Shown here piece after piece: positions 1 to 64,000 of a DNA stretch of 64,000 bases (its first letter is position 1; every line of letters begins with the position of its first letter). The notes under the pieces were generated by a model, which saw only the letters and a program-made list of their open reading frames with translations, had not been told where the DNA came from and did not search any database. The DNA is from Mya arenaria (lineage: Eukaryota > Mollusca > Bivalvia > Myida > Myidae): the NCBI RefSeq assembly GCF_026914265.1, contig NC_069124.1, positions 26,196,989 through 26,260,988 of the forward strand, in the 5' to 3' direction. Both the position numbers and the translations under genes were made by a program.

Positions 1-660
1 AAATGCAATCCAGAATTTTTTTTATATATAATGCATAATTTATTGTTAGTCAGATTTTATTTTGTTATGTAATAAAGATGATTGTAAAAGATGTTGTTTT
101 GTTTGGGTTGAATCAATGTAAAATTTACACACACTAGACACTAATATATAAAACAACTTTTATAAATCATATATTTTAAGGCTTTAATAGTTTAATCCTT
201 CTATAAGTGACCCCCCTAAAAAACGTGTATTGTACACAACCTCTGTGTATTGATCTGAATCTAATTGCCTAATTGTCTTATCAGATCTCCGATCTGAATA
301 ACCTGGTGCAATTTTGGAGGTTTTAATATAGAAATGGACCCTAAATGGCCCTGAGCCAATAAACAAACAGGAAATTGGCCCCTACTGTGACATCAGTGCA
401 ATTAGCAGGAGATACACAACAGGGGATTGTCATGCCAAACATTGCTTAAACTAGACATTTAAGGGGCCAGGGACCGTAGTCAATAAACAACTTAGATTGA
501 TATTAGTCTAAACTTTAGAATTAAAAGCATGACGTCATATTTTGACTAAAGGCTTAAGTGTAAATTTTAGTGTTTCCGTTGGTCAGATAATCTTATAGTC
601 CATCCAAAGCAGCCGAATTTCACTCCATAAAATATGTTCTTAATCAGTAAAGGAGTTGTC

Positions 661-960
661 CGGGTAATCTCTGTGGCGGATCCGTGGTTTTTGTGGTAAC
701 ACTGTTAATCCAGGGATCGCAGGTTCGACACCCAACCGCTCTACTTACAAATATCATCGTCTTCCGTAGGGAAGTTAAAAGGGTCCCGTGTGACAGTGCT
801 ATACACTGGAGCACGTTAAAGATTCAGGGTAGCTCTAACCAGGGTTACGTTCTATCTGTGCACTATGCTCCAAAAACCAGAAAATGACTAACAATCTTAT
901 CGAAGCACTCGCCGAATGGGAAAGGCCCGAGTGCGAGTTTAAATAAGCTTACACACCCCA
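661..960 (+). mobile_element. tRNA-derived SINE remnant
   Basis: Contains a B-box-like GCAGGTTCGACACCC (719-733) preceded by TGGTAACACTGTTAATCCAG, then a body with GTGACAGTGCTATACACTGG and AGCACGTTAAAGATTCAGG. Such a tRNA-like head with a body is typical of molluscan SINEs. No poly-A tail or target duplication was identified. Confidence 0.55.
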
Positions 961-1924
961 CCCATCCGGGTAATTGCAGTAAAAAGATTGTGGTAATATA
1001 AAATGTTGACGTGCAGTGTTGAAGTCAAGTGACAAGAATCTATTTTTACCTCGGGCTATCGGGCAAATTGCACGAATTCGGCAGTGACTACACAGTGTCC
1101 ATTTTGATACTTTCGTTATTTTTTATATTTTTTAATGTTAAGTGCACAAGTAAAACATTCATCCCATATATGCTTTGGGGTTCATGAAATACTAAAACCA
1201 GTCTTATTTTGCGTTCAAATCACTCAATTCATTATAGAATATATAGGAATTTTATGGCCTAAGTGGCAAATAACCTTAAGTTTCACCTGAAACTACCAAA
1301 CTATATCTGATATTACCATTTTAGCGCTTCAACAATGGAATTGTGCCATAAACCTTTTTCCATCGTTCAAATACGAATGTTTTTTTTTTCCATGTAGGTC
1401 ATTATGAAGTACAGTGATTGATTCAATGTTAATTCGTGAATTTTAATGCCATATTTTAATTTTCTATCATTAAGTATCTAAATTTTGCTTGGAAATACCA
1501 TGTATGATTTTGAGTGGAAATACGCATAACTCGATTTTGAATGTGTGGGTGTGGCTGTTTTCAAAGAGCTCCAAAATCTTCAATCTTCAACCTTGTTTTA
1601 TATTGATTTTTTTATTACACGAAGTTTCAGAAAACGAAAAATGAAGGGTAATCTATAAACTGCTTGGATGCAGGGTGTTGTTGGAATCATCGCTATTGAG
1701 TATTTGAGCTATATTAGCAGTCGGAAAATCCCGAATTTACCTACGAAATAATCTCAAAATCGCTATTGGACAAAACAAAACAGATGTAGTCTTGTCGATG
1801 CATACGTACTCTAAACTTACAACTTGTATTAACAAATTTAATTAATGCTTTTCTAAATATCTAAACATTTTTGTTAATATTGTTATCGTGTAGCTTGATA
1901 ATTGCATGCATACTGTATGGGCTA

Positions 1925-2290
1925 TTACTGTTTATGACATTCGGAGCTCCTCGGCCATTTTATCGAAAACAACCTCGGATGTATTTGGACGGTTTACATA
2001 CTGAAAAAGTGGTACGTTTAAGTCCGCTGCAAGTAGATCGCGTAGTAATTTTATTTAGCAGTTAAACTTTGTGACATTACTCTTGGGATTCTTAAATATG
2101 TTTGCAATAATACAATTCAATGGCAATCAATTTAAACTTAGATCAATAAATACAACTCTAAAACACTACATTTAATTAATGATTTAATTAAAAAAATTAC
2201 GAACTACTTCAACTGATGTACCTGCATACATCCGAGGTTGTTTTTGAAAAAAATGGCCGAGGAGTTCCGAATGCTGTTTATGAATGTTGT
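1925..2290. mobile_element. Foldback MITE, family A, copy 1
   Basis: The segment GCTCCTCGGCCATTTTATCG..AACCTCGGATGTATTTG near 1945-1990 reappears as reverse complement at about 2226-2270 (CATCCGAGGTTGTTTTTG, AAATGGCCGAGGAGTTCCGA). A second copy is at 15480-15790. Confidence 0.7.
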
Positions 2291-2550
2291 AAAGGCCTAT
2301 AGGGATGGCCATTACCGAGCCACGTGGTCGCTTTTACAGGGCAAATAAAAGGGGTGCTCGAGGCTTCAAAAAGAAAAAAAAAATATGTACTATTCAAACT
2401 AATGCAGGTCCCTTTAAGCTAGACCTGTCAACGCAAAATGTCGCCTGTACAAATGACAGATGGTACTGAAGTTTAGTTATCAATACGTTCGCTTATCTCA
2501 ATGGAGCGTAAACACAATATACATGTATGACAGTGATAATGGATACATAG

Positions 2551-2658
2551 ATGGAATCAGTTATAGTGTTTAGTGTATTGGTATGGTTCGCCGTTGCCTT
2601 GGAGAAACCGGAAGTGGAGGAATTGTCCGTCCGTATGCCAAATGTCGTCGCACCTAAA
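2551..2658 (+). CDS. PHM: PHM exon 1: start codon, signal peptide, RMP motif
   Basis: Encodes residues 1-36. The hydrophobic stretch VIVFSVLVWFAVAL is followed by VRMPNVVAPK, which matches the start of the PHM catalytic core (RMPGVTPK in rat). The donor is AAA|GTATGT, phase 0. ATG at 2551 is chosen because it directly precedes the hydrophobic segment. No cysteine is present here, whereas vertebrate PHM has one before the RMP motif. Confidence 0.88.
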
Positions 2659-5600
2659 GTATGTCCATCAATGATGTTTAAAATCAATTAATACCGATGA
2701 TTGATTCAGAACTTCTACTGTTAGAAATATATTTTACACTTCATATTTTCTTCATGCAAGTCTTTTAAGCTGCACTCTCACAGATTTACCTTTTTTATAT
2801 ATTTTTTCTTGAAATGAGCTAATTGTTGGGTATATATCTACAACCTAGTGATATATGACTGCTGACAAAAGATCAGATCGCAGATTTTCATATTTCTGTT
2901 CGAAAATTAATGTTTTATGTTTTAAACCGTTACTTACGGTTTAAGAAAAATGCATAACACTTCAAATTTTGAACGTAAATATGAAAATCTGCGATCTAAT
3001 TTTTGTCAGCAGTCTTATATCACTGGTTTCAATGCATTATCGAATAAATTGGCTCGTTCCATGACAAAAAAAAATAAAATAAAAAGTTGTCAAAACGTTC
3101 AGTTTGTTAGAGTGCAGCTTTAAAGTTATTTTCATCGTTTGTGTTTACAATTATTCAGACCTTCTTGAATTAGAACTTGCAATTGAAGGAGAAATATCTG
3201 TTAATAAATCATGTTCTTAACGGTATAATTTTTTTATACTATTAAAATATCCATCGTACTATATTTTGTGTCGAATGTTCAGAACTTTGTTGAAGTTAAC
3301 AATGTTGTTAACGTCACTGTTGTTAACGTCACTGTTGTTAACGTCACTGTTGTTAACGTCACTGTTGTTAACCTTGAAGTCGTTACAGCTATAGAAATAA
3401 TAGATTCCTTTGTGATCTGCTGTATTTCTTACAAAATTATGGCTGTATTTTTTATAGTACAAACCAGAACGTCATAAAATAGTTCCACGTTTAAAAGTTA
3501 ACAATGATGCTGTTAACCGCGTTGTTAACTTTAACAAAGTTCTGAACAATCAGCCCTTAGTCTCATTTTTGAGTGGTTTAAATAGTCGGTAAGTTCATTG
3601 AATGTCGCCAATGTTCTTCATCTTAGGAGGATGCATTGATGTGCCATGCGTCGGAGCTGGAACCTGAAGAGGCATATATAGGTATTTAATTGTCTATAAA
3701 CATTCATTGAAAGAGTTTGTGATATAAGCGGTATAAGTACAGGAAAGCAATTATTTTACCCAGACTTGGGAAATACATACATGTGTAATGAGGATGAATA
3801 CTCATGGGCGCGTAGTTATGCACCAGTCAATTGTAACCACGCCCCCCCCCCAGGTCCGGGGGTATACCGGGGATAGCCGGGGAAATGGGCCGTGTTTTTA
3901 CCTTTCAGGTGGCCCCGCAGTGCCGGGTGAATGCGGTGTTTTGGCTTTGCGCAAAATATAGCGGGGAATGGGCCTTACCTAGCGTCCTTTGGGTGCGGGA
4001 GCATTTGGCGGGGATTTTACCCGGGGTTGGCTGGACCGAAAGTCAAAGTCCCCGCTATTCCCCGGACCTGGGGGGGGGGGGGCGTGGTTACAATTGACTG
4101 GTGCATTAGGCCATAGTCTGAGACTCAAACTCAAAAAGCTAAGATTTAATTTTGTTGTTAAATTGCTGCTTTATGAGCAAAAATGGCGAAACATTATGTA
4201 TGTGTTACAAATTATCAGTTCCACGATAAGGCACACATCCTTTGTCACAAGAAGATTTATCATAAATATTTTTAAACATTTATGAAATTTAGGTTTCTGA
4301 ATCCGAGTGAAACTCAGACCCAAGATGTTAGTGAATACTCCTGGGGTCATGATTACGAACAGTCTCAACTCCAAGTCCAGATTCAGACTCAGAAAAGTAT
4401 TTTGATAAAAGAAGAAAAAAACATATTTATTTCATTTCCTTTTTTAAAAAAGGGTAAATATAAGTTAAATATTCAAATAGCAATGTTTCAGCAAATTTTA
4501 CCATCAATGCTCTGAAAGGTAAATTACAATGATATGAAGTTTTGCAATAATAAGTCTTGGGTCTGAACTCAGACTTGAGACTGTTCGTTATCACTGCCCC
4601 TCGGGTCATGATTACGAACTGTCTCAACTCCAAGTCCAGACTCAGAGTCAGAAAAGCACTGTTATTAAAGCTCAAAGAACCATCTTTATTTAATTTGTGT
4701 TTCAAACATAAATGTGAATAATTGTACAATTGCGAATAGTTCAGCAAATGTCATCTACAAAACTCGACAAGAAAGAATGTTACAGTGAAATGAAGATATG
4801 CAGTTTTACCAATTGAGCCTGAACTGATCAGACACTTAGGACTATTCGGTAATCATGGACCCAGGGCACATTACGAACATGTCAAGTCAGATTCGAGACT
4901 TCGAACTGCAACTTTGTAACTTTCTTTCTAGAAGAGTATTGGTGATAAAAACAGTTGCATTTATTACCAAGGGCGGTTCCAGGATTCGATGTTAGGGGGC
5001 GTAACTTAGGGGCGTAAGCTTTTAACTTGCGCCCAAACCCTGAGAACCGCAATTTATTAGATTTAAAGTGTTGAAGGATATAATGAAATATAATGAAAAT
5101 TTGGACCATTTATGGATCCGCTAATGATTTTCACATGTAAGATTTACACGTATGTACAGGGAGTGGGTTAAAATAATGTCACTTAAAACATTGTTGGCTT
5201 TTCACATGTTTGCTTTTTGGAATCTGAGTCTTGACTCGGGCTTGAGGATGTTCGTGGTTATGGGACCTGAACTGGTATAAGCATATACGAAATCCTTCAT
5301 AAATTTACAAACATAGGTATACACGTTTTGCTTAATTGCGTGTCACAGTTGCGTTCAAGCCTCATGCAAGCCGGGATGTTGCGCATCACATGATGGTGTA
5401 CGGATGTGGACAGCCGGGGTCCAACCAGTCTTCCTGGGCATGCGGAGAAATGGACGACACATCGGATAGGTACTTTAAATATTGTGATCCTAAGGTCTGA
5501 TACGAAGGCGAGGGTAAATAAGCCCAACACAACATGTCTACTTGTTATGAGGGAGTAACCTCCCTTTGGGTACGCCGTTTACGGGATTCAAAGATGATGT

Positions 5601-8600
5601 TACGGGGTACGCAGAAATCCTGAAGTACGCATTCTCTCAAAAAGAAATAAATAACGTTCAATATCATCTTTAATGCATGAAATCGGATAAAAAATGAGGA
5701 AGTGTTCGTTGCCGCAGGATATAGGTAGGGGAGGGAGCTAGCGAGGTTACAACCCTCTGTTTTTGCAAGACAATTGACCGTGGATTTATCTAATTTAACT
5801 GAAATAACATATTTAGAACTTGTCTGGTTACCGCAGTGGTTAGTGCACTCGTTCTCGCCGGATCCGATTCCCGGTCCGGATGCAGGGGAGTTTTGTTTGT
5901 GGTGACCAAGCCGGACATGTTGGTTTCCTCTGGTTACTCCGGTTACCCACCAGACCAGACTCTCACGTAACATCGTGCTAACGAGAGTAATAATGTTGTA
6001 ATAGCTTGTTTCACAGTCGTTGTAAAATAACTAAGTTTATACTAAACTAGTACTTGTATGTCTAGATAGTTTTTCGTTAGTAGTTATAGTATTTATTATA
6101 ACAGTTTAGATAATTTTAAATTAAACTTACAAAATATTATAAAAATACACGATTTTAAACACCCATAGGGATTTAAAGCAAGCACATAATTATTTTGTAC
6201 CATCTATGTGCCTGTCTTCAAGGCAGAAAAGCACATTTTAATTTGCTCATGCGAAAGAAAATGTATGCAATACCATACAATTATAAAACACTTAACTAAA
6301 GATGATATTTGTATTTACAAATAACCATGGTTTTCAATGGCCACTTATTCAAACTCGAAGCGTTATTTTACGTCTATGTAATGCACCAGTCAATTGTAAC
6401 CACGCCCCCCCCCCCGGTCCGGGGGCCGGGGGTATACCGGGGATAGCCGGGGAAATGGGCCGTGTTTTTACTTTTCAGGTGGCCCCGCAGTGCCGGGTGA
6501 ATGCGGTGGTTTTGTCCTCGCTTTAAATATAGCGGGGAATGGACCTTACCTAGGGTCCCTGGGGTGCGGGGGCATTTGGCTGGGATTTTACCATCTGTTC
6601 GTCCCCGTAGGGCGGGGTTTTTAGCCGGGGTTGGCTGGACCGAAAGTCAAAGTCCCCGCTATTCCCCGGACCTGGGGGGGGGGGGGGTGTGGTTACAATT
6701 GACTGGTGCTTAAGTGAACGGATTTTTGGGACCGTTTAAGGTTCTCTATCTTAAAGTTTGTTTTAACCTTAGGTCCGTCTGCGGTGACGGAGAAAGACAG
6801 ATCTTGTGGGCTTGGGCTATGGATGCCGAAGGAAAGGCATTTCCTCCTGGTAAGCTTTAAGTAACATCATAAAAAAATCCTTGAAATAAGTCAAATTATT
6901 AACTTTATAAAGTATCTTTCAACTCGCAACTCAACTTCTTATTGTCTTGACTTGGCATCGGTTTAAGTTTTTTTGATTTTCTGTAAAATGTTCTGATATG
7001 TTCATTAATTTGCGTATACAGTCGAAACCCATTGGCTCGATATCCCAGGGTGCCAAGCGGAAATGCTAACAAAGGGTGAAACAAAAATGATTTCTAAAAT
7101 CCAATTCGAGCCAATGAGAAAATCGACCGAAGCGATATCGAGCCAACGGGTTTCGACTGAACTGTTATTTACATATCACTGTAGAATAATATTGCCCAAC
7201 CTTGCATTCCTTTTATTCCGGTATTGTATCCGTATAGTGTGTCTTTATCAGCAAAACATACTCGTGTGAAATATATTCAAATGTAATCAACGTGCATCCG
7301 TTCCTTATACTTGTCTTCTATCACTTACAGTACTTTGATTTTAAATATTTATTTTATTCATTTATTTTTTAAGTAGATTGATTTTGAGTACTCATATCGA
7401 GGGGTAAATGCGAAAAGGATCTAAGTGACATTAAATAAAGAAGAAGATAGAACCTCTTCGCGTTCACCTCTCGATATAGTTCATTATACACCATACTTTT
7501 TATGAATGTATTACACGTAGTGCAAATCTTTTCGATGGATTCGTACCAAAGCAGTTCCCTACGTTTTTCCTACGTTGTTTTTCAGACGTGGGTTTCCGAG
7601 TGGGCGGGGACACGGGGATCAACCACGTGGTCATTCAGATTCACTACACTCACGCATCCAAACGTAACTATATATGAACCGTTTTAATATATAAAGTATA
7701 GAATATTAAAATTTGTACTCTGTTTTTGAACACCTTATTCATTTTTTGGGTAAATCCCTTTCAGTCATTCAACTTCCCTTGATTTCTAGAAAAACGATTG
7801 ACCCATCTACAATTGGTTCCTGGATCAACGCTTCGAATGAATTGTTGATAACCACGGGACATGATCACATTAATAACTACACAAACCTTCCCCGAAGTTC
7901 ATAACATAACATAACATAACATAACATAACATAACATAACATAACATAACATTTTTTCAGCATAATATGATAGAACATTCATAGCCAAAATAAAAAAAAA
8001 ACAAATGAAACAAACCATTGCAAACCTTCCCCGAAGTTTTTGCTAATCTCGATTTGTTTATTATCAGAGTTGGAAACGCTCATGGACTTTTCGTTGGTTT
8101 TACATTTTTAATACTTCATTTATATTTCGAGACTTGTAAAAGATGGAGGCTGGGCGTGGTCATTAAGATGCACGTCAGTAAAACTAAACTACATTGCTGT
8201 GGAAGTTTTCATTAACTTAATATGTTCTGCTTTCAGCCAATGAAACAGACACATCTGGGGTAACTATTCAATTTACGAAGAACAAGTAAGTCAATTACTA
8301 GGCATACACGAGTCTGTAATTATTTGCATACAAATAGTGTATACAGTCTAAACCTGGTGTCATGATGTTATTCGTAAAATATATACTTAGCTATAAACCC
8401 ATATTAGAAGTCAACATATACTATTTTATCAAATGAGAAGGCAGTATATCTTAAGTTTTTCAATTTCAATAAATTGACAATCATCAGTTATTGCTTTAAA
8501 TCAGGTGAAGCGGTAGGTATGAACAGTGGCTGGCAAAGTTAGCGGGTAGTTTACAATATATTAAGTAGGCTACGTGTGAACACGTTAATACTTTTTTTTA

Positions 8601-11600
8601 AATTAGTATGTAATTATACCCAATAAATGGGATAATTCGACTGCACATACTAATAATCTGTTTCCATTACATAATACTAGAAACCTTTACGATTGAACTC
8701 TTCTATTGCTATATTTGCCAGATTGACATACCAGGCGGGGTACTATGTTCTGTACACATATGGATATATTCCTCCACACACGCAAGGTTAGTACTAAACC
8801 AAGGGATTAGTCCAAGAAAGTCCGGACATAATATGAAAGGTTTAAATAATTGATCAGTTCTGTCTAGGACGAATAACAGACTGGGGAGTTGCGTAGCAGA
8901 GCGATATTCGCTAGGAACCCAGAATCACTCTACTTACCTTAAACATGCTCTCTTACTCCCAAGTGAGATTTACCACAATTAATACAATTGTTCTGATATA
9001 TACATATGTACTAAAAAGTTGAAAAGATGTCGAAAACAATGGTTTTAATGAAGGATACCGAGTTTTATTTGAAAAAAGGTGCAGAAAACACGGTATTTCT
9101 ACCTTATGAGACTATTGAATATTAGCACTCACCAATCATTTTATATTTTTGCAATATCAGCTGTTAAATACACGGTTACAATCTTGTTATCAGTAATTAA
9201 TATTTCCCATGAATGCATTATTTAGTGATTAGTGAAAGGTGTATCACTCAAAATTTATGTTTGTTAAACATGCGTGTATTGATTTTGAATAAGAGTGTCC
9301 CTTTAAATGGACACAGCATAGGTTAACAATTGAAACACAAAAGAAAAAAATAATAATGCATTATTATGTGTAACTCATTTGCCTTAAATGGTTAAAACAA
9401 AAACAAAACATATCATTTGTGTCCAGATAAAAAATATTACCGATGTTTTGGCGCTTTTTAACTGGGGTATTTTTAGCCCCGTAGCTTTTAACTAAAACCT
9501 TATTGTAATGGCTTATATCTTTATTTTTGTACACAAATAATGTATTTTCTTTCATGCTTTACGATGAAATATGGGGTTTTAACAGTGAAATAACAACAGT
9601 GAAAATATCAATTTGATATTTTCACTGCAAAATAAGGAGTGAATATATCAACTTTCAGAACTACTTTTAAATTCCTTTGTTGTTACATGTACTTGCCTTG
9701 ATCAAAACAGAACATTGGACTTCAGTAAATTATGTCAAAAAATGTTAAATAAATATATAATTGGAAATTAACAACTTACCGTTTATTACCGGTTATCCCG
9801 TTTATCAAACATTTTACTGATCTTTGAAGCTGAATGTTCGAACATTTGCTTTCATACCAAACAAATTACAGACAAAAACAACTGTTCGAACATAAATAAA
9901 ATTTTATATCATCGTTCAAATGTATTTTGAACTGTTAACCATTGTAGTACGTAAAATGAGCTTCCTGGAGAATTCACACAACAATTTACAGATAGATCCA
10001 AACTAGCGTGGCATTTACTCTTTTAATATCTGGAAAACAAACATTTTAAAGCGAAACAGACTGGTCTCTGACAGTAAGATGACTGAATATTAACTTACTA
10101 TAAAAACACGCGTACATGCAGCCGTAAACTAAGAAAAATGGTTATAAAATCCAATGAGTATCCACATTTGTTTTGCTAACACATTTGACCTTCCAAATTT
10201 TCATTCTTTAAATAGCGGCGTAGTAATTTGGTTATGATTCATGTCCATCTTAAAATAAAAGTGTTTTCATTATTTTTGGAACATATGTGCACTAATGATA
10301 CTTCATTGTTTACTGTTCATAAAGCTTTGCAATAAAAAACGAGCGAATATTAAGCTATAAGAATGAATAGCAGAGAACTATTTCTCAGCAAACCGAAAGT
10401 AGAAAAGTTGACAGCTATAATTATGCATGAGGGGCGCCCCACGGGTAGCGGCGTAAAGCCCACCCTTTTCAAAAAAGAGGGTAATTCAGAAATAAATAAA
10501 AAAACAAATAAAACTCCGAAAATAAGCATAAAAGAAACAGAAAATTTGTTTATTTCAGTGTAAGATCGTATTTAATTTCACTCGTGATCATAAAAAAACT
10601 ACATTTTCACTCGTGGCTTCGCCACTCGTGAAAATATGTTTTTCTATGGCACTCGTGAAATAAAATACGATCTTACACTGAAATAAACAAATATCCTCTA
10701 TTTATTTCACCCGTGATCATAAAAAAACTACATTTTCACTCGTGGCTTCGCCACTCGTGAAAATATGTTTTTCTATGATACTCGTGAAATAAAATACATA
10801 TAATATAATCTTACACTGAAATAAACAAATATCCTCTATTTATCATTAAAGCTGCTCTCTCACAGATTTACCATTTTTACAACTTTTTTATTTCTTGTCT
10901 TGGAAAGAGCAAATGTTTGCGTAAATATCTGCAAACCAATGAAATAAGATTGGTGACAAAGAAATCAGATCGTAGATTTTCATATTTCCGTTCGAAAATT
11001 AATGTTTTATAGCCTAAACCGTTACTTACGGTTTAAGAAAAATGCATAAAACATCAATTTTTGAACTTAAATACAAATATCTGCGATCTATTTTTTGTCA
11101 GCAGTCTTATTTAACTGTTTTTCATGGATTTCATGAATTATTGAGTATCATATATAATTTCAATTAAATAATAATGATAAAAGGAAAAAACCAATCCGAA
11201 ATAGTTATGGAATAATTGTATTGCTATAAATGACAAACTTCGCTGCACATGTCATACCAAGTGTCATAACATTGCCGATGGATTATTTCTATCCTGCTGT
11301 GAATACGCCGCGGGGTGGGCCATAAAACCATTATCGTACAGTTGAATACACAATTTCTGGGCATCGAATTTCTACAAATTTTACATAAATCTTCAAAAAG
11401 GACCAAAAGATATTTAAAAATTCATTATTTCGAAAAGTTCATTTGAAAGAGAAAATTTTTTTTGCATCGTAATCCGCTGGAAGCTAAGCGATCGGACGTC
11501 TATAATAACTTTAAATAGCAAAACAATTTTTAGCTCCTTCTTATTTCAATGAAACTTTTAATGACCAACAAAACCCTTAAAAAGGACCAAAATGTAAAAA

Positions 11601-14600
11601 TCATACAATTAATACAAAACCATCATCTTCAAGGGCAAGAATTATCCTAACATATATGTAGGAAGTAAGTTGATCTGTTGAAAGACTAAGTCGTGAGAAC
11701 TGTTTAACCATATTTTCCCTATATAACTCTATAGGCACTTTCGCTTCAGCTGATTTCTCCAAAGTTGGCAATGTTCGCAAAAAATGGCTCCTTCCAAGAC
11801 AAAAAATAAAAAAGTTGTCCAAACGTTCAATCTGTGAGAGGGCAGCTTTAATGTAAAAAAAATAATATATTTCTTTTGCATTAAAAGTTATGTGTTTATT
11901 TTGTGCATCATGCGCTATGAATTGTAAACATAGATTGTGCCCCTTTAAGCAATGGCCCGCCTTTGCTTAAAAATATTATTGGGTAAGAAATAAAAGAAGA
12001 AAAAAAACAATGAGTAAGGTTAAACCCCGCCCTAAGAAGGTCGATTTGTTTTTAACAGTTCATTTTACTTGAAGTCCTATTTTACCTGCAGCTTTTTTCT
12101 GTCGCGGTAACGATATGTGAATTTCCCATTTGTTTGATGATTTCAGATTACCATTTGGAAACTGCCTGTGACTTTGTTCAAAACTACAGTATCTTTCCCC
12201 TGGCATACAGAACCCATGCACATTCATTAGGTAAGAAGGTCATGCACAGAACCCACGCACATTCATTAGGTAAGAAGGTCATGCACAGAACCCATGCACA
12301 TTCATTAGGTAAGAAGGTCATGCACAGAACCCATGCACATTCATTAGGTAAGAAGATCATGCACAGAACCCACGCACATTCATTAGGTAAGAAGGTCATG
12401 CACAGAACCCACGCACATTCATTAGGTAAGAAGATCATGCACAGAACCCACGCACATTCATTAGGTAAGAAGATCATGCACAGAACCCACGCAGATTCAT
12501 TAGGTAAGAAGATCATGCACAAAACCCACGCACATTCATTAGGTAAGAAGATCATGCACAGAACCCACGCACATTCATTAGGTAAGAAGATCATGCACAG
12601 AACCCACGCACATTCATTAGGTAAGAAGATCATGCACAGAACCCACGCACATTCATTAGGTAAGAAGGTCATGCACAGAACCCACGCACATTCATTAGGT
12701 AAGAAGGTCATGCACAGAACCCACGCACATTCATTAGGTAAGAAGGTCATGCACAGAACCCACGCACATTCATAAGGTAAGAAGATCATGCACAGAACCC
12801 ACGCACATTCATTAGGTAAGAAGGTCATGCACAGAACCCACGCACATTCATTAGGTAAGAAGGTCATGCACAGAACCCACGCACATTCATTAGGTAAGAA
12901 GGTCATGCACAGAACCCACGCACATTCATTAGGTAAGAAGGTCATGCACAGAACCCACGCACATTCATAAGGTAAGAAGGTCATGCACAGAACCCACGCA
13001 CATTCATTAGGTAAGAAGGTCATGCACAGAACCCACGCACATTCATTAGGTAAGAAGGTCATGCACAGAACCCACGCACATTCATAAGGTAAGAAGGTCA
13101 TGCACAGAACCCACGCACATTCATTAGGTAAGAAGGTCATGCACAGAACCCACGCACATTCATTAGGTAAGAAGGTCATGCACAGAACCCACGCACATTC
13201 ATTAGGTAAGAAGGTCATGCACAGAACCCACGCACATTCATTAGGTAAGAAGATCATGCACAGAACCCACGCACATTCATTAGGTAAGAAGATCATGCAC
13301 AGAACCCACGCACATTCATTAGGTAAGAAGAGATCATGCACAGAACCCACGCAGATTCATTAGGTAAGAAGGTCATGCACAGAACCCACGCACATTCATT
13401 AGGTAAGAAGATCATGCACAGAACCCACGCAGATTTGGTATCATGAGATGGGACAATCTTGTTTTAGATTTTAAGTAATAAGATTGTGCATGTACCTGTT
13501 AAAGTCGTGGCTTTCTTGACTCAGTTATTTCCCTTTTCCTTTAATGACTATCTCTGAAAATACACTGAGTCGACCTGGGAACATAATAAGCGAAGGGCGG
13601 GGGGGGGGGGGGGGGGGGGGTTGGAGGTCTTGGACAAAAAAAAAACGTGCAAATAAATTGTATCCTTGTTGTCAAGACTTTTTCCATCATTGTTTTAATC
13701 ATGTCAAACGTTCACTCATAGGCTGACTCATTTGCAAAAACACATGGTACAGCCTCAACTCCGCTTGAGTTGGTGTATTTCCGCATTCTTAATTTCCGCG
13801 ATCCTAATTTCCGCGTTCCCATATCTCGCTAGGCGTTGTCACATCCGGTTACCAGGTTCGTGACGGACGATGGACGGAGATTGGCCGAATGTCGCCTCAA
13901 CTCCCGCAAGTATGTACAAACTTGTTGTATATCATTTCCTGTTTACCTGCCGTCTTTAAAACGAATGTGTCACTCGCTATTATCAATTCATCTTCCTGAC
14001 ATTAATTTTCGCAAATGTGCCGATTTTTTGTTTAAGACTTATTTTGTTTCTTCATTGTATCTCGCTTTTTGCCTCTTCCGTATATTTCTTTACGGTTTTC
14101 ATATTCCTTTCATGATTTATTTATTTCCTTATATATAATTCTCTTGATTTTTAAAATAATAATAATAATTTCAGTTTTCGTACCTTCCTCCCTTTGTACT
14201 TTACTTTTTCCTTCCTTATTCCCCCACTTCTACCTTCATTCGTCTTTCTCTCCCTTCTACTTCATTTACTCAGCCAATCTTCATTTGTGCCTCTGTTTCA
14301 AGCATTGTTTGTGCGTTCGCTCGTTCTTGTATTCTTTCTTTCTTTCCCAGGTTCAGGAATCACGTGACTTAAAGGGGTTCTGCATGTTCAACTTGAAGGA
14401 AACATTACAATACAAGCAAATCTAAACAAGTTCACACTTCACGGTAAAAGCAGAAAGCATAGTCTTTTATAGGCTTAGAAATACTTTCATATTTTTCTGT
14501 CAAAAAGGTTATGTAGAAATTAAGGCGGCACTCTCACAGATTGAACGTTTTGACAACTTTTTTTTTATTTTTTGTCTTGGAACGAGCCAATTTTTGCGAA

Positions 14601-16472
14601 AATCCATGGAAACCAGTTACATAAGACTGCTGACAAAAAAATAGATCGCAGATATTAATATTCAAGTTCAAAAATTGATGTTTTATGCATTTTTCTTAAA
14701 CCGTTAGTAACGATTTAAGACATAAAGCATTAATTTTCGAACAAAAATATATAAAAATCTACGATCTGATTTTTTGTCATCAATCTTATATCTTTGGTTT
14801 GCAGATATTTACGCAAAAATTTGCGTAATCCAAGACAAAAAATAAAAAAGTTGTAAGAATGGTATATCTGTGATAGTGCAGCTCTAACGCCACTTACTTA
14901 TTTTTTTACCTCAGTTATGACCCGTGGTGACCCATGTGAGAACCCCTTTAAGTCACGTGATTCCTCACCCTGATTCCTTTACACTGCATGATCATCATTT
15001 TATTTGTTTCAGACATTTTATAACGTAACAAATCCGGGCCTGGAGGTAAAGAAGGGCGACATTTTGGTACGAACACTTACATTTCTCTTCGATTGCATCT
15101 AAATTATTCATTAGTCATCAGAACTAAGTCGCTTAGTGGCCATACTCGAAGTGTCTAGCCTAAACAGTCAGAAGAACAATATAAAGATCATCGTATATAA
15201 AAATGCAAATGAAAACTTCCGTTGCGAATTTCACAACTATTTAGTAAATATATAACGCACTTAACGGGATATTTATTGGTTCTTAGCTTTTATGCTCATT
15301 TTATTCCGATATTTTATTTGCCATAAAACTTCCAGGCCGCCAGATGCACAATGAGCAGTGAGAGAGACTTTCCCACAGTTATAGGGTAAGAAATATCTAA
15401 AATCTATGGTGGCCGATATCTGTCATTTTTTCGTGTTTCGAGGAGAGTGGTGTCGAAATATTTTTGGGCGTTTTCGGGTGTATTGCACAGCTCGTTCGGA
15501 ACTCCTCGGCCATGTATCAACGGAAACAACATCGGACACAAACGGACGGTTAACAATGTTAAAATTCTTTACATTTAACTACGCTGCAAGAAGTTCGCGT
15601 AATGATTTTAATCTAGCAGTTAAACCTAAGGCTTTTTGGGGGAAATCTTAATAACTTATGCAATAATCACTTCACGGGCAAACAATTTGAACTTAGTATC
15701 ATTAAAAGTTTACGAACTACTTCAAATGATGAACCAACATACAACCAAGTTTGGTTTCGATAGTAAATTGCCGGGATGCTCCGAATATAGGAGGAGTAAA
15801 CACGTTATCTGCGCCCTGTCAATTGTCAATTTCGTTCGTATTGGCTGCCACACCACTTCACCTATGTCGCTCTTTGTAATGCCCGGACAAGGTGTTATAA
15901 TTGAAACTGTCTTGAATAGTACTAAACAGTCTCTATATGATAGGAACAACACGAAAACCCTGAAAACATGCAACAACGTGGCAACGAAATTTTTGTCCGT
16001 CAACTCTCCCGTAAGCAACAGATGTCAGAATTGGGTCACCATTTAACTATTACTTTAAATGTTTTAAGACAAAAGGGAAGGAAAATAGTGGCACTTTATT
16101 ACCTATCCCGTTAGTTTCCATACAGTTCTGAATGCCACGTAAAAATAGCCATATATATTGTATAACTTCCTTATTTGAAAATGTCAAAAAGGACATCAAG
16201 AGGAATAAACAAAATATAGTTTTCGCTAAAATTAGTCAATTATTAACCTTATTTTTTCCTCGCCCAGACCCAGAAATGAGGACGAGATGTGTAACTTCTA
16301 CATTCTATACTACACGGCCCACCGTGGCCGCCTCCGCGTGCAGTACTGTCTGAGGGACGCTCGAACCTTCCACTGGCGCGACTACATGTCGAACCTCCCG
16401 GCGTCCGCGAGCTCCACTTCCGGTTTGCCGCCATTCACGCGTCACGACCCTCACGCAGCGGTTTCGACCTGA
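2551..16472 (+). CDS. PHM: Peptidylglycine alpha-hydroxylating monooxygenase (PHM), 12 exons
   Basis: Copper- and ascorbate-dependent enzyme of the secretory pathway that hydroxylates C-terminal glycine of peptides, the first step of neuropeptide amidation. Exons by reading: 2551-2658, 3627-3681, 5349-5469, 6773-6849, 7586-7663, 8237-8285, 8722-8786, 12147-12230, 13833-13909, 15013-15066, 15336-15385, 16268-16472. They sum to 1023 bases, all phases fit, 340 residues. Residues 1-17 are a signal peptide (MESVIVFSVLVWFAVAL). CuA ligands: H67/H68 (VAHHMMVYGC) and H140 (IQIHY). CuB ligands: H208/H210 (RTHAHSLG) and M280 (DEMCNFY). Four family disulphides can be paired (C42-C86, C74-C98, C192-C300, C260-C281). 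The protein ends soon after the PHM core, so the lyase (PAL) half is absent, as in insect PHM. Homology is judged from remembered rat PHM motifs. The exon 8 donor is amplified into a minisatellite. Confidence 0.93.
2768..3122. mobile_element. MITE family B, copy 1
   Basis: Termini AAGCTGCACTCTCACAGATT and TTGTTAGAGTGCAGCTTTAA are inverted; internal dyad around AAACCGTTACTTACGGTTTA with flanking ATCAGATCGCAGATTTTCAT and its complement. In PHM intron 2. Confidence 0.8.
3275..3548. mobile_element. Inverted-repeat element with internal 15-bp repeat
   Basis: TGTTCAGAACTTTGTTGAAG at the left is matched by GTTAACTTTAACAAAGTTCT..GAACA at the right. Inside, the 15-mer GTTAACGTCACTGTT is repeated about four to five times (3308-3372). 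The same terminus occurs at 45692. Confidence 0.7.
3627..3681 (+). CDS. PHM: PHM exon 2
   Basis: Acceptor TCTTAG and donor ATAG|GTATTT. Encodes EDALMCHASELEPEEAYI, aligning with the rat segment around YFCMSMRIPVDEEAFVI; C42 is the first half of the conserved C42-C86 pair. Ends in phase 1, matching the next exon. Confidence 0.88.
3818..4108. mobile_element. GC-rich MITE family C, copy 1
   Basis: Terminal inverted repeats TGCACCAGTCAATTGTAACC..GGTTACAATTGACTGGTGCA, each followed inward by a C or G tract of about 10 and GGTCCGGGG-type sequence. Interior is much more GC-rich than the surroundings. TTA flanks both ends as a possible target duplication. Small open frames inside are by-products of the GC content. 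Confidence 0.88.
4290..4935. repeat. Diverged tandem repeat, period about 260 bp, with dyad
   Basis: GATTACGAACAGTCTCAACT (4352), GATTACGAACTGTCTCAACT (4611) and CATTACGAACATGTCAAGTC (4869) recur at about 260 bp, each with ACTCAGA-rich flanks. A further weak echo (GAATCTGAGTCTTGACTCGG) is near 5221. In PHM intron 2. Confidence 0.65.
5349..5469 (+). CDS. PHM: PHM exon 3: CuA histidine pair
   Basis: The acceptor is CACAG at 5344-5348; an upstream AG at 5336 would read into an in-frame TAA, so 5349 is preferred. Residues FKPHASRDVAHHMMVYGC hold the CuA His-His pair (H67, H68) and C74. The end carries WACGEMDDTSD and donor AG|GTACTT in phase 2. Confidence 0.92.
5820..5975 (+). mobile_element. 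tRNA-derived SINE remnant, plus orientation
   Basis: GGTTACCGCAGTGGTTAGTG and CCGATTCCCGGTCCGG resemble A and B boxes. The tail GGTGACCAAGCCGGACATGT, TGGTTACTCCGGTTACCCAC is shared with the minus-oriented copy at about 32715-32900. Confidence 0.65.
6379..6710. mobile_element. GC-rich MITE family C, copy 2
   Basis: Same termini and interior as the copy at 3.8 kb, with long shared stretches (GGTATACCGGGGATAGCCGG, GGCCCCGCAGTGCCGGGTGA) plus an extra 40-bp segment. High identity of the two copies suggests recent movement. Lies just before PHM exon 4. Confidence 0.88.
6773..6849 (+). CDS. PHM: PHM exon 4
   Basis: Acceptor CCTTAG, donor CTG|GTAAGC. Encodes SVCGDGERQILWAWAMDAEG and then KAFPP, aligning with the PHM segment ILYAWARNAPPTRLP. 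C98 pairs with C74. Phase in 2, phase out 1. Confidence 0.9.
7019..7163. mobile_element. Foldback element with GAGCCAA/TTGGCTC arms, copy 1
   Basis: CAGTCGAAACCCATTGGCTC at the left is inverted at the right as GAGCCAACGGGTTTCGACTG. A second copy is at 43817-43978. Confidence 0.75.
7586..7663 (+). CDS. PHM: PHM exon 5: third CuA ligand
   Basis: Acceptor TTTTTCAG, donor AAAC|GTAACT. Encodes DVGFRVGGDTGINHVV then IQIHYTHASK; H140 is the third CuA ligand and Q138 the conserved glutamine before it. The motif GFRVGG is nearly identical to vertebrate PHM. Confidence 0.93.
7901..7950 (+). repeat. (ATAAC)10 microsatellite
   Basis: Ten perfect 5-bp units. CAAACCTTCCCCGAAGTT occurs both just before it (7882) and 140 bp later (8021), so the array sits between two short direct repeats. 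Confidence 0.95.
8237..8786 (+). CDS. PHM: PHM exons 6 and 7
   Basis: Exon 6 (8237-8285) encodes NETDTSGVTIQFTKN and has threonine where vertebrate PHM has C186. Exon 7 (8722-8786) encodes LTYQAGYYVLYTYGYIPPHT, aligning with the rat segment PLIAGMYLMMSVDTVIPAGE. Intron 6 (8286-8721) holds part of a dispersed repeat also seen at 25.3 kb. Confidence 0.88.
8425..8575 (+). repeat. Dispersed repeat family F, copy 1
   Basis: AAATGAGAAGGCAGTATATC and AAATCAGGTGAAGCGGTAGG, GTGGCTGG..AAAGTTAGCGGGTAGTTTAC match the segment at 25.2-25.5 kb. Confidence 0.7.
8940..9307. mobile_element. MITE family D, copy 1
   Basis: Ends ATGCTCTCTTACTCCCAAGT and TTGAATAAGAGTGTCCCTTT with interior GAATATTAGCACTCACCAAT. 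Other copies are at 17.3, 29.6, 33.8, 55.2 and 61.6 kb. Confidence 0.75.
9590..9632. repeat. Short perfect hairpin
   Basis: CAGTGAAAATATCA, then a 3-base centre, then TGATATTTTCACTG. Function unknown; probably a relic of a foldback element in PHM intron 7. Confidence 0.7.
10536..10846. repeat. Two tandem copies of a palindromic 140-bp unit
   Basis: TTCACTCGTGGCTTCGCCAC and the closing ACTCGTGAA occur near 10605 and 10736, each flanked by TGATCATAAAAAAACTACAT and ACTGAAATAAACAAATATCC. CACTCGTGG-CTTCG-CCACTCGTG forms a tight hairpin in each copy. Confidence 0.85.
10849..11851. mobile_element. MITE family B, copy 2, split by an insertion
   Basis: The left part 10849-11130 (AGCTGCTCTCTCACAGATTT, AAACCGTTACTTACGGTTTA) and the right part about 11775-11851 (AATGGCTCCTTCCAAGACAA, CTGTGAGAGGGCAGCTTTAA) belong to one element; about 640 bp of unrelated AT-rich sequence separates them. 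Confidence 0.7.
12147..12230 (+). CDS. PHM: PHM exon 8: CuB HxH site, seed of the 39-bp array
   Basis: Acceptor GATTTCAG; first donor TTAG|GTAAGA at 12230/12231. Encodes DYHLETACDFVQNY and then LAYRTHAHSLG, with the CuB ligands H208 and H210. Joined to exon 9 (GC GTT GTC) it gives HSLG-VVTSGYQVRDG, matching rat HHLGKVVSGYRVRNG with one residue fewer. The last 23 bases of this exon plus the first 16 intron bases are the unit repeated downstream, so which of the donors is used cannot be decided from sequence alone. Confidence 0.9.
   Translation: MTIWKLPVTLFKTTVSFPWHTEPMHIH
12208..13436 (+). repeat. 39-bp minisatellite made from the PHM exon 8/intron 8 junction
   Basis: Thirty-one full units of 39 bp plus a truncated 32nd, starting with CAGAACCCAYGCACATTCAT and continuing TAGGTAAGAAGRTCATGCA. 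The first unit is the real 3' end of PHM exon 8 with its splice donor. Each unit reads RTHAHSLGKK(V/I)MH in the PHM frame and carries donor TTAG|GTAAGA. The TTA-to-TAA change breaks the frame in units 15, 20 and 23 (stops at 12773, 12968, 13085). One unit near 13330 has a 2-base insertion. Variants (GTC/ATC, CAT/CAC, one GCAGATTC) are clustered, suggesting recent unequal exchange. The reverse strand is also open over most of it, as expected of a 3n repeat. Confidence 0.97.
13599..13620 (+). repeat. G homopolymer, 22 bases
   Basis: Uninterrupted G run 160 bp after the 39-bp array in PHM intron 8. Length is likely to vary between alleles or reads. Confidence 0.9.
13833..13909 (+). CDS. PHM: PHM exon 9
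   Basis: Acceptor CTCGCTAG, donor CAA|GTATGT. Encodes VVTSGYQVRDGRWTEIGRMS then PQLPQ; the last element is an exact PHM signature. It starts in phase 1, which is the phase of every 39-bp repeat donor upstream. Confidence 0.93.
14035..14350 (+). repeat. Pyrimidine-rich tract
   Basis: T/C-rich low-complexity sequence (TCCTCCCTTTGTAC, TTCGTCTTTCTCTCCC) in PHM intron 9. The short open frames across it have no protein character. Confidence 0.7.
14523..14888. mobile_element. MITE family B, copy 3
   Basis: Begins GGCGGCACTCTCACAGATTG and ends CTGTGATAGTGCAGCTCTAA, with the same internal GCAGAT/ATCTAC dyad. In PHM intron 9. Confidence 0.78.
15013..15385 (+). CDS. PHM: PHM exons 10 and 11
   Basis: Exon 10 (15013-15066) encodes TFYNVTNPGLEVKKGDIL, aligning with AFYPVGHPVDVSFGDLL. 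Exon 11 (15336-15385) encodes AARCTMSSERDFPTVIG, aligning with AARCVFTGEGRTEATHIG; C260 pairs with C281 of the last exon. Confidence 0.9.
15480..15790. mobile_element. Foldback MITE, family A, copy 2
   Basis: GGAACTCCTCGGCCATGTAT and ACATCGGACACAAACGGACG match copy 1; the right arm (ACCAAGTTTGGTTTCGATAG, GGGATGCTCCGAATA) is a diverged inverted repeat. It lies in PHM intron 11. Confidence 0.6.
16268..16472 (+). CDS. PHM: PHM exon 12: M ligand and stop
   Basis: Acceptor CGCCCAG. Encodes GPRNEDEMCNFYILYY, where M280 is the methionine CuB ligand, then VQYCLRDARTF and a 40-residue tail ending AAVST-stop (TGA 16470-16472). A polyadenylation signal AATAAA lies at 16538-16543. A damaged tandem copy of this exon follows at about 16890-17115. 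Confidence 0.92.
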
Positions 16473-16537
16473 TATAAAGGATGACAATGATTTGTTGTGA
16501 GAAGCTGCAGGGGGATTTGCTATTGTATATGTTTTGC

Positions 16538-16543
16538 AATAAA
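16538..16543 (+). terminator. PHM polyadenylation signal AATAAA
   Basis: Canonical hexamer 66 bases after the PHM stop codon. No other canonical hexamer was noticed between stop and this site. Confidence 0.6.
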
Positions 16544-16889
16544 TCAAACGAGTTTTAGTGAAAGCTTCGAACTTGATACTTTAAACGCTGACTGAACATG
16601 GCCTTCAATATCAACCTTCTAGTATAATGTAACCTAATCCAGACATACCTTTCCATTGTAAGGTATATTGAAATGGAAAACTGTAATAGAATATCAGTAT
16701 CACTTTAATAACTACGAGGAGTCTGATAGCAAATACAAAGAAAGTTTTATGATTAAGTGACCTAAGTGTTTAAGTTTTCTTAGAAAAGATGCAAGTATAT
16801 ATATACGTACATCAGTTCGTGTGGCAAAGCAAAAAAACAACAACAGAGCATCTGATCATTCTCCTGGCTTTTACAAATGTATTAAATAT

Positions 16890-17115
16890 TAACCAACTTC
16901 TACATCCTTTTTTAACGCGGTTAACCATGGCCGATATCACGTGCAGTACTGTCTGAGGGACGCGGGCAGGTTCCACAGGCATGACTTCCTGTCCAACATT
17001 CATGCGTCTGCGAGCTCAACTCGCGTTCTGCCGCTACTCACCCATCACGACCCTCACCGGCTGTGGTTTCGACCTTATGTCGATGAGAGATCGTTAAACG
17101 TTGTTAATGCGTGAC
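16890..17115 (+). pseudogene. Decayed duplicate of PHM exon 12
   Basis: From AACTTCTACATCC onward the sequence matches exon 12, with CAGTACTGTCTGAGGGACGC shared exactly, then FHRHDFLSN.HASASST and HHDPH in place of FHWRDYMSNLPASASST and RHDPH. The equivalent of NFYILYYTAHRG reads NFYILF then TAA, and indels follow, so the DEMCN ligand segment is lost. No convincing acceptor precedes it. Best read as a pseudo-exon from tandem duplication, although it extends past the real stop position (WFRPYVDERSLNVVNA). Confidence 0.85.
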
Positions 17116-17345
17116 GCCTTGGAAATATAATCGTATTTTGTGAGGACATTAATGGCTAGAAAGCTTTGTTTCTCCTTTTGTGTTTTCATAGACTGTGGTC
17201 GTCAATACTGATTATCTGAATTGATATTCGTTCAATACATACACAAAAGAGTTCCTGTCATGCTTTCTCGTACATGCATAATGTATTGTTTCTGATGGAA
17301 TCCGGTTGGCGTATTCATTCTTTATATTCCATTCTTCGTATTTAA

Positions 17346-17710
17346 AGATGCACTCTTACTCCCAAATACGATTTACCACAATTTTGTTTTAATATTCCTA
17401 AAAGGATAAATAAATGTCAAAAACAATGGTTCTCATGAAAGATATCGAGTTTAATTTGAAAGAAATAAGCAAACAACACAGTATTTCTACCTTATGCGAC
17501 TAAAGTTGACCACAGTAAATCTTTTAGCATTCACTATTCATTTAATATTTTTGCGCTTTCTGCTATAAGATTTACGGTAACAATCTTTTTATCAGGTAGT
17601 TATTTTTTTCAATAAAAGCATAATTTAGTAAGTTCAAGGTTTATCAATCAAAATTTATATTTGTTAGACATGTGTATGTCTTGATTTTGAATAAGAGTGT
17701 CACTTTAAAG
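17346..17710. mobile_element. MITE family D, copy 2
   Basis: GATGCACTCTTACTCCCAAA at the left, TTGAATAAGAGTGTCACTTT at the right; in the spacer between PHM and NWD. Confidence 0.8.
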
Positions 17711-19490
17711 GACATTTTCTTTGTTCAGTAAAATAATTTAAAAAGAAGAAGAAATTTAATTGCGATATTGTATGTTGTAAATTAATTTTAACTGCTGATG
17801 ATGGACGATACACAGCGGCAATGCATGTCAGAGGCGAATGTGGTTCACCTCAAAACAATAGCGGATTGAAAAGACAAAAACAAAACAAAATCGGGGAAAT
17901 GCTTCCTATACAAACTTAATGAAATAAGTTACGTTCACTAGCGGATCAAGGGGAGGGGGCATCCGGCGCACGACCCCACCCCTAAAATCGTCAAATTTAC
18001 CTTTTATCTCAACATAGGAGACCAAAGTAATTAAATTCGTCCCCAAATGCACCATTAGCGACTAGAAACTAGAACTGTTATGGTTTTCTTTGATGAGTAC
18101 ACCCCCCCCCCCCCCAAACACACACACACTGCCAACACGTTAAACCGAATACATTTTAGTTCCTAGTCAAAAGGTTACGCCCCTAAGCTACGTCCCTCTA
18201 ACGTCAAATCATGGATCCGCCCCCAACATTCCCCTCCACCCCGATATCAAGAAAACCCTTCACCTCTGATTTATTATAGAAACATAGAGGCTTCAAGTTT
18301 TACCCTAACCCCTTCCATCCCAAGCTTTCCCTACGCCTATTGAACGCCGCCCGAAATCTGCCTATCGATTGGTGAAAATCAGTATCTAGATCGCTCTGAT
18401 ATTTACAACGTTGTCATGTGAAAAATAAACAAAATATCGTGACAGTTTTTAACAAAGATAATGGAAAACATTTCAAAATGTTTCTTTAATTTAAATTCAA
18501 ACAGTTTTGAACTTAAATTAATTTACATATCTACAGCATTTGAAACGTGTTTTATATTTATATATAGCCCATTACTTAAATGCACCGCGCGATGCGAATG
18601 ACTGGTTGCCAATGTAAACAAACGCCACGCCCAAATTGATAGCGACCAGGCGCTTTATCGTTAAACCTATAATGCACTACCATCGATTACTAATAAGACA
18701 GTGGTGCGAGTTTATAGAAAGGTTTCACATACAGTACCGGAAATTATAAGTGTTATATACAACCAGATCATTCACTACTGTGAATATGTAGACCATAAAT
18801 GCCTTAACTCATTTAAGGTACGTGTTAAGATTACGATGTTTGTGAAATCTCTTTTCATCTATTCAATTCTTCATGGATAAGTTTAAGCCTTCACTCTGGA
18901 TTTGTAATCAATGAACTTTTAACTGGAGTACAACTGGCTAACGTGCTTTAGAATTGATCTGGTGAAACACATTTTCGCTGGTTCATACATCTTTCATGCG
19001 GGGAGGCATTTAAACCGCTTCATTCATTGTGGTATGAACCATACATATGTTTCGAGCGTTTTTAGTTTATATAGCTGTTATATAAATGTAAACAGTGGTG
19101 GTTGTATGGTTTTCGTTTAACGGAAGTGGAGACAAACAGACAGAGACAGCTAAACGGACACATGCTGAAAACAACAGTCCTCTATACAGTTTACCTTATA
19201 AGAGGCATACCCGGAATATTTTCTTGAAACATCGGAAATTTAAGAATATGAAATGGACGTCTTAACCCATAAATACATTTTTTATAAAATACGGATATAT
19301 AAAGGCATACAAACAAATATATTTATGAACTAATTTTTAACTTGGTTTAAGTTTAGAAAGCCAGTTATACATGAATGCATATCGATAAATAGAATAGCTC
19401 TGATCGAAGGATTGATGGTGTTAAACGCATGTATTTTAAGTGGATCTTAGTTCTGAGTTGAGTTAAGTCGGGGGGAAGGACTAAAACAAG

Positions 19491-19635
19491 ATGGGTCCCA
19501 TGTCGACTGACCCCCGGGGGAGTGGAGGAATGCCGGAAGTGGCGGTGGACCCGGGGCTCCTAGATGGAACCCTGGATGAAGTACCGGAAGTGGGTTCCAA
19601 GATTATCCGTGTCTTCCTCAGTTCGACCTTCTCAG
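19491..19635 (+). CDS. NWD1/NWD2-like: NWD exon 1
   Basis: ATG in context CAAGATGG. A Pro/Gly-rich leader of about 34 residues is followed by GSKIIRVFLSSTFS, the first strand of the DUF4062/TIR-like domain. Donor TCAG|GTGAGT, phase 1. A second in-frame ATG lies three codons downstream (19500), so the exact start is uncertain by three residues. Confidence 0.9.
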
Positions 19636-21143
19636 GTGAGTTTTTTTACGTACGAACATTTGTAAAAAACTTGGTAAAAATTATTTATTATTTAAATAGA
19701 TGATGATTAATCCTAAGATAATATGCAAACAAATACATGCAAGTTATAGATTATTAATATTTAAAGGAAACATGATTATATTACGCACTACGGATTAATT
19801 TCCCTAATAATACTATATTGTTACATGCATACGAAGACAACGGAGATTTGTTATTTATGTCGTTAAAGCAGATTTATTACTTAAAGTTATTAATCATGTC
19901 TCAATATAGATTATTTATTACATATTTACTGTATTCATATTTCGCACAGTTTATAGACTCGAGGGCTCAATGGCATACTAAGTTGTATCCCTATAAATCA
20001 CGATAACAAGACATTTACATCCATCAGAAATATCCATTAATATAACAAGAGAATGGGAGAAACTGCTCGTTGGTTTAATACAGACAGACAGACTGACAGA
20101 CAGACACACAGACAGGTCTTTGGTTTAAAAAACTAATGTGAGTTGGGCCTAAAAAAACATTTGTTTCGGGTTACCCGACCCTACGTACGAAATAGGCGCC
20201 GACCCCACCGTTTTGAAAACAAAATGAAAAACTAAAAATGTAGTTTAAAACCTTGAATGCTTTGTACAGAAGATCACTTCAACACCCTTCTCCAATGATG
20301 GAAATGACATTCTTATATAAAGCCCAATAAAAAAATTAAAAAAATAAATAAAAAGCCTACAAAATCAAACCATTTTTTAGGCCTTGCATAGAGTCATATT
20401 TTTTATTACATAGCAAGCAATCTGTAATGTTTACTTTCTTAACCCGAACTACTTCAAATTTACCTATGACTCGATAAAAATGAATCATTTCTCATTGATA
20501 ACATTACGAACCAGACGATGCACCCATCCCCATCAATCATAAGCTACTGTAACAGGGAATTGCTTGTTAATTTTCCTTACGACTGTGCATGAAGTGTGGC
20601 TCGTTAACCAAAGATAATATCTTCTTCACTCTTTGATGGACGTTCGTTTGGTGGCGGTGACTTTTACGTCGGCGATCATGACACAGGGTCGTTGACTATT
20701 CACTCCCTGTATAGAGATGGCCAACTTGACACGTTTCTTATTGGTAAATGTTATGCGATGTCACAGGTTATTTTGACGTAACAATACAAAGCGTCAAATC
20801 ACCATGTCACCTGTACTTAGTGTTGGTATTTATAAGGTGAGATTGTGGTTCAATTTATATACCACACTATCGTAGCTGGATTGTAGAGACAGCTATGTTA
20901 CACGGTATTTTAATAGCGACGAGTTTTGGGGGTGACTACAAAAATTGAAATTTGATACTAAAACTAGTAACACCCTTTGAGTTTTGTTATTTCGTTACCA
21001 AACCTCAGTTGATGTTGACACATCGTCCGTAATAGCATAGTATTTACATGGGTGGAGCTTGAGTAGCGCATCATCATCATCACCATCATTATCGCCGTCG
21101 TCGTCATCATCATCGCCGTCGTCGTCATCATCTTCATCATCAC

Positions 21144-21184
<41 letters not shown>

Positions 21185-24100
21185 CCGTCGTCATCGTCAT
21201 CGGCCTCATCATCATCATCATCAGCAGCAGCAGCAGCAGCATCATCAGCATCAGCATCATCATCATCATCATCATCAAACCTATGACCTCTTAGAGAAGA
21301 GCGGACAATTGTGCCACTTATGCACTGTTAGGGCTCAAACCCATGACCTCTTGGTCGAGGAGCGGACAGATATGCCCCCTAAGCACTACATGGCATATTG
21401 GGCGAGGGAGGTACGCCTATACTGCTAGCTACCAAAAACCTAACCGCCTTAAAGCGATTGGATACGTATTTATATGCAGATATTGAGAACATGAACATGT
21501 GTTATCGGTGATGGAGGTGTGTCAATGCATCACTAATGAACTTAAGTTAAAAAGTAAGTCCCCCGAAGTAGCTTTATCAGTATGCCGTTCTCAGTAAACG
21601 GTTAAAACCTAAAACTTAGCAAGAGCATTCAACACAAATGCAAAACATTAACCTGCTTAAGATTCCGAGAGCACGGTATGTATATCTAGTTCTCCCATGG
21701 TAAACAATTGAAATATTTAAATGTGAATCACGTGTGAACCACATATTGTGAAACAAAACCAAATATGTATATACATGTATATGTATTCAATAGCTACTTG
21801 CTAAAACTAAAACATCTTAAATAGTGAAGTTGGGGTTTAACTGCATTGTAAATTGGCAAGCAAGTAGATGTTGCAAGTAACAATACTAAGTGCCTTAAAA
21901 TTAACTTCGTTACATTTGAAAATTCGCTTTCTTAAATCTTAGACACTTTAAACGATTTCAAAATAGCTTTGATATAAATCCCTACTTTGAAGTTTCATTC
22001 AGATCCTGCCGGGGGATCGGTTATGAAGAGATGATTAAAGTCTCTGTACAATGTACATTACTTAGTATATCGTAAAACAGTCCATAATCACAACTACGCT
22101 TGATTACTAATGTGAAGTTTCATCAAGATAGTGCGCACTAGAATCGCTATGATTAAAGTCTCTGTACAATGTACATTACTTAGTATATCGTGAAAACAGT
22201 CCATAATCACAACTACGCTTGACTACTAATGTGAAGTTTCATCAAGATAGTGCGCACTAGAATCGCTATATACACTCTGGGACCAATTCATCTGACTCCA
22301 AGGTACACAATGTTGTGAAAAGGGCCATAACTCTGTGGATGTTTTGAGTAAAACATGACGATGATATGTACCTCTTTGCTTGGTACCGAATACCTCTGTG
22401 CAGTTCAATACGAATCGGTACCAAATACTCATGTGAAGTTCAATACGAATCGGAACCGAATATTCCTGTGAAGTTCAATACGAATCGGTACCGAATCGGT
22501 ACCGAATATTCCTGTGAAGTTCAATACGAATCGGTACCGAATACTCCTGTGAAGTTCAATACAAATCGGTACCGAATACTCCTGTGAAGTTCAATACGAA
22601 TCGGTACCGAATACTCCTGTGAAGTTCAATACGAATCGGTACCGAATATTCCTTTGAAGTTCAATACGAATCGGTACCGAATATTCCTTTGAAGTTCAAT
22701 ACGAATCGGTACCGAATATTCCTGTGAAGTTCAATCGAATCGGTACCGAATACTCCTGTGAAGTTCAATACGAATCGGTACCGAATACTCCTGTGAAGTT
22801 CAATACGAATCGGTACCGAATACTCCTGTGAAGTTCAATACGAATCGGTACCGAATACTCCTGTGAAGTTCAATACGAATCGGTACCGAATACTCCTGTG
22901 AAGTTCAATACGAATCGGTACCGAATATTCCTTTGAAGTTCAATACGAATCGGTACCGAATATTCCTTTGAAGTTCAATACGAATCGGTACCGAATACTT
23001 CTGTGAAGTTCAATACGAATCGGTACCGAATAATTCTGTGAAGTTCAAAACGAATCGGTACCGAATACTCTTGTAAAATTCAATACAAATCGGTACCAAA
23101 TACTCCTGTGAAGTTCAATACGAATCGGTACCGAATACTCCTGCAGAGTTCAATACGAATCGGTACCGAATATTCATGTGAAGTTCAATATGAATCGGTA
23201 CCGAATACTCTTGTAAAATTCAATACGAATCGGTACCGAATACTCCTGCAGAGTTCAATACCAATCGGTACCGAATACTACTGCAGAGTTCAATACGAAT
23301 CGGAACCGAATATTCCTGTGAATTTCAATACGAATCGGTACCGAATATTCCTGTGAAGTTCAATATGAATCGGTACCGAATATTCCTGCAGAGTTCAATA
23401 CGAATCGGTACCGAATATTCCTGTGAAGTTCAATACGAATCGGTACCGAATACTCCTGCAGAGTTCAATACGAATCGGAACCGAATATTCCTGTGAAGTT
23501 CAATACGAATCGGTACCGAATATTCCTGTGAAGTTCAATATGAATCGGTACCGAATATTCCTGCAGAGTTCAATACGAATCGGTACCGAATATTCCTGTG
23601 AAGTTCAATATGAATCGGTACCGAATACTCTTGTAAAATTCAATACGAATCGGTACCGAATACTCCTGTGAAGTTCAATACGAATCGGTACCGAATACTA
23701 CTTTGAAGTTCAATACGAATCGGTACCAAATACTCCTGTGAAGTTCAAAACGAATCGGTACCGAATACTACTGTGAAGTTCAATACGAATCGGTACCGAA
23801 TACTCATGTAAAGATCAATACGAATCGGTACCGAGTACTCTTGAGAGGTCCAATACGAATCTTGCTAGGAAATTCTGAGATGAAGCACGCTCAAGAGTGT
23901 ACACACAGACGGACATACGAACAAACTGGGGCCAAAATGCCCAGGGTTCAACCCGTACAACTCAGTTGTGCGGTGGTATAAAAAGTAAATTTGGCCTCCG
24001 TTACAAGTAATCATCGTCGGTTTACAAGACATTTTTGAACAAGTGGTTTATGCATCACGATAATCTAAACATGATTCAAGAAGCTATAACAGATTGTGCA

Positions 24101-27100
24101 AAAAATAACTTCCTAGCAAAGTACTTTAATAAGTCTAATTGCGACGAATGGGAGAAAGGCACAGTAATTGTATTTTTTGAAGTAGCGACCCTAATTGATC
24201 TTACAAAAAAGTTTCTTAAAGGCGGGCCGGAAGATTAAGATTGACAAATGACACACCAAACAATGGAACAAGATTTGAAATGACAGTAGATTTAAACCAG
24301 CTGATGAAAACTGCTGAACATTGGAATGGGGGGGATAAAACGCGGCTTAATTAGCGAAAACTATCAGGGGTTGTATTTTATGACCAACAAATGTATGTTA
24401 AACATGGGTGAAACATATATATACTTGTAAAACATTGTCATTTTAGTTTCTAAGGAAATAACTAGTCACTCAGACCTTGAACTTATTTCCAATTCTTTGG
24501 TGCATTTGTCATGATAAAACAATGATGACGACAGTCATTCATGATTTTACAGACCTAATGAAATGAAACCTTTGGCTTTGTGATTTTGCTGTAAAGATGA
24601 ATTAATATTTTAAAACAATTATTACTTAAAGGCACCCAAGCACCAATGCTTCTGTAAATCTTATAAAATATGGATTAATGAAACACATGTTGTACTGTTT
24701 ATTTGACAACATAATCGGTGCAAATTAAAGTCGTAAAATATGAAACAAGGTTTACCTCCATACGGAATGCCCAGTTCTATATTTAGAAGAAAAATATATC
24801 CGCTAGTACCAAAAATTATCTAAAAATAGATATTGTCGGTGTTTAATTCGGACGATTTCGAATTCTTTTTTTTTCGTTTTTGACATACTTCATACATTTC
24901 AGCCTCATAGGAATCTTAATTTCTTTTTCGTTTTCTTTTTAACGTACTTGTGTGCCTTTAATATGTTATTCCAAAAATGTGTAATCAGACATGTTTTTAC
25001 CAAAGCAACATGTCCGTAGTGGGCGTGGCAGCTGATGTGGTTAAACGTCAGCAGATTGCCATTGTTAGCGTGACTAATAGGAATTCCGTTCTCTGCAAGT
25101 GTTTCCTGGTGAAACGCGCATTAATAATGAAGGTTGTTGTTTTTTCATGCAAAGTCATTCTCGTTAATATGATAGAGCATGTCAGACATGTCAGTTGCAG
25201 ATGTTGGGATGAAAAGTAGTCATATTACTAATTTTTATTGTGGTCAATGAGAAGGCAGTATTTCTCAAGTTTTTAAGGACATTTATTTCAGTAAATCATT
25301 TATCAGCCGTTTTTGTTATTTTAATCAGGTGAAGCGGTAGATAAAAACAGTTGCTGGTCCAGTTAGTGGGTAATTTACACAATCAGTTGAAGAGTACTAT
25401 TTTTTGTAGATTTTTGTTTCAGTAAATCGAAAATGAGCCGATATTGAGTTAAATCAGGTGAAGTGGTAGATATTAACAATGGCTGGTCAAGTTAATGGGT
25501 AGTTCACACAATAAATGTAGACCACATATTTCTTTAAAGATTTCACACAAAACATGGATATGAGACAGCGTCATATCAAACCCTTTTTGTAAGTAAAAAC
25601 CACTGGCACCGGATTTTCAAACTCAATCATTTTTTTAAAAATAAAAAAAATCTTATAATTCCTTACTAAAAATTATAATACCGAATATGTAAAAAATATA
25701 ATGAAAAATATTTTTTTAAAATATACACTTTGTACTGTATAATATTATACAGTACAAAGTGCATATTTAAAAAAAAAATATTTTTCAATTTTTTTTTAAA
25801 TATTCGGTATTATTTTTTTGATTTTTTAAAAAAATGATTGAGTTTGAAAATTCGGTGCCAGTGGTAAAAACTAACAATCTTTAACCACTAATGACATAAT
25901 TTTCATAACGTATTTCAGAATAAGGCCATTTTCAACGAAATGCTCGTTTCCGGACACATTTTGACAATATTGATTTGAATCGTAGCTATTAATTTTATCT
26001 TCAAAGGCACCTCTATTTTTTTCTTTTTCCACAATGTAAATATTTACTTCCAAAAGTGATTTAAACTTTAAGCGGTTTGAAACAATCCAGCATATACGAT
26101 ATACATATATACAAACAAATGAAATTCACTATGTACAGTATTAAAAGGACTGACCATAGCACATGTGAACTTTTCACATGATAAACATGTTTATTTTAAT
26201 CAACCCATATAAAAAAAATCCCCCCTATCCCAAATACCTATCTTTTAACATAAGAAAAAAATCAGTACCAAAGCATATTGATATACGTAATCAACATTAA
26301 AGAGATCTACTCTCTTTGGGTGTAAGGTTGCGACCACAATATATTTGATAAGATATTTTGTTTCATTGTACCCAGTCTAGTATTAAACCATAGACCTCGT
26401 TAATTCACCAAAGTGATGTTTCAATGGCCCTTGTGGCGCATACCGGGGTTGCTAGCTGATATATGGCCAGACACAACAAGAACGGACAGGTCTTGGGGGG
26501 TCTTTCTTTCATTAAAACGTGCTGGCTCATCGGTGTGAAGGTGCATATCAAAAAGATTCTTTTCATTTATTTTCTTTATCATCATCGTTATCATCGATGT
26601 GCATATAGCCATGATCATTGCCATCACCATATGCTTCTTCCTTCGCCACCTTTCCATCCCATCTTTTCCTTCTTAGTCCCCTCCTTACTTTGCCTTTTTC
26701 CTCCAGTATCTTCATCTGCCTATTCATTTTCTTCAATTCCCCTCTTCCTTAGTCCTCTTTCACATCAGTTTCTTTCTCAATCCCCCCATTTGTCCCCTAA
26801 CCCTCCCCGTTAATCCTCATTCTCCTCCTTTTCTCCACTCTCCTTCCATCTTCATATTCATCCCTAGTCCTCCTCCCTTTTCCTCATTTGCCTTTCCTTA
26901 ATCCGTCTTGTCATCACTGTCTCTTTTGAATTCCACTTTCCCCTCCTCCCCATTCTTTCTCTCCTTTATCATCTTTACTCGTCTTCAGCTTAATTTCTCC
27001 TTCTCTTCCTCCCTTTTTCCTTCTTCTAAGTCATACTCCCTTCATCCACCTTATTCGTCTCCTGCCTCATCCCTCCTTCTCTTCCTCGTTATTCCCTCTT

Positions 27101-30100
27101 CTCCTTCATACTCATCTTCATTTTTTTTCCCTCTCCGGCCTCATTCCTCCCACTCTTCCTCCTTATTTCTCCATGTCAGTCATCCTCCTCTTTATCCCTC
27201 CTTCATTATCCTCAGTCTTCCTTGTCGTTTTTAAAGTCCATCGCACTTCCATATACCCCATATTCTTCCCCTTTATATCTCTTCTTTCTCTTCTCCCTAC
27301 TCATGCCCCTTCCCCTAAACTTCCTTTCCATCCTTCTCTTCTCTGAGGTGTATGAATCTCATACGTGTCCCTTTCTCGAGTATAAACTAAGTACCGGTGT
27401 TATCTTGGGAAGCCAACAAATCATTCTCTGGCTGGGCACGAACCCGCGACCTCGACAGTACAAGTCGGACAACCATACCACTAGACCACTCACACACCCA
27501 TTGGCATCGTCATAATATTTGGACAAAGTACAGTTGGCAGTAGTTTTAAAACCATCTTTCAAATCCTTCACGGAAAATAATTACTAAAATTCATATCAAT
27601 CTGAAAGCTATCCGTTAATTGACTTTTTTAAACAAATGCGGAAAATTTGAATAATCCCATGTGTGTTATTACAAAGAGAAAATATCACGTACAAAGCTTA
27701 TGAGTTATCGGTGCCTCATAAAGTTCCAACTATAGGGAAATTATATAATGATTAAATTGATGATAAATTATAGGTTTGAGATGCTTCCTGCTTTTAAGTA
27801 ATTGTTAGATTACATGAATTAAGATCTTAATGATTAAGAATTGGCGGAGTAAGAGTAGCGAACGAGCTCTTTTTAATCATTAAGATTTAGTTCAGATCAT
27901 CTAACTAACTTAGAACACAACCTCATTGTCAGCGCAACATCTGACGCAGGGATTGTGTATCGGATGAGTGGCGGACCTTTAAACACCTGCGAAAGATGAA
28001 ATTCTTAATGATTAAGCATATCTGTAATTTCATTGGCTGTAAATGAAGGTTATAAAAACAAATAAATGAATGTTAAAAACATTTTAAGTGCTGTGAAAAT
28101 CGTTTTTGTCTGTTTGTTTGTTTTGTTGATGTTTTAATTTAAAAATGAAACCCTGTTGAAATAGCAGCCCATAACAACGTTGATATCGAAAACAGCAAGA
28201 TTGAAGGATCAAGATGGAAAATGAATCTCTCCCTTACGTGTAAACATTCCTCTGACACCCGTTCTTAAATCGTTGTGTGGGTTTTACAGACATTGCCCGC
28301 CCGTCTGTTATTTCCCATCCGTCTGTCTGCCCAAAATTGCGAAAGTGAAAATGTCCTAACGGACTTGTTCCAAAAGTCGCGATTAAGAACATGACCTCGT
28401 CGGATCGAGAACAAAGGTAACCGAAAGTAAATGGGCGTAACCGTTCTATTACTACCGTGTCGATGAATTACAACGCTATTCATTTATACCGCTCGTAATT
28501 TATTACACGTTGTCCTTGATAACAATGTGCAAAACAGGTACGTCACCCGCAACCCTCGTGATTTGAATAATACATTCGCGCTAAAGTGCTCGAGCAAAAT
28601 TTCAATTGATCGGGTTGTGGGTGACATAACTACTACTCAAATGATGAGCCGCAGCAAAACCAACAACAAACTGTATTACCCATCGTCCCTATTTTTTTTC
28701 ATATATGGTGGAAGAATGCAACGTTTTGCTTAAGGACTAATACCCTAGCATCCAAAGTATGGCCGCCGGAAGTGATACAAATCCAGCCTCTCCCATTACG
28801 TACATGTAAACGTGATTATTTTCAGACATGGCGGAAGAACGCAACATGCTGCTTGAGGACGTGTACCCGCGCATCCAGGAGTACAGCCGCCGGAAGTACG
28901 GTGTGGACTTTCAGATGGTTGACATGCGCTGGGGCGTGACCAACGAGGTCCAAAACGATCACATGACCTCCATTTGCTGCCTCCAGGAGATACACAACTG
29001 CCAGAAAGTCTCCATTGGACCCAATTTCGTGGTAGGTTATGTTTAAAGGGACTAACTCTCAGATTTCATGTGGGCAACGATTTTTTTTTAAACTTCGTTG
29101 AAATTGCTTTATTTTATTTACAAAAACAAACAGATAACACTAACTGGCAGATACGCATTGGAACTCTTAGCCTAAAATAGTTCAAATTCCAATATATTTA
29201 GCATTACTTACGTTTTTCTGCAAAATATAGCTTTTGTCACCTTTTAAACAATAATTGATGATGTTTTATCTATGAATGAAGAATTTCGTCTACATTTCAA
29301 ACGGCACTCTCATTTTCGATGTCTGTCCCTATAAAACATAAACGAGCCCCTTTAATACCGTTCTTGTTAATTAAGCTTGACTGCGAAGAAAGTTATATGC
29401 TGGTATGATTAGGTACTAACCAGTTCTACAACTATGTACAACTAAGTGTCCCTTTTTGAGAGGCATAGAGAACGTGCACTTAGTTTGGCTCGAACTTCGT
29501 TGGCTCGAACTTAAATCAAAATATTGCCTTCCGACGTAGCATTTATGACGCAATTTATCACGTGGTATACACACACTGTATCTGAGTGAAAGAGAAGGGT
29601 TCATTAGCTACGCTCTTTCCGCCATTCTTAAAGTGATACTCTTATTCAAAATCAATACATACACATGTATAACAAACACCAAATTTGAATGATAAACTTT
29701 AAACTACTTACAAAATTATGGATTTATGGATAATATTAATAAATGATAACACAATTGTAACAGTGTATTTATAAGCAGAAAGCACAATAATATTAAATGA
29801 TTGGTAAATGCTAAAAGATTTACTGTGGTCTACTATTGTCTTATAAGGTAGTAGTACCGTGTTTCATGCTCATTTCTTTCAAATTAAACTTGGTATCCTT
29901 CATAAGAACCATTGTTTCCGACATTTATTCATCTTTTTTGGATTATTGAAACAATATTAAAAATTTTGGAAAATTTTATTTGGGGGTAAGAGTGCATCTT
30001 TAATCATAAAAAGTTTACTTCTTGTCGTCTAACTATTACTTGAGCGAACGCTTTCCTACAGAAGAAAATAAGTAATAGAAAATATGAATATAAAGGTTTT

Positions 30101-33100
30101 TGTTACAGTTGTTACCAAAGAAATAGCAATGCCCATAATTCTGACTTAAATTATTGTCCAGTTATGGTTTAATTTTCGACAAAAAACAAACAAACAACAG
30201 AAGCGCGTGTGGCGTTCGCTTCGGCGCTCTTGTTTCCAAAATACTTAATATACACAAATATCAACTTAGTCAATCAGTTGTCGATGTGTCATTTAAGTGC
30301 CTTAGCACTCGTAACTCATCGTAATGTTTACAGAATCTCAGTTGATTTTATTTCAAAACATGAAACACATGGGCTCATTAGTTCACACCTATCTTATCTA
30401 TATATGCAGTTCTAAAATGTAAATAATATAAAGCATATGGCATATATATATTCCATTCTTATCTTGAGGGGTACATGCAGGTAGACTGCAAATATTTGTT
30501 TGTTTCTTAAATTCAGTGTTAAATCAAGATATTGCAATTTAATCAAGATTTACAAATGTATATTGAAAATTCCGTTATCACCAATGTACAAATGGCCAAA
30601 TATGACAACAAGGAATAATGGCAACTGACAATTTATTTGTAAATGAATGACCTTCCGATAACGTACTTCAAGGTTTGAGGGGAGGAAGGTTATTTCAGTG
30701 CTTCTCTTAAAACTTTAAGAGCGTTATTAGGCCTAAAAAAATACATTTGGTTCGGGTTACCCGACCCTACCTACGGAATAGGCGCCGACCCTATCGTTTT
30801 TATAGTCAGTTTGAAAAAAAAAATGAAAAACTAAAAAAAAAATATATATTTTTTTTTTTTTTCAATTGCTTTTCAATATGTAGTTCAAAACCTTCAATGC
30901 TTACTCAGAAGATAACATTAACACCATTCCACTATGATGAAAATGACAGTCTTATATAAACCTAATAAAAAATAAAAAAAAAATAAAAAAAGCCTACCTA
31001 CCCTACCTATTTTTGAAAAGGATGTAACCCTAACCAAACAAATTTATTTTAGGCGTTAGGTACCACAAATCTTTCCAATTCAAATATTTAAAGCTGCGCC
31101 ATCAAAAATAGACCGTTTTGGCAACTTTTTTGTCTTTGAATAAGCCATGTTTTTATATAAAACTGCTGTAAAAATTTCGATCGCAGTTTTTCATTTTTCC
31201 GTTCGAAACTTAATGTTTTATGGCTAAAAGCGTTACTAATGCTTTAAGAAAAAGGCATTAAACGTCAAATTTTGAACATAATTATGAAAACCTGCGATCT
31301 GATTTTTTGCCAGCTGGGTGATATCACTGGTTACAATGCATTTTCTCAAAAAAAAATGGCTCGTTCCAAGACTATGAAAAAAAAGTTGTAAAAACGGTCA
31401 GTCTGTAAGAGTGCACCTTTAATTTTTTTAATGATAACAGAAAGATAAAGATCAGCGGGCAACATTTATGTTTATTATCTCGTACAACATCTAGTCGTGC
31501 TCATTATTTCTCGTAAGAAAAATATATTATCCCATTTCACGCAAATTATAGTCATTACAATCCTTAACCTTGTTTTATATATTTCCATTGACCTTAATCT
31601 ATCATTGGAGTTGAGCTTTTAGCTAGTCTGTTTGTCGACGAAGAAAATATCGGGGCATTGTGGCGACCTTGTGCTAACATTGGTGTCGGTGGCGTCATAG
31701 TCGTCGTAGTTCAAAATTGTTAACGTTGTTCGTTACTTAAATACCCTTCAAGATATTCAAATGAAACTTGGTACACATCTTGCCAGCGCGAATGTGGACA
31801 TTTACGGCAAGGCCCACAACTCTTGCTTAAACATTGATTTAGTGATGCCCTTTGTGAGAAAAAAAACAACATAAGAGCGTTGGTGTTCGCGTCGCGGCGT
31901 TCACGTTACCATCGTGACAGGTATTAATGGGTCAGAAATACGGGTGCCACACATAACCAGCATGTATCGAGTCATCGCAGTTTAAACTGAACGTAACATT
32001 ATAAGGTTTTAAACGCAGTATCCATCTGTAACATAAGTAACACTCCTTATTTCAGATGCCCATTTGTCAGAAATGCTGGTACCGCCCAATTTCTGCGTTT
32101 TTTTATCATGATGGCGTAACGTTTGATCTTTAAAATTGGATCCACCGTTAACGTTATATAACTCAAACACAACCTCACTTTCTTCAGGTGCTCATGGGTC
32201 AGAAATATGGGTACCGCCCCATCCCGGCGTTTATCGAGGCGGCGGAGTTTGAGGGGATGCGGGCGCTTTTAGCGGCTGAAGGAGAGGACGCCGAGGGGCT
32301 GGCGACCCTTGGACGATGGTATATCCGGGACGACAACTCTGTGCCGCCCCAGTATGTCCTACAGCCCATAGATTCGGTTCTTACCAACTACCATAGCCCG
32401 GTAAGTAACGTTTTGTTATATCATGGCTCAAAATACTGCATATGCATAATTTTTTTATGTTCATGCACCAGCAGCTGTTGAGCATCTGACAGTGAACGCA
32501 AAATGCAAGGAAAAGGACAACAAAAAACAAACAAACAATGAAGAAAACAAAAACAAATTAACAAAACCTATACTGAATATTTATGATGCACTTTAAAGTT
32601 ACTTACATGTATAATCCAAATATCAGACAACTAATTGTTTCTCTTGCTGTTAAAGTTTAGCGTTATCAGAATTTGATAAACAAGGATTTTAAGAACGTTA
32701 TATTAACTAATGTTGTCATGAAGTTGCGCGGGCGTGTGGTCTTGTGGTGTGGATGAAACCGGAAAACCGGAGAAAACTCACTTGTCCGGCTTGGTGACCA
32801 CCAACCAAACTCACATATGCCTGGACTGGGAATCGAACCCCAAACACCTTGGTGAGAAGCGACTGCGCTTACCGGATAACCTGTACTCTTTTGAAGTGGT
32901 TTATCTATGTTTGGCTTAACTTACTATTCAAATGACATGTAAATCATTTAATTGCAAATTAATTTAAGACGTGCTCTTACATTTAGTCTACAAAATTAGT
33001 GTTCAACAATAAGAACATGATAACAATATTGAATTGAATTGAATTAGTATTTCCCTAAGCGCTCTAGATACCAGGCATACTGCGCATATTTAAGCATAGT

Positions 33101-36100
33101 ATACATATTTTCCACTTAATGCATTATTACTGTTTTAAGTGTGTACTTATAGTTATACTCTTTAATCAAACGCCGATACACGTGCTTCAAACTATATTCA
33201 TTTGGTAATTTCTTATCATTTATTGCGCTGTGAAGTCATTGTCTCATCGTTCATGATCATGTAATTGCATCTCTAAATTTAGAAGTAGAATTACCCTTGA
33301 ATGCATGTGACACAATTTTTACATGTTTGAACTTTAGAAATGAATGTAGATTACACTTGCAAATATGTAAATTTGCATAATTATTTTTCATTGCATGTTG
33401 TTGTTAATATAAAAATGAACCCAGTATATACCAGGTAAGTGTTGGATTTATTACGTCGTATCTAAAATTTGACATTCAATTTAAGATCAAATAATATCTG
33501 CATGATAAAGACAGGATTTCGCATTAAAATTGCGCAAAGGTGTTAGTTATCATTAGTTTTATTAGAAACGTACATTAGACAAACGGTCCATTAATCGTAG
33601 CTTAATCCAAAATATACATTATTCAGTCTGTAATAAATTAGCGATAATTTAACACAATTCTTTGAAGGCGCATAATATAGATTGATGCAAAAATAGAATG
33701 CAGATTTGAATGCATTTTCATGTTTTACTCATTTGACTTAAGGTAGCACACCCTTTAAGATGCACGCTTACTCCCAAATATGATTTAACACAATTAATCA
33801 GTTTGTTTTAATATTTCAAAAAAGATGAATAAATGCCGTAAGAAATGGTTCTTTTGACGGTTATCAAGTTTAATATGAAATAAATGAGCAATGAACACGG
33901 TATTTTTACCTTATAAGACTATAGTAGACCACAGTACATCTTTAAGCATTCACCAATCATTTAATATTTTTGCGCTTTCTGCTATTTATACAGTATTTAC
34001 ATTAAAAAGTAATTAATTTCATTGTTTTGCACATACATATTAGCTTCTTTGAAGATTTTCTTACTTGAGGTCACGGCTGAAATAGGTGGTTGGGAATTCC
34101 AAACCCTTCTCTGTTTTAAACTAGACGATTCTGATTGTTTTGCATAATGTTCCCTAAAGGTTAAAGTTGACAAATAATAAGGAACAGGCCATGATTATTT
34201 CAATTGTTATGCGTCAAAACAGTGTGCTAAAATTGTAATACCATATTGCTATTTCAGTACAGTTTGATTATATATGTTGATCAAAAATGTATCATTCCGC
34301 AGAAAAATAAAATAGTTTATAAAATACATTGAAGATTCAGAGAACAGTATAATTCCTAAAGATTCTATGTTGTTTGTAAAGTGTACATCAGGGGCGAAGC
34401 TAGACCAGAATTTATGCGAAGGCCAAGTTTGCTTGTAGGTGGGGCAGGGGTGCATGCTACTCCGTGATTTTTATGATGCAGGATGCGCTTAGGTGCGTTT
34501 CCCGCTTTATATTGGGATAAACATAACACGGATAAGACAACAAACAATAAAGAGTACGCTAAAATTCTTACATGAAACATATACCCAAGCCCCTACAGTT
34601 AAGACAGCCATACAGGGCGATAACTGTATGTATGCATTTTTTTGTTCTCGTTACTATCTCTGTCTAATATAAATTAAATATTTACTAGGATCATTTCTAA
34701 TTTCCGATTTAGAAAGAAGAGTTAAAACGGCGTGCACGAGAGGATTGGGATGACACTTTCGAAGAGATACGAGAGGTTCTGATGGCGGGCGCGAACCTCG
34801 CCTTCAAGACGGGCCTCATAGGCGCTCAGGGTCGTGATAAATATTTTAGTTCAGGTAGGTGGTAGGTGCTTAAGTATTCATAAGGAAGTTATCTGGACGA
34901 TGTTCGAGGAGATGCGGGAGATTCTGATGGCGGGCGCAGAGTGCAACCTTCAAGACGGGCCTCATAGGCGCTCAGGGTCGGGATAAATACTTCAGCTCAG
35001 GTAGGTGCCTTTATACTTATGATGATGTTATTCAGACGATACTTTCGGGGACTTGTGCAGAGGGGGTGGAGGTTCTGATGGCGGGCGCAGAATGCAGCTT
35101 TAAAGTCGGGCATCATAAGCGATCAGAGTCGTGATCAGGTAGGTGGTAGGTGCCTTTAATAATTTATGGGGGAGTAATTTGGAAGATTTTTTTAGGAGTC
35201 TCGGAGGTTTTGTTGACGGGCGCAGAGCGCGGCTTCCAAACTCAGGTACAATACATGTAAAATGATGATAAGATCATAAAGAAAAGAAAAAAGGTATAGT
35301 CTGATTTCAACAACAACAAAAACACATTTATTTTCAACCATGTTTTCGACATAAAAACAACAACGGGTAATTATAATGAGGAAGACGTTGGGCTGACGGT
35401 CGGGCCGACTTTAGATATTGATTTCCGCCCAAATTTCTTTTAGTTAGAATTGATTGAGAGTGATTAAACTTGGTGTGTAGATAGCTTGTGTGCAGAACTA
35501 GCTTGCTAATGCTTCTCACGCTATTTCAGTGACACAAGAAGAAATAGAGATGGGAATACCTCAACATCCCGAAAAAGACAATAACATGAAATGTCTGTGT
35601 TTCGTTCGAGAGATCGAAGACCTCTCTGAAAACATTAACAACCTCAGGGCGGTGAAATTTCTCGACCTTTACCCTCGTGAAAACGGGGAGCCGGCGGAAG
35701 TGGATACTGACGCTCAGGAACGGTTAAAGCGCCTCAGGAACTATATGATACCTAAGCTTCTAAATAAAGAGAACATTGTGAAACTGACGACAAAATGGAG
35801 TGATAAAGGTGGAATCAACGTCGTCGACAACAAAGATTACCTCCAGCGGCTAGGAGAAGCATTTTACACAAAGATGGTGTGGTTGATTGATAGAAATCTG
35901 AATGATAAAACTATTGAAGAAGACGAGCATGCGCGGGAGCTCCGTGAGAGTCTCCTCTTCCGTAACAAGTGGAGTCGGATATTCTTCGGGCGGACGGAGC
36001 TTTTGACGCTCGTCCGAAAGTACGTTCAAGAGGGCGGACGGTCGGCGCCCATGATCGTCTACGGAGAGAGCGGCACCGGAAAGACTGCCGTCATCGCCAA

Positions 36101-39100
36101 GTGCGCCCGGGAGCTAAAGGGATGGCTTCCTGGAATGTCGCCAATTATTGTGGTCAGATTCTTAGGTAAGGCTTAAACAATGGACATGTATACATGTGTA
36201 TGTAAAGCAAATTACAGTTCTATCATATGTTTAGGCAACAAATATCAATAAGAAAGATGTTAATGTTATAGGCTTAAATAAGACACGTATGCATATCAAA
36301 ATATACTTAGTTAGACTTCAATATTATTGTTTATCTTTATGTTTCTTAACACAAAAAAACCCATCCGACATGGTAAACTTTTGCTCATGACACGAACTGC
36401 GGTAATTTTATACTATAAAACCAAGGCGTAATAAAAGTTCAGTCTGCTAATAGTATAATAGTGCCTAAAGGGTTTATACATTCTACAAATGTAACAGGCG
36501 GTGAAGTATGTTTGGATTTTGGAATAACAATGTAAAACATATTTAAATCACATGGAACAGATGTGCAGCATATCAAATTTTAATTATTCATTGAGATACT
36601 TCCCCGGAGTTATGGAAACTGTTTCAGCACAGCCGCGGACCCGTTTGGAATTTACCGGAAGGAAATAACTAAATAAATAGTCATGTTTTAGGAACGTCTC
36701 CACGTCCTCACACATAAAAACAACCTAAATTTTGTATATTAATTTTGTAGCGTATAATCATTTTCTTGGAAGGATTTCCGCATTGACAAGGAGCTAAACA
36801 TAACTCCGGTAGCCCTCGTTTGTAATCAGCCTAGGATTAAAAAATATATTATTTTTATGTATATTTCAGGGACTTCCCCGCGGTCCTCACATCTGCATCT
36901 CCTACTACGCAGCCTCAGTTTGCAGATCTGTGACGTAGTGGGATTTCCCCGAAAGGATATCCCCACAGAGTTCAAGGAACTCGTCGCCTTTTTCCACACT
37001 CTGCTGAAGGTAAATACTGCTATTTATTTGTCAGGAATGGTCTGAATTATTTATTTGTTAGTATGACAAAATATTAATTAAACTTCACTTCTTGGTTTTA
37101 TATACGATTGTATCAAAGATGCACGATAAAAAAAAGCTACGTGAAACAGTGCCTTACAATGAAAGAAGTCATTTAACGCTCATTGTCAATTTATATAAGT
37201 GTATAATAAATTTATGTACTTAGAAGAAGTATAACCATATTTGCTATTGTTTTCAATTATAGATGTGTAATTTATCTTATTATTTGTTATTTGTTAGAAT
37301 GCGATTGAAGTGGTGTACAATGTTAGCAATAAAGCATACTTTTTGTACTATAATTGTACGTTCCGTAAAATGACAAAAGATACATGGTACATGGGCACAA
37401 TTTAGGTCTACACTTGACAGATGCCTAAGGCCGAACAAAAAAAAAAGGTTTGTTTAGGTTAACCTTTCCCAAAATTTTTAGGTAGGGTAGGTAGGGATTT
37501 TTTTTTTCAAAATCTGTCGTAAATTCAGAGTGTTTTCTTGCACATGGCAGTCTTTCCTACATTACTGTCATTGCCTGACTTTGTTTTATCATATAAACAA
37601 TAATTCTGATCGTCCAATTCGCATTTATCCGCCCTAAACTCTCTATTCGCTAACGAATATTTTTTTTGCTCAGAAACGGGAAAAAATAGTTAGGGTCGGC
37701 GCATTTTTATAGGTAGGGTCGAGTTAACCGAAACAGACATATTTGTTTTTAGGCCTAACAGAAACGTATTAATTTTAATGTAATATTATGTTTGACTCAC
37801 TTGACTTTAATAATGAAAACAACAACAAAAATCAACATTTGATTGGCGTACTGATAAAAAATGTTAGAATTTATAAATGGGTGTTTCAATTAATATATAG
37901 CTATATACGTGGCCGCAAAATTCTCGGTTAAAAAGCGCCATAATATCATGGATGTTTTATCAATCAAGTCAAATAAGTTAAACATAACAATTCATTTAAA
38001 TAAAAATAAAATGTTGCATCTATGAAGTGTATACCTATATTGTGTTTCTTTAATAAAATGCAAACAGTGTCATATACATGAAATGCAATGTTGCTCCTTA
38101 TTTCAGAGAGCCTCCGAGCAGCCCCGCCCCATAGTGCTGTTCCTTGACTCCGTGGACCAACTGGCGTCTTCCGGTGAGCCTTACACGTTCCATTGGCTCC
38201 CTCGTCAGCTTCCGCCAAACGTCAAGATCGTTCTATCCCTCGTGCCATCCGTAAACAACTTGTTGTCGCGGTTCAGGGCCCATATGGACACTTTCAAATT
38301 TACGGCGGAGCCCATTCCGCCGTTAGGGGATACCATGTGTTTGGACATAGTCCGCGCACGCCTGGATGACAATGGGAGGACGATCTCAAAAGACCAGAGT
38401 GGAGTTATGAAGGCGGCCTTTTCGCGCTGCGGTCTCCCGCTTTACACTAGAGTCATGTTAGATGAAATTCAGACTTGGAAATCATATACACATGTCTCGC
38501 TGGAGAAGGTTTCTGCAACGCTAAAGGAGGCATTAAACTTCTTCTTCCGGCGTTTGGAGACGCAACATGGCAGCACGCTTGTCAGACATGCTCTTTCGTA
38601 TATCACCGCAAGTCGAGAGGGCGTCTCCGAAATGGAGCTCCTTGATTTGCTTTCGTTGGACGACGAAGTCCTTAATTCTATCTTTCTGTTCTGGCTGCCA
38701 CCCGTCCGCCGCCTGCCGCCATTCCTGTGGACGCGGCTGCGCATTGACCTAGATCAATTCTTGGTGGAGCGTGACGCTGGAAATACGGCGGTCTTCACAT
38801 GGTATCACCGGATGTTCAAAGAGGCGGCCATGGAACGGTACCTCGCGGATAACGAAACTCGTGTGAACATACATTCCAGTTTAGCGGACTACTTTGCGGG
38901 AAATTGGTTTCGTAAAAAGAAACCGTTCAAGTTTAGCTCATTTCTCATGTCTCGTTTGTCGTTGAAGTCAGGTGACGGCGAAGAAGAACGTCATGTTTCC
39001 GAACAGCCGCTGATGTTCAAGCAAAACAGGAAGTTGTCCCAGTTTAACAAACGTAAGCTCACGGAACTACCGTATCATCAATTGAAAAGCGCGCGAACGG

Positions 39101-42100
39101 AAGAATTTCGTGACAAATGTGTTTTTAACTATGAATGGCTCTGGGCAAAGCTTAGTGCTTCAGGTTTACAACTTCTATTGGAGGACCTTGAGCTGGCGCT
39201 AGCAACATCTGATGACGCGGACACCGACATCCAAACGTTGGCGGACACCATTCGGATCGCCGGCTCCACTCTGAATGATCATCCTGAAAATCTCGCACTG
39301 GAGATCACCGGTCGCCTCATTGACTTGATGGACACGAGTCCGCGCATCCGGAACCTCATAAAAGATTGTGACGTCCATGGCGCGGCGCATTCGGCCTTGG
39401 TAGCGCCGTTTCAGATGTATGAAGTCCCAATAAGCTCGCTGATCAGCTCCATTGAAAATATGCCGTCCGATATAGGTGATACAATCATGGTTAAGAACGA
39501 TTCTCGAATCATTGCCGTGTGTAGGGACGGCACGGTGTTATCCATTGACACTCAAAAAGGGGTTCCGGTAAAACAAGTTTCATTGAGTAAAGTAAAATCG
39601 AACTCATTTCAGAACATAGATTTGTATGCCAATAGAAATGAAAGGTATGTTGTATGTGAGTGTCGGTCCGCGAAAGTTGTATATGTGTTTGATGTTGACA
39701 TCTTAGAAGTGAAAAATGAGCACAGAATGTCTATGGCCACTGCCTTGCATAACACTTACGTTAGCGAAAAATACCTGTGTATTGACAGCACCGTTTTCGA
39801 ACTCAGTTCAGGAAAGAAGGTTCGTGAATTGAACAAGTATAACAAGAAAATGGGTTCTTTCGTGGAACTGGCCATCACCATAGATGAAAAATACCTCTTA
39901 ATCGGCGACGCGGACGTTGTCGGTATGTATAATATAGAAACTGGAAAACATGTTAAAGACCTTCCGCTTCCGTCCACCGCCAGCGTGATCAAATTGACGC
40001 GGGATGGACGTCTGGCGGTCGTAGGAACTACTAATGCTTGCGTCATCAAAGTGTTTGACGTCAATGATCGCTCAAACACCTTCGGGCTCGAAGCGGTGAC
40101 TTACGACCCACAGAAGGCGTTTCCGGATCTCATTATGACGGAAGACAATTACGCAACGAAGGAAGTGTCGGAAGTCTGCCTCGCTCACAAGGAGGGCGCC
40201 TTTGTCAGCCTCGTGAAGCGGAAATACCCGATTGTCTGGAGTTTGAAAAACGTCAGCACGAAACCGAGGCTCCTATCAATTCCGCAAAGCTCAGGTCCGT
40301 TTCGATACTTGTTTCAGGTTCAATTTTCTGCTGATGATAAGTTTGTGTTAGCTGCTGAACTGTCTCCCAACATTATGATGTGGGATTCGGTCAAGGGGGA
40401 TCTTGTTGCGACGTTCACGGCGCATGAAAACGATCTCCATTCATTGGTTGTAGGTTCCAAAAATAACATTGCGTCGACCGTACAAGCCAACGGGACTGTG
40501 ATAAAAGTTTGGGACTTGTATAAAGTTATGACCATGGAGAAAATGTCGAGTGTAAAATCGCAAGAAATGTCTGTGAAGAATGTAACTTTGCTGAACCAAA
40601 GTAACTTATTGTTCATGTCTAAAGTTCATCCACCGAAGAGTCGGAAAGCGTATCATTTTATAGACTACTTCGGCGTTGAAGTTCTTAACTTCACAACGGG
40701 TAAAAACACGACACTGCTACCATTTGACAAGTATGGACACATTGAAACGCTGTCTTGCTCGGAGGACGCTTCCGTAATGGTTGTGAATATTTCCGGAATG
40801 CGCGCGAGCTCCATTGCCGTCGTAGACCTCAAGAATGACCGTCTGCTGACGCTCAAAACGCCAGAGTGTCGCGGGGTTATCATAAGCCCTGACGGACACT
40901 TCATGTGCTTACTTTTGAAGGCTAACCCGATGCGTGTGGACCTCTATAACATCCAAAACACCGAGGCCATTGAAAAGATCGCTTCCTTTGATGGCTGCAG
41001 AAACGCTCTATTCACGCGGAGCGGCGCCTTCGTCGGCGTCCGCGGCTCCCAGCTCTTGGTGCGGCAGTCGGTGATGGACGAAGAGGAGCTGACGCTCGAT
41101 CTCCACGGGAAAGTGGTGGCCACGCATGCTTCTGAAGCCGCCGGCCTACTGTTAGTCAGCGCGGATGATGGTTTACATGTAAGTTCATTAGATATTTGCA
41201 TAAGATTGAAACGCTTATCTAGAAATTATGATAATGAGGTGACTATCAAAGGGACTAGATACCAGATGATCCAAAAATCGGCAAATACAGTATTTTTGAG
41301 GCTGGCTCATCTGAGTTTCCCCGTTTAAATATAGCGAATAATGGTTTCCCAGTAAAAATCTGTTAAAGTTTGTTTATGAGTACAAATAACTATAACGACG
41401 CTACTTTAAAAATTACTGCAATTTACATGGTAGACCCAGTAAATTTCGAATTGAAAAAAAGTGCAAAAACTTTGAAAGATACTCGTGTCGTAAGCGATGT
41501 GCTAGTTAGTAAGATTCAATGCGTTGTACACAACGATGTCAAATTTATATAAGTATATTGTTTAAAATATCTTTTTTCTTGCAATTGGATCATCTGGGGT
41601 CTAGTCCCTTTAATGTACACTCCCTACATGTCGTTCTTAGAAGGACGCATATCATTACAATTGCATTGATATTTCGATAGAGGCAACATGTGCAATACCT
41701 CAAGGGCGGTAATAAAAAAAGCAACATAAGTTGATTTTCCCACTTAGCAGTACATTCGTTACTCTCACACCGCCCATTCTTAATCGTTACGATTTTAATT
41801 AATGTCATCTAACTATTACTTAATACGATACGTTTATTGAACCACAGCTAAGGTCAATAAAACCTTACGTTCTTAATATAAACGAGGCCCAACACTTGAA
41901 GTGGAGTGCGTCATACAGTTTGTCACTACAAATACCTGTCATGGTTTTCATCTATTTCAGTTTACTGTGACGGCGTTCCGTACCGATAGTTTCGGCGCTA
42001 TCGGCACCATCACTGACGTCAGTAAAGGCGGTATCAGCGATGTCGCCGACGACGGCTCCGTCTGCATTGACGCACAGTTGCAGGTTGGTGTTTTAAAGTT

Positions 42101-43141
42101 AGGGTAAACATAGGTTTTTTGACAGTGCCATGAGCCCTTGTTTGTAGAAAAGCTTCAATTCGTCTGATAATAAATCCATTGTTGAACATTTTTTCTAACA
42201 AACCCAGTTGAAACTGTTCCTACATAATTTCACTAATACCCAATAATCTATTTACTAACAAAGCGCCGATAAAAACCATAGTATTATTTGGTATTTAGCT
42301 CCCTGTTCCTCAAAGAAAACTGACGAGATATTGTGATAGCCTTTGTGTCGTTGCCGTCGTCGTTCAAAAAGTTTACCTTCAAAATAACTCAAAAACTGTT
42401 CAATATGTTCAAATGAAACACGGTTCACATGTTGCCATAGACAATACGCACATGACTAGCAAGGACCATAACTCTGACGTGAATAGTTGTCCAGTTATGC
42501 CCCTTTTGCGACATAAAATAATATAACAGACAAGCGAAGGGCGTTCGCTCTACTGCGCTCTTGTTTCAACTAATGTATGTAATTTTCTTTATCAGATATT
42601 CGAGCTACAGCGCTGTAAACAAGTAAAACGTCTGTTACTCACGTCTAAAACTGACGGCATCACGTCCGTGCGTCTGTCCAGCGGCGGGCGCCACGCGATC
42701 TTTATTGACAGTGTACAAGGGCCCTGCGTGAAGGTGTGTCGAGTCGCCGACAACGCCATTATCTCACGTTGCTTCCTGCACTGCGTTCCGGAGTCTATCG
42801 ACTTTGTTCCGGCATTGGACGTCTTCCTCGTCGTCGGCAAGGATAGCAAGAAACTCTACATTCTCGCTCTCCGGGACCAGCGAAACCCGGACTTCGAAAC
42901 GCGCGTGGATAGACTGAAAGGTATCCTAAAGGCCAACGGAGGAACGGCCGTCGGCGCCCTGGAGCTCTCTGAGAAGACAACGGAGTCTTTAAAGGCGTTG
43001 GCGACCGAGGAACAGGTGAAGCATATGACCTTGACAGAGCGTCAAGCGTCCATGCTCCAAGTAAGCGTCCGCCGTGCTACCAGCGCCAAAGGGCCGCATC
43101 CCCGTCAGCGGCACAAAAGTTCCTCGTGTACCCTTCTGTAG
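19491..43141 (+). CDS. NWD1/NWD2-like: NACHT and WD40 repeat protein, NWD1/NWD2 family, 9 exons
   Basis: A STAND-class P-loop NTPase expected to act as an intracellular oligomerising switch. Exons: 19491-19635, 28826-29031, 32188-32400, 34713-34854, 35530-36165, 36870-37009, 38107-41178, 41961-42083, 42596-43141; 5223 bases, all phases fit, 1740 residues (human NWD2 is about 1742). Residues 35-190 are the DUF4062/TIR-like start (IRVFLSSTFSDMAEERN, VDMRWGV, IGPNFVVLMGQKYG). Walker A is GESGTGKT at 414-421, Walker B-like IVLFLDSVDQL at 503-513. A winged-helix-like segment follows (GVSEMELLDLLSLDDEVL), then a WD40 region from about residue 950 (IKVWDLYKVM, IMMWDSVKGD). Tail is polybasic, ending CTLL. 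NWD1 versus NWD2 orthology is unresolved. Intron 1 is 9.2 kb. AATAAA at 43569. Confidence 0.95.
20145..20395. mobile_element. Dispersed repeat family E, copy 1
   Basis: GGCCTAAAAAAACATTTGTT, CGGGTTACCCGACCCTACGT and AGGCGCCGACCCCACCG, ending in CCATTTTTTAGGCCTTG. Related copies at 30726-31055 and, inverted, 37430-37760. Confidence 0.8.
21066..21275 (+). repeat. Compound (CAT/CGT/CAG)n trinucleotide array
   Basis: About 70 triplets, mainly CAT with CGT and CAG blocks. Open in several frames on both strands, hence spurious poly-Ser and poly-Met frames. In NWD intron 1. Confidence 0.95.
21280..21410 (-). mobile_element. tRNA-like SINE fragment, tandemly doubled
   Basis: AACCCATGACCTCTTGGTCG and AACCTATGACCTCTTAGAGA recur 57 bp apart; the reverse complement gives a B-box-like GAGGTCATGGGTTTGAGCCC. 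It directly abuts the trinucleotide array. Confidence 0.55.
22033..22268 (+). repeat. Two-copy tandem repeat, unit about 117 bp
   Basis: GATTAAAGTCTCTGTACAAT at 22033 and again at 22150, with almost identical sequence through AGTGCGCACTAGAATCGCTA. Immediately precedes the 35-bp minisatellite. Confidence 0.95.
22390..23875 (+). repeat. 35-bp minisatellite, about 42 copies
   Basis: Unit GAAGTTCAATACGAATCGGT followed by ACCGAATACTCCTGT, centred on the palindrome CGGTACCG. Subtypes (CTGCAGAGTT, TTGTAAAATT, CTTTGAAGTT) recur in runs, showing expansion by blocks. The period is not a multiple of 3, so the 60-80-residue open frames through it rotate frame and are not genes. Located in NWD intron 1. 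Confidence 0.97.
25230..25520 (+). repeat. Dispersed repeat family F, partly doubled
   Basis: AATGAGAAGGCAGTATTTCT, then AATCAGGTGAAGCGGTAGAT and a second AAATCAGGTGAAGTGGTAGA about 130 bp later. Non-coding. Confidence 0.7.
25606..25868. repeat. Long near-perfect palindrome
   Basis: Arms of about 130 bp with almost no spacer, centre at 25743/25744 (GTACTGTATAAT|ATTATACAGTAC). Outer ends are CCACTGGCACCGGATTTTCA and its near complement TGAAAATTCGGTGCCAGTGG. Very AT-rich inside, with small A-run length differences between arms. Probably a foldback MITE in NWD intron 1. Confidence 0.92.
26625..27335 (+). repeat. 0.7-kb pyrimidine-rich tract
   Basis: Strongly C/T-biased plus strand (CTCCTTTTCTCC, TTCCTCC, CCCTCC motifs) across about 700 bp. 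The three consecutive Ser/Pro/Phe/Leu-rich open frames are a product of the bias. Confidence 0.85.
27425..27505 (-). mobile_element. tRNA-like SINE head, minus orientation
   Basis: Reverse complement carries TGGTCTAGTGGTATGG (A box) and GCGGGTTCGTGCCC (B box) with an anticodon-arm-like CGAC-TTGTACT-GTCG. The acceptor ends do not pair, so it is a SINE head or tRNA fossil, not a working tRNA gene. Confidence 0.6.
28705..28785 (+). pseudogene. Decayed partial copy of NWD exon 2
   Basis: Reads ATGGTGGAAGAATGCAACG, then GCTTAAGGACTAATACCC and GCCGCCGGAAGTGATAC, which parallel the start of exon 2 (ATGGCGGAAGAACGCAACA, GCTTGAGGACGTGTACCC, GCCGCCGGAAGTACGG). The in-frame translation MVEECNVLLKD ends in TAA. 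The acceptor AG has been lost (TTTCATAT). Confidence 0.8.
28826..29031 (+). CDS. NWD1/NWD2-like: NWD exon 2
   Basis: Acceptor TTTTCAG, donor GTG|GTAGGT. Encodes DMAEERNMLLEDVYPRIQEY, then GVDFQMVDMRWGVTN, DHMTSICCLQEI and SIGPNFV, the hallmark run of NWD proteins (human NWD1 has VVDLRWGI and SIGPAFV). A partial decayed copy sits 123 bp upstream. Confidence 0.95.
29629..30003. mobile_element. MITE family D, copy 3
   Basis: Opposite orientation: AAAGTGATACTCTTATTCAA to GGGGTAAGAGTGCATCTTTA. In NWD intron 2. Confidence 0.8.
30726..31055. mobile_element. Dispersed repeat family E, copy 2
   Basis: Same GGGTTACCCGACCCTACCTA core as copy 1, with A/T runs and an end at AAATTTATTTTAGGCG. In NWD intron 2. 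Confidence 0.8.
31091..31421. mobile_element. MITE family B, copy 4
   Basis: Begins AAAGCTGCGCCATCAAAAAT and ends CTGTAAGAGTGCACCTTTAA; carries TTCCGTTCGAAACTTAATGT and the complementary arm. In NWD intron 2. Confidence 0.75.
31921..32130 (+). pseudogene. Two decayed tandem copies of the 5' half of NWD exon 3
   Basis: Copy A starts at 31921 after GTGACAG and reads VLMGQKYGCHT-stop (real exon: VLMGQKYGYRPIP). Copy B starts at 32056 after ATTTCAG and keeps TGTCAGAAAT.CTGGTACCGCCC and TTTTATCATGATGGCG-like matches but is frameshifted. Spacing to the true exon start at 32188 is 132-135 bp each, so the duplicated unit was exon plus upstream intron. Confidence 0.85.
32188..32400 (+). CDS. NWD1/NWD2-like: NWD exon 3
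   Basis: Acceptor TCTTCAG, donor CCG|GTAAGT, phase 0 at both ends. Encodes VLMGQKYGYRPIP, AAEFEGMRALL and WYIRDDNSVPPQYVLQP; the last resembles WYCRDENAVPAAYYLRP of NWD2. Two decayed copies of its 5' half precede it at about 133-bp spacing. Confidence 0.95.
32715..32900 (-). mobile_element. tRNA-derived SINE, minus orientation
   Basis: Reverse complement has GGGGTTCGATTCCCAGTCC (B box) and then GGTCACCAAGCCGGACAAGT and CTCCGGTTTTCCGGTTTCAT, the same body as the SINE at 5.8 kb. In NWD intron 3. Confidence 0.65.
33757..34020. mobile_element. MITE family D, copy 4, truncated
   Basis: Starts AGATGCACGCTTACTCCCAA and keeps the ACAGTACATCTTTAAGCATT interior but loses the far end near 34020. In NWD intron 3. 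Confidence 0.7.
34713..34854 (+). CDS. NWD1/NWD2-like: NWD exon 4
   Basis: Acceptor CGATTTAG, donor TCAG|GTAGGT. Encodes KEELKRRAREDWDDTFEEIR then VLMAGANLAFKTGLI. It is the only one of four related copies here with an intact frame and correct phase to both neighbours. Confidence 0.9.
34897..35262 (+). pseudogene. Three decayed tandem copies of NWD exon 4
   Basis: Cores at 34922, 35073 and 35208 repeat TTCTGATGGCGGGCGC of exon 4 (34777) at 136-151 bp spacing. Copy 2 keeps GGGCCTCATAGGCGCTCAGG and donor TCAG|GTAGGT but has a one-base indel around GCAGAGTGCAACC that shifts frame. Copy 3 keeps the CAGGTAGGTGGTAGGTGC donor region. Copy 4 is the most degraded. Similarity falls with distance from the intact exon. 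Confidence 0.88.
35530..36165 (+). CDS. NWD1/NWD2-like: NWD exon 5: Walker A
   Basis: Acceptor CTATTTCAG, donor TTAG|GTAAGG. Contains VTQEEIEMGIP, CLCFVREIEDL, FFGRTELLTLV and the P-loop IVYGESGTGKTAVIAKCARE, ending in VVRFLG, the start of the next NACHT strand. GKT is complete, so nucleotide binding is predicted to be intact. Confidence 0.95.
36686..36716 (+). pseudogene. Possible decayed start of NWD exon 6
   Basis: TTTTAG followed by GAACGTCTCCACGTCCTCAC reads GTSPRPHT-stop in the phase of exon 6, whose start is GTSPRSSHL. It lies 178 bp upstream of the true exon. The match is short, so chance is not excluded. Confidence 0.45.
36870..37009 (+). CDS. NWD1/NWD2-like: NWD exon 6
   Basis: Acceptor ATATTTCAG, donor AAG|GTAAAT. 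Encodes GTSPRSSHLHLLLRSLSLQI, then KELVAFFHTLLK; aligns with NWD1 LLGTSQMSSDARGLLKSICFQ and VVQFFHTLL. Confidence 0.93.
37430..37760. mobile_element. Dispersed repeat family E, copy 3, inverted
   Basis: AAGGTTTGTTTAGGTTAACC and GGTAGGGTAGGTAGGGATTT at the left; GTTAGGGTCGGCGCATTTTT and GGTAGGGTCGAGTTAACCGA at the right. Fills much of NWD intron 6. Confidence 0.75.
38107..41178 (+). CDS. NWD1/NWD2-like: NWD exon 7: Walker B, linker and most WD40 repeats
   Basis: A 3072-base exon (1024 codons), acceptor TATTTCAG, donor CAT|GTAAGT, phase 0. Opens with RASEQPRPIVLFLDSVDQL (Walker B) and WLPRQLPPNVKIVLSLVPS (sensor-like strand). Then a helical linker with YITASREGVSEMELLDLLSL and ADYFAGNW, matching NWD1 YIVSSRHGLSEAELKDVLSL and ADFFSGTW, and degenerate WD40 repeats. 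If the donor at 41179 were not used the frame would stop at 41326-41328; the family fit of exons 8 and 9 favours splicing. Confidence 0.95.
41961..43141 (+). CDS. NWD1/NWD2-like: NWD exons 8 and 9: last WD40 segments and tail
   Basis: Exon 8 (41961-42083) encodes FTVTAFRTDSFGAIGTITDV and SDVADDGSVCIDAQLQ. Exon 9 (42596-43141) encodes IFELQRCKQVKRLLL, then LYILALRDQRN, a charged helix-like stretch and the basic tail PRQRHKSSSCTLL-stop. A strong internal GTAAGC at 43062 (after CAA) could end exon 9 early, in which case the tail read here would be replaced by unseen exons. Confidence 0.85.
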
Positions 43142-43568
43142 TTGACACTTAAGAACTAGCGCTTCGATGCCCCGGGACTTTGGCACTACGATGCCCCGGG
43201 AATTCAGTGCTAGTGTGACCATGAAATAAGGGGCTAGTGTGATCCTGGAATTCGACTCGTTACACGTTTCTCCGGTTTGTAGTTAAGTTGTTTATGGATG
43301 TGATTTCGATGTTATTTGGACTGTGGATTATTGTGATATGTTTTTATATTTAACTGGACACAAATGTGAAAAAGCTTCAAAAAGTTTTCACAACTAGTGA
43401 ACAACTGGATCTTTGTTATCGGGCATTAATTTTGTTATCATATATAAATATGTTCAGGGATCACTTCTGTATAATGTTATTTGTAAAAAGTGTATATATG
43501 CGTATTTTTACAAGAAAATGGCCTAAGCATATCAAATCCATCGATTGTTTATTGTTAGAAATGGTTTA

Positions 43569-43574
43569 AATAAA
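43569..43574 (+). terminator. NWD polyadenylation signal AATAAA
   Basis: Canonical hexamer 428 bases after the NWD stop codon, in an AT-rich stretch followed by T-rich sequence. The 3'UTR assignment is inferred only from distance. Confidence 0.5.
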
Positions 43575-43816
43575 CTGCTTCATTTCTTAAAATCATATAA
43601 CAATGTCATGTATTTTTGTACTGTTACGTAAAGGCTCATTTTAAAGAAATTTTAACGGTCTCTACATGTTTTTATATATTATATGTGTTTTACGCAGTCA
43701 ACTTTAAAGTTTTGTAAAATTTGCGAAGTAACGATTCTTTGGTATGATTATTAATTTCGATTCAGCTCTGTTATAAAATAGTTACTGTTTTCGTTCAACG
43801 ATATGAAACATGTATA

Positions 43817-43978
43817 CAGTCAATCCCCGTTGGCTCGAACTCACAGGTACCGGCGAAAATACCTCGAGCCAAGCGGGAATGCTTACGATCAGTTTAAAGA
43901 AATCGGTTTTTTACATCCAGTTCGAGCCAACAGGGAAATCGAACCAAGCGATTTTGAGCCAACGGGGTTTGACTGTAC
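43817..43978. mobile_element. Foldback element with GAGCCAA/TTGGCTC arms, copy 2
   Basis: ACAGTCAATCCCCGTTGGCT and GAGCCAACGGGGTTTGACTG form the inverted ends; the interior has AAGCGGGAATGC as in copy 1. Downstream of the NWD gene. Confidence 0.75.
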
Positions 43979-44829
43979 ATTTACGTATTTGATAATTTTG
44001 TATTTGACACAAAATGCACTGCAACTATTTTTTCTTTGCATTCAGTTGTTTTTTGCACATTAGTGAACGTACATTTTTTTTAATTTAGTGCTAGTTACTA
44101 GTATTAGGAATAATTAAACGTGTATCAATGAATATTTCATTTTAATTATCAAAGGAATGCTATTTCCCTTCAGAGTCTGTGATAAAACAAGTTGGTATTT
44201 ATACGTTAACGATTATAAACAAAAAATGTATGTATGAACGAAATGTTGTTTGGTTCAAGTAAATACACAAGTAAGTTTAAAAGTTAATAGATGCATGCTT
44301 ATTCCATTTTATCAACGATGTCTAAAATCACCATTTTCAGTTAAAACGCCCGTGTTACAAATCAAAATGATCGTTTAAATTCCAAAATCAATTGACAAAT
44401 GAAATTGATAATTGAAAAAAATAGCAACTAAGAAATATGATTTCGAAAGAAAGTGGTCATACGATTAGTTCATTTTTATAGGGCGAGTACGTTACTTCAG
44501 CTTGTCGGATTTGTGTTTTTAAGATGTTGTCATAGTCTTTGTGTCGTTGTTGGTATTACCCAAAACCGGTTAAAAGTATAAACATGGAACTTGGTATAAA
44601 CGTTATCAATGAGTACCAGGTTCAATAACCCTGGCTAAAATATATCTTGGGAAATGCCCCTTACCCTATAGAGAATTACAAAACAGACGAACGTTGAGAT
44701 CCCCTTGCAGAACTCTTGTTCGTGTTACTCATTACTGGCTGTGATAATGTCTCAACATTCTTATCTTTCTCATTTACACTTTTTATATTAAAAGTGAAAA
44801 ATGCATTTAATTATTTATTTATTTTCATA

Positions 44830-45245
44830 AGAAATGTTTTATTTATTATAGTATTATAGGAATAAATGACACAAATGGCATCAACTTGTACATTTTCCCA
44901 ATTATAATTGAAGCTGGCATGTTTAATTTTGCTACTTTCACAACGGAATAACTTATAATTTTCCCAATAATTGTTGAAAATGTAATGTATAATTTTGTTA
45001 CTTTCACAATGGAATAAATTCCATCTAAGGAACATTTTCCAAATAATTATTGAGTTTATCATATATAATTTTGCTACTTTCACAATGGAATAAATTACAT
45101 CTAAGGAACATTTTCCAAATAATTATTGAGTTTATCATGTATAATTTTACTACTTTCACAATGGAATAAATTACATCTAAGGAAAATTTTCCAAATAATT
45201 ATTGAGTTTATCATGTATAATTTTACTACTTTCACAACTGAATAT
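44830..45245 (+). repeat. 76-bp tandem repeat, about 4-5 copies
   Basis: CTTTCACAATGGAATAAATT recurs at about 45002, 45078 and 45154, with GAACATTTTCCAAATAATTA and GAGTTTATCATGTATAATTT between. Copies diverge towards the left end. Confidence 0.9.
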
Positions 45246-45365
45246 ATTACCATTCAGGAAAAAAAACAATTCAAGGGATTTAATTAACAGCATAGCCTGA
45301 CATATATTTCGACGAATTGTTTTATGACCTTGACATGCATACATTCAGACACTATCTGGCAACAC

Positions 45366-45371
45366 TTTATT
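45366..45371 (-). terminator. HIUase polyadenylation signal AATAAA
   Basis: TTTATT on the plus strand, 125 bases downstream of the minus-strand stop codon. Confidence 0.45.
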
Positions 45372-45495
45372 CGTGGTCTAAAAAGTCAAAACACATCCGA
45401 ATGTCTTGGTTTATACATAATAAACCACACTAAGTGTTATTCCCGGACGTACTAATATAAACTAACTATCTTATTGTTGGTGGACGGATGGACTG

Positions 45496-45588
45496 TCAGC
45501 TGCCATGATATGTGGTGTAGCCGTGTGGAGACAGCAACAGCGGCACGTGGTAGTGGTTGTCTTGGCCCGCTTTCACGCGGAACACGAC
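45496..45588 (-). CDS. HIUase: HIUase last exon, YHGS end
   Basis: Acceptor ACTTGCAG. Encodes VVFRVKAGQDNHYHVPLLL, then SPHGYTTYHGS-stop (TGA, complement of 45496-45498). H154 of HYHVPLL is the third catalytic residue. The codon CAT (H168) replaces the usual arginine of YRGS, one base step from CGT. Confidence 0.95.
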   Translation of the reverse strand, partial: VVFRVKAGQDNHYHVPLLLSPHGYTTYHGS

Positions 45589-48500
45589 CTGCAAGTGCAA
45601 AAAGTACGAGTCAATAATCATCTTAATCGTAATTTAAAAACAGAAATGTTCAATAAACGAACATATCGACATTCTAGTAATTGGGTCGATTGATCAGAAC
45701 TTTGTTAAGTTAACAACGTTGTTTACAGCATTGCAACGCCGCATAGCAGCATCGCCGCATGAACGTGTTTTTTTTTTTCGCTTATGCGGTGAGTTTCAAC
45801 GCATAAACAGGACGACCTCGTTTATGCGGTGACGCTCAACGCATAAAGCAGAAATTGCTTATATGGGGCGCAACTGTGCCTTTTTGCCACATAAAGAGGA
45901 TTATTTTAATAATTTATTATTAAGCTAAATATATTTCAACAAAAACGATGTTGATGACGTTGATGATCATGATGATGAGGATGATGATGAGGATGGTTGT
46001 GGGGATGATGATGGTGGTGGTGGTTGTGATTGTGGTGATGATGATGATGGTGGTTGTGATGATGTTGTTGGTTATGATGATGATTAAGATTAGGGCGTAG
46101 CATATTACTCTCATTTTTTTTAAAAATACGGGAAAAGAAGGTAGGCCAATTGGTCAAATTAAAGGTATAATTTTAAAGTTGAGCCAAAATTGAAAGTTGA
46201 AAATAAATTATTACTCCCCTTGGAGTGTTCTACCTATTCTTGGTTACAAATGACTAGTGCATAAAAGCACAATCAATGAAAGAAATGCGTCCATGATGAC
46301 CCTATATCAGTTATCTGAGTCCTCTTGTTCAAGTGCCCAAAACTAATGTTGTGTTGATTTTTTTGGAAACAATCTAATCTTCAAAAGTTTTCCTTTCGTT
46401 GCCCTGGCAACCAGAGATATACGCTGATGACCTAGACGTGAATAAATTTCACAATCGCACAATTACCAGTGGTTCTTGACAAGGAAATAGTTCTTAGCTC
46501 ATCTGAGCACAAAGAGCACATGTGGAGCTGTGAGGATTGTTTAATTTCTGTTGTTTGTCCGTCGTTAACAATTGACTTTAAAAAAAACACGTTTGAAATG
46601 ACGTTGAAAGTGCGCATTGTCAAGGGTACATACCCGTCAGTCTGACAAAAAGGCGATATATATGTTACGTCATACGACGATTTTCTGATTGTCCCAAATG
46701 ACGGTGTTGTGCGTTGTCGTAACATATATTCCCGCCTTTAGTCGGACCAAGCGTCATTTCAAACGTTTTCGCAGAATATTAATTAGTTTGGTTCACATTT
46801 AAACAGATCTTACTAAATCTTTGTCAGAATTTACGTCTCTAAAAGTCTAGTTCAAAGATTGGTTAAGTGGACACAAAAAAAACTCCGATCTTGATGAAAC
46901 TGTATCAATCACTATTGTACTAGTATGTTTTTAATTGTTTTTATGCGGCGAAATTGTGCCTTTTTGCCACATAAGAAAGTCCTGTTTATGCGTTGAAAAT
47001 CACCGCATAAACGTGGTCGATTTCGTTTATGCGGCGAAGCTATTATGCGGCGTTCAAACAGCATCGTGGGTAGTTTTAGGTAACACACCACCATTGTTAT
47101 TCCCTATATAATTCAATGTAAAATTATAATTTTTAGACAACATTTAAAGGCATTTCGAGCGAATGCAGGCTATGATAACCACATATAGTCTTAAAGTACA
47201 AGCTCTAAATTACCTTTTAAGCCAATAAAAAGGGGGGGGGTCAAGTTATTCCTAAGAAAAATCACTCCACTTGAAAAACAAACTCTAAAAATTGCACCGT
47301 CCGCCATGACAGATCTTCCAAAATGACCTTTCAGCTATAGGGCAGCGGTTTATGCTTTAATCTCTACTCTAAATGATAAATCAAGCAGGAATAGATACTT
47401 AAGGTATAAAAGTTTCAGGAATAATGATAGCTTTGATTTACAGTGTATTGAGCATGTGAAAACATGTCTATCAATCATAAGAACATTTTTTATTAAGAAT
47501 TTTCCACACAACGGAAGTACATATGACGTAATGGTGACGTCATTCCTTTAAAGGTGAAATATTTGATGGTGTGCTCATATATGTAAACAAAACAAATAGA
47601 GATGAAAATCTAGTTAAAGATAATGCGGATTACATATGCATCCAACTTTCAGGCGCAGTCAAGGTTTTGATGTAAAAAAATGGCAATAACAACTGGCTAA
47701 ACAATCGGCCCATTTTGTACAATAGACTTTTCGTTGTTAAAGAAGGATCTGCCACCTGCCTTTTACCACTAACAGTACTTTGATTTTAAAGCTTTCACTC
47801 AGCAAACAGCAGATGTGTTAAAATTAAAACGTTTTTTTTGCGCTATGAAAATGATGTACGAGAATTCCATTAATACGTCGACAATGGGTTGTCGTTTTTT
47901 AAATCCCCGAAAGATTAATTCTAACATTATTTACGAAGAGGGTTTTCCACTTTTGTTAGAAAGGCCGCAGCTGTGCACGGCTAGACCCAAATCTTACCTC
48001 AACATAAGGGAAGAAACCGGTGGCATTTTGCTTCCGGAAGTAAAGGTCTGTATCAAAGTAGAACCTGTACACTTCCGGTTGTAGGTTACCCCCCTTGAGA
48101 AACTCGCACCGACCGTCGTTGTCCGTACGTCTGTGAAGACATACGTAACTATGTGTGTAGTTTACTTTATTTTATTTTTAAAAGCAAGTTTGAGCAAAAT
48201 CGGACAAACTTCATTTCTACTGAGTGCGCTAGTTCTGAAACACGTAACTTGTCTTGGACTGTTAGGCAAAAATGGACGGTAAACTGATTTTTTTTTATTA
48301 TTAAAAAACACTCCTAAGCATGAACAAAGTAAACATAAATATTTTATGAGAATTTAAAACGAATGAAAACAGAATCCCAAACTTACCCTTGTTCAAGTTC
48401 CTCAAAAACGCCTTTAGAGTTTCGAAGGGACAGAATCACAGGTACGCCACCAGCAGGAGTACCACGTGCTGTATCTAGCACGTGCGTGGTCAGGCGAGGT

Positions 48501-50228
48501 CCCGCCGCTCCAAAGTTGATCTGTAGGGAGAAGCAATGTTAACCAAAAATGTTATATCAGAAATATTGACGGACTTTCGTGGGAATGCTTCCAGTAGAGT
48601 TCTTCGTACAGTTTACAGTTTGCAGAAAGTATGTCGACAGACAAAGCCAGTCCAGTCGATGAAAAGTCACAAATATCCAGTGACAGCACTACGGATAACG
48701 TGCCGAATACAGTGTTCAACTAAGCGACGACCGACTGATCCTCATTAGAAATATCGAGTTGTTGAACTTCTTTATGATGAACATGATTTATGTTTTGACA
48801 TTATCTTAATGCAAATATTCTTCTGCTCTCATGAGATGTGTATCTACTTCCAGCCAAATCCTTTCTATTAATTAAGTTTTGTGTATAATATTGCATTAGA
48901 ATATTCTCTTGAAAATAAAAAATATTTACACTAAATATTCTGAGGAGTATCCCAAATAAATTTATCTTTTTAAAAGAAACAAATAATGAGAAAATATATA
49001 TCCAGACTCACTGCAGTAACGTTTGTAAGGTAAAATAGAAATCTCGGTAGCAACATTTTGCTTGGACACTAGCTGTCTCTAATGAATCGTCGTATTCCAT
49101 TGCGCATATGTCATATAAATTACACTGCTCAAAATTTGCTAAAGGTCACACTGATATACTACCAACATATCATCCTTGATTTATAAGAGCTTTTATATAA
49201 TAGGTTATTTATACTAATATATGGCTGAATTTCGTATTTGTATTTAGTAAACAAAACCTTGATCCAGAACTCGTGTGATATTTGTTTATTGTTCTTTTAA
49301 AGATCTTTATGGTAAATGATAAAATGAATGGTGTATTTTTGTTTTCAAAAAAAAATCGTTATGTTGTGTCAAATATTTTGATTAGCATTGTTTTCTTCCT
49401 TTAAACTACATATTTAGTTTACGACAGCCTTTGAACATACAAGCGATTTCCACAACGCAATTCAAAAACGGTGCCAGTGTAAATGGCAGACACGTGACAA
49501 ACTTCCATGTAGTTATTTGTTGACAAATAAAAATATGTTATGTAATAATTTGCTTTTTAATGATGACAGATGAAACAAAAGTTACGAATTTTGAAAGGAA
49601 TACAAATATGGGTTAATACTTTTAGAGTAAGACGACTTCAAACTTTAAAAATAAGGCATTTCATGACGCACAAAAATGAAAACTCTGGGTAGCTCGAAAC
49701 ACCTGATAGCTCGAGGTTTACGGTCGAGCTCTGGCCTCCTCGAGTTATCGCAGTTTAACTGTAATTGATTTGTCTACCTACAATAATTGCTGGTGATCCT
49801 TAGCAGTTTTGGGCTTTATATATTTGTATACATGTTCATACATGGACAAGTTTTATCTTTAGATAGCCATGAGCAATTGAACTATGCACAGATGTTGAAC
49901 TCCCAATAGCTTAATGGTCAATTGTTACTTGCTATGTAGATATACAGGCGGTGTTCCGTGATGTTACGTAGTGTTTTTGAAGCGAAGAGTGTTGGTAGTG
50001 ACTACCCTAAATTCGTTTGATAATTCGGAATCGTGCAATGGAACTTTTCGCTTAATAGACATCATTAACAGAATCATCGTAACCTTGATTGGACTCAACA
50101 ACCATCAAGCATAGATTCAATATTATCATGATTATCTTCGCCGACGCTGTCGTTCTCAGTGTTGATGATAATGATGACATGACGATGACGTCGCAGATGA
50201 TTAATGATGATGATAATGATGATGATGA

Positions 50229-50269
<41 letters not shown>

Positions 50270-50323
50270 ATGCAGCTACAGCTGCTGCTAATGCTGCTGC
50301 TTCTGATGATGATGATAATGATA

Positions 50324-50368
<45 letters not shown>

Positions 50369-50409
50369 ATGCTGTTGCTGCTGCGCTGCTGCTGCTGCTG
50401 ATGGTGATG

Positions 50410-50483
<74 letters not shown>

Positions 50484-50665
50484 AACACAAGTCAAACAAA
50501 ACAAAATCTTACATGTTTGACATACGTCTTCAGCCGTGCCGCCGATGGTCTTTGATAGTTCGTGTCGTAGGCGATGTTGTCCGTTCCGCTGTCGTGCAGA
50601 CGTACGATCGTTTCCCGTGCATTTCCCGGAAACCCCACATTGTCGTTTGATCCACACAATGGCAT
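45496..50665 (-). CDS. HIUase: 5-hydroxyisourate hydrolase (transthyretin-like), 4 coding exons
   Basis: Hydrolyses 5-hydroxyisourate to OHCU after uricase, usually in peroxisomes. Coding exons on the minus strand: 50665-50513, 48520-48387, 48130-47998, 45588-45496; 513 bases, phases fit, 170 residues. Recognised by LTTHVLDTARGTPAGGVPV (61-79), TDNDGRCEFL (98-107), FYFDTDLYF and GFFPYVE, and HYHVPLLLSPHGYTTY (152-167). Catalytic H64, R103 and H154 are in place. The C-terminus is YHGS where the family signature is YRGS. Residues 1-51 form an unrecognised extension that ends in a PTS2-like RLKTYVKHI (44-52). A reverse-strand AATAAA lies at 45366-45371. The start codon is the first ATG in the 5' exon; an upstream coding exon is possible. 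Confidence 0.93.
45692..45900. repeat. Repeat rich in TTATGCGGTG/CGCATAAA dyads, copy 1
   Basis: TTATGCGGTGAGTTTCAACG, CGTTTATGCGGTGACGCTCA and TGTGCCTTTTTGCCACATAA; the last two recur at 46940-47060. Its left end TCAGAACTTTGTTAAGTTAA matches the element at 3275. Lies in HIUase intron 3. Confidence 0.65.
45948..46088 (+). repeat. (GAT/GGT)n trinucleotide array
   Basis: Imperfect GAT, GGT and TGT triplets; the minus strand reads as a spurious poly-His/Asn/Thr frame. In HIUase intron 3. Confidence 0.9.
46930..47065. repeat. Repeat rich in TTATGCGGCG dyads, copy 2
   Basis: TGTGCCTTTTTGCCACATAA then TTATGCGTTGAAAATCACCG and TTTCGTTTATGCGGCGAAGC; related to 45.7-45.9 kb. Confidence 0.65.
47998..48130 (-). 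CDS. HIUase: HIUase exon with DGR signature
   Basis: Acceptor CTTCACAG, donor GAG|GTAAGA. Encodes RTDNDGRCEFLKGGNL, VYRFYFDTDLYF and TGFFPYVE, matching the family NDDGRCPG and FYPYVE elements. R103 is the catalytic arginine. Confidence 0.95.
48387..48520 (-). CDS. HIUase: HIUase exon with THVLD signature
   Basis: Acceptor CCCTACAG, donor CAAGG|GTAAGT. Encodes INFGAAGPRLTTHVLDTARG and then GVPVILSLRN, the strongest family signature in the gene; H64 is an active-site histidine. Confidence 0.95.
50205..50483 (+). repeat. (GCT/GAT)n trinucleotide array
   Basis: Alternating blocks of GAT and GCT triplets, ending with about 20 GAT. It begins 30 bp downstream (in minus-strand terms) of the HIUase 5' exon donor, so it lies at the start of that intron and is not coding. 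Confidence 0.95.
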
Positions 50666-50673
50666 CTCGCGAC
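50513..50673 (-). CDS. HIUase: HIUase 5' exon
   Basis: Minus-strand acceptor AACCTAG and donor CAT|GTAAGA, phase 0 out. Encodes (from ATG at 50665) MPLCGSNDNVGFPGNARET to AARLKTYVKH. The sequence is not recognised apart from the PTS2-like end. Because a good acceptor precedes the ATG by 8 bases, at least one 5' exon (UTR or coding) lies further upstream. Confidence 0.7.
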
Positions 50674-53037
50674 CTAGGTTAATAAAAATTATTTCCAAAA
50701 GACTCTTGAATGAATTGATACTAGTGCTGCATATCCGTTTGAGTTTTCGCCTTAACGTTATCTTAGATAGATGTTTACTCAAATTAAAATCAATTTTGTT
50801 TTAGCCGCTGCCAAAAACTCGAACATGTACAAATCTCAAGGCAAACAAATCGAGTTGATATAAAACTGGCTTTTCATTGAAGACCGGTAAGGCCATATTG
50901 ACTGAAATCTTTTGACTGGTGTTTTGGAAGTTATGACTGATCTTTAAGGTCTTGCAGTCCGCCGACGTTAGAAAACCAAATGTCTGGCGTTTGGCAAACG
51001 TTAGCCTATATCTTAAAAACATGTTAACCAGAGTAAAGCATTTCATTCATATCAACCTGGACCAAACATCGACCCCTGCACTAATAATCTTCAGAGTCGG
51101 GTCCGTTGCCCGCCTCTGGTGTGATACAGTTCGCATTGTTGTTTTAAAATATGTAATATATAAACATATACATAAAAGGTCATACGTACTCCGTAGAGAA
51201 TCACGTGTCACAACTGGAATGGCGCTAATACAAATACATATTAAAGTGTTCAAGGTCCTATAGGGCTTCCATAGATATTTGCGCTGATCAAAGGGCGACA
51301 ACCCGTACGACCATATTTGAAACGGCGGGAAAGCGTTCTGTTTCACTCCAAAACCAAATACTCAAATACTCAAATATATTATTTAAATGAATAAAACTGT
51401 ATTTATAAATTGAAATGGATATATTAAGAAAAAATATACAAACGTTATTGACATTATCAACAATGAACTGAACAGGTCTGACCTAAAAATATATATTATA
51501 CGACCATACTGAACATTACAGAGAGCTTTTAAAAATGACATTGGACGTTTAATATTTCAATATCTTTTACCTATTATATTTTTTTTTTGTAATGAACATT
51601 TGGCATCAACGGTATAAAAAGTTTTGATGGTCAATTCCAATTGATGAACTAGTTTTTTTTAAATTCTAATTAGGCATGAATTTGCTGCCATGACAGTTAT
51701 TTACTGAATTGACGAGATTTCAAAGATAGCCGCATATCACATAATAGTTAAAAAGTTAAAATAGTCCTGAAATGTCTTCATGTTACTAAGAAACGAAAAT
51801 GATTTTGATTTGGGTTGATACTACAATAAATTAGATTATAACCTTTATTTCGAGCCAAGGATGGAAGTTTTACGCTTATTCATAAAATATGTAGTTTCGT
51901 AAGTGTTCTACGGGAATTGAATTCGAGTATCTCTAAGGGGATTTGATTTTGGAAGAACGAAAAGGGTAAGGGTTTGGATAAGTTCGGGTAAGGGTAAGGA
52001 CTGATGTTGAATCCTCCCGTTTATTGGAATAATGCGAACACATTCCCGAACAACCTCCACCCCACAGTTTTACAATCTCACAGACATGACGTCATAATTT
52101 GGTTCCCCGTCTACTGAAAACAGGTTACAATCTACTTTATTTGGAACAGATAAAATCTTATGACTATTGAAGGCTCGCTCAAATCTGCTTAATTATTTAG
52201 TGTTAACGTAATATATTCTAATGATTTAACAATGATTACACAATTTTGTTTAGATATAATTGAGCTTGAGATTATGTATTAACTCCACAGATATCTGTCT
52301 ATATTTTGGGCTGATGTCCTTTTATTACAAATTAACATTTGTATAGCTTTCAAGAGATACATGTATTTCTGTAAGACGACCCCAAAACGTATAATTAATT
52401 ATTTATATATGAAAACTGGCGGTTTCTTACGAGATCTTCAAAAACAAAACAAAAACAACATTACAAACAGATACAACAACAAAAGGTTCTTGTTGTTTCA
52501 TTCCTCAGAAAAGACGTTGTTGTGTTGTCTCAATGTATTATAAATCATGAAACGTATTAAGCAGAAGCCTTACTATTCCCAGAATGACCATTCAAACTGT
52601 ATTAATCGCATTTTCTGCACTCAAGCCGCGTGGACGCGACATTTAAACTGATTTATGAAAACTCTCTAAGGCCTGAAGCGCCAGACAGAAAAAAAAATGT
52701 CAATGGATGCTAGAAAACTCATCCCGAAGAAAAACTGTTAAATATACGCGACTTTGCGACAAACTTGACTCGATACTTTGCGCTACCTGACAGCCATATT
52801 GATCGCGATGCGCATGACTGAGCGCTTGGCGAACTCTGATTTGGTTAGGTTAGACGCTTTACCGATAAGATAGTTGACAAAGCACTCAGGTGCTTAAGTG
52901 ATTGTCATTGTGGAATATTCAAATAAACTTATAATAATGTGCCGATTTTGTGAAACAATAGATATGACAGTGACCTAAGGTGATAGAATTTTGTTGAGGA
53001 CATTTATGTGAAAAAATGTGGCTAAAATGAAGATAAG
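50674..53037. other. Spacer between HIUase and THSD1-like gene (divergent)
   Basis: No coding exon recognised. It should contain the HIUase promoter and any 5' UTR exon as well as the THSD1-like promoter. A CpG-containing stretch at 52760-52870 (GCGATGCGCATGACTGAGCG) lies 170-280 bp before the THSD1-like ATG. Confidence 0.5.
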
Positions 53038-53098
53038 ATGTGTCGTTTACATTTTTGGAAGCAGTTAACTATTTTATGGATGTTTCCAATTTTAGGAG
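53038..53098 (+). CDS. THSD1-like exon 1: signal peptide
   Basis: ATG at 53038, 20 codons plus one base. Polar start then TILWMFPILG, followed at once by a cysteine from exon 2. Selected because it combines a hydrophobic leader, a strong donor and the phase needed by exon 2, but it lies 6.8 kb away. Confidence 0.6.
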
Positions 53099-56000
53099 GT
53101 AAGTGCTTTGAAATTGAATAAATAGTACATCTGAATAAAGCAAATATTTTGTCCTCCAATTTTTAAAAGTTTAAGAAACTTGATTATTATTTTAAATGAT
53201 AAAGGAAGTGTTTTCATTTCGTGAAAAGCTGTTCAAAAACAGTAGCTTTTTATGTATTGATAAGAAAGGAAATTAAATATAAATATTGTGATAAAATCGC
53301 AGTGAAAATCCTATCATTGTCTATCAACTGAAAAGGTTTTTAAGTCCTAGCCCATAATAAATTCGCCATATGACGGCAGATGTTTTCATGCTATAACTGG
53401 CAAAGTTTGATATAAAAAAACGAATAAGGCATGCAGACTGTTACGTTTCGATCCAGTAAATCTTTGTAAAGACACTGTTGATTTAAAGCCTTCATTTTGT
53501 TTCACAAAATATGCAGATTTGTGTGTGTGTGTGTGTGTGTTTTTTTCTGTCGTTTACTTTAATACCGAACGCAGAATGGGAGGGGAGTGATTTTAAAGGG
53601 TTGGCATTATTGTGTTGATTTGAATCCGAGAGGAATAAAGTTCTGAAGTGTGTTCCTCGGTAAAAAGGATCATACCACGAGAAACACGATAAATGTACAC
53701 AAAAGCACGAGCAGCACGTACATCAGCATGAGAGATGTTCCCTATACCCTCCAAAAGTACCATGTCCCAGAACCCTTAGGGAAATTGAAAAACTTTCATT
53801 TTACACATTATAAATTAATTTAGATTGATTATAAGGATGAACATGTTCATAACTGCGTAAGGATATATGCATGTAGTGATAATGGGTGGACTGAGGATGT
53901 CAGCTATGGAAGCGTATATCGTATATACTAAAAGTGTCGTGTCGACTTATTTTATGTCGACTTGACGATTTACAGTACCACATGTTATCAAAAGTATCTG
54001 AATTCGTTCACTTATTTACTCGATATTTCGACATAAATTGTCGTCATATCCTGTTAAGCACGTTCTTTGTAGACTTCTCACGAATGAAGTAAGCATAGAA
54101 TACTCTACTTATCGTGTCGATAAAAAAAACAAGTCGTCATTTCCACTTAATAAGTGGACATGTCAGGTTATATCTCGTCGACATAAAATTAGTCGACACG
54201 ACTTTATGATCACATCATCAGTATATGTATGACGTACTCTTCCATACTCAGCCAGCTTAACATTCATAACTTTGTATTGAGTACATTTCTCATCGCTTTA
54301 ATTGCATTTTACAAAAACTGCACATGTCATAAGGGATCTGATTTCATGGCCAGGCTCTGTTGAGAAAAATCTAATACTCCCTTTGACATAAAACTCCCGT
54401 ATTGTAAAAGGAACCTTCAGAAGTTGTACGGATCATGGCATATTACCTGGAAATGCATTCTCACAAAGAACTATCACGTTTCATTCCTGCCATAATGACT
54501 AATTACACATCGATCAAACAACTCTTTTTTCACGTGCATTCGAATACCAGGTTACTTTCAGAGTATTTCTCGTGCACGCAAGGTTCATTATTTTGTTGTA
54601 TCTCTTGTCTGTCTGTTGAAACTATACAATTACCGTCTTTCTCCTTTCACGTACATTCTTAAACCAGGTGACAAAGATATGTTATAGTTATTTCTCATGC
54701 ATACAAGAGGGGTTTATTTGGTGTATCTCACCAGAAACTATATAATGATCATGCTACTAATTTCAGATATATTTTGGAACCAGGTGACAAATAATTGTCA
54801 TAGTTATTTCTCGTGCATGCAAGACTGGTTATATTGTTGCCTCTCTCCAGATACTAAGACCAAAATAAAAAGTTCCCTATTTTCCATTAACTTCTCTAAA
54901 AACAAAAGGGTAGGTAGGTAGGCATAACTGTTTTTATTCTATTGTTTCTTTGGAGATCTGGGATTCGGTACCAAATCTGCCTATGTATATCAGGGGGTAT
55001 ATCATTATTGTAGAACGTTTAAAATGTAAGATAGTCAAATATTAACATGTTCACTCAAAAAAATGCACATTTATTAGGAAATCACGAAAACAAATCAACA
55101 CTACGGCAAAAAGTGAAGGGCAGGGAGGGAAAAAAGGGTTGGTGGGGTTTGTGGAAACAAACATTTGTTTATATTATCTTTTAGTAAAATTTAAAGTAAC
55201 ACTCTTATTCAAAATCAATACATACACATGTATAACAAACATAGATTTTGAGAGATAAACCTTTAACTACTTACTAAATAATGCATTTATGGAAAATATT
55301 AAATACTGATAACAAGATTGTAATCGTGTATCTAATAGCTGAAAACACAACAATATTAAATGATTGGTGAATGCTAAAAGTTTTACTGTGATCTACTATA
55401 GTCTCATAAGGTAGAAATACCGTGTTTTTGCATCTTTCTTTTAAATTTAACGTGGTATCCTTCATAAGAACCATTGTTTTTGATATTTATTCATCCTTTT
55501 TGGTATATTTAAACAATTGTATTAATTGTGGTAAATCTTATTTGGGAGTAAGAGTGCATCTTTAATGCTGTTGCCTCTCCCCAGATACTAATGAATGCAT
55601 CATGGACCATTCATCAGGTCGATAGTCAACATCCATTGTTGCCTTGAGATGCGGCACATTGTATTCACTTTTATCATTTTTATTAGTAATCAATTTTTTT
55701 CAATTTCATTAAAGTGCATTAGTAATGTGCATGTACAGAAGCGTTTTAATCATTAATTTGAGCACAGCACATTAATTCGTTTAAGTGATACTGATATTTT
55801 ATGGCAAATGGTATATTTTCAGAATATTTTCGAATACTTGGTATATATATATGGCTTAGCTGAATTCGGTACAGCGTTTTCAGTGTGAATCTTATAGAAA
55901 TAAATTAAAAGATAGAGTTTCTGTTTAATGTTAGCCTAAAATAAAGGTTTCTTGTTTCTCTCTTGCAAGAGAATAAAAGATGTCAGGAGCCAGTGAATAG

Positions 56001-56300
56001 TAAACGTCAAAATACATTAAAACATTCAGGAGCATTGAAATATATTTGGGGTGAAAACTTGGATAACTTGATACTTTTACACCTCAAAGTAAATTAACTG
56101 CCGAAATGCGATGTGGTTTAGAATTTCTGCAGCTTAATTCTTTAACACCGGTGCTATTGTTAATATTGTCCCCCCTATACCCCCCCGGAGCGAGTGATGC
56201 CGTGTTTGAATGTAATTTGGCATCAAAGAACAATGCTGTCGGTGTATGACTTTCAAAAGTTTTTTGGCTCAAACTGCGTTAAAAAGAGTAGATGATGATG

Positions 56301-56360
<60 letters not shown>

Positions 56361-56374
56361 CGACGACGATGATA

Positions 56375-56457
<83 letters not shown>

Positions 56458-59400
56458 AAATAGGATCATTTCAGTAAACTCAACAGTATTAATAATAGTA
56501 ATAAAAAGAGAAAAAAAATATATACGATTTACGACTTGACGTTTAATGCTTCTTGGTTAACGATTTTCAATACAAGCTTTAACTTTCACACAAACTTGAT
56601 TTTTTATGACAAATCTTGATATAATGTAACTTTATTTCGATTGTTGAATTTCAATAACCACAGTAGTGTAAATTTGGTTACAAATCATATCACGAAGGTC
56701 GACATTGCGTATTTTTCGCGTTGTAATGGTAATTACAGTTCGGCTTCGTTAATGTTTGTTCGAGTTTCCTAACAATTATGAACTCATGTTTACAAGCCAA
56801 TTTTCGCATTTGTGAACAAATTTACAAAGCAATAAAACGTATTCATAATACAACAAAGCTTTCCGAGTTTGTGAAGTGATTTGAGTGTGAGACACCAAGT
56901 TTTATTGACATTGGTAAAAGATGCATTATTCAAATTTGTTATAAAGTTGTTGACAAAGCAGTGGGACATCTTTGTGTGCGGTGTCAGTCAAAACTTTCGT
57001 CTCGAAAAAAAAGGTATGAAACATTTGTAAGAGTGGCGGTAGTGTCATATATGAGAATTAATTCAACAAGTTTAATGTGTTGAATGATATAATTGACAAT
57101 AATGGAGGTGGCATCTTGCTGATAACTTAAATGGGTTATATCTGTGAAATAGCCAATAAAACTATACTCCATGCTGTTCACGTGTTGTAAAATGACATTA
57201 CAAATTTAGTTATTTACCAATGCAAGGGGTTTCCTTTCGTACTTGGCCTTTTCAAATTCGCACTTTTTTAATCAAATTTACAGATGCTTCATTCATTTTA
57301 GTGAAAGAGTGGTTCGCTAATCCGCTAATCCGACTTTTTGAAGTCAAAATGATTATGATAAGGTTTACACCTAATGAATACTCGTTTCAGATTTATAGCG
57401 CATGCGTGCTCTAAACCTTTTAGAAGTGATAATTCACTTGTGTGATTGTGTTTACAAAGTTGTCCATAAACTTCGCTCTTGAAATACAGCCGGATATCTG
57501 CCAAATTTCGACTCATATTCGGCAATATGTTCAAATAGAGAAGATAATGTCGAGGGTTTGGCCATGTGTAAATTCTAGCATACGTCAGATGAAAAACAAA
57601 GGCTTTTGATGAAAAAGGCGCTTTAAAAATAGACCAAAGTGCAGATGTGGTGATGCTATTATAGTGTTCTTTGGTCGGGTATTTATGGGAATAACTTAAA
57701 AATGACAATAACTGAGATTATATAAAGATTAGTCGGTTCTTCATGTCCGTCTGTCCGAGTGTGACGTTTGTCTGGAGCGGGTGGTGGAGGATAAAGTTCA
57801 TGCAAAAAGTATTTGTTTATCGTTATTTGCACATAAGATTATAATGAATTATTTGGTGTAAGTCGTCCGTTTTTTAAAGTGCCCTGTACGAACGACTTGC
57901 TTATAGCCCTGTGTACATTCCATTTCATTAAAACAGTTGGTGTCAGCCATCTGTTTTCCCTAAATAAAGTGCCCTAGACGAACGACTTGCTTATAGCCCT
58001 GTGTACATTCCATTTCATTAAAACAGTTGGTGTCAGCCATCTGTTTTCCCTAAATAAAGTGCCCTGGACGAACGACTTGCTTATAGCCCTGTGTACAATC
58101 CATTTCATTAAAATAGTTGGTGTCAGCCATCTGTTTCCCCTAAATAAAGTGCCCTGGACGAACGACTTGCTTATAGCCCTCTGTACATTCCATTTCATTA
58201 AAATAGTTGGTTTCAGCCATCTGTTTTTCTTAAACAAAGTGCCCTGCACGAACGACTTGCTTATGATAGGCCATGTGCACGTTATATTGCATTGAACTAT
58301 GTATGTAAGTCATCAGTTTTTCCTAAATAAAGTATCTTTCACGCACGACTTGCCTATAGTCCGGTGCATGTTACATTTCATCGAAATATTTTGTTAGTGA
58401 TCCGTTTTTCTTAAAAACGTTTAAACTAAATCATGGTTTCAGTTCGTACTTTATTAGATTCGGATGTGTTTCCTTCTTTTGTAAAACTGCGTATATTTGC
58501 AGCAATTATTACGGTCGAAGGAATTCAGTCACATCGGCGAATGTACATATTATTAAATTATAATTTTACAGCTATTTCAAAGCTAAGTGTTATTGAATTT
58601 TTTTGACATGACTTGATAAGTCATTTGGATTATATTCTTACATGTCAACAGCAATTAGAAAATCTCTTAAACTGTGTCTGTCATTGTGTGAATAGTTATA
58701 CAGACGTTAGCGAGATATCGTTTTCACAATTATGAAATCGGATAGTTTTTAGAAAGAATGCGCTAAAACGAAATATATCTCTTACACCTGATAAGGTTGT
58801 CTGAAATTGACTTGAGAAAACGCACTGGATTGCCTAAATGGGTCTGAATACCTTGATATTTGGCGATACGTTTGTCAAGGATGAGCACAAATGTGCCGTA
58901 TTTCAAAACAGGCTTTAGAAAGTAGTGAACGCGTGAAAAGGGCGAATTATCATTCGGTTTTCAAATCTATTATGAAACGAAAATGGTTCGACATCAAAGA
59001 GTTTGAAACGGAACAGAAAAAAATGATTTACAACAGTCAAGGAAATCATAAATATTTGTATTTTCCCTTCAACATAGGGCTGTAACGATTTATTTAAAGT
59101 AATTCAAAAGCTGTATGAAATGCTAATGTTTAAAATAGATTGAAGCAAAATTCAATCCATTGAATAATTGCTATTTCATGTCCTGAAGTTTAGTTCTGAA
59201 TTCCAACGCTGGAACTAATTGTTGGCGGTCCTTGAATTTGTCTGTTTGTCTCCAATTCATTTCACCATTGCCAGCAATTCCCACAAGTAAAACTGTCTAC
59301 ATGATTTATGGAATGAAATATAAACCTTTAGTTCATAAAATTGATTGTACATGTTCTCATCAAAGAGACATTATAATTAATAATTGATGCTCTAGGTATG

Positions 59401-60835
59401 ATCGATACTAGAGCTGGAAATGCTGATTCTGTGCGTTTTTTAAATTAGATTCTAGAATGTTCTGAAGTCTAATTTCCACGTATTTTTATGAAGTATATGG
59501 TGTAAAAGAGAGACGGCCCTACTAGCTAGCTGTAATGAAATTACTCATTTCGAAAGAATTTGTATCCTTTAAAAGTTAAAAAAAAACAACTTCATACAGC
59601 TAAAATTATAGTATCGATCTTTATCATCAAACCAATGCAGAGCGTTAAATTGTACTGTGATAATTAAAATATATTATAAACTTCACTCAGTTGGGACTTC
59701 TGTATAGTTATTGTCGGAAATGTTTCGATTCTAATTTTGAGATACTCTCTAAATTCCGTGGCAAGTTAAAAACCACAACACCATTTATATCATACATTTA
59801 GTTGATGGTATAGCTTTGGTCAAATTTTTTTTTGTCATACTATTGACTTATTTTTCCTTATTCCAGGTTGTTCGTACCAACTCTCCGTGCCGGGGGAGTA
59901 CACAGCGCTGTCGGGAGACCTCCTTATCTCCTATGGCATACCGGAAGGGAATCAGCTCCCTAGCGCCTTCGTCCGCCTCTATCTGTTGGGAGAGACGGCC
60001 AACGTCGAGATAACCAACCTCCAAATCGGCCAGGGGTACCCGCGCGGAGTTCTCAAGATCACGTGCGGGATCATCGAGGTGGCGGGAAAATATGAGTTCC
60101 GAATGTACATGCACGAGGAAAGCCGCGTGCTAGTGCGCGCGCTCGTCGTTGTCCGCTGGCCGGAAGTGGCTATTCGGCTGCCCCTCACCCATGTTGCTCA
60201 AAGCACTTCCGTCCGTGTTCATATATCTTCAGATGCCGTGTGCAATCCACTGTTAAAGAAGTTTAGTTTTTCTTTAGAACTGGAATTCGCTAAAAACAGT
60301 TCTTCCATTTCCGTTTCCGGAAAAGATCACGTGACCTACTCTCAGTCATTTACAGAAGTTGCTAAAGACGATAACTTAATAGATTTCTCATGTAATTTAT
60401 TCGAACAAATTGGAATATACCGTGTTTCATTAACATCTTCATACAGTGCAATATCAGTGGTAGCTAGGAGTAACTCCATGCTGGCAACTTCAAACCCGAA
60501 GTTTTTCATCAGAATATACAAAGACACTATTTTCCCGTGCAGCACGGGCAGTGATTTAACCATAGATTACGGACTCGGGCAGTGTCCAAGCGCACCCGGA
60601 AGTAACCGGCTTCGCGTCTACAAACTTGTGCGTACGGCCGCCTCCATGGCCTCGCCAATCAACAAGATGTACATCCGGGAGATAATTTTGAACGCTGATA
60701 GCACGCGGCTCAATGAGCGATGTAGTGGCTACCATACCGAGGCGGCCGGATATTGTTTCCAACTGGTGACGCTCATGGGTGGAGGTGTCGTCGTCAACCA
60801 AACGGAAGTGTGCAAGTCCGCACACCCAGATTCAG
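53038..60835 (+). CDS. THSD1-like protein, N-terminal part (continues past the window)
   Basis: Exon 1 (53038-53098) encodes a signal peptide, MCRLHFWKQLTILWMFPILG, donor GGAG|GTAAGT in phase 1. Exon 2 (59867 to about 60835) joins in phase and begins GCSYQLSVPGEYTALSGDLL. The pattern SYQLSVPGEYTALS, GVLKITCGIIEVAGKYEFRM, VVVRWPEVAIRLPLTHVA and SSDAVCNPL parallels the extracellular N-terminus of vertebrate THSD1 (EYLLLREPGHVALS, GTLKFECFYFKEAGDYWF, LKVEWPVFHVDLN, TSQPLCPFP). The later IREIILNADSTRLNERCSGY parallels its second cysteine segment. No TSP1 domain or membrane segment is present before 64000, so further exons must follow. Assignment rests on remembered family pattern; similarity is modest. 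Confidence 0.7.
53520..53541 (+). repeat. (GT)10 microsatellite
   Basis: GTGTGTGTGTGTGTGTGTGT followed by a T run. Confidence 0.9.
53930..54215. mobile_element. MITE with GTCGTGTCGACTT termini
   Basis: AGTGTCGTGTCGACTTATTT and TTATGTCGACTTGACGA at the left; TCTCGTCGACATAAAATTAG and AGTCGACACGACTTTATG at the right as inverted repeat. Confidence 0.8.
55193..55564. mobile_element. MITE family D, copy 5
   Basis: AAGTAACACTCTTATTCAAA to GGGAGTAAGAGTGCATCTTT; in the THSD1-like intron. Confidence 0.8.
56293..56458 (+). repeat. (GAT)n array, about 55 triplets
   Basis: Nearly pure GAT with a short GACGACGAC interruption near 56360. Spurious poly-Met and poly-Ile frames cross it. Confidence 0.97.
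57878..58345 (+). repeat. 90-bp tandem repeat, about five copies
   Basis: GTGCCCTGGACGAACGACTT recurs at 57880, 57970, 58060, 58150 and 58240 with GTGTACATTCCATTTCATTA and GTGTCAGCCATCTGTTTTCC in each; a diverged sixth copy follows. The period is 30 codons and both strands stay open for about 90 residues. Confidence 0.95.
59867..60835 (+). CDS. THSD1-like exon 2
   Basis: Acceptor TTATTCCAG. Open for 322 codons up to ACACCCAGATTCAG followed by GTTTTT, a weak donor. Beyond 60836 the frame stays open to TAG at 60970-60972 but composition turns AT-rich and Lys/Phe/Asn-rich, like intron. GC content and codon use are coding-like up to about 60835. Confidence 0.78.
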
Positions 60836-61631
60836 GTTTTTATCATTTTTTGGACAATAATTTTCAACTAAATATGGGGCAAACTTCGGCTTTGTGTGAA
60901 AACTTTGAAAAGTCAAACAAAAAAGGAATAATGTTTTTTGGACCTTGTTTGAAGAAAAAAACATTTCAGTAGAAACTATATTTATTCAAGCACATAAATA
61001 TTCATCGATAGAGTTACGAGGTTGAAATATCGAGTAGAGTCACGAAAACAATGAATATCTTGTAAAAATCAGGTTGTAAATTTTAGTCGAAAAACTTAAG
61101 TCTGTTGTGTGTAGTCGCCAAAAATAACATTTTCACCAAAAATCGTCTTTGTATTTTCAAGTGTGCACAAGATAAGATTGTGGTATGGATTGAATTCAGT
61201 TTGTTTAAAAGGCAAATCTAGTCTCTATCTTTGATTTATGTCAGCTTGAAAGGCATTTGTTTACTCTAAAGGTTTACAAAAAAGATCTGTAAAGTCATCA
61301 CACTCAAGCTTATACTCAGAAAATCGAACTCGCCATGATTACTTCTCAACGCCGTGTCCTCATTCCATTTTGTACATGCATTAAAGGTAAATTTCCGTCT
61401 GGCGATGGAATGTCGTCTGTTGGAATGTATCGATTTCCGCTTACGCACGTGCTAGGTGTCGTCTGCATCCGCATTGATAATCCCTCATCAGCAGTAAATA
61501 TTGAAGGCGGTTATCAAGGCAACCTGATATGGTTACTGATTGTGATTTTATCATTTATTGATAGGAATTCCATCATTTTTAGCTGCTACAACATTTTACA
61601 AGTTACTGGTAGGATGACAGAAGTTAATGTT

Positions 61632-61980
61632 ACAGAGACACTCTTATTCAGAATCAATACATTCACTTGCATACAATCATCAATTTTGACTCATAAACCT
61701 GTTACAACTTACTAAGTAATGCATTTATGGAAATTATTAATTGCTGATTGTAATCGTGTATTTAATATCTGAAAACGCACAAATATTCAATGATTGGTGA
61801 ATACTAAAAGATTTACTTTAGTATCATCAAGTAGAATACCGTGTTTTATGCGCATTTCCTTAAAATTAAACTCGGTATCCTTCATAATAACCATTGTTTT
61901 CGACTTATTCATCATTTTTGGAATATTAAAACAATATAAGTGTGGTAAGTCTGATCTGGGAGTAAGAGTACATCTTTAAA
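61632..61980. mobile_element. MITE family D, copy 6
   Basis: AGAGACACTCTTATTCAGAA to GGGAGTAAGAGTACATCTTT; downstream of THSD1-like exon 2. Confidence 0.78.
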
Positions 61981-62839
61981 GAGGCTAAACACCAGATGTG
62001 TACAACACATTGAATCTTACCTACTTGCGTTTCACATCGCTTAAGACACATGTATCTTCCGCAGTTTTTACGCATTTTTCAAATTCAAAATTTACAGGGG
62101 TTGTCTAACACGTAAATCCCAGTAAGTTTAAAGATAACGTCGGTATATTTATCTTTTCTCATAAACAGATATGATTTAAACTTGGAAAACATTATGCGCA
62201 TTTTTTAAACGGGGAAACAGATACTCCTGCTAGTTCTCATTGACAATTCTAGGCTTGTTTTGATGTAATACAGTATTTGCCGATTTTGGTGTCTAAGCCC
62301 CTTTAAAGCCAATGACACTAATCTTATTTTGCCAGTAAACAAATCTAATTGAAAACATAAAGATCGGAAAACAAATACCAGAGTATACTGACACAAAACC
62401 ATGCTGACCACAGCTTATGTAATGACCAATACGATTCGAACAGTCGTCTATTAATAATTTACGGTGGAATTGATTTGTTTGGACACTGTTTATAAGAAGA
62501 AGTCCAGGATGAACAGCCAAGATCGAGATGGTTCAACGACAAAAGTCAATCTACCAAAAAAGATATGACCACGTCGAGATAAGGACTAAACAGAACAAAG
62601 ATAATCATTCTCGTACACTAGAGCCATGTTGCTATGCGTTAGATTTATCATTATCAACGCTTTGATGAATGAGAACGAAGATAATTGGACAGTATTCAGA
62701 CTAACAACTCATACATTGGACAATGGTTAAGCTACTGTTATCCAAACGAACACGGCAACAGAAAACAACATTGAAGCAACAGTTTGGGAATTGGTCTCTT
62801 AGAAATAGATGCGATGGACCTTAGAGTGACCAATAACGC

Positions 62840-63592
62840 AGGTTTGAAACCCTGACGAAGGTTTGAGACCCTGACGAAGGTTTGAGACCCTGACGGAGGT
62901 TTGAGACCCTGACGAAGGTTTGAGACCCTAACGGAGGTTTGAGACCCTGACGAAGGTTTGAGACCCTGACGAAGGTTTGAAACCCTGACGGAGGTTTGAA
63001 ACCCTGACGAAGGATTGAGACCCTGACGAAGGTCTGACGAAGGTTTGAAACCCTGACGAAGGTTTGAAACCCTGACGAAGGTTTGAAACCCTGACGAAGG
63101 TCTGACGAAGGTTTGAAACCCTGACGAAGGTTTGAGACCCTGACGGAGGTTTGAAACCCTGACGAAGGTTTGAAACCCTGACGGAGGTTTGAGACCCTGA
63201 CGAAGGTTTGAGACCCTGACGGATGTTTGAAACCCTGACGAAGGTTTGAGACCCTGACGGATGTTTGAAACCCTGACGGAGGTTTGAGACCCTGACGAAG
63301 GTTTGAGACCCTGACGGAGGTTTGAAACCCTGACGAAGGTTTGAAACCCTGACGGATGTTTGAAACCCTGACGAAGGTTTGAAATCATGACGGAGGTTTG
63401 AGACCCTGACGGAGGTTTGAGACCATGACGGAGGTTTGAGACCCTGACGAAGGTTTGAAACCCTGACGAAGGTTTGAAACCATGACGAAGGTTTGAAACC
63501 ATGACGAAGGTTTGAAACCCTTGAAACCCTGACGAAGATTTGAAACCCTGACGAAGATTTGAAACCCTGACGAAGGTTTGAAACCTGAGAAT
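62840..63592 (+). repeat. 19-bp minisatellite, about 39 copies
   Basis: Unit GGTTTGARACCCTGACGRA. Variation is confined to a few sites (GAG/GAA, CGAAGG/CGGAGG/CGGATG, CCATGACG), and two units are shortened to GGTCTGACGAA (63031, 63101). Three units equal 57 bp, and no stop occurs in one reverse frame, which produces a 286-residue spurious open frame. Confidence 0.97.
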
Positions 63593-64000
63593 GTACAACG
63601 ACGACTGTATATTCCAGTGTAATGTGATTTGGGTTTTTTCTTCGTAGAAATATTAGACTGTCCTTTGTTTCATTGAATATTGTGAAGTAAAAAAAAAGTT
63701 ATCCATGTTTTAAGTCACCATTCGAAGCAAAATGTTGCCTTCCGATGTAGCATTTATGACGTAATTTATCACGTGGTACACACACACTGATATTGCATAG
63801 TCAGGTGGAAAATCTTGCGAACAACGGCGGTTTGGAATTACGATCAGTTTGAATTACAACGAACAAGGTATACCAATTGTTTCATGCAGACAGCCCATTC
63901 CTCCGACCTATTCTGGGCTTGGCTTATTGATCTCTGGGCACATCCTCTATATTATCAACCGCCATCCAGTGTCTTACTGGAGATTTACTCTGTGACTTGA

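Follow-up and report, generated by a model that had tools for sequence, protein, structure and literature searches.

A minisatellite across an exon-intron boundary of a Mya arenaria PHM-like gene repeats the exon's splice donor in 31 full units

Introduction

Which 5′ splice site does a gene use when a minisatellite has repeated the end of one of its exons together with the donor? The question is raised by a PHM-like gene of the soft-shell clam Mya arenaria, within a stretch of 64,000 nucleotides analyzed here as a whole (the window; coordinates are positions in it, and the PHM gene and its array lie on the plus strand). In this gene 31 almost identical 5′ splice sites stand before a single 3′ splice site, a natural experiment in which junction counts would reveal the rules of cross-exon and cross-intron pairing in a non-vertebrate animal, with the T/A difference at donor position −3 in three copies providing built-in controls for donor choice. 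The array also shows the end of a coding exon participating in minisatellite turnover.

Results and Discussion

The host gene extends from 2551 to 16469 with 12 coding exons and is an exact match to the 340-aa NCBI Mya arenaria protein P0001, named peptidylglycine alpha-hydroxylating monooxygenase-like; the exon mapping reproduces P0001 residue for residue with the exception of P147, whose codon is split by a junction. The product carries both Cu2_monooxygen domains (Pfam PF01082, N-terminal, E = 2.3e-25; PF03712, C-terminal, E = 1.8e-35) and matches the rat PHM sequence with an E value of 1.3e-64, compared to 1.4e-16 for dopamine beta-hydroxylase (DBH). Its structure model is confident (mean pLDDT, 91.4), and in a Foldseek search with this model PHM/PAM entries took ranks 1 to 29 (best E = 2.7e-36) and DBH ranks 30 and 31; the fold is that of PHM, not DBH. 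Residues H67, H68, H140, H208, H210, and M280, which we take to be the copper ligands (five His and one Met) from roles established for rat PHM, are invariant in all 31 aligned PHM sequences, and these six predicted ligand positions align with those of the rat enzyme. Overall, the clam gene looks intact. Exon 8 (12147 to 12230, 84 nt with its first donor) follows an intron of 3360 nt, and exon 9 (13833 to 13909) is the acceptor exon common to all of the donors described below; both were placed by exact exon mapping. Downstream of the gene, at 16895 to 17078, lies a diverged second version of its final exon (184 bases, 75.5% identity), perhaps the remnant of a duplication, perhaps an alternative terminal exon that lacks the segment with the Met ligand.

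The minisatellite begins inside exon 8 and spans 12207 to 13435 (Tandem Repeats Finder: period 39, 31.5 copies, 97% matches), a length of 1.23 kb. By its GTAAGA sites the array resolves into 31 full units and an 18-base partial one; copy 29 measures 41 bp, and the other 30 full units 39 bp each. Unit 1 joins the final 24 bases of exon 8, which encode R206 T207 H208 A209 H210 S211 L212 G213 (NCBI clam model numbering) with the CuM-type ligands H208 and H210 among them, to the initial 15 bases of intron 8, and this partly exonic unit is identical to unit 3. The two extra bases of copy 29 lie in its intronic part (13323 to 13339) and put copies 30 and 31 out of frame. A search of the 64-kb window for the 39-mer with at most three mismatches returned 30 matches, all within the array, leaving the unit with the 2-base insertion unmatched, and the same search on 100 shuffles returned none. 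The array is real. A preliminary description had placed 31 full copies of 39 bp at 12208 to 13436: the copy count and unit length hold, and the boundaries move by one base. Its division of the unit into 23 exonic and 16 intronic bases was a choice of phase, replaced by 24 + 15 because the repeat begins at 12207, and its numbering of exon 8, H208, and H210 is right for the NCBI clam model, in which exon 8 ends at 12230 and exon 9 starts at 13833. In intron 7, ten bases at 12033 to 12042 (TAAGAAGGTC) match the unit's intronic part exactly, with 0.026 such matches expected by chance. A 22-base pattern from the unit had no match in a set of viral contigs, an uninformative collection for its occurrence outside the clam.

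Five of the 39 unit columns vary, at −21 (1 copy), −14 (3 copies), −10 (2 copies), −3 (3 copies), and +9 (12 copies), a count that leaves out the insertion in copy 29, and the resulting 9 unit types follow each other in irregular order. Adjacent units are more similar than units in shuffled order (mean differences, 0.80 versus 1.04; P = 0.01, 5000 shuffles), the usual trace of local turnover by duplication or conversion. GTAAGA is present in all 31 full units. It had also been reported that every copy keeps TTAG|GTAAGA; the intronic half of that motif is indeed constant, and the exonic half is TTAG in 28 units and TAAG in copies 15, 20, and 23. The chance that five variable columns of 39 all miss the six GTAAGA columns is 0.41, and the constancy of the motif is no more than a homogenized array yields. 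We rejected selection on the donors on this value; the 9-base donor (−3 to +6) itself varies at −3.

Donor positions were set from the exon mapping and the unit alignment. The first donor (12231 to 12236) has a predicted U1 duplex energy of −9.4 kcal/mol, the most favorable among the 11 donors of the gene (−1.6 to −8.9 at the others), and matches the consensus at 7 of 9 positions, compared to 8 of 9 for the donor of exon 6. Energies in later units equal that of copy 1 or are slightly better (−9.5 in copy 15). Since the donors are so alike, strength cannot decide among them, and position must. At the far end of intron 8, a 15-bp repeat of 2.9 copies (13777 to 13819; Tandem Repeats Finder) precedes the acceptor AG at 13831 to 13832 (sequence scan) and carries pyrimidines along with branch-point-like CTAAT and TTAAT, putative branch points of this intron; together with the 39-bp array it places tandem splicing-like signals at both intron ends. 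AG dinucleotides of the array, considered as acceptors or recursive splice sites, are weak candidates, with 55% pyrimidines upstream versus 75% at the true acceptor. Masking of later donors by RNA structure is likewise unsupported: RNA from the first seven units has unusually little predicted structure (z = +4.4), folding worse than 200 of 200 shuffles, a weak test because the shuffles destroy the periodicity of the array. For what this is worth, the later donors do not appear to be hidden by structure, which counts against use of donor 1 only.

The donors differ in what they would produce. When exon 8 was joined to exon 9 from each donor in turn, the frame stayed open from donors 1 to 14 and a stop appeared in the product of donors 15 to 31, each unit of 39 bp amounting to 13 codons. 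Between donor 1 and donor 31, the length of exon 8 would rise from 84 to 1256 nt while that of intron 8 would fall from 1602 to 430 nt; donors 2 to 14 (12270 to 12743) extend the exon by 39 to 507 nt, or 13 aa per unit. Copy 15 supplies the first in-frame stop, a TAA (12773 to 12775) produced by the T-to-A change at −3 that also alters the donor; this change recurs in copies 20 (12968 to 12970) and 23 (13085 to 13087), and all 17 donors from 15 to 31 (12777 to 13408) give a premature stop. The idea of 31 equivalent donors before one acceptor at 13833 thus survives as 31 near-identical donors before one acceptor, and loses its equivalence to exon lengths of 84 to 1256 nt and a frame open for donors 1 to 14 only.

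An open unit is no proof of coding, since a unit of 13 codons would be open by chance with a probability of 0.26. In translations of the read-through peptide, four of the five variable columns change a residue (K, D, stop, I) and one is silent; the H210 codon is lost in copies 8 and 30, and R206 is changed in copy 9. Such stops and lost or altered ligand-region codons indicate that read-through coding is not maintained, and we ruled out constraint on it from the stops, the frameshift, and the altered ligand codons. Added residues would enter at residue 213, which in the structure model ends the hairpin turn between strands 200 to 209 and 213 to 222, and an alignment of 30 homologues has no insertion at this site. 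A protein search with the read-through peptide gave two matches among those listed from 7991 scored candidates, both of them the clam models and covering 14% of the query, and a short version of the repeat peptide gave none among 870 candidates. A match of the array's open reading frame to TPX2_importin (Pfam E = 2.8e-4; 21.7 bits, below the cut-off of 29.5) was dismissed as an artefact of the repeats.

Both NCBI Mya models, P0001 and the shorter P0002, which is without several other exons, have the junction of donor 1 (...THAHSLGVVTSGY...), though this junction may rest on homology instead of reads. A human study (PMC9225289) reports that five of five minigene constructs with two identical strong donors, exon definition, and flanking introns of 365 nt used the upstream donor exclusively. 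It further describes near-equal competing donors as shifting toward the upstream one with long flanking introns and toward the downstream one with short introns, a preference for the downstream donor in ~60% of events before matching for strength, and exon skipping in larger constructs when both donors were weakened (PMC9225289). With 84 nt in exon 8, 3360 nt upstream, and 430 to 1602 nt downstream, exon definition and use of donor 1 would be expected. From the protein models and this human analogy, donor 1 is probably the donor in use, perhaps with a slight leak to early in-frame donors. Against this stand introns of 430 to 1602 nt that are not very long, splicing rules that in a clam may not be the human ones, and, as an analogy in the opposite direction, the human IFI6 gene, in which two downstream repeats are described as donors (PMC4526556).

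We favor, with a probability of about 70%, a minisatellite that has grown over the exon edge, with donor 1 chosen by exon definition and the array tolerated rather than selected. A 39-bp tandem duplication would by chance have spanned the edge of exon 8 and intron 8 and then expanded, as suggested by the composition of the unit, its high homogeneity, and the identity of the exonic copy with copy 3. Each copy would have multiplied a good donor, and recognition across the short 84-nt exon would pair its acceptor with the nearest one, leaving donor 1 in use and the remaining 30 to be removed with the intron. Slips to donors 2 to 14, presumably rare, would stay in frame because the unit is open and 13 codons long, and would put 13-residue inserts into the hairpin beside the copper ligands; equally rare slips to donors 15 to 31 would give stop-bearing mRNA. 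If exon definition selects donor 1 in this way, the array is most likely tolerated and not selected.

Later donors could instead be in measurable use, from donor 1 to about 6 (or 14), giving a ladder of isoforms with 0, 1, 2, or more extra KKVMHRTHAHSLG inserts. The near identity of the donors throughout the array speaks for such use, as do the 14 of 31 that leave the frame open, the three mRNAs that IFI6 obtains from two downstream repeats (PMC4526556), and the place of residue 213 where a hairpin turn closes in a confident model, where extra length could be tolerated. We nevertheless hold it to be doubtful, given that openness of the unit is cheap by chance, that copies 15, 20, and 23 bring stops and copies 8, 30, and 9 damage the H210 or R206 codons, that none of 30 homologues carries an insert there, and that P0001 and P0002 both use donor 1. 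Its most elaborate form, which we consider very unlikely, is a length-graded splicing device: donors 1 to 14 would yield PHM isoforms with 0 to 13 extra KKVMHRTHAHSLG inserts, each adding a His-x-His to the hairpin by the copper site, the stop of copy 15 would cap the ladder, and copy number would vary between clams, so that amidation capacity would be tuned by a minisatellite.

The array might also lower PHM output, if donors near the acceptor often win and produce long stop-bearing exons subject to mRNA decay, with copy number tuning expression. Stop-bearing products would indeed come from 17 of the 31 donors, and in human many events are described in which intron-centered proximity favors the donor further downstream (PMC9225289). 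That study also describes a preference for small exons, whereas this explanation needs exons of 630 to 1256 nt, and an essential-looking gene would be expected to face strong selection to shed such an array; we regard it as quite unlikely. An assembly error, in the number of copies or in the existence of the array, is highly improbable, even if tandem arrays are prone to such errors. The Mya reference is described as built from PacBio reads with FALCON-Unzip, Hi-C, and 10x polishing and annotated with RNA-seq of six tissues (PMC10663159); 1.23 kb would be short relative to such long reads, and 9 unit types in an irregular pattern are unlike a collapsed or looped consensus.

The human IFI6 minisatellite has a unit of 12 bp, shorter than the clam's 39 bp, and both lengths are multiples of three. 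IFI6 (6-16, G1P3) is a human interferon gene in which a minisatellite provides several donor sites (Turri, Cuin and Porter 1995, NAR 23:1854, via PMC4526556 and PMC3618361), two downstream repeat units serving as donors to give three mRNAs (PMC4526556); the 1995 work is also cited, in a paper on yeast minisatellites, for interference of such repeats with splicing (PMC3618361). As far as these accounts describe it, both arrays lie at an exon end and have a donor in each repeat unit. In the clam, the tandem units start in the exon, each repeats the donor of the host exon in full, and the unit is a multiple of three with an open frame, open through donor 14 only. Use of later donors is seen in IFI6 mRNAs and would probably be rare in the clam. 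The clam unit, moreover, includes 24 exonic bases with codons for copper ligands in the core of an enzyme, and stops set in at copy 15. The preliminary description had called the array unlike ordinary intronic satellites, which is fair, yet IFI6 is a precedent (PMC4526556, PMC3618361).

Related arrangements are known elsewhere. In human genes of segmental duplications, variable minisatellites with an average unit of 30 bp at exon-intron boundaries change exon or intron length, and 66% of the intron modifications also have an alternative transcript that retains the repeat (PMC2812944); these repeats average about four copies, and the available part of that report describes no working donor multiplied 31-fold. 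Introns gained when AGGT-bearing segments are duplicated in tandem resemble the clam case in having AG|GT in the units, the copies being able to act as donor and perhaps as acceptor (PMC4974935), whereas the clam intron pre-exists and the array AGs are without a good pyrimidine tract (55% versus 75%). VNTR6-1 in intron 6 of TERT has a unit of similar length (38 bp), is intronic, and is linked with splicing, and in the part of the source available is not described as bearing the exon's own donor (PMC11830802). None of the titles listed in a literature search on bivalve PHM splice variants pointed to such an array, and the main text of the Mya genome paper contains neither "minisatellite" nor "splice." Since IFI6 and human exon-edge repeats are known, the clam array is a further case of a known arrangement; it has more copies than those human cases as described and is sited at the copper-site codons of an enzyme. 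We see in it a second, unusual instance of what IFI6 shows and no new kind of element.

Tandem arrays are plentiful around the gene, with about ten loci of period at least 10 in the 64-kb window (Tandem Repeats Finder), so such arrays are common here. By a rough estimate, the chance that one of 8 arrays straddles a donor of the PHM gene is ~4%, and comparable exon-edge arrays should be expected somewhere in a genome of 1.2 Gb. Elsewhere in the window, a 35-bp minisatellite of 42 copies lies downstream of the PHM gene (22382 to 23861), a 19-bp minisatellite of 40.8 copies occupies 62836 to 63585, and a 90-bp repeat of 4.3 copies (57875 to 58264) has a 30-codon unit that is open for 105 aa on the plus strand and 111 aa on the minus strand. 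An open frame of 388 aa at 59806 to 60972 has a THSD1_N match slightly below the Pfam cut-off (26.0 versus 27), and a long exon at 38026 to 41328 belongs to an NWD1-like NACHT/WD40 gene (HTH_NWD1, PF25469, E = 6.9e-15; WD40 matches under the cut-offs).
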